From Polaribacter vadi (GTDB lineage Bacteria; Bacteroidota; Bacteroidia; Flavobacteriales; Flavobacteriaceae): a DNA stretch of 64,000 bases. Every line of letters starts with the position of its first letter. The first letter of the stretch is position 1. The stretch lies in the NCBI RefSeq assembly GCF_001761365.1, contig NZ_CP017477.1, positions 1,448,501 through 1,512,500 of the forward strand, given 5' to 3'. Of this stretch, positions 1 through 64,000 are shown one piece after another. The notes under the pieces were generated by a model that was given only the letters and a program-made list of their open reading frames with translations, was not told the origin of the DNA and searched no databases. Both the position numbers and the translations under genes were made by a program.

Positions 1-2113
1 CCTCTTGTAGCTCTTCAAAATAGTCTTTATTAGTTTTATCAAACTCTGCTTTAATGTCCGCAAAATCAACTACAAAACCATATTTATAATCTTTATATGT
101 TCTGTTTACTCTGGTTAATGTTTGTAATAGATTGTGCTTTTTAATTAAACGACCTATGTATAATTTCTTTAACCTTTTAGCATCGAAACCAGTTAATAAC
201 ATATTGTACACAAAAAGAAAATCTATTTTACCATCTTTAAAATCTTCTACTTCTTGTTTACGTTCTTCTTTAATACCTATGTCGTGAAGAATTAAAGCTG
301 CTTTTTTTACTTTATAGCTTTCTCTTTTTTTATCTCCATAAGACTCTCTTTCCTCTGCTACTTTGTTTAAAGCATAACTATTACTATATTTATTATTAAA
401 TATCTCAAATAGCATTTTAGCTTGATCTGAACTATCACACACTACCATTGCACCAACTGATGCATCGTTATTCATTAATCTAAAACTTTCAAAATCTTCA
501 ACAATGTAATCCAACATTGGTTCTGCAAATCTTGCATCTGCATAGATTTTCTTTTTAGGAACGTCACCTTGTAGTACTTTAATTTCTTTTAAGGCTTGCT
601 CTAAAACCATTTTATAATTAGATGCTATTTCTTCTCTAATTAGTTTTAGTGTGTATCCATCTGCAATAGATGCATTGTAGTAGTACTTATGAATATAATC
701 GCCAAACAAGGTTTTAGAGTTATATTCTGTACCCAATAAAGGTGTACCGGTTAATCCAATTTTAATAGCGTTTTTATCTGACTGCTCTAAATTAGCTAAG
801 AAACTACCTTCAGGATTATAACTACGATGTACTTCATCTAAGAAATAAACACGTTGAATATTTATATCATAATCTTGTTCTGTTACTATTTTAGCATCAT
901 CTGAAAACTTTTGAATATTTACTACCGTAATTTCTGCGTTTCCTCTTTCATTATGTAACGCTGCTTTAGATTTTATATCTGCAACAAACTCATTTCTTGA
1001 ATTAACAATATGCACCGTTAAACCTCTGCTTGTAAACTCTCTTTTAGCTTGAATTAATAAATCTAACCTATCTACTATAAAATAGAATTTTGGAATTACA
1101 TGTTGTTTTTGATAATAGTCTGTTAGAAACTTAACATTGTAATACGTCAATGCTGTTTTTCCACTTCCTTGTGTATGCCATATAATACCTTTTCTTATAC
1201 CCTCATTTAGTTTATTCTCTATTGCTTTGGTTGCAAATAATTGAGGATAACGCATTATATGTTTTTGTAAGCCTGAGCTTTCATTTACATAAGCTATTGC
1301 ATACTGTAGCACAAAAAACAATCTATCTTTAGAGAATAAAGAAGTAGAGACTCTATTTGTTGGTGTATTGGAATCTTTATTGGTCAAAAACTCTGGCGAA
1401 TGTTTAATAATAACTAAGTTGTTATCTTTTAAAACTTCGTTTTCTGTAGCATCATTTTCAGGTAACAAAAGACTATTTAAGTCGAACGTTTCTTCTTCTC
1501 TGAAATAATTAAATATTGGTTTGTGATATGATGGCGATGCATAAAATACACCTTGAACTGTATCTACATCATCACTATCGTATTCCATATTATTAGAGAA
1601 TACCATTAACTGTGTAATGTTTACAAAACGTCTAAACTTTTTATTTTGGAATCTCTTGTTTATTCTATTTCGTTCTGCAATAATACCCTCTCTGTTATTA
1701 GGCTTTTTAACTTCTATAAAAACTAAAGGTAAACCATTAACTAAAAGAATTATATCTGGTCTAAACTCTTCGTCTCCGTTTTTATAAGTTAGTTCTGTAA
1801 CAACATTAAATGTATTGTTTTCAAAGTTTTCAAAATCAATAATCTTATGTCCAGTTTTTTGACTTAACCTCTCATAGAACGCTTTTCCTAAATCTTCATT
1901 ATCTAAAAGTAATGATACATCACTTAATAATCTTTTAGCTTCGTCTTTATCTAAATCGTGATTGATTTTCTGGATGCTATCAATAAATATATCTGTAAAT
2001 ATGTTTGTTTCATCATTCCAAACCGCTCCCTTTAATGATAAATATTTATACCCTAATCTCGTAAGATGTAATATTGATGGTATTTTTACTCTTGAATCTT
2101 CGTTGAATTTCAT
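1..2113 (-). CDS. hsdR: Type I restriction enzyme, HsdR subunit (3' end cut by window edge)
   Basis: This is the motor and endonuclease subunit of a type I restriction-modification complex. It is open from an ATG at 2113 to the left edge, about 704 codons, so the C-terminus lies outside the window. Visible parts in order are an N-terminal PD-(D/E)XK nuclease core (Asp120, then Glu134-Val-Lys136), a Walker A motif HTQGSGKT at residues 313-320, a DEVH box at 426-429, and later SF2 motifs including GLTGTPL and LLTGFDAKRLKKLYI. No frameshift is seen. It is the last visible gene of a leftward array that starts with the integrase, and hsdM and hsdS would be expected further left. HsdR is the accessory cargo of the mobile element. 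The family call is very secure; sequence specificity cannot be told. Confidence 0.95.
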   Translation of the reverse strand, partial: MKFNEDSRVKIPSILHLTRLGYKYLSLKGAVWNDETNIFTDIFIDSIQKINHDLDKDEAKRLLSDVSLLLDNEDLGKAFYERLSQKTGHKIIDFENFENNTFNVVTELTYKNGDEEFRPDIILLVNGLPLVFIEVKKPNNREGIIAERNRINKRFQNKKFRRFVNITQLMVFSNNMEYDSDDVDTVQGVFYASPSYHKPIFNYFREEETFDLNSLLLPENDATENEVLKDNNLVIIKHSPEFLTNKDSNTPTNRVSTSLFSKDRLFFVLQYAIAYVNESSGLQKHIMRYPQLFATKAIENKLNEGIRKGIIWHTQGSGKTALTYYNVKFLTDYYQKQHVIPKFYFIVDRLDLLIQAKREFTSRGLTVHIVNSRNEFVADIKSKAALHNERGNAEITVVNIQKFSDDAKIVTEQDYDINIQRVYFLDEVHRSYNPEGSFLANLEQSDKNAIKIGLTGTPLLGTEYNSKTLFGDYIHKYYYNASIADGYTLKLIREEIASNYKMVLEQALKEIKVLQGDVPKKKIYADARFAEPMLDYIVEDFESFRLMNNDASVGAMVVCDSSDQAKMLFEIFNNKYSNSYALNKVAEERESYGDKKRESYKVKKAALILHDIGIKEERKQEVEDFKDGKIDFLFVYNMLLTGFDAKRLKKLYIGRLIKKHNLLQTLTRVNRTYKDYKYGFVVDFADIKAEFDKTNKDYFEELQE

Positions 2114-2266
2114 TTACTTTTTCATAATTGTTTTATATATAGCAGAACTATAAAAGTAAAAATATTAATTGATTTTTTCATCTTCTTTCGTATTTAATAT
2201 ACACCACCAACACTATTGTTTATTTATAATATTAAAAGAAGTAGTACTTATAGTATATATATTCAC

Positions 2267-2992
2267 TTATAATGTTTCTAATTTTTTCCTCTTTTTAAAG
2301 TATAAATCAGAGTAAATCTTATCCGTTAGCTGTAAATAGTGTTTTCCGTTTTTAAAGATGATATTTTGATTTTCACCTCTATATTTAGCTCCTTTTTTTG
2401 CTGCATATACTTGTTCTTGAGTCAACTCGAAATACTGTTTTTGAACTTCTAATAGATTTTCTTTTGCTGCTAAATTTTTAATTCTGGATGCTTTATTTAT
2501 TGATAAACCAAAAATACTCTCAATACTGTTTACAGAAATTTCTGCAAATCTTTTAACGTCACAGGAAAACGTAAAAGACTCACTGGCGCTTTCACTTTTT
2601 AGCACGTTGCTTTTACGTTTTTTAAAATGTTTCCTGCAATAAGATTTATATAACTGCGTATACAATATTGCACCTAATGCAGCTCTAATATGTGTTACAT
2701 CTTTATAAGTAAAAGGTGCTGCTCTTCTTTGTGTCCAATCTCTTTCATCTCTTAAAGTATCTATAGACACTAATCTATAATATTCAAATTCTTCATCATA
2801 ATACAACCAACCTAATGCTATTAATTTGTTGAAATTATTTGTTATTGTTTTACTACATTTTTTTAAAAAGAAACTTGCATATTCTTTGTCTTGATGAATC
2901 CATTGTATTTTACCTGATGGATATGACAATTTAAGGTAAACAAATAAACAAAAAGGACTTTCTTGATTATTTTGCAATACCCAATTGCACAT
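2267..2992 (-). CDS. Winged-helix-like protein of the mobile element, function unknown
   Basis: I do not recognise a named family. The 241-aa protein has an N-terminal half that looks like a winged helix: a segment around residues 10-75 with a basic recognition-helix-like stretch ending in the aromatic GWLYYDEEFEYYRL, as in replication-initiator-like or helix-turn-helix proteins of integrated elements. The middle has a basic RKHFKKRKSN patch and the C-terminus ends in KKRKK. It lies between the small HTH genes and hsdR, all on the same strand, 153 bp before the hsdR start. A role in replication, copy or transfer control of the element is an inference from position only. Confidence 0.5.
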   Translation of the reverse strand: MCNWVLQNNQESPFCLFVYLKLSYPSGKIQWIHQDKEYASFFLKKCSKTITNNFNKLIALGWLYYDEEFEYYRLVSIDTLRDERDWTQRRAAPFTYKDVTHIRAALGAILYTQLYKSYCRKHFKKRKSNVLKSESASESFTFSCDVKRFAEISVNSIESIFGLSINKASRIKNLAAKENLLEVQKQYFELTQEQVYAAKKGAKYRGENQNIIFKNGKHYLQLTDKIYSDLYFKKRKKLETL

Positions 2993-3024
2993 TTCAATTG
3001 GGATATTTACCCTACTAATTCTTA

Positions 3025-3309
3025 CTATTTTTTTTTATTAGGATTGTAATGCTCGTCAATTACTTTATGTATATCTCCCAGCTTATAATAGATTTTACCT
3101 TTTATTTGGGAATATGGTAATATTTGTTCTTCCCTCCAATTACTTGCTGTTTTTGGTGATATATTAAATAACTTTAGAATATCTGAATTATCTAACAAAA
3201 CATAATTTGGGTCTTGCTTATTTTTAAATTCACTTTGCTTAATCAAATGTTCTAATCTGTCTAAAATCTTTTTTAAAGAGTCGTTAAATGGGTGTTGAAA
3301 ATTGCTCAT
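3025..3309 (-). CDS. Small helix-turn-helix DNA-binding protein (excisionase/MerR-like fold)
   Basis: A 94-aa protein whose C-terminal half carries a MerR/excisionase-type helix-turn-helix: LLDNSDILKLFNIS followed by SPKTASNWREE and a wing ending in YYKLGDIHKVIDEHY. Such 'helix-turn-helix domain' proteins usually sit beside tyrosine integrases in Bacteroidota islands and act as excision factors or element regulators. The gene ends one base before the next upstream gene begins (3309 against 3311), so the two are almost certainly co-transcribed and probably diverged copies of one fold. No specific function can be assigned. Confidence 0.7.
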   Translation of the reverse strand: MSNFQHPFNDSLKKILDRLEHLIKQSEFKNKQDPNYVLLDNSDILKLFNISPKTASNWREEQILPYSQIKGKIYYKLGDIHKVIDEHYNPNKKK

Positions 3310-3310
3310 C

Positions 3311-3607
3311 TTATTTGTTTTTAGAGTTAATACTAATTAATGCTTGGTCTAGTTCTTCTCTTTTGTATCTGATGAGATTTCCTAATCTGTAAGGTTTCAA
3401 AACACCTTTGTTATTCCAATCTGAAAGGGTTACCAATGATACTTTTAAGATTTTAGCAACTTCTTTCCTAGTCAGATATTCTGGTTGAGTTTTGGGTTGA
3501 AAGTTCAGCACTATTTCTTTTAGTTCTGTTCTAACATCTTTTAAAATGTTTTCTCTTAATTGTTGTGGTGTGATACCGTGTACTTGTGTGATGTTGTTCT
3601 CTAACAT
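3311..3607 (-). CDS. Excisionase-like helix-turn-helix protein
   Basis: A 98-aa protein with a clear HTH_17/excisionase-type domain at about residues 43-92: EYLTRKEVAKILKVS, then LVTLSDWNNKGVLKPYRLG and a wing with IRYKREELDQAL. This family supplies recombination directionality factors or element regulators next to tyrosine recombinases, which fits the integrase 1.5 kb upstream. The following gene starts one base after its stop and has the same fold. Whether it drives excision or only represses transcription cannot be read from sequence. Confidence 0.75.
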   Translation of the reverse strand: MLENNITQVHGITPQQLRENILKDVRTELKEIVLNFQPKTQPEYLTRKEVAKILKVSLVTLSDWNNKGVLKPYRLGNLIRYKREELDQALISINSKNK

Positions 3608-3678
3608 AAAATTTGTTTTTAAATTCTCTGCTAAATAACGACATAAGTTTTGTTGCGAAAATTCGGACTTATTCGGAT

Positions 3679-4998
3679 TTATTCGGTTGTATTATTTTGT
3701 AGCTTACTTTGGTATTCCATAACTAAACCATTCACTTTATCAATATGATTTACAGATTCAGATAATTTATCATTTCTTTCAATACCTGCAGCATATTCTT
3801 TGTTTAAGTGTGCTATATAATCTTTTAAACTAAAAGCATATTGAAAAATATATTTTTTACAAACTTCATCTTTATAAAAAGTATTTGCAATAGCTTGGAA
3901 GCCTCTTCTAATTACACTATCTTTATCAATTGTATTTAAACTTCTTAATGCAGTATCAAACCATTTTTGAGTGTCATAAGATTTAAAAACTATTTTATTA
4001 TAATTTAATAATTCTTTGGTTTCGACATTACTTGTAATCTGATAGTTTACTTGTAAACCTTTTAAGTAATCTAATAATTTAATAGTTTCTGTTCTTAAAC
4101 CATATAAATAAAAGTTTAGTTGTACGTACTCTATTTCAGAGAATTCGTTATATGGCATTTCTTGCCTAAAATCTTTTGTACTTAATATTTCCCTTAATTT
4201 AGAGTCTTTAACTTCTGGAAGTTTTTTTAAATCGATTTTATATTTACTAACATACTTATCTATTATTGTCGCTGATTCATTTTGAAAACCTGCATTTTCT
4301 ATTTCTTCAATTGTTTTATCTAAATATAATGGTATTTTTATAGGGTTTAATTCCAATATATATTCTTGTACCTCTTCTTTAACTTTAGCTATATAAGGTA
4401 ATAATATGCTGTTATAATATGCGTAGTAATTATGTTCTATTGCTAAACTGTCATATTTAGAGAGCTCATAACTAAACAATTTTGCATAGCTTATTTTCTT
4501 CTTAACTGACTTGTCTATATATTTTGTTTGCAAGGATCTAATCCTATCTAAAAAGAAAAGTATTTCGTGTTTTGCTGTATATTTATAGAAAATACTTTTT
4601 ATTTTTTCTGCTTTAAAATATGATTCATAATTAGCACCGTGCAAAGGGTCGAATGGATCTCCTATTAAAGTTAAATAATGAATTAACTCTTTATTATTGA
4701 TATTAAGAATATTCTCCTTATTTAAATCGTACTTCTTTACATATTCTTCTATTTTAGCGTCATCAAATTTTAAAAAAGTTGAATTTTCAAGCTTTTCAAT
4801 TACTTGATTAAAGTATATCTCTAATCTCCTAACATCCAGAACTAACAGATTATGTTTTATTTCTTTTTCGAGAAGATGTATTGATTTGTGTAAATTTTGT
4901 TCTACATAATTTTTAAAAAAATTATGGTTCATTTCATTATTATCCAAACCAATATTGATATAAAAATCATTCAGTTGTTCTGTTTGTAATTCTGCCAT
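3679..4998 (-). CDS. Uncharacterised 439-aa protein of the mobile element (weakly RteC-like)
   Basis: No family can be named with confidence. The protein is mostly predicted helix, rich in Lys, Glu, Tyr and Leu, with no signal peptide, transmembrane segment or catalytic motif that I can see. Two similar helical halves (each with a segment like IEEYVKKYDLN or IDKYVSKYKIDLKKL) suggest an internal duplication. Composition, length and position next to a tyrosine recombinase recall the RteC-type excision regulators of Bacteroidota conjugative transposons, but the similarity is weak. It lies 68 bp downstream of the integrase on the same strand, so it is probably part of the element's recombination or regulation module. 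Confidence 0.5.
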   Translation of the reverse strand: MAELQTEQLNDFYINIGLDNNEMNHNFFKNYVEQNLHKSIHLLEKEIKHNLLVLDVRRLEIYFNQVIEKLENSTFLKFDDAKIEEYVKKYDLNKENILNINNKELIHYLTLIGDPFDPLHGANYESYFKAEKIKSIFYKYTAKHEILFFLDRIRSLQTKYIDKSVKKKISYAKLFSYELSKYDSLAIEHNYYAYYNSILLPYIAKVKEEVQEYILELNPIKIPLYLDKTIEEIENAGFQNESATIIDKYVSKYKIDLKKLPEVKDSKLREILSTKDFRQEMPYNEFSEIEYVQLNFYLYGLRTETIKLLDYLKGLQVNYQITSNVETKELLNYNKIVFKSYDTQKWFDTALRSLNTIDKDSVIRRGFQAIANTFYKDEVCKKYIFQYAFSLKDYIAHLNKEYAAGIERNDKLSESVNHIDKVNGLVMEYQSKLQNNTTE

Positions 4999-5065
4999 TA
5001 ATTTGCAATTTTTTATGACTGCCTAAATATAGTAGAATTTATCCTTTTACATCTAACTTAATCTA

Positions 5066-6370
5066 TTAAACATTAAAAAAGCCACTTTTTACAATATGAG
5101 AAGCTCTTTCTTCGTCCTTGATGCGGATATATTTATAAAATTCTTTCTCTGTAGTATGACCAGAAAACAACATAATATCAAAGATATTCATACCTGCTTT
5201 ATATTTATTTGTGCAAAAACTTCTTCTTGCTGTATGAGATTTAATTAGGTCGTATTTTGGAATCATTTCCGTTTTTCCTATACCTCCTTTTGTATACTCG
5301 CATTTAACTAACGTATTCCATTCAAGCATTTGCCCTACTTGTTTTATATAATCGTTTAAAATAGCTTCTGCAATCTTTCTTGGAGGTTTATTGTTATGCC
5401 TTTTAGACATAATTTCACGCATTTCTTTTGTTATAGGACATAAAACCTCCCTATGATATTTCTTATTTTTTTGCTGCTTAATTTTGAAATATTGAAATCC
5501 ATCTATTTCTACAATATCATTTTCAGATAAACCATTGTAATCGCTTATTCTCTGACCTGTGTAACATCCCATTAGAAAAACATCTCTTACCAATTCTACC
5601 TCTGGATATTTAGAGAAATCTTTTTCAAACATTTCTTTTATCTCTGCATCAGTTAAATAAATTTCCGTAGTAATTTCTTTTAATACTTTAAAATCGTTGC
5701 TTTTAAACTTTTGGTTGTTTGTATAGCCTTCTGCCACTGCATAGTTTAAAAAGGTTTTTAAGTTCTTTATATGCTTACCTATAGTGTTTAAAGCATATTT
5801 TTTACTTTCCATAAACGTATTGAATTCATTATAGAAACGCATATCTATATAATCAAACATCAATTTTTTGTTGAAGTGTTTTTCATACTCTTGCAACCTC
5901 TTTTTAGTTTGCTTATAAGACCTCACAGTAATGATGGAAATATTACCCTCTTTTTGTTCAATATACTTATCTATGACATCAAAAAAGGAGAGGTTTGTGT
6001 CGATTTCTTGATTCGGAATAATCTTACCTGTAAATACATCTAATTTGTATTTTAAAAGCTCATTAGAAACGTTTTTAGTGTCGTTATCTAGATTAGAATA
6101 CTCTTTATTTAAATAGCTTTCTAAATCGCTTAAAACCTCGTTAATCTTGTCTTTATCTTCAATACCAACTTTATTTTTAATGCGTTGCTTTCTGAAATCC
6201 CAATCATTAAAACAAGCTTTATAACCTGTTGAATATTTAAATCGATTTTTACCGTAACTGAAGAATAGAAATATAATACTTTGAAGATTCTTGTTTTCTT
6301 CTAACTTTGTTTTTGAAACCTTAAAAGCAAATCTAATTGTGCCTTTTGTTCTTTCAACTCCCTTACTCAT
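5066..6370 (-). CDS. Site-specific tyrosine recombinase (integrase)
   Basis: A 434-aa phage-type integrase. The N-terminal region (about 1-110) is an Arm/SAM-like DNA-binding segment found in Bacteroidota integrases, followed by a core-binding domain around 125-230 (ending NLKTFLNYAVAEGY) and the catalytic domain. Catalytic signatures are CYTGQRISDYNGL (first Arg), HTARRSFCTNKYKAG (His-x-x-Arg), FSGHTTEKEFYKYI (His and the nucleophilic Tyr). All active-site residues appear present, so the enzyme is probably functional. It is the rightmost gene of the leftward array and lies about 170 bp from the presumed right junction of the element, the usual place for an integrase. Confidence 0.95.
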   Translation of the reverse strand: MSKGVERTKGTIRFAFKVSKTKLEENKNLQSIIFLFFSYGKNRFKYSTGYKACFNDWDFRKQRIKNKVGIEDKDKINEVLSDLESYLNKEYSNLDNDTKNVSNELLKYKLDVFTGKIIPNQEIDTNLSFFDVIDKYIEQKEGNISIITVRSYKQTKKRLQEYEKHFNKKLMFDYIDMRFYNEFNTFMESKKYALNTIGKHIKNLKTFLNYAVAEGYTNNQKFKSNDFKVLKEITTEIYLTDAEIKEMFEKDFSKYPEVELVRDVFLMGCYTGQRISDYNGLSENDIVEIDGFQYFKIKQQKNKKYHREVLCPITKEMREIMSKRHNNKPPRKIAEAILNDYIKQVGQMLEWNTLVKCEYTKGGIGKTEMIPKYDLIKSHTARRSFCTNKYKAGMNIFDIMLFSGHTTEKEFYKYIRIKDEERASHIVKSGFFNV

Positions 6371-6386
6371 AGCGTTTTATTTTTTA

Positions 6387-6394
6387 TAAAGATA
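6387..6394 (-). promoter_or_regulatory. Putative -7 box for the integrase gene
   Basis: On the minus strand the sequence reads TATCTTTA, one base from the Bacteroidota -7 consensus TAnnTTTG, 17 bp upstream of the integrase ATG. No clear -33 TTG was found, so this rests on one element only. Confidence 0.35.
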
Positions 6395-6540
6395 CAAAAA
6401 AAAGGGTGTTAATTAGGGTGCTAATAAGAGTTTTTTGATATAAAATAGTAGATAATTTACTTACTTAAATAAAACAACAAAAACCCTGTAAATAAAGGCT
6501 TTACAAAGGTTTTAACATAAATTAAGATGTTTTAATAAAG

Positions 6541-6568
6541 TAATCGAAAGTACTGGAGGTACCACTTA
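6541..6568. other. Candidate right attachment site of the integrated element
   Basis: Between the integrase and the first chromosomal gene lies a stretch ending in ACTGGAGGTACCACTTAA directly before a strong terminator. A short terminator-proximal remnant like this, either a gene 3' end or an RNA 3' end, is what a tyrosine integrase leaves at the junction. The left end of the element is outside the window, so the matching direct repeat cannot be seen. This is inference from position. Confidence 0.25.
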
Positions 6569-6599
6569 AAACCCGAACAATTTTTGTTCGGGTTTTTTT
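6569..6599 (+). terminator. Rho-independent terminator
   Basis: Perfect inverted repeat CCCGAACAA / TTGTTCGGG with a 3-base loop, flanked by an A-run and followed by seven T. It can also work leftwards for the DUF1569 gene, since the opposite side carries a shorter T-run. Confidence 0.85.
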
Positions 6600-6609
6600 A
6601 TGCTTTAAA

Positions 6610-7059
6610 CTATTTTAAGATCTCTTTTATAATTTTTAAATGATGATTTGTATGCATTCCTAAAAACTTTATAGTTTGCTTTTTATTTAAATGATTAAAA
6701 TAAGGATGGTCAAAAAATTGATTTTCTTCTAATTCATCCATAAACTTTAAATTACTTTTTACTTCCTCTAGCTGATTTTTAATAGCAACAGTTTCGATAA
6801 TTTCTGGTGGCAAAACTCTTTTAGGCGATTTGGCTTTTCCTCTAGGAAACTTCCCTAAAATAAATGTTATAAAACGTAAACTATTAAATTTTTTCTTGTA
6901 AAGTTTTGGGTCAGAATCTTTAATTGCAAATAAAACGTTATTTAAAACTTTTAAAGAATGGTCTAAATGCCAACCAACAGTAGCTTTCGAAACTTTTAAA
7001 TTTTTACGATCTTTAAATTGAATCGAATCTTCTATAAATTTTAATTCTTTTTCTAACAT
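6610..7059 (-). CDS. DUF1569/DinB-like putative metal-dependent protein
   Basis: A 149-aa four-helix-bundle protein of the DUF1569/DinB superfamily. The expected metal ligands are visible: a histidine in GWHLDHSLKVL near residue 31-34 and two in MHTNHHLKII near the C-terminus. DinB-fold proteins bind a divalent metal and include thiol transferases and hydrolases, but most DUF1569 members have no known reaction. It is the first chromosomal gene beside the element and is transcribed away from the photolyase cluster. Start chosen at the only ATG that keeps the first helix. Confidence 0.75.
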   Translation of the reverse strand: MLEKELKFIEDSIQFKDRKNLKVSKATVGWHLDHSLKVLNNVLFAIKDSDPKLYKKKFNSLRFITFILGKFPRGKAKSPKRVLPPEIIETVAIKNQLEEVKSNLKFMDELEENQFFDHPYFNHLNKKQTIKFLGMHTNHHLKIIKEILK

Positions 7060-7243
7060 TTCTTGATTTTATCTATAATTATTATTAAAAGTATTTTCGG
7101 TAAGTCAATCTCAAAAATATGCTATTTAAAAATAACCACTTTAAATATACTGATTTACTTTAAGATTAAATATTTCATTTGCAATAAAACGACAATCTTA
7201 AAAATTAGTTAAAAAACATCACCATTAAAACTAGTTTAGCTTT

Positions 7244-7354
7244 TTAATGCTGAGTAAAATACCCACATAATTGATACGCAAATAAAAGCAAACCAATCAA
7301 AATTAAATAGGTATTCGCAGCTTTATAAAAAACCTGTTTTATACGATTTAACAA
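7244..7354 (-). CDS. Possible 36-aa single-span membrane protein
   Basis: A short reading frame in the 370-bp gap before the flavin reductase gene. It has a TTG start, a basic N-terminus (LNRIKQVFYKAAN) and one hydrophobic segment YLILIGLLLFAYQL. The positive-inside charge and uninterrupted hydrophobic helix look like a real small membrane protein, and it is divergent from the flavin reductase gene. There is no ATG and no clear ribosome binding site, so it could be chance. Confidence 0.35.
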   Translation of the reverse strand: MLNRIKQVFYKAANTYLILIGLLLFAYQLCGYFTQH

Positions 7355-7361
7355 AACATTA

Positions 7362-7405
7362 TTGTTTAATAATAATTAATAAAACTTAAACAATTTGTAT
7401 CTTTG
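7362..7405 (+). promoter_or_regulatory. Promoter with inverted-repeat operator for the flavin reductase/photolyase operon
   Basis: TTGTTTA at 7362-7368 and TAAACAA at 7387-7393 form an inverted repeat (9 bp with flanking bases) separated by 18 bp. Four bases later comes the Bacteroidota -7 box TATCTTTG at 7398-7405. The gene starts at 7429. The same repeat, with the same 18-bp gap and 4-bp distance to a -7-like box, is found at 13965-14009. Confidence 0.6.
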
Positions 7406-7428
7406 TTTACATCAACCCAAAAAAAAAC

Positions 7429-8055
7429 ATGCAATTTTTCAATCAAAAAGACATTCATAATCTAGATAAAATTTATCGTATCAACCTAATTAACAGTTGC
7501 TCAGGATTTAAATCTGCCAACTTATTAGGCACAATTTCTACAAAAGGCATTACCAATGTTGCTGTTTTTAGTTCGGTTACGCATTTGGGATCTAATCCAC
7601 CAACTTTAGGTTTTATTTTAAGACCCACCACAGTTCCAAGAAATACACATAAAAATCTAAAAGATGTAGGTTATTTCACCATCAATCATATTTGGGAAGA
7701 AGTTATTGAAGATGCACATCACACTTCTGCAAAATATCCAGATGATATTTCTGAATTTGATATGACCAATTTTGAAGCAGAATTTAAAGGAAATTTTAAA
7801 GCACCTTTTGTAAAAAATGCTCCAGTACAAATGAGCATGAAGTTTATTGAGGAAATTTATGTACCTTCAAACGATGTGATGTTAGTTGTTGCTCAAATAC
7901 AGGAATTATATGTAAAAGATGAGTTATTACAAAATGATGGATTGATTAATTTATCGTTAGGAAACGTAGCTACCATAAATGGTTTAGATACATATGCAAT
8001 TCCTAAATTCAAAAAACAATTAACGTATCAAAGACCAAAAGAGATAAAAAAATAA
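7429..8055 (+). CDS. Flavin reductase-like FMN-binding protein
   Basis: A 208-aa protein of the flavin reductase (FMN split-barrel) family. Typical segments are the early CSGFKSANLLGTIS, then TNVAVFSSVTHLGSNPPTLGFILRP, and NTHKNLKDVGYFTINH. Members reduce or bind FMN with NAD(P)H. It is the first gene of a run that ends three bases before the SDR gene and continues to three photolyase-family genes, so a role in supplying reduced flavin or in redox protection is plausible but inferred. The start is 24 bp after the -7 box. Confidence 0.85.
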   Translation: MQFFNQKDIHNLDKIYRINLINSCSGFKSANLLGTISTKGITNVAVFSSVTHLGSNPPTLGFILRPTTVPRNTHKNLKDVGYFTINHIWEEVIEDAHHTSAKYPDDISEFDMTNFEAEFKGNFKAPFVKNAPVQMSMKFIEEIYVPSNDVMLVVAQIQELYVKDELLQNDGLINLSLGNVATINGLDTYAIPKFKKQLTYQRPKEIKK

Positions 8056-8057
8056 CT

Positions 8058-9482
8058 ATGAAAATTCTTGTTACAGGAGCCACAGGTTACATTGGCAAAA
8101 GATTAATTCCGTTATTAATTAATGATGGTCATGTAGTTGTTTGTCCTGTAAGAGATGTAAAAAGGGCTGAAAGTTATTTTAAGGAAGAGCAAAATATCAT
8201 TTTGGTTGAAGCTGATTTTTTAAAAGCAGATTCTTTAAATAACATCCCGAAAGATGTTGAAGCTGCCTATTATTTAATTCATTCCATGTCTAATTCTGCA
8301 AAAGAATTTCATGTTTTAGAAGAAAGATGTGCTTTTAATTTTAAAAGATATGCAGAAAATACAACCATAAAACAAGTTATTTATTTAAGTGGAATTACCA
8401 ACGACACAAAGCTTTCAAAACATTTATTATCAAGAAAAAATGTTGAAAAAGCGTTAAGTTCTAAAAGTTATGCTTTAACCACTTTTAAAGCTGGAATTAT
8501 TGTAGGTTCAGGAAGTTCATCCTTTGAAATCATTAGAGATATTGTAGAAAAATTACCATTTATGATCGCTCCTAAATGGTTAAACACAAAAACCCAACCT
8601 TTAGGAGTTAGAGATGTTTTAGCCTTTTTACACAAAGCATTATCTAAGAAAGAGTTGTACAATACTTCTTATGATATTTTTGGGCCAGAAATTATGACCT
8701 ACAAAGAAATGTTGTTACAATTTGCCGAATTTAGAAAACTAAAAAGAACGATTGTAACTGTGCCTGTAATGACCCCAAAACTATCTTCTTATTGGTTATA
8801 TTTTGTAACTTCTACATCGTACAAACTAGCTTCTTCTTTAGTAAACTCAATGGGTGTAGAAGTTATTGGGAATAAAAGTAACATTAACCAACTATTAGAT
8901 ATTGAGCCAATTTCCTACAAAAAAGCATTGGAATTAGCCTTTAAGAAAATCGAACAAAATAGCATTATTTCTAGCTGGAAAGATTCTTATGTAAGCAGCA
9001 AATTACAAGGTTTTCTACACGAATTTATAAACGTACCTGAATATGGTTGCTTTAAAGATTTTAAGAAAAGAAAAGTAAAAGATAGAGAAATTGTATTGGA
9101 CAGAATTTGGGCAATTGGTGGAAATACTGGCTGGTATTATGGAACTTTTTTATGGAAAATTCGTGGTTTTTTAGATCAGTTTTTTGGTGGTGCAGGTTTA
9201 CGAAGAGGAAGAAGACACCCAACTGAATTAAATGTTGGTGATGCTTTAGATTTTTGGCGTGTAATTTTTGCAGATAAAGAACAAGGAAAATTATTATTAT
9301 ACGCAGAAATGATTATGCCTGGGGAAGCTTGGTTAGAATTTAAAATCAAAGATGGCATTTTATACCAAACAGCAACGTTTAGACCTCATGGTTTGGCTGG
9401 CAGAATGTATTGGTACTCAGTAATGCCATTTCACTGGTTCGTTTTTAATGGGATGATCAACAACATCAATAAATTAAAGTGA
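8058..9482 (+). CDS. SDR-family NAD(P)-binding protein with C-terminal DUF2867
   Basis: A 474-aa two-domain protein. Residues 1-290 form an extended/atypical SDR Rossmann domain starting [18 protein letters not shown] (the glycine-rich NAD(P) motif). Residues about 320-474 match DUF2867, with [35 protein letters not shown] and [15 protein letters not shown]. This combination often accompanies photolyase genes in other bacteria. The substrate is unknown. It starts two bases after the flavin reductase stop and its own stop overlaps the DUF2256 start. Confidence 0.85.
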
Positions 9483-9619
9483 AAAAACAACATTTACCAG
9501 AGAAAGAATGTCTTGTCTGTAAAAGACCTTTTACTTGGCGAAAAAAGTGGGAAAAGAATTGGAACGACGTTAAATATTGTAGCGAAAAATGCAGGAGAAA
9601 CAAAATAACACAGGTTTAA
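9479..9619 (+). CDS. DUF2256 small zinc-ribbon-like protein
   Basis: A 46-aa protein encoded from a GTG at 9479 that overlaps the preceding stop codon by four bases. It carries the full DUF2256 pattern: [15 protein letters not shown], a WND-VKYC segment and C-S-E-K-C-RRN, giving CxxC...CxxxC metal-binding pairs. DUF2256 genes are typical neighbours of cryptochrome/photolyase genes; the function is unknown. Its last 31 bases overlap the start of the DASH gene in another frame, suggesting translational coupling. Confidence 0.88.
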
Positions 9620-10899
9620 TTTGGTTTCGTAATAATTTGCGAACTCAAGATAATAGTTCTCTAAAAAAAGCAATTGACAATCATACAAAAATAATTGCAG
9701 TCTATTTTTTTGATCCAAAAAACTTTAAAAAAGAAATCTTCGGATTTAAAAAAACTGAGAAGTTTAGAGCTAAATTTTTAATTGAAACGATTACAGATTT
9801 AAAAGAAAATTTGGCAAAACTAAATATTACACTTCTCACCTATTTTGATGCTCCAGAAAACAAAATTTCTTTTTTGGTTGATGAATTTTCTGTAAATGCC
9901 ATTTACACGCAAAAAGAATGGACAACAGAAGAAGTCGAAACAAATAATTTGATAAAATCGACTTTGGATGAAAGTATAAATTTCGTCGAAGATTATGATC
10001 AATTTTTATACCATCCAGAAACGGTTTCTAAAAATTTTGAGAAGATTCCGAATGTATTTACTGGCTTTAGAAAAAAGCTAGAAAAGTATGTTGAAATTCT
10101 ACCAGAAATAACCATTTCAAAAGTAGCTTCTGATAATTTAGTTGAAGATTCAACGACCATCCCAACATTACAAGAATTAGGTTTTGTTGATTTTGAAACC
10201 CATAGAAATTCTGCTTTCCCATTTAAAGGTGGAGAAACTGAAGCCTTAAAACGATTAGATCATTATTTTTTTGAAACTAAAAAAGTTGGTTTCTACAAAC
10301 AAACTAGAAACGGATTAATTGGAATTGGTTATTCTACAAAATTCTCTGCTTGGTTGGCAAATGGAAGTTTATCAGCAAAAACAATCTATAATAAAATTAA
10401 AGAATATGAGCAAGAATTTGGCTCAAATCAATCTACTTATTGGGTAATTTTTGAGTTGATTTGGAGAGATTATTTCAAATATATTTCTTTAAAACACAAT
10501 GCTAAAATCTTCAAAATTGGCGGGATTTTAGAAAAAAATTACGAATGGAATACCAATGAAGAAGTAGTTCAAAAATGGATTAATGGCGAAACAAAAGACG
10601 ATTTTGTAAACGCAAACATGATTGAATTGAAAGAAACAGGTTGGATGAGCAATAGAGGAAGGCAAAACGTAGCTTCTTATTTTGCAAAAGAATTGTTGTT
10701 AGATTGGCGAATTGGAGCTACCTATTTTGAGTCGCTTTTACTAGATTATGATGTGCATAGCAATTATGGAAATTGGATGTATGTTGCTGGTGTTGGCAAT
10801 GATCCACGAGACAGAAAATTCAACACAAAATTGCAAGCAGAACGTTATGATTCCAATCATAAATTCAGAAATATTTGGTTAGAGAAAACATTATTTTAG
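9589..10899 (+). CDS. DASH-family cryptochrome/photolyase
   Basis: A 436-aa flavoprotein. The N-terminal alpha/beta antenna domain begins [14 protein letters not shown], and the C-terminal FAD domain has the DASH signatures [52 protein letters not shown] and [12 protein letters not shown] enzymes repair pyrimidine dimers in single-stranded or loop DNA and usually bind FAD plus a folate antenna. The ATG lies inside the DUF2256 gene, and the next photolyase gene starts one base after the stop. It lacks any C-terminal extension. Class assignment is secure; in vivo role as repair enzyme or photoreceptor is open. Confidence 0.95.
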
Positions 10900-10900
10900 A

Positions 10901-12433
10901 ATGAAAAAATTACGCTTAATTTTAGGAGATCAACTAAATAGCAACCATTCTTGGTATCATAAAGTTGATGAAAATAATATCTATTGTTTTTTTGAAATGC
11001 GTCAAGAAACCGATTACGTAAAACATCATATTCAAAAAATAGTTGGCTTTTTTGCTTCGATGCGAAATTTTGCTGATGAGTTAAAATCTAAAAATCATGC
11101 TGTTATTTATTATCAACTAAATGATAAAAGAAACACCCAAAGTTTAATCGAAAATTTATCACAACTAATCAAAGAAAACAATATTGAAAAGTTTGAATAT
11201 CAATTGCCAGATGAATTTAGACTAGACAAACAATTAAAAGATTTTTGCAAAAATATCGACATTGAAACCGAAGTTTTTTCTACCGAACATTTTTATACAG
11301 AAAGAGAAGATTTAAAAACGTTTTTTAAAGGGAAGAAAACCTTTTTGATGGAAAATTTTTACAGAGATATGCGTAAAAAACATCAAATTTTAATGGTGGA
11401 TGCACAACCTGAAGGTGGTAAATGGAATTTTGATGCCAGCAATCGAAAAAAATGGAAAGGCGATACGATTATTCCTCCTCAAAAAAACTTTGATAATGAT
11501 GTTTCAGAAATCCTACAAGAAATTGAAAAAGCTGGAGTTAAATCCATTGGAAAAATCAATGAGAAATATTTTGAATATCCGATTTCCAGAAAACAAGCTT
11601 TAGAACAATTAGCCTATTTCTGCGAAAATTTATTGATTCATTTTGGCGATTTTCAAGATGCCATGCATACAGATAATTGGTATTTATTTCATTCAAAATT
11701 ATCGTTTGCAATGAATACCAAAATGATTTCTCCTAAAGAAATTATCGATGCAACTTTACAAACTTATAGAGAGCGAAAAGATGAAATAAACATTTCTCAA
11801 GTAGAAGGTTTTATTCGACAAATTATTGGTTGGCGAGAATATATGAGAGGAATGTATTGGATGTTAATGCCTGATTATAAAAGTGAGAATTTTCTAGACA
11901 ATCACAACAAACTTCCTAACTTTTTCTGGACAGGAAACACCAAAATGAATTGCCTTAAAAATGCGATTAATAATTCTTTGGATAATGGCTATGCACATCA
12001 CATTCAACGTTTAATGATTACAGGGAATTTTGCCTTATTAACACAAATAAATCCTGATGAAATCGACGCTTGGTATTTAGGCATTTATGTAGATGCCATT
12101 GAATGGGTTCAGTTACCAAACACAAGAGGAATGAGCCAATTTGCTGATGGTGGAAAAATCGCCACAAAACCCTACGTTTCTAGTGGAAGTTACATTCACA
12201 AAATGAGCAATTATTGTGATGGATGCAAGTACAATAAAAAGACAAAATTAGAGGATGATTCTTGTCCTTTTAACAGCTTATATTGGAATTTCCTGGATGA
12301 GAAGCAAGAAAAATTATCCTCTAATTTTAGGATGAAAATGATGTATAGTTTGCTGAATAAAATGTCAGCATCAGATAGAAGTAAAATCAAAGAAAAAGCG
12401 AATCATATTATTCAAAATTTAGATGAATATTAA
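10901..12433 (+). CDS. Iron-sulfur (FeS-BCP/CryB-type) photolyase-related protein
   Basis: A 510-aa member of the COG3046 'deoxyribodipyrimidine photolyase-related' group, the clade with bacterial (6-4) photolyases. The start KKLRLILGDQLN is diagnostic. Four cysteines placed as in the [4Fe-4S] site are visible: Cys351 in KMNCLKN and Cys439, Cys442 and Cys455 in YCDGCKYN...SCPFNSLYW. The FAD region contains GFIRQIIGWREYMRGMYW and GYAHHIQRLMITGNFALL. The gene begins one base after the DASH stop and overlaps the next photolyase gene by 11 bp. (6-4) photoproduct repair is expected from the clade, not proven here. Confidence 0.93.
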   Translation: MKKLRLILGDQLNSNHSWYHKVDENNIYCFFEMRQETDYVKHHIQKIVGFFASMRNFADELKSKNHAVIYYQLNDKRNTQSLIENLSQLIKENNIEKFEYQLPDEFRLDKQLKDFCKNIDIETEVFSTEHFYTEREDLKTFFKGKKTFLMENFYRDMRKKHQILMVDAQPEGGKWNFDASNRKKWKGDTIIPPQKNFDNDVSEILQEIEKAGVKSIGKINEKYFEYPISRKQALEQLAYFCENLLIHFGDFQDAMHTDNWYLFHSKLSFAMNTKMISPKEIIDATLQTYRERKDEINISQVEGFIRQIIGWREYMRGMYWMLMPDYKSENFLDNHNKLPNFFWTGNTKMNCLKNAINNSLDNGYAHHIQRLMITGNFALLTQINPDEIDAWYLGIYVDAIEWVQLPNTRGMSQFADGGKIATKPYVSSGSYIHKMSNYCDGCKYNKKTKLEDDSCPFNSLYWNFLDEKQEKLSSNFRMKMMYSLLNKMSASDRSKIKEKANHIIQNLDEY

Positions 12434-13910
12434 CGAAGAAATAAATATTATTTGGTTAAAACGCGATTTGCGTTTGCAAGACAATGAAGCAATTTTAAAC
12501 GCTTTAAATGCTGGCAAACGAACTTTATTAATCTATGTTTTTGAAAAACCGTTGTTAGAAGATGATCATTATTCAGAGCGTCATTGGGATTTTATCAAAC
12601 AATCGATAGTAGACTTAAATAAAGATTTGATAAAATTTGACACCAAAATATTATGTGTAACAACTGAAGTAGTTACTGCTTTTAATCAAATTTTAAATTA
12701 TTATAAAATTGATACGGTTTTTTCGCATCAAGAAACTGGCTTATTAATCACTTACCAAAGAGATAAAGATTTTAAAAGATATTGCAGAAACAACTCTATA
12801 AATTGGGTAGAAAACAATAATAATGGCGTTTTAAGAGGCTTGCTAAATAGAGACGATTGGTTCGAAAAATGGGACGACTATATGTATCAACCACTTTTTG
12901 AATATCAACTAAAAAAAGAATTTTTTTTATCAATTGAAATTATCAAAAAAATAGAAAAAGCCTTTTTTATTACAAGTTTAGAAGCTAAAAAAAATACTGT
13001 ATTTCAAAAAGGAGGTTCTAAAATGGCTTGGAAATATGCCAACACTTTTTTTGAAACCCGACATAAAAACTACATGCATCACATTTCTAAACCAGCTTTA
13101 GCAAGAGAAAGTTGTAGTAGATTATCACCTTATATTGCTTGGGGAAATGTGTCAATTCGTCAAATATTTCAAGCAGCTTTAGAACATAAAACTGAGGCTA
13201 ATAAAAAAGATTTAGGCGCTTTTGTTTCTCGATTACGTTGGCAAGCTCATTTTGTTCAAAAGTTCGAAATGGAGCACACTATGGAAGAAGCAAGTGTAAA
13301 TAAAGGCTATCATAAATTAAAGAAAAGCATCTCTGAAACATATCAAAAAGCATGGAAACAAGGTAAAACTGGTTTCCCTTTAGTAGATGCTAGTATGCGT
13401 TGTTTGAATGAAACTGGTTATTTAAATTTTAGAATGCGAGCTATGTTAGTTTCATTTTTTACGCATATTTTATGGCAACCTTGGCAAGATGCAACACATC
13501 ATTTATCGCAACAATTTTTAGATTTTGAACCAGGAATTCATTTTCCACAATTGCAAATGCAAGCCTCAGAAACTGGCACAAATACCATAAGAATTTATAG
13601 TCCTTTAAAAAATAGTATCGAACATGATGCAGATGCAAACTTTATTAAAAAATGGGTACCTGAATTAGCAAAATTAACAACTCCTTTTATTCATGAACCT
13701 TATTTAATGACCCCTTTAGATCAACAATTTGCTAATTTTGAGTTGGGAATTGATTACCCAAAACCAATTGTAGATATTAAAATTTCAAGAAAAAAAGCAA
13801 GCAATATTTTATATAAAATGCGTAAAGATCCTGAGGTTGTAATGGAAACTAGAAGAATCTTAAAAAAACACACACTTTCTGATAGAAATAAAATTTTAGA
13901 AAACGATTAA
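12423..13910 (+). CDS. Photolyase/cryptochrome paralogue with atypical FAD site
   Basis: A 495-aa protein. Its N-terminal antenna domain starts IIWLKRDLRLQDNEAIL, and the FAD domain includes RLSPYIAWGNVSIRQI, TGFPLVDASMRCLNETGYLNFRMRAML and HFPQLQMQASETGTNT. The stretch that in E. coli photolyase reads RIFNPTTQ, with Asn378 beside FAD N5, here reads RIYSPLKN, so that Asn is replaced by Ser. The Asp of the usual G-x-DA segment is also changed (GTNT). The protein may therefore not be a standard CPD photolyase; a sensory or divergent repair role is possible. It overlaps the FeS-type gene by 11 bp and closes the first transcription unit. Confidence 0.85.
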   Translation: MNINEEINIIWLKRDLRLQDNEAILNALNAGKRTLLIYVFEKPLLEDDHYSERHWDFIKQSIVDLNKDLIKFDTKILCVTTEVVTAFNQILNYYKIDTVFSHQETGLLITYQRDKDFKRYCRNNSINWVENNNNGVLRGLLNRDDWFEKWDDYMYQPLFEYQLKKEFFLSIEIIKKIEKAFFITSLEAKKNTVFQKGGSKMAWKYANTFFETRHKNYMHHISKPALARESCSRLSPYIAWGNVSIRQIFQAALEHKTEANKKDLGAFVSRLRWQAHFVQKFEMEHTMEEASVNKGYHKLKKSISETYQKAWKQGKTGFPLVDASMRCLNETGYLNFRMRAMLVSFFTHILWQPWQDATHHLSQQFLDFEPGIHFPQLQMQASETGTNTIRIYSPLKNSIEHDADANFIKKWVPELAKLTTPFIHEPYLMTPLDQQFANFELGIDYPKPIVDIKISRKKASNILYKMRKDPEVVMETRRILKKHTLSDRNKILEND

Positions 13911-13964
13911 GAGCCAAATTCCCTCCAAAAATCAAGGGAATTCTCATAATTATTTGTTAATACT

Positions 13965-14017
13965 TTGTTTATCATTAAATAAAATAGATTAAACAAATCA
14001 TAGATTTTGTATCTTTG
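13965..14017 (+). promoter_or_regulatory. Promoter with inverted-repeat operator matching the one at 7362
   Basis: TTGTTTA at 13965-13971 and TAAACAA at 13990-13996 are separated by 18 bp, as in the upstream copy. Four bases later comes TAGATTTTG (14001-14009), near-consensus -7, and directly after it TATCTTTG (14010-14017), a perfect TAnnTTTG. It stands before the second half of the photolyase cluster. Confidence 0.55.
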
Positions 14018-14021
14018 TATT

Positions 14022-14462
14022 GTGATATTTAATACAACACATACAAACAAAGAAGCAAAAGCTACAATCAATGATTTAGTAGGCGATTCTTATTCATTTT
14101 TTGAATCTATAAAAATGAAAGGAGTTGGCTCTAAAAGAATGGTTATTGAAGATGTTAGTATTGGTTTTAAAAACATTTTAAATAGTGTTGCAGATATCAA
14201 CTATGGAAACATCGAAATTAGAAAAAAAGGAATTTTAGTACATATTGCAAAAGGCCATAAAAATTATAGTTGGGCAATTCCTTTTTATCAGTTACACATT
14301 TATAACACAAATAGTTATAGCATTCATGCTCAAGGAAATTTTATCAGATTTAAGAACAATAAATTTTTAAAAGAAAATAAAAAATTCCTAGATCGCTTAT
14401 TAGATTTAAAAATTAAGAATGAGGAAAATTATTCTTTTTATGATACCGAAAAACAAATCTAA
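14022..14462 (+). CDS. Uncharacterised 146-aa protein of the photolyase cluster
   Basis: No family recognised. The protein has a mixed alpha/beta look: a helical start with THTNKEAKATINDLVGDS, a strand-rich middle (GNIEIRKKGILVHIAKGH, YSWAIPFYQLHIYN) and a charged helical tail. There is no signal peptide or membrane segment. A GTG at 14022 is the likeliest start, because the TTG at 14007 overlaps the -7 box. Even the GTG lies only a few bases after the box, so the mRNA may be leaderless. The stop is one base before the TIGR03643 ATG, indicating an operon. Confidence 0.6.
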   Translation: MIFNTTHTNKEAKATINDLVGDSYSFFESIKMKGVGSKRMVIEDVSIGFKNILNSVADINYGNIEIRKKGILVHIAKGHKNYSWAIPFYQLHIYNTNSYSIHAQGNFIRFKNNKFLKENKKFLDRLLDLKIKNEENYSFYDTEKQI

Positions 14463-14463
14463 A

Positions 14464-14739
14464 ATGAAGCAATTAGATACAATAGCTATTGATAGAGTTA
14501 TAGAAATGGCTTGGGAAGATAGAACAACTTTTGAAGCAATTCAATTTCAATTCGGCTTAAAAGAGCAAGAAGTGATTGATTTGATGAGAAAAGAAATGAA
14601 ACCTAGCAGTTTTAAAATGTGGAGAGCAAGAGTGCAAGGAAGAAAAACGAAGCACGAAAAATTAAGAACTTTCGAAAAAGGAAGATTTAAATGTACTCGA
14701 CAAAAATCAATCTCAAATAACTCAATATCAAAAAGATAA
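14464..14739 (+). CDS. TIGR03643-family protein, photolyase neighbour
   Basis: A 91-aa basic protein matching the TIGR03643 pattern: IDRVIEMAWEDRTTFEAI, QFGLKEQEVIDLMRKEMKP and SFKMWRARVQGRKTKHEKL. This family is defined by its frequent position next to photolyase genes; function unknown. The helix arrangement resembles a small DNA-binding module, but that is a guess. I start at ATG 14464 (MKQLDTIAIDR), because an upstream frame start lies inside the previous gene. The tail after about residue 80 (CTRQKSISNN) is low-complexity. Confidence 0.85.
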   Translation: MKQLDTIAIDRVIEMAWEDRTTFEAIQFQFGLKEQEVIDLMRKEMKPSSFKMWRARVQGRKTKHEKLRTFEKGRFKCTRQKSISNNSISKR

Positions 14740-14794
14740 AAATATTATTTTTTTTGATTAAAAGAATAAAGTAAAAATTATAAAATTACAAATT

Positions 14795-15019
14795 ATGGAA
14801 CTTATAAACCACGCCTTAGAATTTGAAACTCGAAAAATGAGATTCCCAACAACTAGCGATCGAATTATGGCTGCTAGAGAAGCAAAAGAATTGATTTTAA
14901 GCCTAAATGAAGTTTATAAAAAAACGAAAGACACTAAAATCATGGATATTATGAAGCGTTTAACCGTTATAAAACAGCGTATTGAGAAGCGTTTAAAGGG
15001 AAAACCATTAACTGCATAA
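14795..15019 (+). CDS. Small helical protein, first copy of a tandem pair
   Basis: A 74-aa charged, fully helical protein with no recognised family. It shares with the next gene (15094-15309) the blocks EFETRK/EFEHRK, TSDRI, a REAK/REVK segment, LNEVYK, MKRLT and EKRLKG in the same order. The two are therefore tandem duplicates that have diverged. No signal peptide or metal motif. It follows the TIGR03643 gene by 55 bp in the photolyase cluster. Function unknown; a small adaptor or nucleic-acid-binding role is only conjecture. Confidence 0.7.
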   Translation: MELINHALEFETRKMRFPTTSDRIMAAREAKELILSLNEVYKKTKDTKIMDIMKRLTVIKQRIEKRLKGKPLTA

Positions 15020-15093
15020 TAAATCGTCTTTTTTCTTGCTTATCTAACTTTTATAATTATATTCGAAAATTAGAAAAAACAGAGAAATAAAGA

Positions 15094-15309
15094 ATGAATT
15101 TATTAGAAAGAGCGGAAGAATTTGAACACAGAAAATTCTCATTCAAAACAACAAGTGATAGAATTTTAGCTTCAAGAGAAGTAAAAGCACTTATTTTAGA
15201 ATTAAACGAAGTATATAAATCAGAAAAAGATCCTGAAATAATGGATCAAATGAAACGCTTAACTGCTGTAAAGCAAAAAATTGAAAAGCGTTTGAAGGGA
15301 AGACGATAA
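15094..15309 (+). CDS. Small helical protein, second copy of the tandem pair
   Basis: A 71-aa paralogue of the preceding gene, with matching blocks along the whole length (TTSDRI, LNEVYK, MKRLTAVKQKIEKRLKG). It is shorter at the C-terminus, ending in KGRR. The SDR gene starts three bases after its stop, so it is part of that transcript. Conservation of the same motifs in both copies suggests selection on the protein rather than a chance reading frame. Confidence 0.7.
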   Translation: MNLLERAEEFEHRKFSFKTTSDRILASREVKALILELNEVYKSEKDPEIMDQMKRLTAVKQKIEKRLKGRR

Positions 15310-15312
15310 ATT

Positions 15313-15996
15313 ATGAAAAAAATAGTTGTAATTGGAGGAAGTAAAGGTATTGGAAAAGCGATTATCGAATCTTTAATCAATGAAAACGAAGTAATCAACA
15401 TTAGCAGAACAGATACTTTACCTCCTCACAACAATTTTACACACTATTCTTTAGATATACTTTCTGATGATTTACCTGACATTAAAGCCATAGATAGTCT
15501 TATTTATTGCCCAGGAAGCATCAACCTAAAACCAATTACAAGATTAAAATTAGAAGATTTTAGAGAAGATTTCGAAATTAATGTAATTGGCGCTGTAAAA
15601 GCGATACAACACTTTTTACCTTCACTTAAAAACGGAAGCAAACCTTCTATTTTATTATTTAGCACAGTTGCTGCAAAGTTAGGAATGCCTTTTCACGCAA
15701 GTGTTGCTACAGCAAAATCTGCTGTAGAAGGTTTAACAAAATCTTTAGGTGCAGAATTAGCACCTACAATTCGTGTAAATGCAATTGCACCAACAGTTAC
15801 GAATACAGATTTAGCATCCAAATTATTAAGAAATGATAGAATGATAGAAAATATCACTGAACGTCATCCTCTTAAAAAATACTTACAACCTAATGAAGTT
15901 GCTGATATGGCTACTTTTTTAATCTCTGAAAAAGCTGCGTCTATTTCAGGACAAATCTTTGAACTTGATTGTGGAATTGTAAGTTTTAAATTATAA
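15313..15996 (+). CDS. SDR-family protein with altered active site
   Basis: A 227-aa classical-size short-chain dehydrogenase-like protein. The cofactor motif GGSKGIGKAI is near residue 7, and the serine strand ILLFSTVAAKLG is present. In place of the usual Tyr-x-x-x-Lys the sequence reads HASVATAKSAVEGL, so the lysine is kept but the tyrosine is Val. The C-terminal SGQIFELDCG is typical of SDRs. Either the protein uses another acid or it has lost dehydrogenase activity. It sits three bases after the tandem small genes and 14 bp before the peroxidase gene. Confidence 0.8.
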   Translation: MKKIVVIGGSKGIGKAIIESLINENEVINISRTDTLPPHNNFTHYSLDILSDDLPDIKAIDSLIYCPGSINLKPITRLKLEDFREDFEINVIGAVKAIQHFLPSLKNGSKPSILLFSTVAAKLGMPFHASVATAKSAVEGLTKSLGAELAPTIRVNAIAPTVTNTDLASKLLRNDRMIENITERHPLKKYLQPNEVADMATFLISEKAASISGQIFELDCGIVSFKL

Positions 15997-16010
15997 TTTA
16001 AACTTTACAT

Positions 16011-16484
16011 ATGACAAATATCTACGATATTAAAATCAATAGTTTACAAGGTAAACCTATTGATTTATCAACCTATAAAAATAAATTTTTACTTTTTGTA
16101 AATGTAGCTTCTAAATGCGGGTTTACACCTCAATACAAGGATCTAGAAGAACTGCACAAAACCTACAAAGACAACCTAGTAGTTATTGGTGTTCCTTGTA
16201 ATCAATTTGGAAGTCAAGAACCTGGTAATTCAGATGAAATTCAGGAATTTTGTGAAGTAAATTATGGCGTTTCTTTTTTAATCACAGAAAAAGTAGATGT
16301 AAAAGGAACTAGCCAACATCCTTTATTTTCTTGGTTGACAAACAAAGATTATAATGGCACAAAAAGTTCTTCAGTAAAATGGAACTTTCAAAAATATTTG
16401 GTGGATAAAGATGGTAAATTAATCGATTATTACTTTTCTATTACAAAACCATTAAGTTCTAAAATCACGAAACATTTAAAATAA
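16011..16484 (+). CDS. Glutathione peroxidase-family thiol peroxidase
   Basis: A 157-aa cytoplasmic peroxidase. The peroxidatic Cys36 lies in NVASKCGFTPQY, the partner Gln65 in VPCNQFGSQEPG, and the Trp in KWNFQKYLVDKDG. Family members reduce hydrogen peroxide and lipid hydroperoxides, usually with thioredoxin in bacteria. Length is normal for the family. Its place in the photolyase cluster fits protection against light-induced oxidants. No signal peptide. Confidence 0.93.
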   Translation: MTNIYDIKINSLQGKPIDLSTYKNKFLLFVNVASKCGFTPQYKDLEELHKTYKDNLVVIGVPCNQFGSQEPGNSDEIQEFCEVNYGVSFLITEKVDVKGTSQHPLFSWLTNKDYNGTKSSSVKWNFQKYLVDKDGKLIDYYFSITKPLSSKITKHLK

Positions 16485-16489
16485 TAGTT

Positions 16490-16657
16490 ATGTTTGGATT
16501 GTTCAAAAAGAAATCTGAAGCTGAAAAACTTCAAGAAAAATATAAGAAGTTAATGGAAGAAGGTTTTAAACTGCAATCTTCTAATAGAAGCGATAGTGAT
16601 CAAAAGTATTTAGAAGCTGACAATGTTTTGAAAGAAATTGAAGCGTTAAAAAAATAA
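16490..16657 (+). CDS. Lacal_2735-family small protein
   Basis: A 55-aa protein beginning FGLFKKKSEAEKLQEKYKKL and ending EADNVLKEIEALKK, the pattern of the Lacal_2735 family of Flavobacteriia. It is a charged two-helix coiled-coil-like protein of unknown function. It starts five bases after the peroxidase stop and ends seven bases before tspO, so it is part of the operon. Confidence 0.8.
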   Translation: MFGLFKKKSEAEKLQEKYKKLMEEGFKLQSSNRSDSDQKYLEADNVLKEIEALKK

Positions 16658-16664
16658 TCCTATA

Positions 16665-17126
16665 ATGAAGCAATTAAAATTGACAATTCTTTTTTTGATC
16701 ATCAACTTTGGTGGCTTGGCAATTGGGAATTGGTTAATGGGTGCAGGACCTATGGGAGATTGGTATATGAATATCAACAAAGCTCCTTGGACTCCTCCAG
16801 GTTGGGTTTTTGGTGCAAGTTGGACGTTGATTATGATTTGCTTTTCTATCTATTTAGGGAAACTTTTTACAGTTAAATACACTCAAAAAATAAAAATTGC
16901 TTTTCTAATTCAATTTATTTTAAACGTAAGTTGGAATTATATTGTTTTTAATCAACAATTAGTTTTATTTGGGTTGATTACTATTCTTTTATTGACTTCA
17001 CTCCTATTTGTTTATTATTTTAAATTAAGTGATCAAGTAAAAAAATATAAATATCTGCTGTTACCTTATATAATTTGGTTGTGCATTGCAACCTCTTTAA
17101 ATCTTTACATTTTAGTCCATAATTAA
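16665..17126 (+). CDS. tspO: TspO/MBR-family membrane protein
   Basis: A 153-aa protein with five hydrophobic segments and the TspO signatures NFGGLAIGNWLMG, WYMNINKAPWTPPGWVFG and the late SWNYIVFNQ. TspO proteins bind porphyrins and act in light- and oxygen-linked tetrapyrrole or carotenoid control in other bacteria. Its location among photolyase genes agrees with such a role. Length and topology are normal for the family. Confidence 0.92.
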   Translation: MKQLKLTILFLIINFGGLAIGNWLMGAGPMGDWYMNINKAPWTPPGWVFGASWTLIMICFSIYLGKLFTVKYTQKIKIAFLIQFILNVSWNYIVFNQQLVLFGLITILLLTSLLFVYYFKLSDQVKKYKYLLLPYIIWLCIATSLNLYILVHN

Positions 17127-17138
17127 CCTTATTAAAAA

Positions 17139-17924
17139 ATGAAACACATACAACATATAGAAAATGAAATTTTTGAATTAAGAACTCAATTACAAAATCA
17201 TATACTTTATAAAAATTTAAAAAATATAGAGGATATTAAAGTTTTTATGGAGCAACATGTATTTGCTGTTTGGGATTTTATGTCGCTCTTAAAAAGTTTG
17301 CAAAATCATCTTACCAATGTTCATGTTCCTTGGACACCTCCAAAAAACCCAATATTATCAAGGTTCATTAATGAAATTGTTCACGGAGAAGAAAGTGATA
17401 TTAACGAACTTGGTGAACCAAAAAGTCATTATGAAATGTATTTAGATGCCATGAAACAAATGGGCGCAAATACAAATCAAATAGAAAATTTTGTAACAGA
17501 AATTGCTTCTGGAAAAACGATTGATTCTGCTTTAAATGAAATAAATATTGATAAAAAAGTTGCTGAGTTTGTAAAATTCACTTTCGATGTTATAGCAACA
17601 AAACAACCTCATCTTATTGCAGCTTCTTTCACCTTTGGAAGAGAAGATGTAATTCCTGACATGTTCTTAAAAATTATTGAAAATTCAGATTCAAAACACC
17701 AATCTTATACAAAATTAAAATATTATTTAGAACGTCATATAGAATTAGATGGAGATGAACATGGACCACTTTCTTTAAAAATGGTCGCTGAACTTTGTGG
17801 AGAAGATGAACAAAAATGGGCAAACACCTTAAAAGTAGCAAAACAATCTTTACAACATAGAATTTCACTTTGGGATGCTATTAATAATCTTATTCAAAAA
17901 GAAAAACTTGTTTCAAGCATCTAA
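17139..17924 (+). CDS. DUF3050 protein (heme-oxygenase-like fold)
   Basis: A 261-aa helical protein with DUF3050 landmarks: [41 protein letters not shown], and a late [21 protein letters not shown]. Conserved His and Glu residues in these segments resemble those of the heme-oxygenase-like di-iron proteins (HxxE with late HxxxD/E). The reaction is unknown. The gene is 12 bp after tspO and 8 bp before an SRPBCC gene. Confidence 0.85.
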
Positions 17925-17932
17925 TTAATCCA

Positions 17933-18400
17933 ATGAAAATATATACGTTACATAAATCTCAAAAATTACCAATTTCTGTTGATGAAGCTTGGGAATTTTT
18001 ATCAAACCCAAAAAACCTTAAAATAATTACACCAGATTATATGAGTTTTGATATCGTTTCTAACATTGATAGACCTTTGTATACTGGACAAATTATACAA
18101 TATATTGTAACTCCTCTTTTAGGAATTAAAACAAAATGGGTTTCAGAAATTACGCATATAGAAGATAAAAAGTATTTTGTAGATGAGCAACTATATGGAC
18201 CTTATGCTTTATGGCACCACAAACATTTTATCAAAGAAATTGATGGTGGTGTTGAAATGGAGGATATTATCGACTATAAAGTTCCCTTAGGGTTTTTAGG
18301 CCAATTAGCGCATCCTTTTTTAGTGAAACCAAAATTAGAAGAAATATTTGCCTACAGACAAACAAAATTATTAGAGCTTTTTGGTGCGTATAAAAAGTAA
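17933..18400 (+). CDS. SRPBCC-family ligand-binding protein
   Basis: A 155-aa START/SRPBCC-fold protein. The pattern SVDEAWEFLSNPKNLKIITPDYMSF at the N-terminus and KHFIKEIDGGVEMEDIIDYKVPLGFLG near the end is that of COG4276 proteins, which often neighbour photolyases. It probably binds a hydrophobic ligand; identity unknown. It starts eight bases after DUF3050 and is the last gene before a hairpin repeat. Confidence 0.85.
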   Translation: MKIYTLHKSQKLPISVDEAWEFLSNPKNLKIITPDYMSFDIVSNIDRPLYTGQIIQYIVTPLLGIKTKWVSEITHIEDKKYFVDEQLYGPYALWHHKHFIKEIDGGVEMEDIIDYKVPLGFLGQLAHPFLVKPKLEEIFAYRQTKLLELFGAYKK

Positions 18401-18416
18401 CTAAAACTATATATCT

Positions 18417-18465
18417 TGCCACGAACTCACGAGTTTAAACTTTATAAATTCTTGAATTCGTGGCA
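18417..18465. repeat. Hairpin of the interspersed CACGAA(A/T)TCACGA type
   Basis: TGCCACGAACTCA and TGAATTCGTGGCA form a 13-bp inverted repeat with one mismatch around a 23-base loop. The CACGAA-TCACGA wording resembles interspersed repeats common in flavobacterial genomes. It lies between the SRPBCC gene and phrB and may act as a weak terminator. Confidence 0.5.
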
Positions 18466-18500
18466 TTTTAATATCTTTAAATTAAACAACTTAAACAGCA

Positions 18501-19805
18501 ATGGAAACTACGATTAATATATTTTGGTTTAGAAGAGATTTACGTTTAGATGATAATGTAGGCTTTTACAATGCATTAAAATCCGAACATAAAGTTTTAC
18601 CTATTTTTATTTTTGATGAAGAAATTCTATCAAAATTACCAAAAGATGATGCTAGAGTTACTTTTATTTTTGATACGCTTCAAGAAATGAGAAACGAACT
18701 GCAAGAAAAATATGGAAGCAGTATTGCCATGCTAAAAGGAAAGCCAAAAGATGTTTTTAAGCAATTAGTAAAAGATCATACCATTGACACTGTTTTTACA
18801 AATCGAGATTATGAGCCGTATGCAAAAGAAAGAGATGCCAAAATAGCAACACTTTTATCTAAAGAAAACATCAATTTTAAAACATTTAAAGATCAAGTTA
18901 TTTTTGAGAAACATGAAGTTGTAAAAAGCGATGGAGATCCTTACAAAGTGTACACTCCATATATGAAATTATGGAAAAAAGAATTTGAAAAAATCGATTT
19001 AAAAATTTATTACACGAATCAATTTTTAGACAATTTAATTGAGAATTCAAGATTAACAAATGTATCACTTGCTGATATTGGTTTTAAAAAATCAACGCAA
19101 AAAATAGCAGCTTTTACAGTTACACCAACGTTAATTCAGGAATATGAAGACACTCGTAATTTTCCTGCACAAGATTCTACCTCTAAATTAGGACCACATT
19201 TGCGTTTTGGAACTGCAAGTATTAGAAAAATGATAAAAAAAGCTATTGCAGAAAAAAACGAAATCTTTTGGCAAGAATTAATTTGGAGAGAATTTTTCGC
19301 GCAAATTCTTTGGCATTTTCCTCATACAAAAGATAAAGCTTTTAAAAGCAAATACGATAGAATTGAATGGAGAAACAACGAACACGAATTTAAAAAATGG
19401 TGTAATGGAGAAACTGGATATCCTTTAGTAGATGCAGGAATGCGTCAATTAAACGAAACTGGCTTTATGCACAACAGAATTAGAATGTTGGTGGGTAGTT
19501 TTTTATGCAAACATTTGTTGATAGATTGGAGATGGGGAGAAGCCTATTTCGCAGAAAAATTACACGATTATGAGATGGCAAGCAATGTTGGGAATTGGCA
19601 ATGGGTTGCAGGTTCTGGAGTAGATGCATCACCTTATTTTAGAATTTTTAACCCAACAACGCAAATTAAAAAGTTCGATAAAGATTTAAAATACATCAAA
19701 AAGTGGGTTCCCGAATTTCAAGAATTAACCTACGCTAAAGAAATCGTAGATCATAAAGAAGCAAGAGAACGTTGCTTAAAAGTATATAAAGATGCTGTTA
19801 GTTAA
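18501..19805 (+). CDS. phrB: Deoxyribodipyrimidine photolyase (canonical CPD type)
   Basis: A 434-aa class I-like CPD photolyase. The antenna domain starts INIFWFRRDLRLDDNVGF. The FAD domain has KLGPHLRFGTASIRKM, WQELIWREFFAQILWHFP, GYPLVDAGMRQLNETGFMHNRIRM and NWQWVAGSGVDASPYFRIFNP, with the standard Asn of RIFNP beside FAD N5. It repairs cyclobutane pyrimidine dimers with blue light. It is the fourth photolyase paralogue within 11 kb but is separated from the others by a hairpin, so it may have its own promoter (TATCTTTA at 18472-18479 is near-consensus). A terminator follows at 19912. Confidence 0.95.
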   Translation: METTINIFWFRRDLRLDDNVGFYNALKSEHKVLPIFIFDEEILSKLPKDDARVTFIFDTLQEMRNELQEKYGSSIAMLKGKPKDVFKQLVKDHTIDTVFTNRDYEPYAKERDAKIATLLSKENINFKTFKDQVIFEKHEVVKSDGDPYKVYTPYMKLWKKEFEKIDLKIYYTNQFLDNLIENSRLTNVSLADIGFKKSTQKIAAFTVTPTLIQEYEDTRNFPAQDSTSKLGPHLRFGTASIRKMIKKAIAEKNEIFWQELIWREFFAQILWHFPHTKDKAFKSKYDRIEWRNNEHEFKKWCNGETGYPLVDAGMRQLNETGFMHNRIRMLVGSFLCKHLLIDWRWGEAYFAEKLHDYEMASNVGNWQWVAGSGVDASPYFRIFNPTTQIKKFDKDLKYIKKWVPEFQELTYAKEIVDHKEARERCLKVYKDAVS

Positions 19806-19911
19806 ATAGATACAACAACAAAACATAAATAAATTCGTTCTAAGAATATACAATGATAAAATATGTATTATGTATTTTTCTATTCATTGTAAAAATTATT
19901 TTTCTTGACTT

Positions 19912-19942
19912 AAAAAGCTTCAATAACTTGGAGCTTTTTTTT
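19912..19942 (+). terminator. Rho-independent terminator after phrB
   Basis: AAAAAGCTTCAA and TTGGAGCTTTTT form a 12-bp stem with one wobble pair and a 4-base loop, followed by a T-run. Confidence 0.85.
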
Positions 19943-20015
19943 ATTGAAAATAAATGAAATTTCTTTAGGTATATTTTAAAAATAGTATTTAATTTGCGGA
20001 CTTAAAATTCAAAAA

Positions 20016-20089
20016 GCCGATGTAGCTCAGCTGGCTAGAGCAGCTGATTTGTAATCAGCAGGTCGTGGGTTCGAGTCCCTCTATCGGCT
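20016..20089 (+). tRNA. trnT: tRNA-Thr (anticodon TGT)
   Basis: A full cloverleaf is present: acceptor GCCGATG pairs with TATCGGC (last pair G-T), D-arm GCTCAGCTGGCTAGAGC, anticodon arm CTGAT-TTTGTAA-ATCAG, T-arm with GGTTCGAGTCC, and discriminator T. CCA is not encoded. It stands alone and is followed at once by a terminator. Confidence 0.97.
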
Positions 20090-20093
20090 CAAT

Positions 20094-20129
20094 AAAAAAA
20101 CTCTCAAAATCATTTTTGAGAGTTTTTTT
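20094..20129 (+). terminator. Rho-independent terminator of the tRNA gene
   Basis: AAACTCTCAAAA and TTTTTGAGAGTTT form a stem with a short loop and a run of seven T. Confidence 0.9.
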
Positions 20130-20374
20130 GTGCTTTGTACTTTTAAGTTTGTTTTTAATTAAGTATTATAGTTATCATTCAAAAAAATTGACACGATAGT
20201 ACTGTAAAAAAAATGTAATTTTCATAAAATAGTAATTTTAGTTTAGGTTTGATTAAAAGCTTTAATATTGAATTAAAACAGTACTTGAAAATAATACATA
20301 ATGGAAGGACTTATAAAAAGGTTGAATGAGGAATAAATCAACAAAAAAAGGGGTAATTATTAGCTTTTCTAAAT
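20130..20374. other. Intergenic stretch with no supported feature
   Basis: AT-rich sequence between the tRNA terminator and the long hairpin. It holds one 11-codon frame at about 20301-20336 (MEGLIKRLNEE) that has nothing to support it. No promoter or repeat is convincing. Confidence 0.5.
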
Positions 20375-20431
20375 AAATTAGGGTGACTCAGCTTCTGTAT
20401 CGTTTACAAAAAAGTTGAGTCACCCTAATTT
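20375..20431. terminator. Long hairpin, probable terminator of araR
   Basis: An inverted repeat of about 19 bp (TTAGGGTGACTCA...TGAGTCACCCTAA) with one mismatch and a loop of about 17 bases. It lies 60 bp beyond the araR stop, with T-rich sequence on both sides, and could stop transcription both ways. The long exact stem is unusual for a simple terminator. Confidence 0.6.
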
Positions 20432-20491
20432 TTAAAGAATGTTTTTTATCCAAATCAAAAAAGAGAAGAGAACTGAATTTAATTTTAAAAA

Positions 20492-21181
20492 TTATATTTT
20501 AAGGTAAAAGTTGTTTCCCTGCTTTTCATCATATTTTTGCTGATCAAATTTATATAAATAAGAACCTTTGGTAGAAGAAGACATGTCTTTTTCTTTTAAT
20601 TTAACCAATATATCCATAGAATTAATTTTATTAATAAAATTACGTTTGTCTATGTCTTTATCTAAAATAGCTTCATATAATTTTTGTAGTTGACGCATGG
20701 TAAATTTTTCTGGTAAAAGCTCAAAACCTATAGGATTTATAGAAGTTCTTCTTCTTAATCTTCTTACAGCTTTGTCTACTATTAAATTATGGTCAAAAAT
20801 TAAATCTGGAATTTTAGACAGACTAAACCATTTGGCATTATAATTTTTAATTAACTCTTTATTATGTTTATCAATATTAACAATTGCATAATAAGATGTA
20901 GAAATAGTTCTATCTACAGGATCTCTATTAACTTCACTAAAAGAATACAGTTGTTCCATGTAAATATTATGCATTCCTGTTAATTTAAAAAGCACTCTAG
21001 AAGCAGCATCATCTAAAGTTTCTTCTTTTTTTAGAAATCCACCCATTAAAGACCATTTGCCTTTTTCAGGTTCAAAATCTCTTTGAATTAAAAGAACTTT
21101 TAAATCCTCATCATCAAAACCAAATATGATGCAATCTACAGCTAAAAAAACTTTATATTCTGAGAAGTAACCTTTAAGCAT
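20492..21181 (-). CDS. araR: Nudix-type AraR transcriptional regulator of arabinose genes
   Basis: A 229-aa protein from ATG 21181, with an N-terminal Nudix-like domain (about 10-140) and a C-terminal winged helix (about 150-225, GFELLPEKFTMRQLQKLYEA). The Nudix box is degenerate: GGFLKKEETLDDAASRVLFKL keeps the Gly and first Glu, but the REUxEE segment reads RVLFKL. Hydrolase activity is therefore unlikely, and the domain probably senses a sugar. Bacteroidota are known to use such a Nudix-family AraR to repress L-arabinose genes. The gene is divergent from araB, with two dyads in the 205-bp gap. A longer frame upstream (to 21259) lacks Nudix homology and overlaps an operator-like dyad. Confidence 0.85.
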   Translation of the reverse strand: MLKGYFSEYKVFLAVDCIIFGFDDEDLKVLLIQRDFEPEKGKWSLMGGFLKKEETLDDAASRVLFKLTGMHNIYMEQLYSFSEVNRDPVDRTISTSYYAIVNIDKHNKELIKNYNAKWFSLSKIPDLIFDHNLIVDKAVRRLRRRTSINPIGFELLPEKFTMRQLQKLYEAILDKDIDKRNFINKINSMDILVKLKEKDMSSSTKGSYLYKFDQQKYDEKQGNNFYLKI

Positions 21182-21230
21182 TGTTATTAATTTTAGGCTA
21201 AAATATATTTTTTTTACATAAAACCAATGA

Positions 21231-21250
21231 TTACACATGTATAAGTGTAG
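21231..21250. promoter_or_regulatory. Operator-like dyad 1 between araR and araB
   Basis: TTACACATGTATAAGTGTAG contains the inverted half-sites TACAC and GTGTA around an 8-bp centre. It lies 50 bp upstream of the araR start. Confidence 0.5.
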
Positions 21251-21302
21251 AAATAACATTTATATTCTTATTTACTTGTAAATATTAAATTTTTGTTCTT
21301 AT

Positions 21303-21331
21303 TTTACAAATGTGAAAAACACACTTATAAA
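21303..21331. promoter_or_regulatory. Operator-like dyad 2 between araR and araB
   Basis: TTTACAAATGTG and CACACTTATAAA form a 12-bp inverted repeat (10 of 12 matching) around a 5-base A spacer, 56 bp before the araB start. The ATAAGTGT half-site is shared with dyad 1, which supports both being AraR sites. Confidence 0.55.
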
Positions 21332-21386
21332 AGATAAATGCATCTTAAGAAATATTAAATTTTTTAGAACCACAAACAAGTAATAA

Positions 21387-23060
21387 ATGGAAAGTTATGT
21401 AATTGGGTTGGATTATGGTTCAGATTCTGTAAGAGCTGTTTTAATAGATACCAAAAATGGAAATGAGATAGCGTCTGAAGTATTTTGGTACCCAAGATGG
21501 AAACAACAACTATACTGCAATTCTAGAATTAATCAGTTTAGACAACATCCACTAGATCATATAGAAGGTTTAGAGCAAACAATTAATTCTGTAATTTATC
21601 AAAGTAAAATAAATCCAGAATTAATAGTTAGTATTTGTATAGATACAACTGGTTCTTCTCCATTACCAATAACAAAAGACGGAACTCCATTAGCCTTAGT
21701 AGATGATTTTAAAGAAAATCCAAATGCGTTAATGGTTCTTTGGAAAGATCATACAGCTGTAAAAGAAGCTAATGAAATAAATGATTTAGCAAGAAATTGG
21801 GGTGGTGAAGATTTTACAAAATTTGAAGGAGGTATTTATTCTTCTGAATGGTTTTGGGCAAAAATTTTACATATAGTTAGAGAAGATAAAGCCGTAAAAG
21901 AAGCTACTTATACATGGATGGAACATTGTGATTACATGACCTATATATTAGTAGATCGTAAAGATTTAGATACTTTTAAAAGAAGTAGATGTGCTGCAGG
22001 TCATAAAGCAATGTGGCATAAAAGCTGGAATGGTTTACCTGATGAACAATTTTTAAATCAATTAGATCCCTATTTAGGAGAATTAAGAGGCAATCTTTAC
22101 GAAGAAACTTATACTTCTGATGAAGTTGCTGGTCATTTAAACCAAGAATGGGCAGATAGATTAGGTTTAACTACTAACACAGTTATTGCTGTGGGTACTT
22201 TTGATGCACATTCTGGCGCTGTTGGTGCCAAAGTTGATAAACACACATTGGTAAGAGTTATGGGAACTTCTACTTGTGATATAATGATTGCAGATGAAGA
22301 ACTTATTGGCGAAAAATGTGTTCGTGGAATTTGCGGTCAAGTAGATGGTTCTGTGATTCCTGGTTTTATTGGTTTAGAAGCAGGTCAATCTGCTTTTGGA
22401 GATGTTTTGGCATGGTTTAAAAATTTATTATCATGGCCAATTGATAATTTAGTAATGACATCAACAATACTAACCAAAGAACAAAAAGAAAAACTTCAAG
22501 AAGAAATAGATGCTAATTTTATTAAAACATTAGCAGACCAAGCTGAGAAAATTCCTCTAGAAGAAGCTATACCAATTGCTTTAGATTGGGTTAATGGTAG
22601 AAGAACACCAGACGCAAATCAAGAATTAAAAGCAGCTTTTACAGGTATTTCTTTAGGTACAAAAGCACCTCATATTTTTAAAGCATTGGTAAATGCAATT
22701 TGTTTTGGTTCTAAAATGATTGTAGATCGTTTTGAAAACGAAGGGGTAGAAATAAAATCGGTAATTGGAATTGGTGGTGTTGCACGTAAATCTCCATTTA
22801 TTATGCAAACTTTAGCCAATGTCTTAAACATGCCAATTAAAGTGGCAGTATCAGACCAAGCACCAGCTTTAGGATCTGCTATTTATGCTGCAGTTGCTGC
22901 TGGCGTTTACAATAATGTAATTGAAGCGAGTAAAGTAATGGGAAGTGATTTTGAAGCAGAATATTTCCCAGAAAAAAACCACATAAAAACATACGCCAAC
23001 CTAATGGAATCTTATAAAACATTAGGCGAATTTGTAGAAAACACTATAAAAACTAAATAA
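21387..23060 (+). CDS. araB: Ribulokinase
   Basis: A 557-aa FGGY-family kinase that phosphorylates L-ribulose to L-ribulose 5-phosphate with ATP. The N-terminal phosphate-binding motif is YVIGLDYGSDSVRAVL, followed by DTTGSSPLPI and the C-terminal FGGY-type block GIGGVARKSPFIMQTLANVL. Length is normal for AraB. It is the first gene of the arabinose operon, and araD starts one base after its stop. The divergent AraR gene and two dyads lie upstream. Confidence 0.96.
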   Translation: MESYVIGLDYGSDSVRAVLIDTKNGNEIASEVFWYPRWKQQLYCNSRINQFRQHPLDHIEGLEQTINSVIYQSKINPELIVSICIDTTGSSPLPITKDGTPLALVDDFKENPNALMVLWKDHTAVKEANEINDLARNWGGEDFTKFEGGIYSSEWFWAKILHIVREDKAVKEATYTWMEHCDYMTYILVDRKDLDTFKRSRCAAGHKAMWHKSWNGLPDEQFLNQLDPYLGELRGNLYEETYTSDEVAGHLNQEWADRLGLTTNTVIAVGTFDAHSGAVGAKVDKHTLVRVMGTSTCDIMIADEELIGEKCVRGICGQVDGSVIPGFIGLEAGQSAFGDVLAWFKNLLSWPIDNLVMTSTILTKEQKEKLQEEIDANFIKTLADQAEKIPLEEAIPIALDWVNGRRTPDANQELKAAFTGISLGTKAPHIFKALVNAICFGSKMIVDRFENEGVEIKSVIGIGGVARKSPFIMQTLANVLNMPIKVAVSDQAPALGSAIYAAVAAGVYNNVIEASKVMGSDFEAEYFPEKNHIKTYANLMESYKTLGEFVENTIKTK

Positions 23061-23061
23061 A

Positions 23062-23763
23062 ATGAGTTCTAAATATAAATCGCTAAAAGAAGAATGTTAC
23101 GAGGCTAATATGCAACTAAATGCATTAGATCTTGTAGTCTATACTTTTGGAAACGTTAGTGCTGTAGATAGAGAAAACGGAGTATTTGCCATAAAACCAA
23201 GTGGTATTGCTTACGAAAATCTTAAACCAGAAAATATTGTTATTTTAGATTATGACAATAATATAGTTGAAGGTACAATGAGACCATCATCTGACACAAA
23301 AACACATTCTTACTTATACAAAAACTGGGATGATATTGGAGGAATAGCACACACACATGCTAAATTTTCTTGTGCTTGGGCACAAGCGCAACAAGATGTA
23401 CCTATTTTTGGAACAACTCACGCAGATCATTTAACAGCAGATATTCCTTGTGCACCACCAATGAGCGATGAACTTATACAAGGAAACTACGAGCACAATA
23501 CTGGAATTCAAATTTTAGATTGTTTTAAAGATAAAAACTTATCTCATAAAGAAGTAGAAATGATTTTAATAGGAAATCATGGCCCTTTTGCTTGGGGAAA
23601 AAATGCTGCAAAAGCAGTATATAATAGTAAAGTGTTAGAAGTAGTTGCAGAAATGGCATATTTAACACTACAAATTAACCCAAATGCAAAAAGGTTAAAA
23701 AACTCATTAATAAAAAAACACTACGAACGTAAGCATGGTAAAAATGCTTATTATGGACAATAA
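23062..23763 (+). CDS. araD: L-ribulose-5-phosphate 4-epimerase
   Basis: A 233-aa class II aldolase-fold epimerase converting L-ribulose 5-phosphate to D-xylulose 5-phosphate. Zinc ligands His97 and His99 are in IAHTHAKFSCAWAQA, and a third His is in GNHGPFAWGK. GNVSAVDRENG and KPSGIAYENL bind the phosphate. It lies between araB and araA with almost no spacers. Confidence 0.96.
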   Translation: MSSKYKSLKEECYEANMQLNALDLVVYTFGNVSAVDRENGVFAIKPSGIAYENLKPENIVILDYDNNIVEGTMRPSSDTKTHSYLYKNWDDIGGIAHTHAKFSCAWAQAQQDVPIFGTTHADHLTADIPCAPPMSDELIQGNYEHNTGIQILDCFKDKNLSHKEVEMILIGNHGPFAWGKNAAKAVYNSKVLEVVAEMAYLTLQINPNAKRLKNSLIKKHYERKHGKNAYYGQ

Positions 23764-23775
23764 ACAACCAAAATT

Positions 23776-25284
23776 ATGATTGATATATCTAACAAAGAAA
23801 TATGGTTTGTAACAGGTAGCCAGCATTTATATGGAGAAGAAACTTTAAATCAAGTTGCTAAAAATTCGCAAGAAATAGCAAAAGGTTTAGATGCTTCAAA
23901 AAATATTCCTGTAAAAATTATTTTTAAACCAACTGTAAAAACCCCCTCAGAAATAACTGCAATTTGCGAAGCTGCAAATGCGTCTAAAAATTGTATTGGT
24001 ATTATAACATGGATGCATACTTTTTCTCCTGCAAAAATGTGGATTGCAGGTTTAAGTATTTTAAATAAGCCTTTGTGTCATTTACATACCCAGTTTAATG
24101 CAGAAATTCCTTGGAAAGACATTAATATGGATTTCATGAATTTAAACCAATCTGCTCATGGAGATAGAGAGTTAGGCTACATCATGTCTCGTATGCGTAT
24201 TAAACGTAAAGTTGTTGTTGGGCATTGGCAAGAAGAAAAAGTTCAAAGTAAAATTGGTATTTGGTCTAGAGTTGCTTTAGGTTGTGATGAAATGAAAAAC
24301 TTAAAAGTTGCTCGTTTTGGAGACAACATGAGAGAAGTTGCTGTAACTGATGGAGATAAAGTTGAAGCGCAAATACGTTTTGGAATGTCTGTAAATGGAT
24401 ACGATTCTTCAGATATTACAAAAAAAATAGAAAATGTTACCTCACAACAAGTTAATGATTTAGTAAAAGTTTACGAAAAAGAATATAACTTATCTGATAA
24501 ATTAAAATTGGGTGGAGAGATGAGAGAATCTCTTATTGAATCTGCCAAGATAGAAATTGGACTACGTACTTTTTTAGACGAAGGTGGCTTTAAAGCTTTT
24601 ACAGATACTTTCGAAAACTTAGGAAGTTTAAAACAATTACCTGGTTTACCTGTTCAACGTTTAATGGCAGATGGTTATGGTTTTGGAGGAGAAGGAGATT
24701 GGAAAACAGCTGCTATGCTTAGAGTTATGAAGGTAATGGCTTATGGTTTAGAAGGTGGAACTTCTTTTATGGAAGATTATACGTATCACTTTACGCCTCA
24801 AAAATCTTATGTATTAGGATCACATATGCTAGAAATTTGTCCTACTATTGCAGACAAAAAACCTTCTTGTGAAGTTCATCCTTTAGGAATTGGCGGAAAA
24901 GAAGACCCTGTACGTTTGGTATTTAATTCTCCTGAAGGTGAAGCTATAAATGCATCTTTAGTAGATATGGGTAATCGTTTTAGGTTAATTGTTAATGAAG
25001 TGGAAGCTGTAAAACCAATGGAAGATTTACCAAATTTACCTGTTGCACGCGTACTTTGGGATGCAAAACCAAATTTAGATATTGCTGCAACTACTTGGAT
25101 TCTTGCTGGTGGAGCACATCACACTGTATATTCTCAAGCAATTACAACAGAATATATGGAAGATTTTGCAGATATCTTTGGAATTGAATTACTTGTAATA
25201 GATAATGACACTAGAGTTAGAAGCTTTAAAGACACAATGAATGCAAACGAAGCTTATTACAATACGTTTCAACATCGATTATAA
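23776..25284 (+). CDS. araA: L-arabinose isomerase
   Basis: A 502-aa enzyme converting L-arabinose to L-ribulose. Family blocks are [34 protein letters not shown], and [12 protein letters not shown] with the active-site region. Length is normal for AraA. It starts 12 bp after araD and completes the isomerase-kinase-epimerase route to the pentose phosphate pathway. Confidence 0.97.
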
Positions 25285-25307
25285 TATTAACTAAAAACTT
25301 TTTAAAG

Positions 25308-26486
25308 ATGAAAAATTTAAAACCTCTTTCTTATTTTTTTATATTTATTCTTGTTTTAGGATTTTTTTCAGATTGTAAAGGCAATAAAAAAGAAGCTATA
25401 AAAAAACAAGATGAAACTTTGGGTAAATTAGCAATTAACAAATCTGATTTTGGTAAAACAAAAGAAGGAAAATCAGTTGAAAAATTTACGCTAAAAAACA
25501 CCAATGGTGTAGAAGTAGATATTATTACTTATGGAGGAAGAATTACATCTTTAAAAGTACCGAATAGTAAAGGTGTTTTAGAAAATGTTGTTTTAGGATT
25601 TGATAATATAGAAGATTATGAAAATGACAACCCTTTCTTTGGCGCTTTAATTGGTCGTTATGGAAACAGAATTGCAAAAGGAAAATTTAGCTTAGAAGGA
25701 AAAGAATATACATTAGTAAAAAATAATGACGAGAATCATTTACATGGTGGAGTTATTGGTTTTGATAGGGTTATTTGGACAGCTACACCAATAGAAGGAA
25801 CTAAAGATTCGTCTTTAAAACTAACTTACTTAAGTAAAGATGGTGAAGAAGGATATCCTGGAAACTTAAACGTAACCGTTATTTATACACTAACAAAAGA
25901 CAATGCTATTGAAGTTTCTTACGAAGCTACTTCAGACAAAACAACCGTTGTTAATTTAACTCAACATGCTTATTTTAATTTATCCGCAGATTTTTCTAAA
26001 GAAATTTTAGATCATGAAATTGTTTTAAATGCAGATGCTTTTATACCTGTAGATGCTACTTTAATTCCAACAGGAGAAATTAGAAAAGTTATAGGAACAC
26101 CTTTCGACTTTACATCAGCAAAAAAAATAGCTAAAGAAATAAATTCTGAAAATCTACAATTGAAATTGGGTTTAGGTTACGATCATTGTTGGGTTTTAAA
26201 TGGTGAAAAAGAAACAATGAGTTTTGCAGCTTCTGCGTATAATGAAGAAAGTGGGCGTTTCATGGAAATTTTCACAGAAGAACCAGGTATACAATTGTAC
26301 ACAGGTAACTTTTTAGACGGAACTTTACCAATGCCAAATGGCGGAACTTATGCTCACAGAACAGGATTTTGTTTAGAAACACAACATTTTCCAGATTCCC
26401 CAAATCAAAAAGATTTTCCATCAACTGTTTTAAAACCTGGAGGAACATATTCAACTAAAACAACTTTTAAATTTTCAACTAAATAA
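25308..26486 (+). CDS. galM: Aldose 1-epimerase (mutarotase), probable lipoprotein
   Basis: A 392-aa GalM-family mutarotase with an N-terminal signal (LSYFFIFILVLGFFSDC) whose Cys23 may be lipidated, so it probably acts in the periplasm. Catalytic-domain motifs are ITYGGRITSLKVP, GRYGNRIAKGKF, ENHLHGGVIGFD and VVNLTQHAYFNL. It would equilibrate the anomers of incoming arabinose or another aldose. It follows araA by 23 bp and precedes the symporter by 26 bp, matching a periplasmic step before uptake. Confidence 0.92.
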   Translation: MKNLKPLSYFFIFILVLGFFSDCKGNKKEAIKKQDETLGKLAINKSDFGKTKEGKSVEKFTLKNTNGVEVDIITYGGRITSLKVPNSKGVLENVVLGFDNIEDYENDNPFFGALIGRYGNRIAKGKFSLEGKEYTLVKNNDENHLHGGVIGFDRVIWTATPIEGTKDSSLKLTYLSKDGEEGYPGNLNVTVIYTLTKDNAIEVSYEATSDKTTVVNLTQHAYFNLSADFSKEILDHEIVLNADAFIPVDATLIPTGEIRKVIGTPFDFTSAKKIAKEINSENLQLKLGLGYDHCWVLNGEKETMSFAASAYNEESGRFMEIFTEEPGIQLYTGNFLDGTLPMPNGGTYAHRTGFCLETQHFPDSPNQKDFPSTVLKPGGTYSTKTTFKFSTK

Positions 26487-26512
26487 CAATCAGCTAACTA
26501 AAAATATTAATT

Positions 26513-28078
26513 ATGGGAATATTATCATTTGTTGCATTTACTTTATTTGTAGCAGTTATAGCTTGGTGGTCTACACGAAAAACTGATGAAAAATCATCTG
26601 ATGGTTATTTTTTAGGTGGAAGAAGTTTAACAGGCCCAGTGATTGCTGGTTCTTTATTACTTACTAATTTATCTACAGAACAAATTGTTGGAATGAATGG
26701 GGTTTCTTTTAGAGACGGATTACCCATTATGGCTTATGAAGTAGTTGCAGCTATTGCAATGGTTTTTACAGCTTTTGTTTTATTGCCCAGATATCTTAAA
26801 AGTGGTATTGCAACAATTCCTCAATTTTTAGAAAAAAGATATGGCAAAAGCACTAAAACTATAGTTTCTTTATTATTTTTATTAGGCTATGCAATATCTA
26901 TGTTACCCACTGTTTTATATTCTGGTGCATTAGCAATTAACACCATGTTTGATATTCCTCAGGCATTAGGAATGGAGCCAGAACCAGCTCTATGGGTAAC
27001 AGTTTGGGCTATTGGTATTATTGGTAGTATTTATGCAATATTTGGTGGTTTAAAAGCGGTTGCTGTATCAGATTCTATCAATGCAGTTGGGTTATTAATT
27101 GGTGGTTCTTTAATTCCAATTTTTGGTTTAATGAAAATTGGAGATGGAAATATATTAACAGGATTACAAAAACTAACAACTGCTTTACCAGAAAAATTTG
27201 ATATTATTGGAGGACCAGATTCTGATGTGCCTTTTTGGACACTCTTTACAGGTATGATTATTGTAAATTTTTATTACTGGGGAACAAATCAAGCAATTAT
27301 ACAAAGAGCTCTTGGTGCTAAAAACTTAAAAGAAGGTCAAAAAGGACTTTTATTAGCTGCATTTATAAAAATATTAGGTCCGTTTATTGTGGTTTTACCA
27401 GGTATTATTGCTTTTTATATTTTTAATGGAGACATTGCAAATGCAGATGAGGCTTATCCAATGGTTGTAAAAGCTGTTTTACCAGTTTCTTTTATTGGAT
27501 TTTTTGCTGCTGTTCTTTTCGGAGCAATTTTAAGCTCTTTTAATAGTGCTTTAAATAGTTCTGTAACTTTATTTGGGTTAGATTTTTATAAAGAATATTT
27601 TAACTATAATGCTTCTGAAAAACAAATAGTAAGAGCCGGAAAAACATTTGGGATTGTTTTAGCATTATTTTCTATGGCAATTGCACCTTTATTATATGGT
27701 GTAGAAGGTGGAATTTTTACATATTTACAAGAACTAAATGGAACACACAGTGTACCAATTTTAGCCATAATACTTGTCGGTGTATTTTCTAAGAAAGTTT
27801 CTGGAAAAGCAGCAAATATTGCTATTTTATTTAGTGTGGTTACATATTTAATTACGCTTTATGTAATTAAGCCAGATATTAGCTTCTTACACTTAATGGG
27901 AATACTTTTTGTTTTAACTGTTATTATAATGTTTGTGGTTAGTAAATTTGCTCCAAGAGAGACTGAATATGTACAAGAATATACAAAGCAAGTAGATATT
28001 ACTTCTTGGAAGTATTTAAAACCTGTTGGTTATACAATTGTTGCTATTGTTGTAGGTGTTTATATTTATCTTTCTTAA
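26513..28078 (+). CDS. Sodium/sugar symporter (SSS family)
   Basis: A 521-aa inner-membrane protein with about 13-14 hydrophobic segments. SSS family blocks are SDGYFLGGRSLTGPVIAGSLL, ATIPQFLEKRYG and FYYWGTNQAIIQRALGAKNL. It is last in the arabinose operon and is the likely Na+-driven arabinose importer. The substrate is inferred from operon context. A strong terminator follows. Confidence 0.93.
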   Translation: MGILSFVAFTLFVAVIAWWSTRKTDEKSSDGYFLGGRSLTGPVIAGSLLLTNLSTEQIVGMNGVSFRDGLPIMAYEVVAAIAMVFTAFVLLPRYLKSGIATIPQFLEKRYGKSTKTIVSLLFLLGYAISMLPTVLYSGALAINTMFDIPQALGMEPEPALWVTVWAIGIIGSIYAIFGGLKAVAVSDSINAVGLLIGGSLIPIFGLMKIGDGNILTGLQKLTTALPEKFDIIGGPDSDVPFWTLFTGMIIVNFYYWGTNQAIIQRALGAKNLKEGQKGLLLAAFIKILGPFIVVLPGIIAFYIFNGDIANADEAYPMVVKAVLPVSFIGFFAAVLFGAILSSFNSALNSSVTLFGLDFYKEYFNYNASEKQIVRAGKTFGIVLALFSMAIAPLLYGVEGGIFTYLQELNGTHSVPILAIILVGVFSKKVSGKAANIAILFSVVTYLITLYVIKPDISFLHLMGILFVLTVIIMFVVSKFAPRETEYVQEYTKQVDITSWKYLKPVGYTIVAIVVGVYIYLS

Positions 28079-28133
28079 TAATAATAAAATCCAAAAGTTA
28101 TCCTGATTTTTACAGATTAACTACTTATAATTT

Positions 28134-28164
28134 AAACCAGTGAAAATAATTTCACTGGTTTTTT
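28134..28164 (+). terminator. Rho-independent terminator of the arabinose operon
   Basis: AAACCAGTGAAA and TTTCACTGGTTT form a perfect 12-bp stem with a 4-base loop and a T-run. Confidence 0.92.
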
Positions 28165-28206
28165 GTTGAATAATATTTTAGGATTCCATAGGTTGAAATT
28201 TTATTT

Positions 28207-28228
28207 GTTATATACGGATGTTAGCTAC
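28207..28228. repeat. Left inverted repeat flanking the DUF2971 pseudogene
   Basis: GTTATATACGGATGTTAGCTAC. Its reverse complement resembles GTGCTAACTCATTATATAAC at 28981-29000 (GCTAAC and TATATAAC shared, differing in the middle). Confidence 0.45.
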
Positions 28229-28237
28229 AGTTTTTTA

Positions 28238-28975
28238 TTAAAAAAAATTATATAATTCAGATTTTGTAGTTTTAAAATTTAAATTTAGTTTTTTAGTTAG
28301 ACTTTCTACCATTGTCTTAAACCAATCGTCAGCAAAAGGAGCGATTACTATTTCATTGATTAATTCAGATATATCTATATCAATATGTTTATGTGTTAAA
28401 GGCTCTCTAGGAATTCCATTTTTTATTACGTGAGGAATTGGTAAATCTACGTGGAATAATCTTAGTTCTTTTTCGTGTTCAAAACTCGTTCTCTTATAGT
28501 TAAATTGATTAATACTTCTTCCAATGGACATTTTGTTCTTTTTTTCAAGCATTAATTCTTGAAAGGTCACTTTATTGAAATCTCTATAATAAACTTTACT
28601 AATATTTATATTGTCTTCTGATTCTCTTAAACTTTCAATTATATTTCCAACTGTCGATTTAATAACAATTCTATTTTTAGTGTCAAGAAAAATTTTCTAG
28701 ATAGCATCAGATTGGTTTTCATTAATATGCCAACAATTCAAGAAATAATATTTTTTAATAATTTCTTGATCTTCGAATATGCTTTTTGTCTTTTCATAAT
28801 CTTTAAGTCTAAAGATTCCTTCAAAAGGATCTTCAAAATTATCAGACCTACAAAAAAATAATTTTTGGCTAGTAGTTAGGTCAACAAATTTTGCAAAATC
28901 TAGATATCTCCAAACTGTTAATTCCTTTTCAGGCGTATGATATGATTAGTATTCTATATACAATTCGTTTTTTTT
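28238..28975 (-). pseudogene. Decayed DUF2971 gene
   Basis: Reading the minus strand in one frame gives a DUF2971-like protein interrupted by two stop codons. Recognisable blocks are KELTVWRYLDFAKFVDL, LFFCRSDNFEDPFEG, FLNCWHINENQSDAI, and YKRTSFEHEKELRLF. The first stop (28946-28948) follows an EY dipeptide and would be a Gln-to-TAA change. The second (28697-28699) replaces the Trp that normally follows SDAM in this family (TGG to TAG). The last 110 residues remain open. Both ends of the unit carry imperfect inverted repeats. The family's role is unknown. It is not expected to make a full protein. Confidence 0.8.
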
Positions 28976-28979
28976 AATT

Positions 28980-29000
28980 GGTGCTAACTCATTATATAAC
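28980..29000. repeat. Right inverted repeat flanking the DUF2971 pseudogene
   Basis: GTGCTAACTCATTATATAAC, the partner of the repeat at 28207-28228 in inverted orientation. Confidence 0.45.
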
Positions 29001-29321
29001 AACTTCTATTACACATATCCCGTAAAATTAACGTGATATGATAATTTTTATATAACTGTTTTTTTGTAAAGATAACTTTTTTATTAAAACACTTTAAACC
29101 AAAAATTAAACTCCATATTTCACAAAATCAGTCAAAAAATATCACACAATAAAAAAAATCAACCTAAAAAAAACACCTCTTATTTATTTCTAAATTAAAC
29201 AACGAAAACAGCATTTTATCATTATAAAATGTAGCTAAAATTAATTATCTTGCAGAGTTGCGAATTATATAGATGTAATTCTGAGTTTTTCGCAATTTCA
29301 AATCCATAATTTTACATTTTA
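29001..29321. other. Intergenic region with one dyad, before the lipid locus
   Basis: AT-rich gap of 321 bp. It holds a 27-bp dyad at 29014-29040 (CATATC-C-CGT, 7-base centre, ACG-T-GATATG) and TATATAAC repeated at 28993 and 29049. A TTATCTTG at about 29246-29253 is a weak -7 candidate. Nothing else is supported. Confidence 0.45.
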
Positions 29322-31154
29322 ATGGCAAAAAAGATTATTAAAGATTTTTTAGAGGATGTTTTAGATGATTCCATCAAACAGGTTTCTGGTTCTGATGCTG
29401 CATTTTTGTATGCTGAATCGCCTTCAAGCCCTATGCACATTGCAACATTAACTATAGTTGAAGACTCTCTTAATTTCGATGATTTTAGAGCAATTGTCGC
29501 TTCTAAACTGCATTTAATTCCGAAGTTTAGAAAACGCTTGTTAAATGTGCCTATGAATTTAGATTATCCTTATTGGGTTGATGATCCGAATTTCGATTTG
29601 GATTTACACATCAACAGAGTAAAATTACCAAATCCAAGTAATTGGAAAACGTTAAGAGAAATGACTTCTTCCATTTTTAGCAGTCCATTAGATTTACGCA
29701 GACCTTTATGGTCTATGACTTTTATTGAAGGTTTAGACGAAGTTTCTCAAGTACCAAAAGGTTCTGTAGCTGTTGTTTGCAAAGTACATCATGTTATGAT
29801 TGATGGCAGTTCTGGAGTTGGAATTATGGGAATTTTGTTTGATAAAGATTTAAATGACAAAAACAAAGAAATTCCGAAACCAAAACCTTTTGATCCGGAC
29901 GAATTGCCAGATGAATTAAGCTTGTTATTAAAAAGCTCTCAAACCTTTTTTAAAGATCCTTTAAGGATCCCAAAATTGGTGGGTGAAACTGCTTTTTCAT
30001 TTATCAAAGGAAATATACAAACACAATTTAGTTTAAAAAAATCTATAAAAAACACGTTTTCTACACCAAATACTATTTTTAATAACTCTGTGTCTCCTAA
30101 AAGAACTTGGGGAACTGCAATTTTATCTTTCGATAGAATTAACACACTTCGTAAAATAATGAATGTTAGCATTAACGACATTATTTTAACAATTTGTGCA
30201 GGAGGAATTCGAAAATATTTGGCTGAAAAAGAAAAATTACCTGTGCAACCTTTGGTGGCAAATGTGCCAATTTCTATTCGTGTAAAAGGCGAAAAACAGG
30301 AAATGAATAATCAAATTTCTAATATGTTGGTTCGAATTGCAACGCATATTAATGACCCAATTGAACGTTTAGAATATATTCAAGAACAAACCAATAGAGG
30401 CAAAACAAGACATAAAGCTGTGGGTGCAAAAGCATTGGCAAAAATGGCAGATGCTGTTCCTTTTGGCTTGGCAAATTTAGCTGCAGGTTTGTACACAAAA
30501 TATAATATTAAAGAATTTCACAGACCTCCTTTTAATGTGACTATTACCAATGTTCCTGGACCACAAATGCCTTTGTATTTAAGAGGTCATAAAATTTTAT
30601 CCATTTTTGGATTAACTCCAGTTTTAGATGGTTTTGGGTTGATCATTGCTGCTTTTAGTTATAATGGTTTGGTTTCTATAACCACAACTTCGGATGCTAA
30701 AACAATGCCAGATGCAGATAAATTTTCGAGATATATTAGAGAGTCTGCCAACGAATTAGAAGAAATTATTTTAGCAAAAGGCAAGCAAAAAGAGACCACA
30801 AATCCTCAGAAAATTAGAAGTACAGCCTTTTTTACAAACCTTAAAAAGTTTATAAATAGTGATGAAAAAATCAAAAAAAATCATTCGGGTGTCTATGATT
30901 TTGAGTTGACTTTGGGAGAAAATAAAGTGAATTATCAACTAGATATTTCCGAAAAAACAGTTGCTGTTCGCAAGAAAAAAGCAACGAAACCTTTAGTGAA
31001 AATAGAAATTGATGATGAAAATTTACTCAACTTACATAAAAAACAATTATTGCTTGATGAAGTAATGATTCAAGGAAGAATTAAATTGATAGGCACAAAG
31101 AGAAATTCTGATAAATTCTTTAAACTTTTATCACAAGTATTAGAAAATAATTAA
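29322..31154 (+). CDS. Wax ester synthase/diacylglycerol acyltransferase (WS/DGAT) with C-terminal SCP2-like domain
   Basis: A 610-aa protein. Residues 15-475 are a WS/DGAT acyltransferase: SDAAFLYAESPSSPMHIATL at the start, the catalytic HHVMIDG at 156-162, and the late NVTITNVPGPQMPLYLRGH block. Such enzymes esterify fatty alcohols or diacylglycerol with acyl-CoA to make wax esters or triacylglycerol. Residues about 505-608 form an extra domain (YDFELTLGENKVNYQL...KLIGTKRNSDKFFKLLSQVL) that looks like an SCP2 sterol/lipid-carrier domain. The next gene overlaps the stop by one base. It heads the lipid locus; the natural product made is not known. Confidence 0.9.
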   Translation: MAKKIIKDFLEDVLDDSIKQVSGSDAAFLYAESPSSPMHIATLTIVEDSLNFDDFRAIVASKLHLIPKFRKRLLNVPMNLDYPYWVDDPNFDLDLHINRVKLPNPSNWKTLREMTSSIFSSPLDLRRPLWSMTFIEGLDEVSQVPKGSVAVVCKVHHVMIDGSSGVGIMGILFDKDLNDKNKEIPKPKPFDPDELPDELSLLLKSSQTFFKDPLRIPKLVGETAFSFIKGNIQTQFSLKKSIKNTFSTPNTIFNNSVSPKRTWGTAILSFDRINTLRKIMNVSINDIILTICAGGIRKYLAEKEKLPVQPLVANVPISIRVKGEKQEMNNQISNMLVRIATHINDPIERLEYIQEQTNRGKTRHKAVGAKALAKMADAVPFGLANLAAGLYTKYNIKEFHRPPFNVTITNVPGPQMPLYLRGHKILSIFGLTPVLDGFGLIIAAFSYNGLVSITTTSDAKTMPDADKFSRYIRESANELEEIILAKGKQKETTNPQKIRSTAFFTNLKKFINSDEKIKKNHSGVYDFELTLGENKVNYQLDISEKTVAVRKKKATKPLVKIEIDDENLLNLHKKQLLLDEVMIQGRIKLIGTKRNSDKFFKLLSQVLENN

Positions 31155-32095
31155 TGTCGGCGATTACACATACATATCAATCTTTTGATGATCAAACCAT
31201 TTTTTATTATCAATGGAAAGCAAAAGAAAGTGTTCCTTTTAAAGGAATTGTACAGGTTTCTCATGGAATTGGCGAACATGCAGGAAGATATAAATCGATT
31301 GCAAAAAAATTATGTAAACAGGGTTATGAAGTCTATGCAAATGATCATAGAATTCATGGAAAATCATCCAAAAGCAACGAATATTTAGGCTTTTATGATG
31401 GTGAAGATTATTTTTCTGACGCCATAAATGATATGCGAAAACTAACTGAAATCATCAAAAAAGAGCATCCCAATAAAAAAATAATTTTATTAGGTCATAG
31501 CATGGGTTCTTTGTTAAGCAGAGAATATGCTACACTTTATGGTGATGATTTACAGGCGTTAATTTTATCTGGAACAGCTGCTTTTATGAAAGGTTTGGGT
31601 TCATTTGGATTGATAAGTACTGAGTTTTTTAGCAAATTAAATGGACAACATAGAAGTAATGAAATCTTAAAAAACCTATTTTTTCATCAATTTAATAAGT
31701 ATTTTAAACCCAACAGAACAAAGGTAGATTGGATTAGCAGTGATGAAAAACAAGTGGATAAATTCGAAAAAGATCCTTTAAGAATTGAAGATTTTTCTCT
31801 AGGTGTTTTTAGAGATATTTTAAAAGGAACTAAAAAAGTAAGCAAATTAGAAATTTTTGAAATTACGCCTAAAAATTTACCAATTTATATTTTTTCTGGG
31901 GATAAAGATCCTGTTGGAGAAATGGGAAAAGGCGTAAAAAAAGTCGCTAAAAATTACAAAAAAGTTGGTGTGCAAGATGTAACACTAAAATTATACGAAG
32001 GAGGCAGACACGAAATGTTGCATGAAATCAACAGAAATGAAGTAGAAAAAGATTTATTAAAATGGCTAAATGAGCATATTAAAGCCAAAAACTAA
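31154..32095 (+). CDS. Alpha/beta hydrolase, monoacylglycerol lipase-like
   Basis: A 313-aa serine hydrolase. The oxyanion/N-terminal block VSHGIGEHAGRYKSIAKKL and the nucleophile elbow LLGHSMGSLLSREYA are those of monoacylglycerol lipase/lysophospholipase (MGLL) proteins. The Asp is in FSGDKDPVGEMG and the His in GGRHEMLHE. No signal peptide, so it acts in the cytoplasm. It starts on the last base of the WS/DGAT stop and ends three bases before the next hydrolase gene. Likely turns over glycerides made by its neighbours. Confidence 0.9.
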   Translation: MSAITHTYQSFDDQTIFYYQWKAKESVPFKGIVQVSHGIGEHAGRYKSIAKKLCKQGYEVYANDHRIHGKSSKSNEYLGFYDGEDYFSDAINDMRKLTEIIKKEHPNKKIILLGHSMGSLLSREYATLYGDDLQALILSGTAAFMKGLGSFGLISTEFFSKLNGQHRSNEILKNLFFHQFNKYFKPNRTKVDWISSDEKQVDKFEKDPLRIEDFSLGVFRDILKGTKKVSKLEIFEITPKNLPIYIFSGDKDPVGEMGKGVKKVAKNYKKVGVQDVTLKLYEGGRHEMLHEINRNEVEKDLLKWLNEHIKAKN

Positions 32096-32098
32096 CTT

Positions 32099-33259
32099 AT
32101 GGAAAGTAACAAAATAGTATATACAGCTTTTACAAAATTTGCGGTTGCAATTGCAGTTTCTCAAGGAGCAACTTTGCCACAAGCAAAAAAAATTATTACC
32201 AAAAGTTTCGAAAGACATCCTTATTTTAAACACGTTTCAAAAATTATTAAAAAGGTAAAGCTCGACAAGGAAAACTTAAACATTTTAAGCAATCAATGTA
32301 TTTCTATTTGCGAAGATTTTGGACCTGATAGAGATTATATAACCTTAGTGTTGTTATTAGAAAAAATATACAAAAACGAGGAACTTCAAAAAATTGAAAA
32401 AGATACAATTTCGAACATCATCAATAATTTTAAAGTAGAAATAGATAGGATAAATGCAAACATACCTCCTCCTCCACTTTTTAATGTTTTGCTAGAAACT
32501 AGAGCTGTTACAGAATGGACTTCGATGTTTTGGTTGTATCCATTTATTCCGAAACATAAAAGTAAAAAAAGCAAACCTATTTTATTAATGCCACCTTATT
32601 TAGGGAATGACAATTCTACAATTTTTGTAAGAAAATATTTAAAATCGATTGGTTTTAAAACCTATAAATGGGATTTGGGCGTGAATATGATCAACTCAAA
32701 ATCGCTCCCAAAATTGATTGAAAAACTCGATGAAATTTACGAAAAACATCAAGAAAAAGTAAGTTTAGTTGGCTGGAGTGGAGGTGGACTTTTCGCCAAA
32801 ATAATTGCCAACAGATATCCAGAAAAAGTGGAACAATTAATAACCATTGGTTCTCCTGTTTGGGGCGTAAAAAATATGAAAACGCCAATTATTAAAACAT
32901 TAGAGTTTGTGAGAGGTGCTAAATTAAGAGAACGAAATCTGAAATTTATCAAGGAATTAGAAGAAATTCCTAAAGTGCCAATTACGTGTATTTATACAAA
33001 AACAGATGGTTTAATTCCTTGGAAAAACTGTATGGAAGCAGAAACTTTTAGAGATGATATTAAAAATGTAGAAGTTTTTGGAAGCCATTGTGGAATGGGC
33101 GCAAATGCAACTGTTTTGTTAACAGTGGCAAATGCATTGAATTCAAATCTTGAAAAAGTGCAAGAAAAAACAATCATTGAAAAAGTTGAGACGTTGTTTT
33201 ATCCTCAGTTTTGGGAACAAAAAGGAGTATCAAAATTTACTAATTTATTTTTTAATTAG
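32099..33259 (+). CDS. Alpha/beta hydrolase with N-terminal helical domain
   Basis: A 386-aa protein. Residues 1-140 are helical with no recognised family, followed by an alpha/beta hydrolase domain: PILLMPPYLGNDNSTIFVR, the elbow VSLVGWSGGGLFAKIIAN, Asp in YTKTDGLIPW and His in GSHCGMG. Candidate activities are lipase or acyl-transfer, inferred from neighbours. It starts three bases after the first hydrolase and ends three bases before the large acyltransferase gene, so it is surely co-transcribed. Confidence 0.8.
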   Translation: MESNKIVYTAFTKFAVAIAVSQGATLPQAKKIITKSFERHPYFKHVSKIIKKVKLDKENLNILSNQCISICEDFGPDRDYITLVLLLEKIYKNEELQKIEKDTISNIINNFKVEIDRINANIPPPPLFNVLLETRAVTEWTSMFWLYPFIPKHKSKKSKPILLMPPYLGNDNSTIFVRKYLKSIGFKTYKWDLGVNMINSKSLPKLIEKLDEIYEKHQEKVSLVGWSGGGLFAKIIANRYPEKVEQLITIGSPVWGVKNMKTPIIKTLEFVRGAKLRERNLKFIKELEEIPKVPITCIYTKTDGLIPWKNCMEAETFRDDIKNVEVFGSHCGMGANATVLLTVANALNSNLEKVQEKTIIEKVETLFYPQFWEQKGVSKFTNLFFN

Positions 33260-33262
33260 CAT

Positions 33263-36200
33263 ATGGAACACAATTTACAGAACATCATCAAGAATGCTAA
33301 ATTTCAAGAAAAATTAGCTTCAATTGCAGTTGAAGAAAAATTGGAGCTTTCTGAAGTGCAGAAAAAAGGTGCAGCATGTATTGCAGAATTGTATTCGCAA
33401 CAACATCCAATAGCCAATTTGTTGTCTGTAAAAGGGTTTCAATTTATGATGTCTAAAGCTTATAACAATAAGATAGATGTAGATCCTAAAGAAATTAAAA
33501 AATTAATGAAATTGATGCGCCAAAATTCGGTTGCATTTATTTTAACACACAAAACCTATTTAGATACTGTGGTTTTAGTAACCACTTTAGCACAATATGG
33601 CATGCCAATTCCCTATACTTTTGGGGGCATCAATTTAGCCTTTCCTGGCTTTAAACAATTGGGTAAAAATTCGGGTTTAATTTTTATCAGAAGAAGTTTT
33701 AAAGACAACCAAATTTACAAAGCAGCTTTAAGACATTATATTTCTTGTATAATAGAAAATGGCGATCATTTAACCTGGAATATTGAAGGAACACGTTCAA
33801 GAACTGGGAAAATTGTCTATCCACAAATGGGGATTTTAAAATACATTATGGAAGGTGAAAAAGAAAGCACCAGAAATATAAAATACGTTCCTGTATCTAT
33901 TGTCTATGATTTGATTCCAGATGTAAAACAGATGACAGAAGAAGGAAAAGGAGGTGAAAAAAAATCTGAAGATGTAAAAGCATTTGTAAAATATTTTAGA
34001 AAATTAGGCAACGAATATGGCAAAGCTGCCATACGTTTTGGAGAACCTGTAGAAGCAAGTTCGCATCAAAACGCCATTATTCCAGATATTGAAGAAGATA
34101 GTTATTCAGATAAAAATACCTTGCCTCGTTTTGCTTTTGAATTGATTCATAAAGCAAACATGATCACTCCTGTAACCACAGTTTCATTGGTTTGTAATGT
34201 GTTATTGAACAACTTTGCATTGACAAAAAGTGAAATAGAATTCAGTGTTATTAAAATGATGAATTATATTGAACAGCGCAAAAAAGACGTACTAATTGAA
34301 CGTGGAAAAAGTATTGGTGCAGCTGTTCAACAAGCGTTGAATTTATTAAAAAGTTCTGGCATTGTTCAGAAAAATAAAGCAGGTTATAAAACCAAATATA
34401 CATTAGCATCCGCAGAATTTTTACCAGCAACGTATTATGCAAATATGGCATCTGCACATTTGTATCACAGGGCTTTTATAGAAATGGCTTTGGTAAAAAT
34501 TAAAGACGAAAAAGAGAACAGAATTTTATCTTTTTGGGAAGAAATAATGCGCTTGCGTAATTTATTTAAGTTCGAATTTTTCTATACCAATAAACCACAA
34601 TTTAGCTCGGAAATTGAAGCCGAATTAAATTTGTTTGATAAAAACTGGAGAGCGATTATCAATAATCCAGAAGGCGATATTGAGAATCTACTTTCCAAAC
34701 AAGAGTTATTTGTTTCCAAAGGATTGTTATTAATTTATTTAGAAGCCAATAAAGTAGTTTGTAAAACTTTACAATCTTGGGATTTAGAAGACGAATTTGC
34801 AGATGATGAATTTATTGAACTTTGTTTATTTAAAGGCAAAGAATTGCATTGGAAAAACAGAATTAGCAGATTAGATAGTGTTTCTAAACCATTTTTAGTG
34901 AGTGCTTTGCGTTTAGCAAAAAATAGTAAATTAATTCCTGATGATAAAAATATCGATTTTAAAAGGTTAGATATTTGGATGGATTTATTAGATAATTTAA
35001 CCAATCGTTTACATTTTCTACAAGAACTAGAAGCGTTAAATAGCAAAAAAACAAATAAAGAAAATACAGATGATGAAAAAGTGCCTGGTGCAGACAGTGA
35101 ATTTAATACTGTAGATCTTTCTGAAGATGAAGAAGGTCCTCATATTGCAGCATTTTTTGATTTAGACAGAACTTTAATCAATGATTTTTCTGCAAAACAG
35201 TTTGTAAAATCACGTTTTTTAAGTGGTAAATCAACCCCCAAAGAGTTGCTTTCGCAATTTGTAACATTAATCGCTTATGCAATTGGAAATCGTGATTTTG
35301 AAATTTTAACAAAAATATCAGCAACAGGAATTAAAGGAATTTTAGAAAAACAATTTACAGATTTAGGCGAAGAAATTTATCAAGAATATTTAGCATCCAC
35401 AATCTACCCAGAATCTAGAACTTTAATTGCATCGCATTTAGAAAAAGGACACCAAGTAGTTATTATTTCTGCTGCAACTCGTTATCAAGTTACGCCCATT
35501 GCAAATGCGTTAGGTATTACACAAATTTTCTGTACAGAGATGGAAATAAAAAAAGGGAAATTTACAGGCAAAATTTTAGAAATGTGCTGGTCTGAAGGAA
35601 AAGCAAGAGCTGGACGAAAATTTGCAAAAAGCAACCATATAGATTTATCAAAAAGTTTCTTTTATACAGATAGTATTGATGATTTTCCATTATTGGAAAT
35701 TGTGGGGAAACCTATTGCTACCAATCCAGATAATAAACTTTCGCAACTTGCTTTTGAGAACGATTGGAAAATTCTTCGTTTTAAAGAAAACACGAAAAAA
35801 CCTTTGGTAAATGGTTTAAGAACTGGTTTGGCTGCTGCAAGTTTATACCCATCAGCATTAAAAGGAATTGTAAAAGGTACATTATCCATGTCTCAAAGAG
35901 AAGGAATTAACACAACAATTTCTAGTATTGGAGATTTAGGAACTAAATTGGCTGGTTTAGATATTAATGTAAAAGGTAAACATAATTTAGTAGATCATAG
36001 ACCTGCTGTTTTCTGTTTCAATCATCAATCTTCTGCTGACTTTTTTGTCATTTTAAAATTACTAAGAAAAGATGTTACAGGAATCGCAAAAAAAGAATTA
36101 GAAATGACACCTTTTGGACCTATTTTTAAAGCAATGGGTGCTATTTTTATAGATAGATCTGATAAAAAGAAAGCATTAGCTTCTATGAAAAATGCTGCTG

Positions 36201-36502
36201 AAATTCTTAAAAACGGAACTTCTGTAGCAATTGCTCCAGAAGGTACAAGAAGTGGTTGTAAAGAACTAGGTATTTTCAAAAAAGGAGCTTTTCATTTGGC
36301 AATGAAAGCGGGTGTACCAATTGTGCCAATAGTCATTAAAAATGCATATATGGCAATGCCAAAAGGCAGTAAAATGTTTAGTCCAACGCACATAGAAGTG
36401 GTGGTTTTAGATCCTGTTGATACTTCTGAATGGAAACCAAAATTAATAGATTCTTATGTAGAAGAAGTCAGAAATTTGTTTGTAAAAGAGTTAGAAAATT
36501 AA
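33263..36502 (+). CDS. Three-domain GPAT (PlsB-like) - HAD phosphatase - PlsC acyltransferase fusion
   Basis: A 1079-aa protein joining three activities of glycerolipid synthesis. Residues ~1-480 are a glycerol-3-phosphate acyltransferase-like domain with HKTYLD near 95 and WNIEGTRSRTGK near 172. Residues ~625-850 are a HAD-IB phosphatase with AAFFDLDRTLIND near 631 and a late SFFYTDSIDDFPLLE. Residues ~880-1079 are a PlsC/LPLAT domain with FNHQSSADFF near 919 and IAPEGTRSG. Together these could convert glycerol 3-phosphate to phosphatidate and, if the HAD part dephosphorylates it, to diacylglycerol for the WS/DGAT. The order of use is inferred. It precedes gpsA, which makes the starting glycerol 3-phosphate. 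Confidence 0.9.
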   Translation: MEHNLQNIIKNAKFQEKLASIAVEEKLELSEVQKKGAACIAELYSQQHPIANLLSVKGFQFMMSKAYNNKIDVDPKEIKKLMKLMRQNSVAFILTHKTYLDTVVLVTTLAQYGMPIPYTFGGINLAFPGFKQLGKNSGLIFIRRSFKDNQIYKAALRHYISCIIENGDHLTWNIEGTRSRTGKIVYPQMGILKYIMEGEKESTRNIKYVPVSIVYDLIPDVKQMTEEGKGGEKKSEDVKAFVKYFRKLGNEYGKAAIRFGEPVEASSHQNAIIPDIEEDSYSDKNTLPRFAFELIHKANMITPVTTVSLVCNVLLNNFALTKSEIEFSVIKMMNYIEQRKKDVLIERGKSIGAAVQQALNLLKSSGIVQKNKAGYKTKYTLASAEFLPATYYANMASAHLYHRAFIEMALVKIKDEKENRILSFWEEIMRLRNLFKFEFFYTNKPQFSSEIEAELNLFDKNWRAIINNPEGDIENLLSKQELFVSKGLLLIYLEANKVVCKTLQSWDLEDEFADDEFIELCLFKGKELHWKNRISRLDSVSKPFLVSALRLAKNSKLIPDDKNIDFKRLDIWMDLLDNLTNRLHFLQELEALNSKKTNKENTDDEKVPGADSEFNTVDLSEDEEGPHIAAFFDLDRTLINDFSAKQFVKSRFLSGKSTPKELLSQFVTLIAYAIGNRDFEILTKISATGIKGILEKQFTDLGEEIYQEYLASTIYPESRTLIASHLEKGHQVVIISAATRYQVTPIANALGITQIFCTEMEIKKGKFTGKILEMCWSEGKARAGRKFAKSNHIDLSKSFFYTDSIDDFPLLEIVGKPIATNPDNKLSQLAFENDWKILRFKENTKKPLVNGLRTGLAAASLYPSALKGIVKGTLSMSQREGINTTISSIGDLGTKLAGLDINVKGKHNLVDHRPAVFCFNHQSSADFFVILKLLRKDVTGIAKKELEMTPFGPIFKAMGAIFIDRSDKKKALASMKNAAEILKNGTSVAIAPEGTRSGCKELGIFKKGAFHLAMKAGVPIVPIVIKNAYMAMPKGSKMFSPTHIEVVVLDPVDTSEWKPKLIDSYVEEVRNLFVKELEN

Positions 36503-36586
36503 TTAAATAAGATTCCTAGAAGCGTAGCTTTTAGATTCCCATTAAAATGTTATTCTCATGAAAATGAGAACCTAAAAAAAATATTT

Positions 36587-37588
36587 ATGAAACTACAAGT
36601 AGGCTTATTAGGTGGTGGTTCTTGGGGAACTACTGTTGCATCATTAACTGCAAAAAATGCAAAAACGATTCTTTGGGCAAGAAATCAAGAAACTGTAGAT
36701 GAAATTAACAATCATCATACAAACGAGAAATATTTACCCGATGCAAAATTAACATCGAGTTTAAGAGCATCAACATCCATAAAAGAAACTGTAGAAGATG
36801 CAGATGTAATTGTAATGGGAGTTCCTGCTCAAGTTTTCAGACAAGTTTTAACAGAAGCAAAACCATATATAAGACCTTGGGTGCCCATTATTAATTTAGC
36901 GAAAGGTTTAGAAATAAGCACAAAAATGCGCATGACAGAAATAATTGAAGAAATTATGCCTGGACATCCTGCTGGCGTTTTAACAGGACCAAATTTGGCG
37001 AAAGAAATCCATTTTGGAAATGCTGCAGCTGCTGTGATTGCTATGGTTGACAAAACAATCGCCTCAAAATTACAAGATGTTTTTAGTTCTGGATTATTCA
37101 GAGTGTATACAAATTCTGACGTAATTGGTTGCGAATTAGGAGGTGCTTTAAAAAATATAATAGCCATTGCAACAGGAATGGGTGATGGAGCAAATGCTGG
37201 TGATAATACACGTGCTGCAATTATTACAAGAGGTTTAGCAGAATTAACAAGGTTGGGAATTGCTATGGGTGGCAAACAACGTACTTTTTATGGCTTGGCA
37301 GGAATGGGCGATTTAGTTGCAACTTGTTCTTCTGATAAAAGTAGAAATCATCATGTTGGATTTCAATTAGGAAGAGGAAAAAATTTAGAGCAAATAATTT
37401 CTGAAATGAACGAAGTTGCAGAAGGTGTAAAAACTGCAAAAGTTGTTGTAGAACTCGCCAAAGAATATAAAGTTGATATGCCAATATCCAAAGAAATTTA
37501 TAAGGTTTTGTATGAAGGAAATTCCGTAAATGATGCTTTTAAAGGTTTATTAAGATATGAAGTTGGTTCTGAAAAAGAACCAGGATAG
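36587..37588 (+). CDS. gpsA: NAD(P)+-dependent glycerol-3-phosphate dehydrogenase
   Basis: A 333-aa enzyme that reduces dihydroxyacetone phosphate to sn-glycerol 3-phosphate. The cofactor motif VGLLGGGSWGTTVASL, the segment GVLTGPNLAKEI, and the catalytic ELGGALKNIIAIATGMGDG and GLAGMGDLVATC are all intact. It lies 84 bp after the acyltransferase gene, giving substrate for the lipid operon. The spacer holds a small hairpin (TTCTCAT-gaaa-ATGAGAA). Confidence 0.95.
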   Translation: MKLQVGLLGGGSWGTTVASLTAKNAKTILWARNQETVDEINNHHTNEKYLPDAKLTSSLRASTSIKETVEDADVIVMGVPAQVFRQVLTEAKPYIRPWVPIINLAKGLEISTKMRMTEIIEEIMPGHPAGVLTGPNLAKEIHFGNAAAAVIAMVDKTIASKLQDVFSSGLFRVYTNSDVIGCELGGALKNIIAIATGMGDGANAGDNTRAAIITRGLAELTRLGIAMGGKQRTFYGLAGMGDLVATCSSDKSRNHHVGFQLGRGKNLEQIISEMNEVAEGVKTAKVVVELAKEYKVDMPISKEIYKVLYEGNSVNDAFKGLLRYEVGSEKEPG

Positions 37589-37600
37589 AAATTAAATATT

Positions 37601-38113
37601 ATGACAAAAAAACAAGAACAAAACGCTTCTTTTATGGTTCGTTTTCAACAACGAATTTTTGAAGAAAATGGCGAATCGAAAATACAGTGGAGAGGAAAAG
37701 TTACACATGTTCAAGATGGAGATGAAAAACGATTTTCCGACTTTAATGATGCGCTTACGTTTATGCAAAATAAATTAGCAGAATTAACAGAAGAAGCTAC
37801 CAAACACGAACCACAAGAAAAACAAGAAAGTATTTTAGTCAAAAGTCTTTCTATGTGGAAAACCATTAAAGATGTAGGACCAAAAGTTTTGAGAGATACT
37901 CTAAAAGATCCTAAAAAACAGTTTGAACATTTTCAAGATGAAATTCAGGATAAATTAAACACGTTTGGAGAAGAAATATCAGAAAAAGTGCAGATTAATG
38001 AATGGCGAAATGCTTCAAGATCTGACTTTAATAAAATTCAAAATCAGATAGAAAGTTTATCCGAAGAAATAAAAAAACTTTCTACAAAAATGGATACCAT
38101 CAATAAAAAATAA
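37601..38113 (+). CDS. Uncharacterised 170-aa protein with C-terminal coiled coil
   Basis: No named family. The N-terminus has a small beta-rich pattern (FMVRFQQRIFEENG...WRGKVTHVQDGDEKRFSDFNDALTFMQ) that looks like a domain seen in other lipid- or PHA-cluster proteins. Residues 115-170 are a strongly predicted coiled coil (NEWRNASRSDFNKIQNQIE...KLSTKMDTINK), resembling PhaF/phasin-type oligomerisation tails. It starts 12 bp after gpsA and ends eight bases before the SARP gene. Likely a granule- or regulator-associated adaptor; unproven. Confidence 0.6.
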   Translation: MTKKQEQNASFMVRFQQRIFEENGESKIQWRGKVTHVQDGDEKRFSDFNDALTFMQNKLAELTEEATKHEPQEKQESILVKSLSMWKTIKDVGPKVLRDTLKDPKKQFEHFQDEIQDKLNTFGEEISEKVQINEWRNASRSDFNKIQNQIESLSEEIKKLSTKMDTINKK

Positions 38114-38120
38114 GGATTCC

Positions 38121-38924
38121 ATGTCAGACTTTCTTCAGCAATTAAAAGATTTAAATTCCTTTTATGACAATGCAACAATTCGCATTGAAACATTAGGGAA
38201 TTTTGTGGTTTGGAGAAATCAACAAAAAATTGATCACAAAGAATGGGGAAGAGATAAAACCATTCAGTTGTTGCAATATTTAGTTTCCAACAGACAAAGG
38301 AATTCGCTTCATAAAGAAAAAATTATGGACGGTCTTTGGGAAGATTGGAACGATCGCGATTTTAAAGTGGCTTTGCATGGCATTAATAAAGCTCTAGAAC
38401 CTGAAAGACCTTCAAGAACTGAACCTGAATTTATTATTAGGCAAGGAATAAGTTATCAAATAGATTTAGAAAAAGTTTGGATTGATGTGGAAGCTCTTGA
38501 AAAATATATAATTATTGGTAATGAAGCTTTTAAAAATGATAACTCTATCGCAAAAATTGCTTACAAAAAAGCAATTGAACTCTATAAAGGCTCTTATTTA
38601 CCTAACAGAATTTACGAAGATTGGACCTCTGAAGAAAGAGAAAAAACACAACTCTTAATTTTGGGAGCTTACATTACTTTAGCAGAAATTTTGGTTGATG
38701 AAAATCCTTTAGAAAGCATTCGTTTATCACAAAAAGCTTTGGCAATAGATTCCACTTGGGAAGATGCTTACAGGATTCAGATGAAAGCCTATATTGTGAA
38801 AGGAAACAGACCACAAGCTATTAAAACCTATATGAAATGTGAGGTTATTTTAGAGGAAGAATATGGAATTTCTCCTTTGCCTGAAACTAAAAAGTTATTG
38901 AAAGAAATTGAGGCGATTTCGTAA
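38121..38924 (+). CDS. SARP/BTAD-family transcriptional regulator
   Basis: A 267-aa regulator. Residues 17-113 are an OmpR-type winged helix as in SARP proteins (IETLGNFVVWRNQQKID, WGRDKTIQLLQYLVSNRQRN, DFKVALHGINKALEP, FIIRQGISYQIDL). Residues 118-265 are a bacterial transcriptional activation domain (TPR-like helices with DVEALEKYI, YEDWTSEEREKTQLL, DSTWEDAYRIQMKAY, EEYGISPLPETKKLLKEI). SARPs of actinomycetes bind heptamer direct repeats just upstream of the -10 box. Two such arrays lie before the next genes at 39347 and 39673, so it probably activates the phasin-like genes. Homologues in Bacteroidota are little studied. Confidence 0.85.
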   Translation: MSDFLQQLKDLNSFYDNATIRIETLGNFVVWRNQQKIDHKEWGRDKTIQLLQYLVSNRQRNSLHKEKIMDGLWEDWNDRDFKVALHGINKALEPERPSRTEPEFIIRQGISYQIDLEKVWIDVEALEKYIIIGNEAFKNDNSIAKIAYKKAIELYKGSYLPNRIYEDWTSEEREKTQLLILGAYITLAEILVDENPLESIRLSQKALAIDSTWEDAYRIQMKAYIVKGNRPQAIKTYMKCEVILEEEYGISPLPETKKLLKEIEAIS

Positions 38925-38939
38925 AAAAGGAAAACGAAT

Positions 38940-39330
38940 TTCATAGATTTTGAAGATAATTTCTTTTAGGATTACGCTGCTGGTTTTAGACACGAATTTC
39001 AATAATTACTCGAATTTGTCTAGCTTTTAATTATACTAATTGTTGATTCTTCTTAAAAGCGATAACATACAGTTTTGTCTTTTCGACGATAGGAGAAATC
39101 ACATAAAGTTTAATTATTTTCTTGAGTGTGCGATTTCTGCTTTTTTATATGAGCAGTTGTTAATTCGCTGAAAGATTGCTTCACTTTACAAAAAAGTAAA
39201 CTTCGCAAAGACGAGTATTTAATAATCATCAGTGAAAATCAGTGAAATCTGTGTCAAAAACTCTTCATAACATTTGTGAAATTCGCGTAATTAATGTCTT
39301 ACTATTTTTGCATCAATTATAGAAATTAGT
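38940..39330. repeat. Degenerate copies of flavobacterial interspersed repeats
   Basis: The 420-bp gap between the SARP gene and the first phasin promoter has no gene. It holds broken wording of repeat families seen across flavobacteria: GACACGAATTTC...CTCGAATTTGTC (about 38988-39018), TCTTTTCGACGATAGGAGAAATCACA (about 39078-39103), GATTGCTTCACTTTACAAAAAAG followed by CGCAAAGACGAG (about 39174-39216), and CAGTGAAAATCAGTGAAATCTGTGTC (about 39230-39255), then GTGAAATTCGCGTAATTAATG. These look like remnants of two or more repeat elements. Confidence 0.55.
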
Positions 39331-39346
39331 CTCTCAAAATCAGAAG

Positions 39347-39381
39347 TGTAACTCATTTGCAACTCTCAAAGTTTAAGTTTG
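39347..39381 (+). promoter_or_regulatory. Promoter A with heptamer direct repeats (predicted SARP site)
   Basis: TGTAACT at 39347-39353, CATT, then TGCAACT at 39358-39364: two heptamers with an 11-bp period. After a 9-bp spacer comes TAAGTTTG at 39374-39381, a consensus TAnnTTTG -7 box. The gene starts at 39413. The arrangement, including the spacer length, repeats exactly in promoter B. Confidence 0.65.
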
Positions 39382-39412
39382 CATCATAATTAAACAATAA
39401 AGGTAAAAAAAG

Positions 39413-39670
39413 ATGAAAACTATATCAGCAAAAGACATAAAGAAGAATACTATCAAATTAAATAATATGGCCTTAGAAACTACAGAAAAAGTAGTTTTAA
39501 AGTCAATTGATAAAGCCGAAGATTTACAAGAATTCACAGCAAAATCTATAAAGAAAACATTAGATTTTTCTGAAAAACAACAAGGTAAATTATTTAACAA
39601 TCTTGAAAAAAGCAAGAAAATGATTTGGTCTAATGTAAATAAAGGATTAGGCTTTTTTAGCAAAAACTAG
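39413..39670 (+). CDS. Phasin-like small protein
   Basis: An 85-aa helical, Lys-rich protein with phasin-like amphipathic helices (MALETTEKVVLKSIDKAEDLQEFTAKS). It shares the wording ETTEKV, the central 'AEDLQEFTAK' type segment and a late hydrophobic end with the proteins at 39743 and 40669. Phasins coat storage granules of PHA or neutral lipid. No membrane segment. It has its own promoter (A). Function is inferred from composition, paralogues and the neighbouring lipid genes. Confidence 0.65.
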   Translation: MKTISAKDIKKNTIKLNNMALETTEKVVLKSIDKAEDLQEFTAKSIKKTLDFSEKQQGKLFNNLEKSKKMIWSNVNKGLGFFSKN

Positions 39671-39672
39671 TT

Positions 39673-39707
39673 TGTAACTCATTTGTAACTTGCGTATTGT
39701 AAGTTTG
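39673..39707 (+). promoter_or_regulatory. Promoter B with heptamer direct repeats (predicted SARP site)
   Basis: TGTAACT at 39673-39679, CATT, TGTAACT at 39684-39690, 9-bp spacer, then TAAGTTTG at 39700-39707. The heptamers are identical here, and a weak third (AAAAACT) lies 11 bp upstream at 39662. Confidence 0.68.
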
Positions 39708-39742
39708 CAGTATCAAAATTAAACAAATTTAAAACATATATT

Positions 39743-40588
39743 ATGGCAACTAAAAAGTCAAAATCAAAAAAAGATAACAAATTAGGAAAAGCAAAAGCAA
39801 TCGTTATGAAAATAAATAGCGATTTAATTAATGCTTCTTTCAACGCAATTGAAACTACTGTAAAAACAGGAGAAAAATGGCAAAAATTAACTGCAAAATT
39901 AGTTAAGAAAGCAGAGCCGTTAACAAAACAACAAATTAATATGGTTGTTGAAACTGCAGAATCTATTAAAGGTCAGTTAGAAAATAGTACTGAACGTTTA
40001 AAAACATTGGTAGGTTATGATCCTAAAATGATGGAAAACGCAAAGAAAATGGTAAAAGAAAATCCTTTAGTTGAAAAAGCTGAAGAGATGAAAGATAAGT
40101 TTGAAAAAGAAGTAGCTAATAATAAATTAGTAAAAAAGGCAGAAAAAATGTCTGACAAACTTAAAAAAACTATTTCTTCTACCATTGATGAAGCAAAAGA
40201 AAAAATTGAAGAATATACAGAAGATGCTTTAAATACTGTAAACGAGAAGTTGGATGATGTGAAACCATCAAAAACAAAAAAAACTACAAAGAAAAAAGTA
40301 GTTAAAAAAGAAGTTGTTATTGAAGAGAAAATTGTGGTTGAAAAAACGGAGGTAATTAACGACTTAAAAGTGATCAAAGGAATTGGACCTGTTTTAGAAA
40401 AATCTTTAAACGAATTGAACGTAACTTCTTACGAGCAAATTTCTAAAATGACTTTGAAAAATATGGGGTTATTATTAACAGATGCAGGAATTAATGCAAA
40501 AATTTACGATTTATCTGGTTGGAAAACGCAAGCTAAATTAGCTTTAAAAGGCGATATGGAAGCTGTGAAAAATTGGGAAAGAAAATAA
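39743..40588 (+). CDS. Phasin-like protein with C-terminal helix-hairpin-helix domain
   Basis: A 281-aa protein. Residues 20-100 are phasin-like (SFNAIETTVKTGEKWQKLTAKLVKKAEPL). Residues ~100-200 are a Lys/Glu-rich helical linker, with a KTKKTTKKKVVKK stretch like the PhaF/histone-type tails that bind DNA. Residues 215-280 are a helix-hairpin-helix region (LKVIKGIGPVLEKSLNELN, then MGLLLTDAGINAKIYDLSGW). This may tie a granule-coat protein to nucleic acid or to a partner. It is controlled by promoter B. No signal peptide. Phasin and HhH calls are from pattern; granule binding is inferred. Confidence 0.72.
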   Translation: MATKKSKSKKDNKLGKAKAIVMKINSDLINASFNAIETTVKTGEKWQKLTAKLVKKAEPLTKQQINMVVETAESIKGQLENSTERLKTLVGYDPKMMENAKKMVKENPLVEKAEEMKDKFEKEVANNKLVKKAEKMSDKLKKTISSTIDEAKEKIEEYTEDALNTVNEKLDDVKPSKTKKTTKKKVVKKEVVIEEKIVVEKTEVINDLKVIKGIGPVLEKSLNELNVTSYEQISKMTLKNMGLLLTDAGINAKIYDLSGWKTQAKLALKGDMEAVKNWERK

Positions 40589-40668
40589 TTTAAAAATTAG
40601 ACTTTAGTTATTTCGATTTTTTTTATCAGAATTATAAATGACAATTTTTTAAATTTAAATACAGAATT

Positions 40669-40962
40669 ATGAAAACAAAAAATATAGATACTCAAAAAAT
40701 TACTGCTAAAGTAAATAATGCTTTAGATACTGCTAAAAAATCGTTGAACAAAGCAAATTATTTTGCTTTAAACACAACAGAGGAAGTAGTTACAGAAACA
40801 ATTACAATTGCTAGTCAATGGCAAAAAGTTACTGAAAAAGCTTTAAAAGGTGGAGTTCAATTATTGGAGAATCAACAAAATTTAATTTTTGATTCTTTAG
40901 AAAGCTACAAGAAACATATCATAAACGGAAAAAAGAAATTTAGCAAAGTTTTTGCTTCATAG
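40669..40962 (+). CDS. Phasin-like small protein
   Basis: A 97-aa amphipathic helical protein with the same plan as the two preceding genes (NYFALNTTEEVVTETITIASQWQKVTEKALKGGVQLLENQQ). SQWQKVTEKALK resembles GEKWQKLTAKLVK of the 281-aa protein. It lacks the repeat-containing promoter and is probably read through from promoter B, 80 bp downstream of the previous stop. A strong terminator follows at 40981. Likely a third granule-coat protein. Confidence 0.65.
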   Translation: MKTKNIDTQKITAKVNNALDTAKKSLNKANYFALNTTEEVVTETITIASQWQKVTEKALKGGVQLLENQQNLIFDSLESYKKHIINGKKKFSKVFAS

Positions 40963-40980
40963 ATGTCCCCTTTTCATAAA

Positions 40981-41014
40981 AAAAACCAAGTTAAATTTTA
41001 ACTTGGTTTTTTGT
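40981..41014 (+). terminator. Rho-independent terminator after the phasin-like genes
   Basis: AAAAACCAAGTTAAA and TTTAACTTGGTTTTT form a near-perfect stem with T-rich sequence following. Confidence 0.88.
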
Positions 41015-41055
41015 TTTTATATAGGTTGTTTTTCTTAAAACAGGCAAACGTTTCG

Positions 41056-41063
41056 TATTTTTG
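41056..41063 (+). promoter_or_regulatory. -7 box upstream of the TetR-like gene
   Basis: TATTTTTG matches TAnnTTTG and lies 19 bp before the ATG at 41082, directly after the terminator. No -33 TTG at normal distance was found. Confidence 0.5.
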
Positions 41064-41081
41064 TAAGAGAGATTCTACAAG

Positions 41082-41744
41082 ATGAAAAAAAAGAAAAATA
41101 GCTCCAAATTAGACATCCTAACTTTATACATGGATTTGGTTTCTGAACAAAAATCGAAACCTGATGATGTTAGTGATTTTTGCGAACAAGTAAATTTAGA
41201 TGAAGACAATTTCTACGAACATTTTAAGTCTTTAAAAAAAGTTGAAAAGACAATTTTCAATGAACTTTTTAAAAATTCTTTAGAGGTTTTAAATGAAAGT
41301 GAAGAGTTTCTTGCTTTTGATGGAAAAAACAAATTACTAAGTCTTTATTTTACATTTTTCGAAAACTTAACACTTAACAGAGAGTATGTAGAAGTGGTTT
41401 TAAAAGGATGTAAAAATCAACTAAAATCTTACAAAAGTTTATCTAGTTTAAAAAAGAGTTTTATCGATTTTGTAGATAGTTTGGCCTTGTCTGATAGTAT
41501 TTTACCAATTGATGGTTTAGAGAAAATACAAACAGGTTTTATAAACCATTCTGCTTGGGTTCAAATGCTCATCACCATTAAATTTTGGTTAGAAGATGAA
41601 TCTGAATCTTTTGAAAAAACAGATATTTTTATAGAAAAATCAATCAATACCAGTTTCGATATCATAGAGAACAAATTCCTAAAAAATGTTTTTGATTTAG
41701 GTAAGTTTGTTTACAAAGAAAAGTTTCAAAAAAACACGGATTAA
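41082..41744 (+). CDS. TetR-like regulatory protein
   Basis: A 220-aa helical protein of TetR-family size. The N-terminal HTH is degenerate (LDILTLYMDLVSEQKSKPDDVSDFCEQVNLDEDNFYEHFKSLK keeps the YEHF turn), and the C-terminus has ligand-domain-like helices. It starts a short two-gene unit with the ABC1 kinase, whose ATG is three bases after its stop. In Bacteroidota this pair commonly occurs with phasin or PHA genes. Ligand and targets unknown. Confidence 0.7.
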   Translation: MKKKKNSSKLDILTLYMDLVSEQKSKPDDVSDFCEQVNLDEDNFYEHFKSLKKVEKTIFNELFKNSLEVLNESEEFLAFDGKNKLLSLYFTFFENLTLNREYVEVVLKGCKNQLKSYKSLSSLKKSFIDFVDSLALSDSILPIDGLEKIQTGFINHSAWVQMLITIKFWLEDESESFEKTDIFIEKSINTSFDIIENKFLKNVFDLGKFVYKEKFQKNTD

Positions 41745-41747
41745 GGT

Positions 41748-43058
41748 ATGAAAAAAGCAAGCAAAATTCCGATTTCAAAAATTCAAAGAGCCACAAAACT
41801 AGTAACAACTGGTGCAAAAGTGGGTGTGAATTATTTAAAATATTATGGTAATAAAATTACAGAATCCGAAGAAACTGCAAGAGAAAAATTAAACCAAGAC
41901 AATGCAGAAGACATTTACGATAGCTTAAAAGACTTGAAAGGAAGTCCGTTAAAAGTAGCGCAAATGTTAAGTATGGAAAAAAGTATTTTACCAAGAGCGT
42001 ATGTAGAAAAATTTTCTTTGGCACAATTTTCTGTTCCACCACTTTCTGAAGCATTAGTTTTAAAAACGTTTAAGAAAAGTTTTGGTAAATTTCCATCAGA
42101 AATTTATGATGAGTTTGATGTAAAAGCCTATAATGCTGCAAGTATTGGACAAGTTCATAAAGCTAAAAAAGATGGAAAAGAGTTGGCTGTTAAAATTCAA
42201 TATCCAGGAGTTTCAGATAGTATAAAATCTGATTTAGCAATGCTAAAACCTTTTGTGATTAGAATGTTTAACATGAAAGGCAAAACTTCTGATGAATACT
42301 TTTTTGAAGTTCAAGATAAGTTATTAGAGGAAACAGATTATTTTTTAGAAGTAAAACAAAGTCAAGAAATTGTAGACGCTTGTAGTCACATTCCAAACTT
42401 GGCTTTTCCAAGATATTACAAAGAATTATCATCTAAGCAAATTATTACGATGGATTGGATGAACGGAATTCATTTATCAGAATTTACAAGCACAAATACC
42501 AATCAAGAAAAAGCAAATGCTATTGGGCAAGCTTTGTGGGATTTTTATATGTTCCAGATTCATAATTTGAAAAAAGTACACGCAGATCCTCATCCAGGAA
42601 ACTTTTTAATTTCTGAAAATGGCGAATTAATTGCCTTAGATTTTGGTTGTATGAAAATAATTCCTTTAGATTTTTACAATCCGTATTTTGTGTTAGCAAA
42701 ACAAGAAACGTTAGATAATGAAAAACTTTTTGTTGAAAAAATGTTCGATTTAGATATTTTAAGAAAAGAAGATCCAGCAGAAGAATTTGAGTTTTTTAAA
42801 TCGATGTTTCATGAAATGTTATCGATTTTTACCCAACCTTTTCATGAAGAAGAATTTGATTTTTCCGATCCAGTTTTCTTCGGAAAAATAGCGGAGTTTG
42901 GTGAGCGATATTCAAAAAACACAGAATTGCGTTCTTACAACGCAAGTAGAGGATCTAAACACTTTATTTATATGAATAGAACGTTTTTTGGTTTGTATAA
43001 TTTAATGTTCGATTTAAAGGCAAAAGGAATCAAGATTAATAATTTTAAGAATTTGTAA
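41748..43058 (+). CDS. ABC1/AarF/UbiB-family kinase-like protein
   Basis: A 436-aa atypical kinase of the ABC1/UbiB family. The KxGQ-like N-terminal block reads LKGSPLKVAQMLSMEKSILP. The Ala-rich nucleotide loop segment is YNAASIGQVHKAKKDGKELAVKIQYPG, the catalytic loop is VHADPHPGNFLI near 277, and the metal motif is ALDFGCMK near 296. These proteins affect isoprenoid and lipid metabolism; substrates are uncertain. It is paired with the TetR-like gene and followed by a perfect hairpin terminator. Confidence 0.9.
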   Translation: MKKASKIPISKIQRATKLVTTGAKVGVNYLKYYGNKITESEETAREKLNQDNAEDIYDSLKDLKGSPLKVAQMLSMEKSILPRAYVEKFSLAQFSVPPLSEALVLKTFKKSFGKFPSEIYDEFDVKAYNAASIGQVHKAKKDGKELAVKIQYPGVSDSIKSDLAMLKPFVIRMFNMKGKTSDEYFFEVQDKLLEETDYFLEVKQSQEIVDACSHIPNLAFPRYYKELSSKQIITMDWMNGIHLSEFTSTNTNQEKANAIGQALWDFYMFQIHNLKKVHADPHPGNFLISENGELIALDFGCMKIIPLDFYNPYFVLAKQETLDNEKLFVEKMFDLDILRKEDPAEEFEFFKSMFHEMLSIFTQPFHEEEFDFSDPVFFGKIAEFGERYSKNTELRSYNASRGSKHFIYMNRTFFGLYNLMFDLKAKGIKINNFKNL

Positions 43059-43087
43059 AATCTTTAGTATTTTCGCATTTCAATTGA

Positions 43088-43122
43088 GACTTCAAAAGTT
43101 TTTTAAAAAAACTTTTGAAGTC
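43088..43122 (+). terminator. Rho-independent terminator
   Basis: GACTTCAAAAGTTTTTT and its exact complement form a perfect stem of about 16 bp just after the ABC1 kinase gene. A reading frame that starts inside it is not the real udk start. Confidence 0.88.
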
Positions 43123-43140
43123 TTTAAATATCAAACAAAT

Positions 43141-43746
43141 ATGCTTATTATTGGAATTGCAGGAGGAACTGGAAGTGGAAAAACTACTGTTGTAAATCAA
43201 ATTGTTAAACAATTACCAACAGATGAAGTTTGTGTAATTTCACAAGATTCTTACTACAAAGAAACCCATAATCTTTCTTACGAAGAACGTACAAAAATAA
43301 ATTTCGATCATCCAAGAGCTATCGATTTTGAGTTGCTAATTAAGCACTTAAAAGATTTAAAAAAAGGAAAAACAATTAAACAACCAGTTTATTCTTTTGT
43401 AACTCACAACAGAACAGAAGACTTTTTAAAAACACATCCTAGAAAAGTAGTAATTGTTGAAGGAATTCTTATATTTAACAATGAGGAATTACGTGATCTT
43501 TTTGATATAAAAATCTTTGTACACGCAGAAACAGACGAACGTTTAATAAGAAGAGTTCGTAGAGATATTACAGAAAGAGGCAGAGATATTGATGAAGTAT
43601 TAAATCGTTATCAAAACACTTTAAAACCAATGCACTTGCAGTTTATAGAACCAACTAAAAACTTTGCAGATATTATTATTCCTAATGATAGATACAACAC
43701 TGTTGCCATTGACGTGGTTAGAAGTGTTATAAATGAGCGCTTATAA
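43141..43746 (+). CDS. udk: Uridine/cytidine kinase
   Basis: A 201-aa P-loop kinase that phosphorylates uridine and cytidine. The start is ATG 43141 (MLIIGIAGGTGSGKTT), with Walker A GGTGSGKTT at residues 8-16; frames to the left run into the terminator. Also visible are ISQDSYYKETHNLSYEER, NFDHPRAIDFELL and FVHAETDERLIRRVRRD. The ftsB-like ATG overlaps its stop, so the two are co-transcribed. Confidence 0.94.
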   Translation: MLIIGIAGGTGSGKTTVVNQIVKQLPTDEVCVISQDSYYKETHNLSYEERTKINFDHPRAIDFELLIKHLKDLKKGKTIKQPVYSFVTHNRTEDFLKTHPRKVVIVEGILIFNNEELRDLFDIKIFVHAETDERLIRRVRRDITERGRDIDEVLNRYQNTLKPMHLQFIEPTKNFADIIIPNDRYNTVAIDVVRSVINERL

Positions 43747-44066
43747 TGAGTTTTTTCGAACGTTTAAAAAGTAATTCCGTCTTTAAAATCCTTACAAATA
43801 TTTTTGTAATGATTTTAGTGCCTTTTATTATTTGGATGCTTTTTTTTGATGAAAACTCCTATTTAATTCATCGAAAATTTAATACAGAAATAGAGGATTT
43901 AGAAAGCACGATTTCTTTCTACGAAGATAAAATTTCGAATGATAAGGAAACCATCAAAAAATTGCAAGATTCTTTAGAATTAGAACGTTTTGCGAGAGAA
44001 CAATATTTAATGAAAAAAGAAAACGAAGATATTTATATAATTGAATTTGATACCATAAAAAAATAA
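43746..44066 (+). CDS. FtsB/DivIC-type septum formation initiator
   Basis: A 106-aa bitopic membrane protein: short cytoplasmic N-terminus, one hydrophobic segment (FKILTNIFVMILVPFIIWMLFF), then a coiled coil with IEDLESTISFYEDKISNDKETIKKLQ and the terminal ERFAREQYLMKKENEDIYII typical of FtsB/DivIC. It acts in the divisome with FtsL/FtsQ partners. It overlaps udk and the mutA start by one base each. Confidence 0.88.
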   Translation: MSFFERLKSNSVFKILTNIFVMILVPFIIWMLFFDENSYLIHRKFNTEIEDLESTISFYEDKISNDKETIKKLQDSLELERFAREQYLMKKENEDIYIIEFDTIKK

Positions 44067-45415
44067 TGAGTAACTTTCTATTTGATGAATTTGAACCTGT
44101 ATCTGCAAATGCTTGGAAACAAAAAATTCAAGTAGATTTAAAAGGTGCAGATTATAATGAAACCTTGCTTTGGCAAACTGATGAAGGGATTACTGTAAGA
44201 CCTTTTTATACGAAAGAAGATAGGACTAATTCACAAATAAATCTACCTAAAAAAGGCTATAACATTTGCCAAACTATTTTTATAGATGATGAAAAAATAG
44301 CCAATTCTTTAGCTGTTGATGCCTTAAAAAGAGGTGCAAATGCTATTCAATTCAAAGCTGTTAAAAAATTCGATTATAAAACTGTTCTAAATAAAATTGA
44401 TGTAAAAAAAACAACAATTTACTTCAAACTTTCTTTTTTAAATGCTGATTTTCAAATAGAACTTTCTAATTTTTGTAATTCAGAAAACACCTTTTTTCAA
44501 ACAGATATTATTGGCAATTTAGGAAAGATTGGTAATTGGTTTATCAACTTAAAAGAAGACCATAAACAATTAGATAAAATTATTTCAGCAACTCATAATT
44601 GTATTTCAATTTCTGGAGATTTATACCAAAATGCTGGCGCTAATTTAAGCCAACAATTGGCATATAGTTTAGCACATGCAAATGAATATCTAAATTATTT
44701 TGGTAAAGAAGTAGCTTCTAAAATTCACTTTAATTTTTCAGTTGGCAGCAATTACTTTTTTGAAATTGCAAAATTAAGAGCTTTTCGTATTTTATGGGAA
44801 TCGCTTTTAAATGAATATGATGTAAAAAATGTAGAGGCTCATATTTTTACACAACCAAGTTTACGTAACAAAACTATTTATGATTATAACGTAAATATGT
44901 TGCGAACCACCTCTGAATGCATGAGTGCAATTTTAGGAGGTTCAAACACAATTTCTAATGTTTCTTATGATGAAATTTATCATAAATCAAATGAATTTGG
45001 AGAACGAATTTCAAGAAATCAACTCCTAATTTTACAGCAAGAAAGTTACTTAAAAGAAGCGCAAAATTTTGCAGATGGCGCTTATTATATTGAAACAATT
45101 ACCAATCAATTAGCAGAAAAAGCGTTGGTCATTTTTCAACAAATAGAAAAAGCTGGTGGATTTTTACATCAATTGAAAGCAGGAATCATCCAAAGAAAAA
45201 TTCAAGAAAGTGCTTCAAAAGAAGACGAAAATTTCAATGATAAAAAAATTGTTTTATTAGGAACAAATATGCAAATCAACAAAGCTGATACAATGAAGCA
45301 AGATTTGGAATTGTATCCTTTTGTAAAACAACGAAATATCAAAACAATCATTACTCCAATTATCAGAAAACGTCTTTCTGAAACTGTTGAAAAAGAACGT
45401 TTAGACAATGAGTAG
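44066..45415 (+). CDS. mutA: Methylmalonyl-CoA mutase, small (beta) subunit
   Basis: A 449-aa subunit that lacks the full cobalamin-binding domain and forms the heterodimer with the next gene product. Family wording includes [28 protein letters not shown] and [19 protein letters not shown]. It overlaps mutB by eight bases. Together they convert succinyl-CoA and methylmalonyl-CoA, part of propionate metabolism in Bacteroidota. Confidence 0.93.
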
Positions 45416-47471
45416 AAAAGATGTTTCAAATATAAAATTAGCGAAAAGTGCAAAGCCTAATACAAAAAGCTTTCAGCACGAAGATTTCGTTGCTGGAATT
45501 GCTCCGAATTTAAGAGGTCCATATTCAACAATGTACGTTCGTAGACCTTGGACAATTAGGCAATATGCAGGTTTTTCTACTGCAGAAGAAAGCAATGCTT
45601 TTTATAGAAGAAATTTAGAAGCTGGGCAAAAAGGATTGTCAGTTGCTTTTGATTTAGCCACTCACAGAGGGTATGATTCTGATCACGAACGTGTGCAAGG
45701 AGATGTTGGTAAAGCTGGTGTTGCTATAGATTCTGTGGAAGATATGAAGGTTTTGTTTGATCAAATTCCTTTGGATAAAATGTCGGTTTCTATGACTATG
45801 AATGGTGCAGTTTTACCCATTTTAGCTTTTTATATTGTTGCAGCAGAAGAACAAGGTGTTGCTCCTGAATTATTATCAGGAACTATTCAAAATGATATTT
45901 TAAAGGAGTTTATGGTACGAAATACCTACATCTATCCTCCTGCTCCATCTATGAAAATTATTGCTGATATTTTTGAATATACTAGCAATAAAATGCCAAA
46001 ATACAATTCGATTTCAATTTCTGGATATCATATGCAAGAAGCAGGAGCTACTGCAGAAATTGAATTGGCATATACGTTAGCTGATGGTTTAGAATACATT
46101 AAAAAAGGAATTGAAACAGGAATGGATATTGATGCTTTTGCACCAAGATTATCGTTCTTTTGGGCAATTGGCATGGATCATTTTACAGAAATTGCCAAAT
46201 TAAGAGCTGCAAGAATGTTATGGTCCAAAATTGTAAAACAATTCCATCCAAAAAACCAAAAATCGTTAGCTTTAAGAACACATTGCCAAACAAGTGGTTG
46301 GTCTTTAACTGAGCAAGATCCTTTTAATAACATTGCCAGAACTACTATTGAAGCAATGGCTGCCGTTTTTGGAGGCACTCAAAGTTTACATACAAATGCA
46401 TTGGATGAAGCAATTGCTTTACCAACAGATTTTTCTGCAAGAATTGCTAGAAATACACAAATATTTTTACAGCAAGAAACCCATATTACAAAAACAGTAG
46501 ATCCTTGGGCTGGCAGTTATCATGTTGAAAAATTAACGGAAGATATTGCTAATAAAGCTTGGGAATTAATCAAAGAAGTAGAAGATTTAGGAGGAATGAC
46601 CAAAGCTATTGAAAAGGGAATTCCGAAGTTACGTATTGAAGAAGCTGCTGCAAAAAAACAAGCAAAAATTGATAGTGGCCAAGATGTAATTGTTGGTGTA
46701 AATAAATACAAACTAAAACAAGAAGATCCTTTACATATTTTAGAAGTTGATAATGAAGCTGTTCGTAAATCTCAAATTGAACGTTTAAATCAACTAAAAG
46801 CATCAAGAAATTCAGCAGAAGTTGAAAAATGTTTAGTAAATTTAACCAATGCTGCAAAATCGGGTGAAGAAAATCTACTTGATTTAGCTGTAAAAGCAGC
46901 AAAGAAAAGAGCTACTTTAGGTGAAATATCTGATGCTTTAGAAGTTGTTTTTGGCAGACATAAGGCTGTGACTAAAACCATATCTGGTGTGTATAGTAAA
47001 GAGATAAAAGACGATAAATTATTCAAAAAAGCATCTGAATTAGCAGATAAATTTGCTGAATTAGAAGGAAGACGTCCAAGAATTATGATTGCCAAATTAG
47101 GGCAAGATGGTCATGATAGAGGTGCAAAAGTAGTAGCAACTGGATATGCAGATCTAGGTTTTGATGTTGATATTGGACCACTTTTTCAAACACCAGAAGA
47201 AGCTACAAAACAAGCTGTAGAAAATGATGTGCATATTTTAGGAATTTCCTCTTTAGCTGCTGGGCATAAAACTTTAGTTCCTCAAGTAATTGCAGAACTT
47301 AAAAAACACGGACGAGAAGATATTATGGTGATTGTGGGTGGTGTAATTCCTTCACAAGATTATCAATTTTTATTCGATGCTGGTGCTGTTGGTATTTTTG
47401 GTCCTGGAACTAAAATTGCGCAAGCTGCTATCGATTTAATTACGATTTTAATTGATAGTGTAGTTGAGTAG
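45408..47471 (+). CDS. mutB: Methylmalonyl-CoA mutase, large (alpha) subunit
   Basis: A 687-aa catalytic subunit. The N-terminal TIM barrel has [20 protein letters not shown] and [21 protein letters not shown]. The C-terminal B12-binding domain has [20 protein letters not shown] (the DxHxxG motif, near residue 565-573) and the late [17 protein letters not shown]. It is a complete cobalamin-dependent mutase and needs an external supply of the cofactor or salvage. Confidence 0.97.
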
Positions 47472-47558
47472 ATCTTTAGTAGTATCAAAATCCATTATAA
47501 ATTAACTTAATCTGCTGATACAGTTAATAAAGATAATTTTTCTTTTTTATCTTTACGT

Positions 47559-48434
47559 ATGGCAAAAATTTTAATTACAGGAGGTACAGGTTTAGTAGGT
47601 AGCAGACTTACAAAATTGTTGATGGATAAAAATCACGAAGTTGTAATACTTACCAGAAGTCCTGATGCAAAAAACGAGTATCAATGGGATATTCAAAAGA
47701 AAACTATCGATACAAAAGCATTCGAAAATACGGATTATATTATTCATTTGGCTGGAGCTGGAATTGCTGATGAACGCTGGACAGAAGAACGAAAAAAAGT
47801 AATTATTGATAGCAGAGTTGAAAGTGCTAATTTACTTTTTGAAACTGTAAAGAAAGAAAACATCAACTTAAAAGGTTTTATTTCTGCTTCTGGAAGTGGT
47901 TATTATGGAGCTGTTACAACCGATAAAATTTTTACAGAATTTGACAAAGCTGGGAACGATTTTTTAGGTGAAGTTTGTGAGAAATGGGAAAATGCTGCAC
48001 ATCAATTTAAAGCCTTAAAAATACCTGTAACTATTTTAAGAACTGGTATTGTGTTGTCTGAAAAAGGTGGTGCTTTAGAGAAGATGAAATTGCCAGTAAT
48101 ATCGCCTTTAGGTTCTGGAAAACAATACATGCCTTGGATTCATATTGATGATTTATGTGAAATGTACATCCAAGCTATTGAAAGTAATTTATTGGATGTG
48201 TTTAATGCTGTTGGTCCAGAACATCATACAAGTACAACATTTTCTAAAACCTTAGCAAAAAGTATCCATAGACCTTATTTAGGTATTTGTGTGCCTAGCT
48301 TTATGCTGAAACTTTTATATGGTGACATGTCTAAAATTCTTTTAGAAGGAAGTAGAATTTCATCAAAAAAAATTGAACAAACTGGATATTCTTTCCAATA
48401 TGAAACATTGGAAAAAGCTTTAAATAATCTATAA
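47559..48434 (+). CDS. TIGR01777-family SDR-like epimerase
   Basis: A 291-aa extended SDR protein of the TIGR01777 family (SulA/YfcH-like): AKILITGGTGLVGSRLTKLL, WDIQKKTIDTKAFENTDYIIHLAGAGIAD, FISASGSGYYG and the late PYLGICVPSFMLKLLYGDMSKILLEG. The reaction is unknown. A TATCTTTA at 47548-47555 is only four bases upstream of the ATG. A bidirectional terminator follows. Confidence 0.9.
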   Translation: MAKILITGGTGLVGSRLTKLLMDKNHEVVILTRSPDAKNEYQWDIQKKTIDTKAFENTDYIIHLAGAGIADERWTEERKKVIIDSRVESANLLFETVKKENINLKGFISASGSGYYGAVTTDKIFTEFDKAGNDFLGEVCEKWENAAHQFKALKIPVTILRTGIVLSEKGGALEKMKLPVISPLGSGKQYMPWIHIDDLCEMYIQAIESNLLDVFNAVGPEHHTSTTFSKTLAKSIHRPYLGICVPSFMLKLLYGDMSKILLEGSRISSKKIEQTGYSFQYETLEKALNNL

Positions 48435-48469
48435 AAGAAAATCCGAGTTAAAAACTCGGATTTTCTTTT
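48433..48469. terminator. Bidirectional rho-independent terminator
   Basis: AAAAGAAAATCCGAGTT and AACTCGGATTTTCTTTT form a perfect 17-bp stem with a 3-base loop, between convergent genes ending at 48434 and 48493. Confidence 0.93.
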
Positions 48470-48492
48470 GTATTATAATAAAAGGTTACAAT

Positions 48493-49128
48493 CTAAAATG
48501 TTGACGTAATATTTAAAGCGACTTCACTCCAAGTTTTAGAAACACCATCTGCACCTGTATGTAACAATTCACATACTTTGTTTAAAGTTCCCAAAGCTTT
48601 ACCTGCATTCCAATCATTCACATCAATAGTAGCATTCATGCTAAACTTTTTATCAGCAATTGTGTATGTGAAAGGTATGTCTTTTGTTTCGCCATTCATG
48701 GTTAATTTTGCGATTCCAGTAGTATCATCTGTAATTATTAATTTCCCAGAAAGCATGTTTGTATCCTCCATGATTCCAAAGAAATTTTTTCTTATTTTAA
48801 AATCTCTGCTAGCATCTTTTGTATATAAACTACTAATAGGAATCGAAAATTCGGTGTTATGAATAGCTTCTTTTACAGAGTTTCCTTCACCTCCAGAAAG
48901 AACATCAACTTTAGTAAACCAACCATTAACGCCCACTTTTTCTGTAGTTTTATAAGCTACAAAATTAATATCGTTTTCAGCATTTGAAACTGCAAAAGGA
49001 GCTGTGCTTTTTTTAGTTTCAACAGCAGGAGTTTCTTTTGAGTCTTCTTTTTTAGCATCAGATTTACAGGCTGAAAAATTAAATACTATTGCTATAAATA
49101 AAAATGAAATTATACTTATATTTTTCAT
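48493..49128 (-). CDS. YceI-family lipoprotein
   Basis: A 211-aa lipoprotein: the signal is ISIISFLFIAIVFNFSACK with Cys21. A YceI-type lipocalin-like barrel follows (INFVAYKTTEKVGVNGWF, FSIPISSLYTKDASRDFKIRKNFFG, DIPFTYTIADKKFSMNATIDVNDW). YceI proteins bind isoprenoid-like or other hydrophobic molecules. It is anchored in the periplasm or outer membrane. It stands beside acbP but is 20 bp downstream, so it may be part of that transcript. Confidence 0.88.
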   Translation of the reverse strand: MKNISIISFLFIAIVFNFSACKSDAKKEDSKETPAVETKKSTAPFAVSNAENDINFVAYKTTEKVGVNGWFTKVDVLSGGEGNSVKEAIHNTEFSIPISSLYTKDASRDFKIRKNFFGIMEDTNMLSGKLIITDDTTGIAKLTMNGETKDIPFTYTIADKKFSMNATIDVNDWNAGKALGTLNKVCELLHTGADGVSKTWSEVALNITSTF

Positions 49129-49148
49129 CGATTATATTCTTTTGAAAT

Positions 49149-49424
49149 TTAAATTGAGTTCGCTAATTCTATATATTCTTTTTTTGCTTGTTCAGAGCTC
49201 ATTCCTTTTAATTGCACCCAAGCATTAAATTTAAAAGCACTTCTAACATCTGAACCACTTTTAACTGTAGATTTATTACCAAAATTTGCCTGCTTATAAT
49301 AAGCATAAAATTTTAGCATAATATCTGGAGCAAGTGCTTTTTTTAATTTTGATATTTTATCAAAAGCAGCTTTATACTCTTCGTCTAAATTGGTTTTATT
49401 TTCCTGCGATAATTTGAACACCAC
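49149..49424 (-). CDS. Acyl-CoA-binding protein (ACBP)
   Basis: A 91-aa ACBP-fold protein. It has EYKAAFDKISKLKKALAPDIMLKFYAYYKQANFG and RSAFKFNAWVQLKGMSSEQAKKEYIELA, the four-helix ACBP signature. The start is a GTG (49424 or 49421) inside the end of psd, since no ATG occurs before the conserved region. It carries acyl-CoA esters in the cytoplasm. The overlap suggests coupling with psd. Confidence 0.9.
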   Translation of the reverse strand: MVFKLSQENKTNLDEEYKAAFDKISKLKKALAPDIMLKFYAYYKQANFGNKSTVKSGSDVRSAFKFNAWVQLKGMSSEQAKKEYIELANSI

Positions 49425-50052
49425 CTTTTACTTTATCTCCTAATTTTACATTTACTTTAGTTCCTAAAGGTAAATAAACATCTACTCTAGAACCAAATTT
49501 TATAAACCCTGCATCTGTACCTTGCACAACAGTATCACCTACTTTGGCATAATTAACGATTCGCTTTGCTAAGGCACCTGCAATTTGTCTGTATAAAATT
49601 TCTCCCATAGAATTATTATCGATAACAACAGTAGTTCTTTCGTTTTCTGTTGATGCCTTTGGGTGCCAAGCAACTAAATATTTACCTGGATGATATTTAC
49701 TATATTTTATAACTCCACTCATTGCATATCTGGTAACATGCACATTTATTGGAGACATAAAAATTGATATTTGTAATCTTTTATCTTTAAAATATTCTGG
49801 CTCTTCAACTTCCTCTATTACAACAACCTTACCATCTACAGGTGCAATTATTGTGTTTTCATCTAAAACTGCAACTCTTTTTGGGTTTCTGAAAAACTGC
49901 AATACAATAATTAAAAAAACAATAGCAAAAACTTGAATAGATTTAGTTATCCAAATAATATCAATAAACCTTTCTACTGATAATATAATAGCAATTACAA
50001 TAATAAAAGTAATGGCAATAATTTTATAGCCTTCTTTATGAAATCGAATCAT
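49396..50052 (-). CDS. psd: Phosphatidylserine decarboxylase (short type)
   Basis: A 218-aa inner-membrane enzyme that makes phosphatidylethanolamine. Two hydrophobic segments (17-53) are followed by the catalytic region. Self-cleavage is at Gly187-Ser188 in FIKFGSRVDVYLPLG, giving the pyruvoyl group. Also RNPKRVAVLDENTIIAPVDGKV. It is the archaeal/Bacteroidota short form. It lies two bases from cdsA and overlaps acbP. Confidence 0.93.
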   Translation of the reverse strand: MIRFHKEGYKIIAITFIIVIAIILSVERFIDIIWITKSIQVFAIVFLIIVLQFFRNPKRVAVLDENTIIAPVDGKVVVIEEVEEPEYFKDKRLQISIFMSPINVHVTRYAMSGVIKYSKYHPGKYLVAWHPKASTENERTTVVIDNNSMGEILYRQIAGALAKRIVNYAKVGDTVVQGTDAGFIKFGSRVDVYLPLGTKVNVKLGDKVKGGVQIIAGK

Positions 50053-50054
50053 TT

Positions 50055-50849
50055 TTAAATAATAAAGTTAATATACAAATATACAAATGGTGCAGCAAAC
50101 AACAAGCTATCTAACCTGTCTAAAATACCTCCATGACCAGGCATAATATTTCCACTGTCTTTTATGTTTGCTTGTCGTTTAAATTTTGATTCTACTAAAT
50201 CCCCAATCGTACCAACTAAGGATACAATAACAGCAATAATTAACCAGTTTAAAAGAGAAAAATCTAAATTAAATTTACTAATGACCAAACCTGCAAGTAA
50301 AGAGAAAATTAAACCTCCAAAAAGACCTTCTATCGTTTTTTTTGGCGATACTGATGGGAATAATTTATTTTTTCCGAAGTTTTTACCTATTAGAAAAGCA
50401 AAAGAATCGTTTACCCAAATAATGCATAAAATACTAATCATTAAATATGGATGAAAACTATTATTATGAAAAGGTAATAAAATTAAAAAACACATAGAAA
50501 AAATTATGTATCTTATGGTAGTACCTAATTTAAATCGATCGTTAGTAAATTTTACAGCTTTTTCTGTAAATAACTGATAGATTAAAGATAAAGAAGATAA
50601 AATTGTAATTGCTAAAATACCTGTAATTATAAAACTTTCCTGTCTTTTAATCATTAAAAAAAGAACAAAAGGAAAGAAAACATAAGCTGCATAGTTTTTA
50701 GTCTTTATCATCTTAGAGAATTCCCAAATAGCTAAAAAACCAAATATTGTAATTAAGACAATATAAGATTCTTGAGAAAAAAGAATGGAAGAGACAAAAA
50801 TTAAAATGTAAACAATTCCAGAAAAAATCCTTCTTAAAAGGTTGCGCAT
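50055..50849 (-). CDS. cdsA: Phosphatidate cytidylyltransferase
   Basis: A 264-aa membrane protein with about seven hydrophobic segments that makes CDP-diacylglycerol. The C-terminal signature reads TIEGLFGGLIFSLLAG, GTIGDLVESKFKRQANIKDSG and MPGHGGILDRLDSLLF. It precedes psd by two bases and follows the LUD gene by one, in the conserved order ftsH-LUD-cdsA-psd. Confidence 0.95.
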   Translation of the reverse strand: MRNLLRRIFSGIVYILIFVSSILFSQESYIVLITIFGFLAIWEFSKMIKTKNYAAYVFFPFVLFLMIKRQESFIITGILAITILSSLSLIYQLFTEKAVKFTNDRFKLGTTIRYIIFSMCFLILLPFHNNSFHPYLMISILCIIWVNDSFAFLIGKNFGKNKLFPSVSPKKTIEGLFGGLIFSLLAGLVISKFNLDFSLLNWLIIAVIVSLVGTIGDLVESKFKRQANIKDSGNIMPGHGGILDRLDSLLFAAPFVYLYINFII

Positions 50850-50850
50850 A

Positions 50851-51435
50851 TTATAAATCTTCTAACAGCAGCAAATATAAGTTTTTTGAGTTATTGTTAC
50901 CATGGTTTAAAAAATTATCATCATTATTATTAATGTTATAATTTTTTACGGAAGTAATATTGGTAGGTAAGCTACTTTTAAATTTGGATTTAATACCTGT
51001 TAAACCTTGACCTGTATCTTTAACTAATTGACTTGTAGTAGCAAAAACAATAAAGTTTTGCGGAAATTCTTTTAATCGAGTACTTTTTAATTGATTTGAT
51101 GAAAATAAAATATCTCCATTTTCTGCAATTAAATGCTCACAAGAAGTAAGAATAGTTGTGTCTTCATTGTAAGAAGACACAACATTTATACTTTTTTTAT
51201 CAAATAAAAAATCTAATCTAGTATCTAAAAGGTGAATATCTTCCCAATTATTTTCTGCAATAACTTTTTTAAAATTACTAATTAGTTCTTGCTTATTGAT
51301 GCTATATAAAAATTTACCACCTTTTTTTACAAAATTATGTACAAAAAGATCATCCAGAGAAAGTTTTACTTCCTGCTTTTTTATTTCTGCATCCTCTTTA
51401 GTAGGGAGGTTAAAAAGTTTTTTGAAAAGATTCAT
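50851..51435 (-). CDS. LUD-domain protein
   Basis: A 194-aa LutC/YkgG-type LUD domain protein: LISNFKKVIAENNW, LLDTRLDFLFDKKSINVV, ILTSCEHLIAENGDILFSS and TTSQLVKDTGQGL. Such proteins are found in lactate utilisation, but this short form is always coupled to ftsH in Bacteroidota and its job there is unclear. It lies six bases from ftsH. Confidence 0.82.
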   Translation of the reverse strand: MNLFKKLFNLPTKEDAEIKKQEVKLSLDDLFVHNFVKKGGKFLYSINKQELISNFKKVIAENNWEDIHLLDTRLDFLFDKKSINVVSSYNEDTTILTSCEHLIAENGDILFSSNQLKSTRLKEFPQNFIVFATTSQLVKDTGQGLTGIKSKFKSSLPTNITSVKNYNINNNDDNFLNHGNNNSKNLYLLLLEDL

Positions 51436-51441
51436 TTAATA

Positions 51442-53424
51442 TTATGCTTCAGGTATTTTATCTACTGTAGGAATATTGTCCTCTTTTACAACTTGACCAA
51501 CCTCTAAATCATTTTCAAAAGGTCTTTTTCCAAAGATTTTTTGTAAATCATCTTTAAAAATAACTTCCTTTTCTAATAATAATTCAGCAAGCACTGTTAA
51601 TTTTTCTTTATTTTTTGAAAGCAATTCAACAGCTCTTACGTATTGAATTTCTATCATTTTAGAAATTTCTTTATCGATAGTTTTCCCTGTTTCTTCACTA
51701 TAAGGTTTCACAAAAGAATCGTTTCCTGTAGAATCATAATAAGTAATGTTACCCACTTTATCATTTAATCCATAAACAGTAACCATTGCTCTTGCTTGCT
51801 TGGTAACTTTTTCTAAATCGCTTAATGCTCCTGTAGAAATTTTATTAAAGATGATTTTTTCTGCAGCTCTACCCCCTAAAGTAGCACACATTTCATCTAA
51901 CATTTGGTCTGTTTGCACAATTAGTCTTTCTGCAGGTAAATACCAAGCAGCTCCTAAAGATTGTCCTCTAGGCACAATTGTAACTTTTACCAAAGGTGCT
52001 GCATGTTCTAACATCCAACTTACAGTTGCATGACCAGCTTCATGAAAAGCAATTACTTCTTTTTCTTTTGGTGTAATTCTTTTCTTTTTCTTTTCTAAAC
52101 CACCTACAATTCTATCAACAGCATCTAAAAAGTCTTGATGATGAATTGCTTTTTTACCTTGTCTTGCAGCAATTAACGCAGCTTCATTACACATATTGGC
52201 AATATCTGCTCCAGAAAAACCTGGTGTTTGTTGTGCTAAAAATTCAATATTTACATCATCTGCCATTTTTAAAGGCTTAATATGTACTTCAAAAATTTCT
52301 TGTCTTTCTCTAATATCTGGTAAATCTACATAAATTTGACGATCAAAACGACCTGCTCTCATTAATGCACTATCTAAAACATCTGCTCTGTTGGTTGCTG
52401 CAATAACAATTACATTTACATCTGTTCCAAAACCATCCATTTCTGTTAATAACTGATTCAAAGTATTCTCACGTTCGTCATTTCCACCAGTCATACTATT
52501 TTTTCCACGAGCTCTACCAATGGCATCAATCTCATCAATAAAAATAATAGAAGGAGATTTTTGAGCAGCTTGCTTAAATAAATCTCTAACTCTAGAGGCT
52601 CCTACACCCACAAACATTTCTACGAAATCTGATCCTGATAAAGAGAAAAATGGTACACCAGCTTCTCCTGCAACAGCTTTCGCTAATAAAGTTTTCCCTG
52701 TTCCTGGAGGGCCAACTAGTAAAGCTCCTTTTGGTATTTTACCTCCTAAAGAAGTATATTTATCTGGGTTTTTTAAGAAATCTACAATTTCTTGAACCTC
52801 TTCTTTTGCACCTTCTAAACCAGCAACATTTTCGAATGTAGTTTTTACTTTGGTATCTTTATCAAATAATTTAGCTTTCGATTTTCCGATGCTAAAAATT
52901 TGACCTCCACCTCCACCTCCAGAGCCTCCTCCAGACATTCTTTTCATAAAAAATAACCATATAGCTATTAAAATGATGAATGGCAAAAAGCTAATAATTG
53001 TATCGAAAATACTTGTTCTTTCTTTATTTTCGATGTCTACAATTAAATCTGGTTTTTCTTCTTTTGCTAATTTTATATTTTCTTCAAAATTTCTTTGATC
53101 TCCAAAATTATATTCATAAACAGCAGAACCTGGTCTGTAAAATGTTGAATTTGTAAACTCTTTATGCTTTGATTTTTTTAAAGCAGCGTCTGTTAAAAAA
53201 ATTTGAGCAACATCTTTATTTAAAACAACAATTTTTTCAATATCGTTATCTCTTAAAATTTCGTCAAATTTATTTTTTGAAATACTTTTAGAAGCTAAAT
53301 CTCCACTACTAAAAAATTGCATAGCTATAATAGCTATTAGTACTGCTCCATAAATCCAATAAGAACTAAATTTAAGTTTTGGTAAATTCGATTTGTTGTC
53401 TTTATCTTTATTTTTATCACTCAT
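51442..53424 (-). CDS. ftsH: ATP-dependent zinc metalloprotease FtsH
   Basis: A 660-aa membrane-anchored AAA+ protease that degrades misfolded membrane and some regulatory proteins. A transmembrane segment lies at 24-40, and another near 145-160 with a Gly-rich linker after it. Walker A GPPGTGKT is at 238-245, Walker B FIDEID near 295-300, and the zinc motif HEAGH at 461-465. Length is normal. It is followed by LUD and cdsA and preceded by rsfS. Confidence 0.98.
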
Positions 53425-53444
53425 ATGTTATAAAATGAATAGGA

Positions 53445-53813
53445 TTAAACTGGGTTAATTTCGGTGATTTTTGCATCACCCCAAAGGCTTTCAATGTCAT
53501 AATAATCTCTAACATGCTTTTGAAAAATATGAACCACTACATTTACGTAATCCATTAAAACCCATTCAGAGTTTGTTTGTCCTTCAATATGCCAAGGCTT
53601 GTCTTTTAGTTCTTTACTAACTACTTTTTGTACAGATCCAGAAATTGCATTTACTTGTGTATTAGAATTTCCTGAACAGATAATAAAATAATCGCAAACC
53701 GTGTTTTCTATCTCTCTTAAATCTAAAAGTTGAATATTTTCTCCTTTTACATCGTCTATACCTTTTATAATCAAAGAGATTAATTCGTCTATGTTTACTT
53801 GCTTTTTTGCCAT
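53445..53813 (-). CDS. rsfS: Ribosome silencing factor RsfS
   Basis: A 122-aa RsfS/YbeB/Iojap protein: NTVCDYFIICSGNSNTQVNAI, PWHIEGQTNSEWVLMDYVNVVVHIF and YYDIESLWGDA. It blocks subunit joining by binding L14 on the large ribosomal subunit. A TAACTTTG (minus strand, 53837-53844) is a good -7 box upstream. Confidence 0.94.
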   Translation of the reverse strand: MAKKQVNIDELISLIIKGIDDVKGENIQLLDLREIENTVCDYFIICSGNSNTQVNAISGSVQKVVSKELKDKPWHIEGQTNSEWVLMDYVNVVVHIFQKHVRDYYDIESLWGDAKITEINPV

Positions 53814-53836
53814 TAATTGTATTCTCTAAATTTTTA

Positions 53837-53855
53837 CAAAGTTATTATATTTTTG
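53837..53855. promoter_or_regulatory. Divergent -7 boxes for rsfS and birA
   Basis: TAACTTTG on the minus strand (53837-53844) points to rsfS, and TATTTTTG on the plus strand (53848-53855) points to birA. Both match TAnnTTTG. They are only three bases apart, so the two promoters probably compete. Confidence 0.6.
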
Positions 53856-53901
53856 CGAGTATTATGTGTAATTTTGAACTACTTTACACATTATTTAACA
53901 G

Positions 53902-54633
53902 TTGAAATTAATCAAACTTAATGCCATTGCTTCTACTAGTTCTTTTTTAAAAGAATTGGCTCAAGATTCTCCGTTAGAAAACTATACAGTTGTAACGACT
54001 AACGAGCAAACAAATGGACGAGGACAACAATCCAATTCTTGGGTTTCTCAATCTCATAAAAACCTTACTGTTAGTGTATTTATAAAAGATTTTGATTTAA
54101 CTATTAATCAACAAAAATACTTAAATTTTGCGATTAGTTTGGCTGTTTTTGAAGTGCTTCTTGAAGAAGAAATTCCAAAACCAACAATCAAATGGCCAAA
54201 CGACATTATGTCAGCAAATAGTAAAATTTGTGGAATTCTCATCGAAAATAGTATCAAAAATCAAAAAATTTATGCGACAATTGTTGGTATTGGACTAAAT
54301 ATTAATCAAACTGAATTTCCAGATTCTTTAAAAAATGTAACTTCTTTAAAGAAAATAAAAGGCATCGACTTTAATCTTAATGAACTTCTTTTAAAGTTGA
54401 TTGAAAAAATTAAGGGAAAAATACAGCTTTTAGCATCCAAAAAATATGATGTTTTGGAAAATGAGTATTTACAAGTTTTATACAAAAAAAACATCCCAAC
54501 TATGTTTAAAGATAGTAGCGATGTTTTGTTTATGGGTATAATTTCTGGAATCTCTGCTTCTGGAAATCTTCTTGTTGAATTAGAAGATGAAACCATTAAA
54601 GAATTTGGAATTAAAGAAATTTCTTTAGCTTAA
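53902..54633 (+). CDS. birA: Biotin-[acetyl-CoA-carboxylase] ligase
   Basis: A 243-aa biotin protein ligase without an N-terminal DNA-binding domain, so not a repressor. It starts with TTG at 53902 (KLIKLNAIASTSSFLKEL). The biotin-binding block TNGRGQQSNSWVS and KWPNDIMSANSKICGILIEN are intact. It activates biotin and attaches it to carboxyl carrier proteins. It ends four bases inside the next convergent gene. Confidence 0.93.
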   Translation: MKLIKLNAIASTSSFLKELAQDSPLENYTVVTTNEQTNGRGQQSNSWVSQSHKNLTVSVFIKDFDLTINQQKYLNFAISLAVFEVLLEEEIPKPTIKWPNDIMSANSKICGILIENSIKNQKIYATIVGIGLNINQTEFPDSLKNVTSLKKIKGIDFNLNELLLKLIEKIKGKIQLLASKKYDVLENEYLQVLYKKNIPTMFKDSSDVLFMGIISGISASGNLLVELEDETIKEFGIKEISLA

Positions 54634-55019
54634 ATTTTCTGTAAATTATCCGTTAACGTTTCAATAAAACTATTCAAAGGTCTTTTAACCATCATTGCCA
54701 TCATTGCATTAAATTTTCCGTTAAATTCTAATTGAACTTCACTTGAAGTATCATTAATTGCAGTAATATTTGCCACTAACTGAAAATCTAATTTGCTACT
54801 TGCAGCTCCTAATGTAATGTTAGAATATTCTGTAGCATCTTTTAAAACCAACCTAATTTCTGGCATTCCTTTTAAACCAAATATGAAAGAATCTCCATCA
54901 ACTTCAAATTTTTGGATAGATGCTGGCATTAATTGCTCAAAATTCTTTAAATCTGATAAAAACTCGAATGTTTCTTTTTGAGATTTATTTACAATTACCT
55001 TATTACCTTCTATATTCAT
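54630..55019 (-). CDS. SRPBCC-family protein
   Basis: A 129-aa START/CoxG-type fold protein (SQKETFEFLSDLKNFEQLMP, FGLKGMPEIRLVLKDATE, SSEVQLEFNGKFNAMMAMMVKRPL). It probably binds a hydrophobic ligand; function unknown. Its ATG is 19 bp after the pyrE stop, so the two probably share a transcript. Confidence 0.85.
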   Translation of the reverse strand: MNIEGNKVIVNKSQKETFEFLSDLKNFEQLMPASIQKFEVDGDSFIFGLKGMPEIRLVLKDATEYSNITLGAASSKLDFQLVANITAINDTSSEVQLEFNGKFNAMMAMMVKRPLNSFIETLTDNLQKI

Positions 55020-55038
55020 TTTGGTTTATTTATTTTAT

Positions 55039-55680
55039 TTATTGTCTCCACTCACTAGGATTTGCTCTCCATTCTTGCAAGGTAAGCAATTCTTTTTCAG
55101 AAATATAATTACTATCTAAAGCTTGCTCTAACAAGTCTTCGTAGTTACTTAATGTTTTTAAACTGATGTTTTTCTCCTTAAAATTTTTAGTAGCAACATC
55201 AAATCCATAAGAAAATATTGCAACCATTCCTTTTACAACAGCACCAGCTTCTTTTAGAGCAGCAACAGCATTTAAACTACTATTTCCTGTACTAATTAAA
55301 TCTTCGATGACCACCACATTTTGGCCACGTTCTAAATGCCCTTCAATTTGGTTTTTTCTACCATGAGATTTTGGTTCTGGCCTAACATATACAAAAGGTA
55401 CACCTAATTCTTGTGCCACTAAAATACCAATTGCAATTGCACCTGTTGCAACACCTGCAATAACATCTGGCTTACCATATTCTAATTCTGTAATTTTAGC
55501 AATTTCTTCTTTTAAAAATACACGAACAGAAGGATAAGATAGTGTTATCCTATTATCACAATAAATAGGAGATTTCCAACCAGAAGCCCACTGAAAAGGA
55601 TCGTTTGGATTTAATTTAATAGCTTTTATTTGCAATAAAAGTTCAGCTGTTTTTTTTGAAGTATCTTTGTTCTTAACCAT
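55039..55680 (-). CDS. pyrE: Orotate phosphoribosyltransferase
   Basis: A 213-aa enzyme making orotidine 5'-phosphate from orotate and PRPP. I start at ATG 55680 (VKNKDTSKKTAELLLQI), since the 55728 start lies in the Nudix gene. The PRPP motif is VVVIEDLISTGNSSLNAV and the dimer-loop lysine region is RPEPKSHGRKNQIEGHLERG. A minus-strand TACATTTG at 55685-55692 would put the transcript start at or next to the ATG, so a leaderless mRNA is likely. Confidence 0.94.
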   Translation of the reverse strand: MVKNKDTSKKTAELLLQIKAIKLNPNDPFQWASGWKSPIYCDNRITLSYPSVRVFLKEEIAKITELEYGKPDVIAGVATGAIAIGILVAQELGVPFVYVRPEPKSHGRKNQIEGHLERGQNVVVIEDLISTGNSSLNAVAALKEAGAVVKGMVAIFSYGFDVATKNFKEKNISLKTLSNYEDLLEQALDSNYISEKELLTLQEWRANPSEWRQ

Positions 55681-55687
55681 GTCGCAA

Positions 55688-56284
55688 ATGTATAAAGTTT
55701 TTGTAAATGATAAACCAATAATTATCACATCTTCGTCGAAAAAAGAAAATAATTTTCCTGTATATCTTTTTAAAGATATTGTTTTTGATGAAATTTTTTA
55801 TAAGCTTCAAAATGATGCTATTAATGGCATTAACATTTATTCTATAGATTTAGAAAACGATTGGAACTCTTTTTTAAAGAACCTAAAAGTGGTTCCTGCT
55901 GCTGGTGGTTTGGTTTTAAATGATCAAAAAGAAGTGCTTTTTATTTATAGAAATACCATTTGGGATTTACCAAAAGGTAGAATTGAAAAAGGTGAATCGA
56001 TTGAAACTGCTGCCATAAGAGAAGTTGAAGAAGAATGTGGTATTTTTAATTTAACTATCGAAAAAAAATTAGTTGTAACCTATCATATTTATTTTCAAAA
56101 TGGAATTCGTTTAAAAGAAACCCATTGGTTTTTAATGAATTCTGATTATAAAGGTGCTTTAACACCTCAATTGGAAGAAGGAATTACAGAAGTTGTTTTC
56201 AAAAATGAACATCAAACTAAAAAAGCCTTGCAAAATACCTATGCTAATATTAAATTAGTGTATGATACTTATAAAGATCTCTAG
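55688..56284 (+). CDS. NUDIX hydrolase
   Basis: A 198-aa protein (202 with the ATG at 55679) with a canonical Nudix box GRIEKGESIETAAIREVEEECG at mid-protein and an N-terminal extension MYKVFVNDKPIIITSSSK. Unlike araR's, the box has all catalytic glutamates, so it should be an active pyrophosphohydrolase of unknown substrate. It is divergent from pyrE: the two ATGs meet in the same CCATG. A TATCTTTG at 55662-55669 inside pyrE is the likely promoter. Confidence 0.88.
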   Translation: MYKVFVNDKPIIITSSSKKENNFPVYLFKDIVFDEIFYKLQNDAINGINIYSIDLENDWNSFLKNLKVVPAAGGLVLNDQKEVLFIYRNTIWDLPKGRIEKGESIETAAIREVEEECGIFNLTIEKKLVVTYHIYFQNGIRLKETHWFLMNSDYKGALTPQLEEGITEVVFKNEHQTKKALQNTYANIKLVYDTYKDL

Positions 56285-56302
56285 TTTTTTAAAAAAAGCT
56301 AC

Positions 56303-56310
56303 TATCTTTG
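56303..56310 (+). promoter_or_regulatory. -7 box of the SulP gene
   Basis: TATCTTTG, a full TAnnTTTG match, 27 bp before the ATG at 56338. No clear -33 element. Confidence 0.55.
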
Positions 56311-56337
56311 CCCCCTTCTAAAAATAAGCAAAATATA

Positions 56338-57999
56338 ATGACAGAATTTATCAAAAAAATAACTCCCAATGCAAAAGACGATGTTTTAGCAGGAATTACA
56401 GTTTCTCTTGCCATGATTCCTGAAGTTGTAGCGTTTGCTTTTGTGGCGCAAATAGATCCTTTAGTGGCACTTTCTGGTGCTTTTATAATTGGTTTAATCA
56501 CCGCAATTTTTGGTGGAAGACCAGGTTTAATTTCTGGTGCAGCTGGTGCAGTTGCTGTTATTTTTGTTACCATGATTGCTGAAGGACATACCAAAGGAAT
56601 GTTGTTTGATACACCAATTGATAACATGGGTTATTTTTATCTCTTGGGTTGTGTTATTTTAATGGGCGTTATTCAAATTTTGGCTGGGGTTTTTAAATTA
56701 GGGCGTTTTGTTCGTTTAATTCCACATTCTGTAATGATGGGTTTCGTAAACGGATTAGCAATCGTTATTTTTTGGGCGCAAGTTAAAATGTTTACCCATA
56801 AATCTTTAGAAGTTTCTACTGATGGTGTAAAAAGTTACGTAAGCTCTTATATGCAAGGAACTGAACTTTATATTATGTTAGGTTTGGTTGCTTTAACTAT
56901 GGCAATTATTTGGTTATTACCTAAAATTACTAAAAAATTACCTGCTTCTTTAACTGCTATTTTAGTAACTACAGGTATTGTAGTTTTCTCTGGAATGGAG
57001 GTTTCTACTGTAGGTTCTTATATTATTGAAGGTGGAGGAACTGGTTTAAAAGGCGAATTCCCAACTCCGAATTTAGAGCTTTGGCAAAACTTACCTTTTA
57101 ATTTAGATACGCTTACGTTTATTTTACCTTTTGCATTTTTAGCAGCTTCTGTGGGTTTAATTGAGTCTTTAATGACGATGAATTTGGTAGATGAATTAAC
57201 AGAAACCAGAGGAAATGGAAACAAGGAATGTGTGGCTCAAGGTGCTGGAAATATTTTAAGTGGTCTTTTTGGTGGAACAGGTGGTTGTGGAATGATTGGA
57301 CAAACAGTCATCAACATTAATGCTGGTGGACGTGGACGTTTATCTGGAATTATGATGGCAGTTACCTTATTAACCTTTATTCTTTTTACTGATAAATTAA
57401 TTGAACAAGTGCCAATTGCAGCGTTAATTGGGGTGATGTTTATGATGGTGATTGAAACTTTTGCTTGGTCTAGTTTTAGAATTTTAAAGAAAATTCCAAA
57501 GTCGGATGCTTTTGTTTTAATAACTGTTTCTGCAGTTACTGTAATTTACGATTTAGCCATTGCCGTTTTTGTAGGGGTAATTATTTCTGCTTTAGCTTTT
57601 GCTTGGGAAAATGCTAAGAAAATTAGAGCTAGAAAACGTTTTAGAGCAGATGGAACTAAAGTATATGAAATTTGGGGACCTTTATTTTTTGGAAGTATTT
57701 CTGCATTCAATGAAAAGTTCGATGTTAAAAATGACCCTGATTATGTAGAAATTGATTTTGTAGAAGCTCGTATTTCAGATCATTCTGCTATTGAAGCTAT
57801 TTTTGCTTTGGTAGAAAAATATAAAGCTGCCAACAAGAAAATAATTTTGAAACATTTAAGTGAAGATTGTAAAGTTTTACTCTATAAAGCTTCACCAATT
57901 TTTAAAGATATTATTATAGAAGATATTGATGATCCTCGTTATCATTTAGCTGCAAATCCAGAGAAGTTTCCAAAACCACTTGGGGAGTATAAGTTTTAG
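56338..57999 (+). CDS. SulP-family anion transporter with STAS domain
   Basis: A 553-aa inner-membrane protein from ATG 56338 (MTEFIKKITPNAKDDVLAGI); a start at 56308 lies upstream of the likely transcript start. There are about 10-14 hydrophobic segments with SulP blocks (GLITAIFGGRPGLISGAAGAVAV, GGTGGCGMIGQTVININAGG). The C-terminal 110 residues are a STAS domain. Substrates of the family include sulfate, bicarbonate and other anions; not decidable here. A terminator follows. Confidence 0.93.
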   Translation: MTEFIKKITPNAKDDVLAGITVSLAMIPEVVAFAFVAQIDPLVALSGAFIIGLITAIFGGRPGLISGAAGAVAVIFVTMIAEGHTKGMLFDTPIDNMGYFYLLGCVILMGVIQILAGVFKLGRFVRLIPHSVMMGFVNGLAIVIFWAQVKMFTHKSLEVSTDGVKSYVSSYMQGTELYIMLGLVALTMAIIWLLPKITKKLPASLTAILVTTGIVVFSGMEVSTVGSYIIEGGGTGLKGEFPTPNLELWQNLPFNLDTLTFILPFAFLAASVGLIESLMTMNLVDELTETRGNGNKECVAQGAGNILSGLFGGTGGCGMIGQTVININAGGRGRLSGIMMAVTLLTFILFTDKLIEQVPIAALIGVMFMMVIETFAWSSFRILKKIPKSDAFVLITVSAVTVIYDLAIAVFVGVIISALAFAWENAKKIRARKRFRADGTKVYEIWGPLFFGSISAFNEKFDVKNDPDYVEIDFVEARISDHSAIEAIFALVEKYKAANKKIILKHLSEDCKVLLYKASPIFKDIIIEDIDDPRYHLAANPEKFPKPLGEYKF

Positions 58000-58027
58000 A
58001 AACTTATACGTAAATTATAAAATGTTA

Positions 58028-58057
58028 GAAATCCGAGACTTTGTCTTGGATTTTTTT
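58028..58057 (+). terminator. Rho-independent terminator
   Basis: AATCCGAGAC and GTCTTGGATT form a stem with one wobble and a short TTT loop, then seven T. Confidence 0.88.
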
Positions 58058-58078
58058 GTTTGCAAAAAAATAATCTAA

Positions 58079-58270
58079 TCATATTTTTGTTATTTTAAAA
58101 ACAATCTTGTGCTCACAACCTTCACAATAAATGAAACTTCCATTATCAACAATTTTATTTTTTACGTTGATATTGAAATCACAAACTGGACAATTAATTT
58201 CATCTACAAAATTAATTTTTATTGGAGGGTCTAAAACTGTTTTGATTTCTGAAATTGAAAAGTCATTCAT
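58079..58270 (-). CDS. Small zinc-ribbon-like protein
   Basis: A 63-aa protein with two Cys-x-x-Cys pairs (INCPVCDFN and IYCEGCEHK), the pattern of a zinc ribbon. No family is recognised. It is divergent from the XRE regulator, and the shared 121-bp gap holds the 14-bp inverted repeat, so it may be under the same control. Possible antitoxin-like or accessory part of the neighbouring module; unproven. Confidence 0.65.
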   Translation of the reverse strand: MNDFSISEIKTVLDPPIKINFVDEINCPVCDFNINVKNKIVDNGSFIYCEGCEHKIVFKITKI

Positions 58271-58342
58271 TATATATTGAATTTATTAAAAATATAATTA
58301 GGTAATTAAAAAACTATGAGATAAAACAAATATATCAAAATG

Positions 58343-58380
58343 ATACTTATTGTATGTTGATTTACGCATACAATAAGTAT
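58343..58380. promoter_or_regulatory. Perfect 14-bp inverted repeat, likely XRE operator
   Basis: ATACTTATTGTATG (58343-58356) and CATACAATAAGTAT (58367-58380) are exact reverse complements around a 10-bp spacer, 11 bp before the XRE start. Such dyads are the usual binding sites of controller-type XRE proteins. Confidence 0.75.
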
Positions 58381-58391
58381 AGTTTAGATTT

Positions 58392-58661
58392 ATGGTAAAT
58401 AAATTTATTTTAAAAGAGTTTGGTATTCGTATTCGAGAACTAAGAACTAAACGAAATCTAAGTCAGGAACAACTTTCTTTTAAAACAGGTTTCCATAGAA
58501 CTTATATAGGAATGATTGAAAGAGGTGAAAGAAATATTTCCCTTACAAATATTGCTGTTTTCTCAAAAGTTTTTGAAATAGAAATTTCTGACTTGCTAAA
58601 CTTCAAAAATCAAAACTCAAAATTAAATTATCATAATTATCAACTTAAATCTGATAATTAG
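58392..58661 (+). CDS. XRE-family controller-like regulator
   Basis: An 89-aa helix-turn-helix protein: FGIRIRELRTKRNLSQEQLSFKTG, then FHRTYIGMIERGERNISLTNI and FSKVFEIEISDLLN. The 'HRTYIGMIERGERN' block is that of restriction-modification C-protein-like regulators. It stands directly before the nuclease-helicase gene, whose ATG follows its stop with no gap, and after a perfect operator-like dyad. It probably controls its own transcript. Confidence 0.88.
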   Translation: MVNKFILKEFGIRIRELRTKRNLSQEQLSFKTGFHRTYIGMIERGERNISLTNIAVFSKVFEIEISDLLNFKNQNSKLNYHNYQLKSDN

Positions 58662-60629
58662 ATGAGTAGAGCTTATTATAATAACTCCATTTTAAATTTC
58701 ATTACTGAAAATTCAGATACCATTTTAGGAAAATTAAGCTTAAACCACAGTAATCGTTCATTAGAAGATTTACAAAAGAATGCATGGGTTAAACAAATTG
58801 AAATCCTTAAAAAGGAACTAATTGGAATAGATGGTTCAATTTATTTTGAATTTCAAATTCCTAGGATGGGAAAAAGAGTTGATAATATTATAATTGTTAA
58901 AGATTGTGTATTTGTAATTGAATTTAAAGTTGGTGACTCCACTTATGGAAAACATGCAAAAAATCAAGTAATTGATTATTGCTTAGATTTAAAAAATTTT
59001 CATGAAGGAAGTCATATCACCAAATTAGTTCCTGTATTAATAGCTACAAATGCAGAAGAATGTATTTTTAATATTGATGAAGTCCTAGAACATTATCAAG
59101 TTGCAAAATGTAATAAATCAGGCATAAGGAATATTATTGAGAAATTTATTAAAAATTCAGTAAATAAAATTGATGTTAAAATCTGGGAAAATTCAATTTA
59201 CAAACCGACACCTACAATTATAGAATTTGCACAAGCACTTTATCAAGGACATAATGTTGAAGAAATTGCTAGGCATGATTCTGAAAAAGTAAACCTTACA
59301 AAAACTTCAAATTATATTAATGAGGTTATTGAAAAATCAAAATTAAATAATAAAAAATCAATTTGTTTTGTTACTGGAGTTCCAGGAGCAGGTAAAACTT
59401 TGGCAGGTTTAAATATAGCAAATGAAAGAATGAAAGCTGATGAAGATGAGCATGCTGTTTTTCTTTCAGGAAATGGTCCATTGGTAGATGTTTTAAGAGA
59501 AGCATTAGCAAGAAATTTTGTAAAAACATCAAAAGAAAAAGGTATTCAAGCAACTAAGGAAAATGCAAAAAGAAGAACAAGTGCGTTTATTCAAAATATT
59601 CATCATTTTAGAGATGAATATTTAAAACACAATGTTGAACCAACAGAAAAGGTTGTTGTTTTTGATGAAGCTCAAAGAGCATGGACTAAAAAGCAAGTTA
59701 GTTCATTTATGAAAAGAAAAAAAGGTATTGAAGATTTTTCAATGTCAGAACCAGAATTATTAATTGATGTAATGAATCGTCATAAAGATTGGTGCACAAT
59801 AGTTTGTTTAATAGGTGGAGGTCAAGAAATAAACACAGGAGAAGCAGGTTTAGAAGAATGGGTTAATACTTTTCAATACAAATTTAAAGATTGGGAAATT
59901 CATTTTTCAAATTCAATTGTTAATAGTCCAAACTATATAAAAACAGAAATACAAAAAAAATGGCTACAAGAAAATGGATTTTCTGAAACAGACTTACATT
60001 TAGCAGTTTCAATGCGTTCTTTTAGGTCAGAACAAGTTTCTGAATTTGTACACGAATTATTAGAATTAAATTTTGACAACACAAAAAAACTATACTCAGA
60101 GATTAAAAATTCATTTCCAATATTTTTAACAAGAGACATAAACATTGCAAAAAAATGGTTAAGAAAAGAAAGTAAAGGAACAGAAAGAATAGGATTAATT
60201 GCTTCTTCAGGAGCCAGAAGATTAAAAGCATTAGGAATTGATGTTAAAAATGAAATATCTGCTCCTAATTGGTTTTTAAACTCAAGTGATGATATTCGGT
60301 CCTCATACTTCCTTGAAGATATTGCAACAGAATTTGACATTCAAGGTTTAGAAATTGATAGAACATGTTTGATTTGGGGAGCAAATTTTCATATTAGTAA
60401 AAATCAATGGAAGTACCAAAGTTTTAGAGGTACTAAATGGATGAATATAAATCAAGAAGTTAGTAAAGAATATCTCAAAAATACTTATCGTGTTTTATTA
60501 ACTAGAGCAAGACAAGGAATGGTTATTTTTATTCCTAAAGGTTCAAATATAGACCATACAAGACCAATTGAATTTTACGATGGAACTTATAAATATTTCA
60601 AAGAAATTGGAATTGAAGAATTATCCTAA
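58662..60629 (+). CDS. PD-(D/E)XK nuclease - DUF2075 helicase fusion
   Basis: A 655-aa protein. The N-terminal domain (about 55-135) shows a PD-(D/E)XK core: Asp74 in RVDNIII, Glu87-Phe-Lys89 in FVIEFKVG, and a QxxxY-type helix at Gln102-Tyr106, as in RecB-like nucleases. The helicase part (about 230-650) has Walker A GVPGAGKT at 239-246, a DEAQ box (VVVFDEAQRAW, 331-341), GGGQEINTGEAG and the late YRVLLTRARQGMVIF. It matches DUF2075/Schlafen-group-3-like helicases. With the XRE regulator it forms a compact two-gene unit. Anti-phage defence is a reasonable inference; no such activity is shown by sequence alone. Confidence 0.85.
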   Translation: MSRAYYNNSILNFITENSDTILGKLSLNHSNRSLEDLQKNAWVKQIEILKKELIGIDGSIYFEFQIPRMGKRVDNIIIVKDCVFVIEFKVGDSTYGKHAKNQVIDYCLDLKNFHEGSHITKLVPVLIATNAEECIFNIDEVLEHYQVAKCNKSGIRNIIEKFIKNSVNKIDVKIWENSIYKPTPTIIEFAQALYQGHNVEEIARHDSEKVNLTKTSNYINEVIEKSKLNNKKSICFVTGVPGAGKTLAGLNIANERMKADEDEHAVFLSGNGPLVDVLREALARNFVKTSKEKGIQATKENAKRRTSAFIQNIHHFRDEYLKHNVEPTEKVVVFDEAQRAWTKKQVSSFMKRKKGIEDFSMSEPELLIDVMNRHKDWCTIVCLIGGGQEINTGEAGLEEWVNTFQYKFKDWEIHFSNSIVNSPNYIKTEIQKKWLQENGFSETDLHLAVSMRSFRSEQVSEFVHELLELNFDNTKKLYSEIKNSFPIFLTRDINIAKKWLRKESKGTERIGLIASSGARRLKALGIDVKNEISAPNWFLNSSDDIRSSYFLEDIATEFDIQGLEIDRTCLIWGANFHISKNQWKYQSFRGTKWMNINQEVSKEYLKNTYRVLLTRARQGMVIFIPKGSNIDHTRPIEFYDGTYKYFKEIGIEELS

Positions 60630-60659
60630 ATTTTAGCTTCTATATATTATAATCCCCAA

Positions 60660-61766
60660 TCAAAACAAAACACAAACAGGATTTGGCACAAAAACTTCAT
60701 CCACAAAACTTAATTTACCTGTTTTAGAATCTCTTTTAAAACAAACAATATTGTTAGAATCTTTATTGGCAACTAATAGAAAATTGTCATCTGGAGATAA
60801 AGAAAAATTACGTGGATGTTTGCCTTTCACATTTTGAAAACCAACCAAATTTAAAGTTCCATTTTCTGGATTTACTTTATAAATTACTATCGATTCGTGT
60901 CCACGATTGGAAGCATATACAAATTGGCCATCTTTAGAAATATGAATATCAGCAGCTTTGCTGTATTTCTTAAAATCTTTTGGCAACATTGCTATTGTTT
61001 GGTCAACCGTATATAAATTCTCTTTTTCTTTTACCAAAGAAACTGTGCTATTCAACTCATTTACAACATACATCCATTTATTATTTGGGTGAAAAGTAAA
61101 ATGTCTAGGCCCTGCACCAACATTCATATTCAGCGTTTTTTGATTGGTAAAAGCTAACTCTTTTTTTTGTGTATCAAAAGTTGAAAACCAAAGCTGATTG
61201 GTTCCTAAATCAACAGAAATAATTTCGTTATTTCTTGGGTGATATTTCGCAAAATGTGCGTGTGGTGTTTGCTGTTTTGGATTGATATCATTCCCTACAT
61301 GTTGCTGAACAGCTAATAAATTTGTCAATCCATTTTGATCATCAATTTCTAAAAAACCAACATTTCCACCTGAATAATTGGCAACCAACACTTGATTTTT
61401 ATCATTTATAGAAACAAAACAAGGATGTGCTCCTCCAGATTTCGATTTGCTCACAAAAACCAAACTATCTTTTTCTATTCTAAAAGAATTCACATAACCT
61501 GTTCCGTTTTCGTTGGTCTCATCTACTGCCAATAATGTTTTGTTATCTTTAGTTTTTGCCAAATAAGAAGGGTTATCTGTTTTTGCAACCAAACCAATTT
61601 GCTTCAGTTTTCCTGCTGCATTTAACTGATACTTATAAATACCTTCACTTTCTCCATTCGTATACGTGCCAACGTAAAAATTGGATCCTGTTTTCTCTTT
61701 AACTTTAGACATAGAACAACTAAAAAAAAGCGTGATTACAATAAACATTGATATTTTTTTCATCAT
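60660..61766 (-). CDS. Lactonase-family (6-phosphogluconolactonase-like) lipoprotein
   Basis: A 368-aa seven-bladed beta-propeller lipoprotein. The signal is ISMFIVITLFFSCSMSK with the lipid Cys16. Repeats such as KTKDNKTLLAVDE, KYHPRNNEIISVDLG and HFTFHPNNKWMYVVNEL are typical of the COG2706 lactonase family, whose cytoplasmic members hydrolyse 6-phosphogluconolactone. A secreted form suggests another substrate. It overlaps the M14 peptidase gene by four bases at its start, so both are in one operon. Confidence 0.88.
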   Translation of the reverse strand: MMKKISMFIVITLFFSCSMSKVKEKTGSNFYVGTYTNGESEGIYKYQLNAAGKLKQIGLVAKTDNPSYLAKTKDNKTLLAVDETNENGTGYVNSFRIEKDSLVFVSKSKSGGAHPCFVSINDKNQVLVANYSGGNVGFLEIDDQNGLTNLLAVQQHVGNDINPKQQTPHAHFAKYHPRNNEIISVDLGTNQLWFSTFDTQKKELAFTNQKTLNMNVGAGPRHFTFHPNNKWMYVVNELNSTVSLVKEKENLYTVDQTIAMLPKDFKKYSKAADIHISKDGQFVYASNRGHESIVIYKVNPENGTLNLVGFQNVKGKHPRNFSLSPDDNFLLVANKDSNNIVCFKRDSKTGKLSFVDEVFVPNPVCVLF

Positions 61767-63511
61767 TTATAAATTTTAAAAACTGGTAAACGCAAATGTG
61801 CCTTTTCATAATTTTGCGAATTTTTATAGATAAAATCTAATTGTGCTCTAGGATTTTTCGCAAACTCTTTATCAGCAGTTAATTTTTCTTCGAATTCTTT
61901 TGTGAGTGCTCTATTTTCAGTTAATAATTCTTCTGCAACATCTTCAAAAACATAGGCAGAATAACCTTCTTTTTGCTGTAAAATAGTATCGAAAAAGTTC
62001 CAATTAAAAAACGAATCTGTTGCTTCTGCTTCCAATGTTTCTAACAAATAACGAACGCCATTTTGTTTTGTTGGTATGTATAAATCGCCCTTTTTAAAGT
62101 TGATATTCTCAACAGACGCTACTATGGAGGTATTATAATGTAAATAATGTCCTTCATAAGGCGAATTTCTTGTCTCATAATCTTTGATATGATTTACAGT
62201 AACCGAAATTGTAGTGTCTTTTTCAAGTTTCGTATATTCAATTTTATTGTTGTTTAATCGCTCAATAATATCATGCCAACCTTTCGATAAAATATAGGCA
62301 TTTGGTATGATAATTTCTTTGGTTGCTGTAAACTCATCATAATAATTCACCTCTTTTTCAAAAGGTTTATTTTTATCGTAAAACAAACGCTGTCCATTGG
62401 TTACTTTGCTATCCATCATTTCACCTTCATAGCCTTTAAAATTTAAAGTTCTGTAGTTTTCTTTATCAACTGTAAACTCAATTGAATATTTTTTCTTAGC
62501 TAAAATTTTATCGGTTGCTTTTGCGCGTAAATCTTTTATCTTTTTTGAATTTTTCTCTGCAAAATCAAAAGTCGAAAACAACAATTCATAGGTTTGTTCC
62601 ACTCTAATTTTATACGGTTTTAGCATGTGTGTTTCTACCATTAAACCTAAGGTATTAAACAATGTTGTGTACCCTGTAGAATATCTGGGCGAATCGAAAA
62701 ATTGAGAAAAACCAGCTTCTGGTGTGTTGCCCCAAACATTTACATAAGGCGTAATGATAATGCCTTTTTCTTGCAAAGACCCTTCTATTTGAGGACGCAT
62801 TTCGTTTTGTAAAAAAGAACCCAAATTACCACCCAACTTATTATGTTGCGTAAATAAATGCGTTAATGCATATTGATAATCTGCGCCATTACTCACATGA
62901 TTATCAACAAAAACATCTGGATTTACAGCGTGAAAAATCTCAGCAAAAGCAGCTGCGTTTTTAGTGTCCTGTTTTATAAAATCTCTATTTAAATCGAAAT
63001 TTCTGGCATTTCCTCTAAAACCATATGCTAAAGGGCCATTTTGATTGGCTCTTGTGTGCGAATTTCGGTTTAAAGAACCCCCAATATTATACACAGGAAT
63101 TACACAAATAATCGAGTTTTCGTATTTCGATTTTAGAGAATCATTTTGAACCAAATCTCTCAACAACATCATAGAAGCATCAATTCCATCAGATTCTCCA
63201 GGATGAATTCCGTTATTGATTAAAATTCTGTTTTTCGGCGATTTTTTAATTTCATCAACATTATAAATTCCTTCTCTGTTATACACCACCAAATGCAAAG
63301 GTTCACCTGAATCTGTTTGTCCAAAAGAGAATAACGAAATTTGAGAATATTCTTCTGATAATTTTTTATAATAGTCAATTACAGCTTCGTATTCTGGAGT
63401 TTCTGTTCCTTTGGATGTTTCAAAAAGAGTCGTAAAGTCTGTTTTTTCTTTGGATGATTTGTTGCAAGAAATTAGTACTAAAAAGGTAAATAATAAAAGT
63501 ATCTTTTTCAT
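61763..63511 (-). CDS. M14 zinc carboxypeptidase-like lipoprotein
   Basis: A 582-aa M14-family peptidase lipoprotein. The signal ends at Cys16 in FLVLISCNKSS. The zinc residues His103 and Glu106 are in NGIHPGESDGID, a further His is in FVDNHVSNGADYQ, and the catalytic Glu is in GLMVETHML. It probably trims peptides in the periplasm or at the surface. It precedes the lactonase gene, whose ATG overlaps its stop. Confidence 0.92.
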   Translation of the reverse strand: MKKILLLFTFLVLISCNKSSKEKTDFTTLFETSKGTETPEYEAVIDYYKKLSEEYSQISLFSFGQTDSGEPLHLVVYNREGIYNVDEIKKSPKNRILINNGIHPGESDGIDASMMLLRDLVQNDSLKSKYENSIICVIPVYNIGGSLNRNSHTRANQNGPLAYGFRGNARNFDLNRDFIKQDTKNAAAFAEIFHAVNPDVFVDNHVSNGADYQYALTHLFTQHNKLGGNLGSFLQNEMRPQIEGSLQEKGIIITPYVNVWGNTPEAGFSQFFDSPRYSTGYTTLFNTLGLMVETHMLKPYKIRVEQTYELLFSTFDFAEKNSKKIKDLRAKATDKILAKKKYSIEFTVDKENYRTLNFKGYEGEMMDSKVTNGQRLFYDKNKPFEKEVNYYDEFTATKEIIIPNAYILSKGWHDIIERLNNNKIEYTKLEKDTTISVTVNHIKDYETRNSPYEGHYLHYNTSIVASVENINFKKGDLYIPTKQNGVRYLLETLEAEATDSFFNWNFFDTILQQKEGYSAYVFEDVAEELLTENRALTKEFEEKLTADKEFAKNPRAQLDFIYKNSQNYEKAHLRLPVFKIYK

Positions 63512-63546
63512 TTTAATGTTGGTTGATGGTTTTAAAAATAATCAAA

Positions 63547-63834
63547 CTAATTTTTAAATATAAATTTTGGTTTAATTTCTTCTTTTTCTAAGCTATGCTT
63601 TTCTTTAACTTGATTGATAGTTTCTCTCTCTAAAACTGTCATACTCCTTTTGAAACAATCTTCTTTTAATTTTTTCCAATTTTTTAAATCTGTTTTTTTT
63701 GGAATTGCAACTTTATATCCAAGACAATATAAATCTTCTTTACAAGAATTACATTTTGGTATAAAGTTAGTTGATTTAGGTTCTCTTTTTGAATAGCGAC
63801 AATCAAAACAAACCCAATTATGATTAGAACTCAT
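63547..63834 (-). CDS. Small cysteine-pair protein
   Basis: A 95-aa protein with CFDC near residue 9 and CNSC near residue 28 (four-Cys zinc ribbon) and a lysine-rich helical tail. No family is recognised. It sits between the M14 gene and coaD with short gaps on the same strand. Function unknown. Confidence 0.6.
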   Translation of the reverse strand: MSSNHNWVCFDCRYSKREPKSTNFIPKCNSCKEDLYCLGYKVAIPKKTDLKNWKKLKEDCFKRSMTVLERETINQVKEKHSLEKEEIKPKFIFKN

Positions 63835-63839
63835 TAGTT

Positions 63840-64000
63840 TTATTTTACACGCACACTTTTAGGGACTAATTTTGTGTAATCGCCATTATTTCGAATTACA
63901 TCTCTTACTATTGATGATGAAATATAAGACGTTTTTGCAGCCGTTAATAAAAAAACGGTTTCTATGGGCGCTAAATCTCTATTGGTGTGTGCAATTGCTT
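63840..64000 (-). CDS. coaD: Pantetheine-phosphate adenylyltransferase (3' end only)
   Basis: The last 53 codons of coaD, running off the right edge. The reading AIAHTNRDLAPIETVFLLT, AKTSYISSSIVRDVIRNNG and YTKLVPKSV matches the C-terminal half of CoaD, including the SSSIVR coenzyme-A-binding block. The enzyme makes dephospho-CoA. The start and the first two-thirds lie outside the window. Confidence 0.9.
   Translation of the reverse strand, partial: AIAHTNRDLAPIETVFLLTAAKTSYISSSIVRDVIRNNGDYTKLVPKSVRVK

Follow-up and report, generated by a model that had tools for sequence, protein, structure and literature searches.

The window analysed here, a 64,000-nucleotide stretch of the Polaribacter vadi genome (contig NZ_CP017477.1, positions 1,448,501 to 1,512,500), contains a set of lipid genes arranged in order on one strand (Table 1). 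In particular, a WS/DGAT gene, two alpha/beta hydrolase genes, a GPAT-HAD-LPAAT fusion gene, gpsA, a gene for a 170-aa companion protein (coil170), and a BTAD-domain gene lie upstream of two paired heptamer sites, promoters A and B, while three phasin-like genes, a TetR_C_23 gene, and an ABC1 kinase gene lie downstream of the BTAD gene. The WS/DGAT match exceeds its curated cut-off (309.95 bits) and includes the catalytic and C-terminal domains (PF03007 and PF06974). From gene content, we read the cluster as a putative triacylglycerol or wax-ester storage cluster. Upstream of it, positions 9589-19805 hold several closely spaced genes that we take to be of photolyase/cryptochrome type, and after it, positions 44066-47471 hold two genes that we presume, likewise from their sequence, to encode methylmalonyl-CoA mutase-like subunits.

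Table 1. Features of the lipid-storage cluster, with window coordinates
Feature	Position	Strand	Basis or elements
WS/DGAT, wax ester synthase/diacylglycerol acyltransferase with SCP2 domain	29322..31154	+	TIGR02946 404.6 bits; PF03007, PF06974, PF02036
Alpha/beta hydrolase, lipase-like	31154..32095	+	PF12146 171.6 bits
Second alpha/beta hydrolase	32099..33259	+	PF02089, PF07819 slightly above cut-off
GPAT - HAD phosphatase - LPAAT fusion protein	33263..36502	+	PF19277, PF12710, PF01553
Glycerol-3-phosphate dehydrogenase GpsA	36587..37588	+	PF01210, PF07479
coil170, 170-aa companion	37601..38113	+	Conserved N-terminal region; helices predicted after it
Small SARP regulator, 267 aa; predicted cognate activator	38121..38924	+	N-terminal winged helix and BTAD; PF03704
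Promoter A	39347..39381	+	Heptamers TGTAACT (39347-39353) and TGCAACT (39358-39364); 9-bp gap; TAAGTTTG -7 box (39374-39381)
85-aa phasin-like protein, predicted promoter A target	39413..39670	+	ORF; homologues after sites in relatives
Promoter B	39673..39707	+	Heptamers TGTAACT (39673-39679) and TGTAACT (39684-39690); 9-bp gap; TAAGTTTG -7 box (39700-39707)
281-aa phasin-like protein with helix-hairpin-helix-like tail, predicted promoter B target	39743..40588	+	Sub-cut-off PhaH, Phasin, HHH_5 matches; homologues after sites
97-aa phasin-like protein, 3' of promoter B target	40669..40962	+	ORF; resembles phasin-like ORFs after sites in relatives
TetR-type protein (TetR_C_23)	41082..41744	+	PF17931 123.6 bits

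Promoters A and B share a layout that is unique in the genome

A sequence-only reading had described two promoters of identical layout, and re-reading the sequence bears this out: both follow TGTAACT-CATT-TGYAACT-N9-TAAGTTTG, with an 11-bp period between heptamers and a 9-bp gap to the box. Specifically, promoter A reads TGTAACT CATT TGCAACT CTCAAAGTT TAAGTTTG, and promoter B reads TGTAACT CATT TGTAACT TGCGTATTG TAAGTTTG, preceded by a weak third repeat, AAAAACT, at 39662-39668.

The genome-wide scan which that reading had called for returned promoters A and B as the only exact sites in 3.81 Mb. The exact heptamer pair is present in 2 copies in 3,809,314 bases, at promoters A and B only, and in 6 copies at one mismatch. 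For the full pattern including the -7 box, 0.00017 exact matches are expected per genome from the base composition of the window; the next best match has 2 mismatches and the remaining six have 3, giving 9 sites at up to 3 mismatches, versus 4 control matches. The heptamer pair at up to 2 mismatches occurs 104 times in the genome, versus 40 times for a reversed control pattern. At up to 3 mismatches it occurs 14 times in the window, versus a mean of 19 in shuffles, indicating that loose matches are not special. A sigma-70 style promoter scan, which does not cover Bacteroidota promoters, revealed nothing above shuffles. No heptamer pair precedes position 29322 or 37601 in the window, where only single copies of TGCAACT are present, and we therefore make no claim of autoregulation in the window.

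The 267-aa protein has the predicted fold of a small SARP

The BTAD gene that the sequence-only reading had placed upstream of both promoters is real: its product matches PF03704 with 47.9 bits, above the cut-off of 22.1, and is the sole match to that model in the whole genome (E <=0.01). An AlphaFold2 model of the protein (pLDDT 93.1) has AfsR and EmbR as its best structural matches, across nearly the full length, and shows an N-terminal OmpR-type winged helix joined to the BTAD domain as in AfsR and EmbR, the arrangement that defines a small SARP. Sequence identity to AfsR is 17-18%, and the Pfam winged-helix model scores 14.3 bits, under its cut-off of 26.2. A profile search of solved structures returned mainly TPR proteins, with AfsR at E 0.062, and a single-sequence search of solved structures returned no match. 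Since these sequence searches are weak, the case for a SARP rests on the fold comparison, by which the protein is predicted to be a small SARP.

The family label itself is not new, since relatives already carry the database names "AfsR/SARP family transcriptional regulator" or "SAPR family response regulator". The range and role lie outside those usual for SARPs (actinomycetes, secondary metabolism), the present protein belonging to a lipid-storage cluster in Bacteroidota; this leaves the fold unaffected.

The repeats come close to the geometry of SARP sites

In the available text of PMC10936776, the direct repeats of SARP promoters are given a spacing of 11 or 22 bp, the 3' one lying 8 bp away from the -10 element; the AfsR box consists of two 11-bp repeats that cover -40 to -19, and a dimer of the SARP contacts both the box and sigma region 4. 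Spacers ranging from 4 to 15 bases, and sites made up of three repeats, are also described (available text of PMC10972967). The sites analysed here show the features by which these sources define SARP sites, namely, heptameric direct repeats with an 11-bp period that overlap the -35 region at presumed targets. The distance from the 3' heptamer to the TAnnTTTG box is a rigid 9 bp, versus 8 bp to the -10 element in SARP promoters, the two boxes being different elements. Taking the position reported for flavobacterial TAnnTTTG boxes, -12 to -5 (available text of PMC6847099 and PMC9723704), we infer that the repeats span -39 to -18, which would place them within 1 bp of the AfsR box.

Sites and SARP co-occur across genomes

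We compared 147 relatives and 397 family genomes, three of them in common, for a total of 541 genomes, all from the same family or order. A SARP orthologue is present in 18 of the 147 relatives, and the full pattern at up to 1 mismatch is present in exactly those 18 (35 sites, 2 control matches), with two sites per genome except for one in the incomplete G038. In the 397 family genomes, a protein search returned 12 matches: 11 at >=63% identity and one remote match (G226, 28% identity, in a 1131-aa frame) that was not counted as an orthologue. The exact pattern is present in exactly the 11 family genomes having an orthologue. Four genomes with a lone one-mismatch site each (G224, G317, G471, and G152) were counted as lacking an exact site.

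Overall, at least one exact site is present in 28 of 28 genomes with an orthologue and in 0 of 513 without; these genomes are related, with SARP, coil170, phasins, and sites largely inherited together, and do not represent 28 independent events. Thus the site is not absent from regulator-bearing relatives within the 541 genomes. A metagenome-assembled genome (MAG) outside that sample, G543, has the SARP and no site in its genome.

Spacing is rigid and sites precede phasin-like genes

We scanned named genomes with a SARP alignment and took the best 80 of 88 confirmed loci, which span Polaribacter, Tenacibaculum, Aquimarina, Ulvibacter, Winogradskyella, Lacinutrix, Lutibacter, Muricauda, and Croceivirga, as well as other Flavobacteriaceae, Saprospiraceae, and Lewinella. 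In Polaribacter filamentus, the SARP block is present on two contigs (L071 and L072), one of which may be an assembly duplicate. Among the best 80 of 88 loci, 65 contain a total of 117 sites at up to 2 mismatches; five sites that precede coil170 (L130-L134) were left out of the sequence logo and target count, leaving 112 sites in 60 loci.

The consensus of the 112 sites from these best 80 loci is TGYAACTCATYTGYAACT-N9-TAtgTTTGYA. Heptamers are 4 bases apart in 105 of the 112, every other gap from 0 to 24 occurring at most once, and the gap to TANNTTTG is 9 bp in 94. One period further upstream, a degenerate third heptamer can be discerned, with a mean of 2.83 of 7 matches in that register versus 1.96-2.36 in other registers, and with 5 or more matches in 13 of the 112 sites.

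For 111 of the 112 sites in the best 80 loci, the next ORF resembles one of the phasin-like proteins of the window (BLASTP E 2.5e-6 or better); the one site with no called ORF is at a contig end. The ORF begins 23 to 49 bases past the box in 104 cases, six sites are upstream members of tandem pairs (115-125 bases to the ORF), and one site is at 243 bases. Conversely, 61 of the best 80 loci contain a phasin-like match, and 60 of the 61 contain a site, with L138 having a site elsewhere in its genome.

We also searched whole genomes for sites in trans for 18 loci, comprising 14 of the 15 without a local site and 4 of the 5 in which a site before coil170 is the only one (L132 was not among the 18, nor was L080, whose contig equals in length that of G075), using a pattern that differs from that of the 147-relative scan in having CA fixed in the spacer, the T of the box freed, and 2 mismatches allowed. 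Sites were found in 17 of the 18 genomes, G543 being the exception, for a total of 22 sites versus 2 control matches; 3 of the 22 repeat genomes counted before (L072, the same strain as L071; and L085, with its site in the same place as in G038). Twenty of the 22 sites precede phasin-like ORFs and 2 precede a DUF3336-type gene, so the full site is not widespread at unrelated promoters. In G075, whose sites were already counted in the 147-relative scan, the SARP gene shares its contig with two sites that lie ~31 kb away. Many assemblies in the trans search are MAGs with short contigs, which limits the distances observable between site and SARP gene. Taken together, the fold, the geometry, the co-occurrence, the rigid spacing, and the persistence of the site with its target gene elsewhere in the genome uphold the earlier reading of the repeats as SARP sites.

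Distribution points to the SARP rather than the TetR-type protein

The TetR_C_23 protein is adjacent and part of the same cluster, a TetR-type protein, PhaD, controls phasin genes in Pseudomonas (available text of PMC9049629), and orthologues of >=66% identity are present in 15 of the 18 site-bearing relatives, all of which would fit a role for this protein in reading the repeats. However, homologues are present in 82 of the 147 relatives, 64 of which have no site at up to 1 mismatch, and sites are kept in three relatives that have either a broken gene (G078; locus L210, 3952-4611, three tblastn pieces with internal stops, with SARP, sites, and phasins present) or no close orthologue (G075, 41%; G038, 48%). 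In the best 80 of 88 loci, 27 of the 65 site-bearing loci show no tblastn match to the TetR protein of the window in the stretch examined. Furthermore, the site consists of direct repeats and is not palindromic.

G047 and G070 both retain the TetR protein (67% identity), a phasin homologue (37-39%), and ABC1 (88-89%), and both are without SARP, coil170, and site, with no WS/DGAT in the 17-18 kb examined (G047 is only 83% complete); the 350 bases 5' of the phasin homologue contain no heptamer and no TAnnTTTG. We rejected the TetR-type protein as regulator on its distribution across relatives, and consider it scarcely credible as the reader of the repeats. In the same two genomes, photolyase/cryptochrome-like genes also flank the phasin-TetR block, the lipid block being missing, and the first of the two mutase-like genes that follow the cluster in the window keeps synteny.

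By this comparison, the sites track the SARP, not the TetR protein; coil170 tracks them too, but shows no DNA-binding family. Coil170 is present in the same 18 of 147 relatives as the SARP, and co-occurrence alone thus cannot single out the SARP. Another factor that travels with the lipid cluster could read the repeats, or they could be a core-promoter variant that does so. We regard this as very unlikely: neither coil170 nor two homologues of it have a Pfam match above cut-off; the period, number, and distance of the repeats from the -10-type box are near those of SARP sites; and exact sites are absent from the 513 orthologue-free genomes, which presumably have the same primary sigma factor.

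The cluster is predicted to store neutral lipid

The sequence-only reading had spoken of granule-coat genes. We correct this on one point: polyhydroxyalkanoate (PHA) granules are disfavoured, and the predicted coat is one of neutral-lipid droplets, because the locus has WS/DGAT, GPAT/LPAAT, and lipase-type genes and the genome, searched with the PhaC_N model, has no match to it even at E 10. As a control, the model matched 2 of 14 control genomes, above cut-off in 1. A coat for PHA granules would account for the weak scores of the 281-aa protein to phasin models, all of them below curated cut-offs (PhaH NF045508, 48.6 bits versus 250; Pfam PF05597, 19 versus 28.8; TIGR01837, 14.3 bits), for which reason we name it phasin-like only. 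Besides the missing PhaC_N match, a WS/DGAT match in 69 of the best 80 of 88 SARP loci and two extra sites before DUF3336-type genes make PHA granules a highly improbable substrate. The 281-aa protein also matches HHH_5 with 14.2 bits (cut-off 27), and no relative of it was found among the viral contigs searched.

The DUF3336 domain occurs in triacylglycerol lipases. An extra site is located 5' of a DUF3336-type gene in L235 (G545) and L236 (G552), with 105.6 bits for a piece of the L235 copy, the only copy scored; the L236 copy is alike by eye. Judged from sequence, this gene could bring a lipase into the regulon of these two genomes.

A proposed mechanism of activation

We consider one model very probably correct: a small SARP, acting on paired 11-bp units, switches on phasin-like coat genes of neutral-lipid droplets. 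Sequence and modelling show how the sites are built and spaced, which genes come after them, the predicted SARP fold, and the co-occurrence; from these we infer binding, activation as the direction of control, and droplet coating. Specifically, two SARP subunits would bind next to each other on the paired units, TGYAACTCATY-TGYAACT, which would replace the -33 element; the bound SARP would help the primary sigma factor to start at the TAnnTTTG box 9 bp downstream and would thereby switch on the two phasin-like genes; and the phasin-like proteins would coat droplets of triacylglycerol or wax ester made by the adjoining WS/DGAT cluster.

A SARP could instead repress, or both repress and activate, the phasin promoters, given that the box covers the entire -39 to -18 region and that in Rhodococcus the lipid-droplet regulator MLDSR acts on its promoter as a repressor and as an activator (available text of PMC5504291). 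We judge this unlikely, since the SARPs described in PMC10972967 and PMC10936776 (available text) are activators and since the core promoter looks weak and activator-dependent: with the heptamers invariant, no TTTG is present at -33, and G is present at -9 in 63 of the 112 boxes of the best 80 of 88 loci, whereas G at -9 is virtually absent from promoters of F. johnsoniae, a species other than those compared here (available text of PMC6847099). The same source finds the -33 element weak in general, so the missing TTTG counts for less.

Coil170 is a constant companion of the SARP

Among the best 80 of 88 SARP loci, a tblastn match to coil170 is present in 80 of 80, and at ORF level coil170 lies 5' of the SARP gene in 79 of 79, with a gap of -23 to 841 bp. 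Its N-terminal region is strongly conserved (SFMVRF...QWRG...HVQ.G), and its model is of low confidence (pLDDT 57.9). The protein is predicted to be partly helical and is perhaps phasin-like.

In five Lewinella/Saprospiraceae loci, a variant site (TGTAAC...GTGTAACTGAATT type) precedes coil170-SARP, opposite a divergent WS/DGAT match (L130, position 5330; L131, 9356; L132, 4213; L133, 9356; L134, 2531), with a partial third unit in 4 of the 5. These variant sites may indicate autoregulation. Tentatively, and with more doubt than confidence, we suggest that SARP and coil170 could form a droplet-occupancy sensor, in which coil170 would retain the SARP or set it free depending on how much droplet surface is bare, such that coat genes would be switched on as oil accumulates. 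If true, this would parallel the PhaR titration circuit but work through an activator, and would be common to Flavobacteriaceae and Saprospiraceae.

Discussion

In Bacteroidota, a small SARP appears to govern neutral-lipid droplet coats through a dedicated regulon of two promoters, with a geometry near-identical to that of known SARP promoters. The SARP literature found concerns actinomycetes and antibiotics (available text of PMC10972967 and PMC10936776), and neutral-lipid accumulation in Bacteroidota has been called unexplored (available text of PMC10351704). A partial literature search, subscription papers aside, turned up neither a SARP circuit described for Bacteroidota nor a regulator of Bacteroidota neutral lipids. 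A SARP with heptamer repeats is known; the phylum, the sigma partner, the target genes, and the constant companion are new to the literature searched. The regulon provides a testable handle on the control of oil storage in marine flavobacteria and a natural test of whether sigma adaptation by a SARP works with the divergent Bacteroidota sigma factor. With 0 exact sites in the 513 genomes lacking the regulator, the motif is sufficiently specific as a marker for finding the regulon by genome mining.

The WS/DGAT is similar in length to those surveyed in Polaribacter, Muricauda, Ulvibacter, Winogradskyella, Lacinutrix, and other Bacteroidota, some of which have an SCP2 domain and for which a neighbouring acyltransferase/hydrolase was noted (available text of PMC10351704). 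The survey differs in scope: its main text is without the word "transcriptional", and the lone passage on phasin there concerns Pseudomonadota.

Dedicated control of storage-granule coat genes is known from the PhaR/PhaP and PhaD/PhaI-PhaF circuits of PHA producers, which differ in that PhaD resembles TetR, that PhaR, which binds PHB granules, is a repressor, and that the stored material is PHA, not neutral lipid (available text of PMC9049629). MLDSR/MLDS of Rhodococcus jostii likewise comprises a dedicated regulator of a lipid-droplet surface protein, but MLDSR has a predicted XRE-type helix-turn-helix, recognises a 16-bp palindrome, is encoded in the same operon as its target, and is sequestered by droplets (available text of PMC5504291).

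The closest likeness in fold and promoter is to the SARP domain of AfsR and the afsS promoter of Streptomyces coelicolor. The predicted two-domain fold is shared over nearly the full length, and both promoters have two 11-bp direct repeats over the -35 region, from -40 to -19 for AfsR (available text of PMC10936776) and putatively from -39 to -18 here, with a core promoter that is weak for AfsR and looks weak here. Unlike AfsR, to which its identity is 17-18%, the 267-aa protein has no NOD or TPR sensor domains, and its heptamer is a different one. The targets of EmbR (Mycobacterium tuberculosis) also differ from those here. EmbR has an FHA domain (available text of PMC10936776) that the 267-aa protein lacks. 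Finally, where AfsR acts on afsS and antibiotic genes, the present SARP would act at a Bacteroidota TAnnTTTG box on predicted coat genes of lipid storage.
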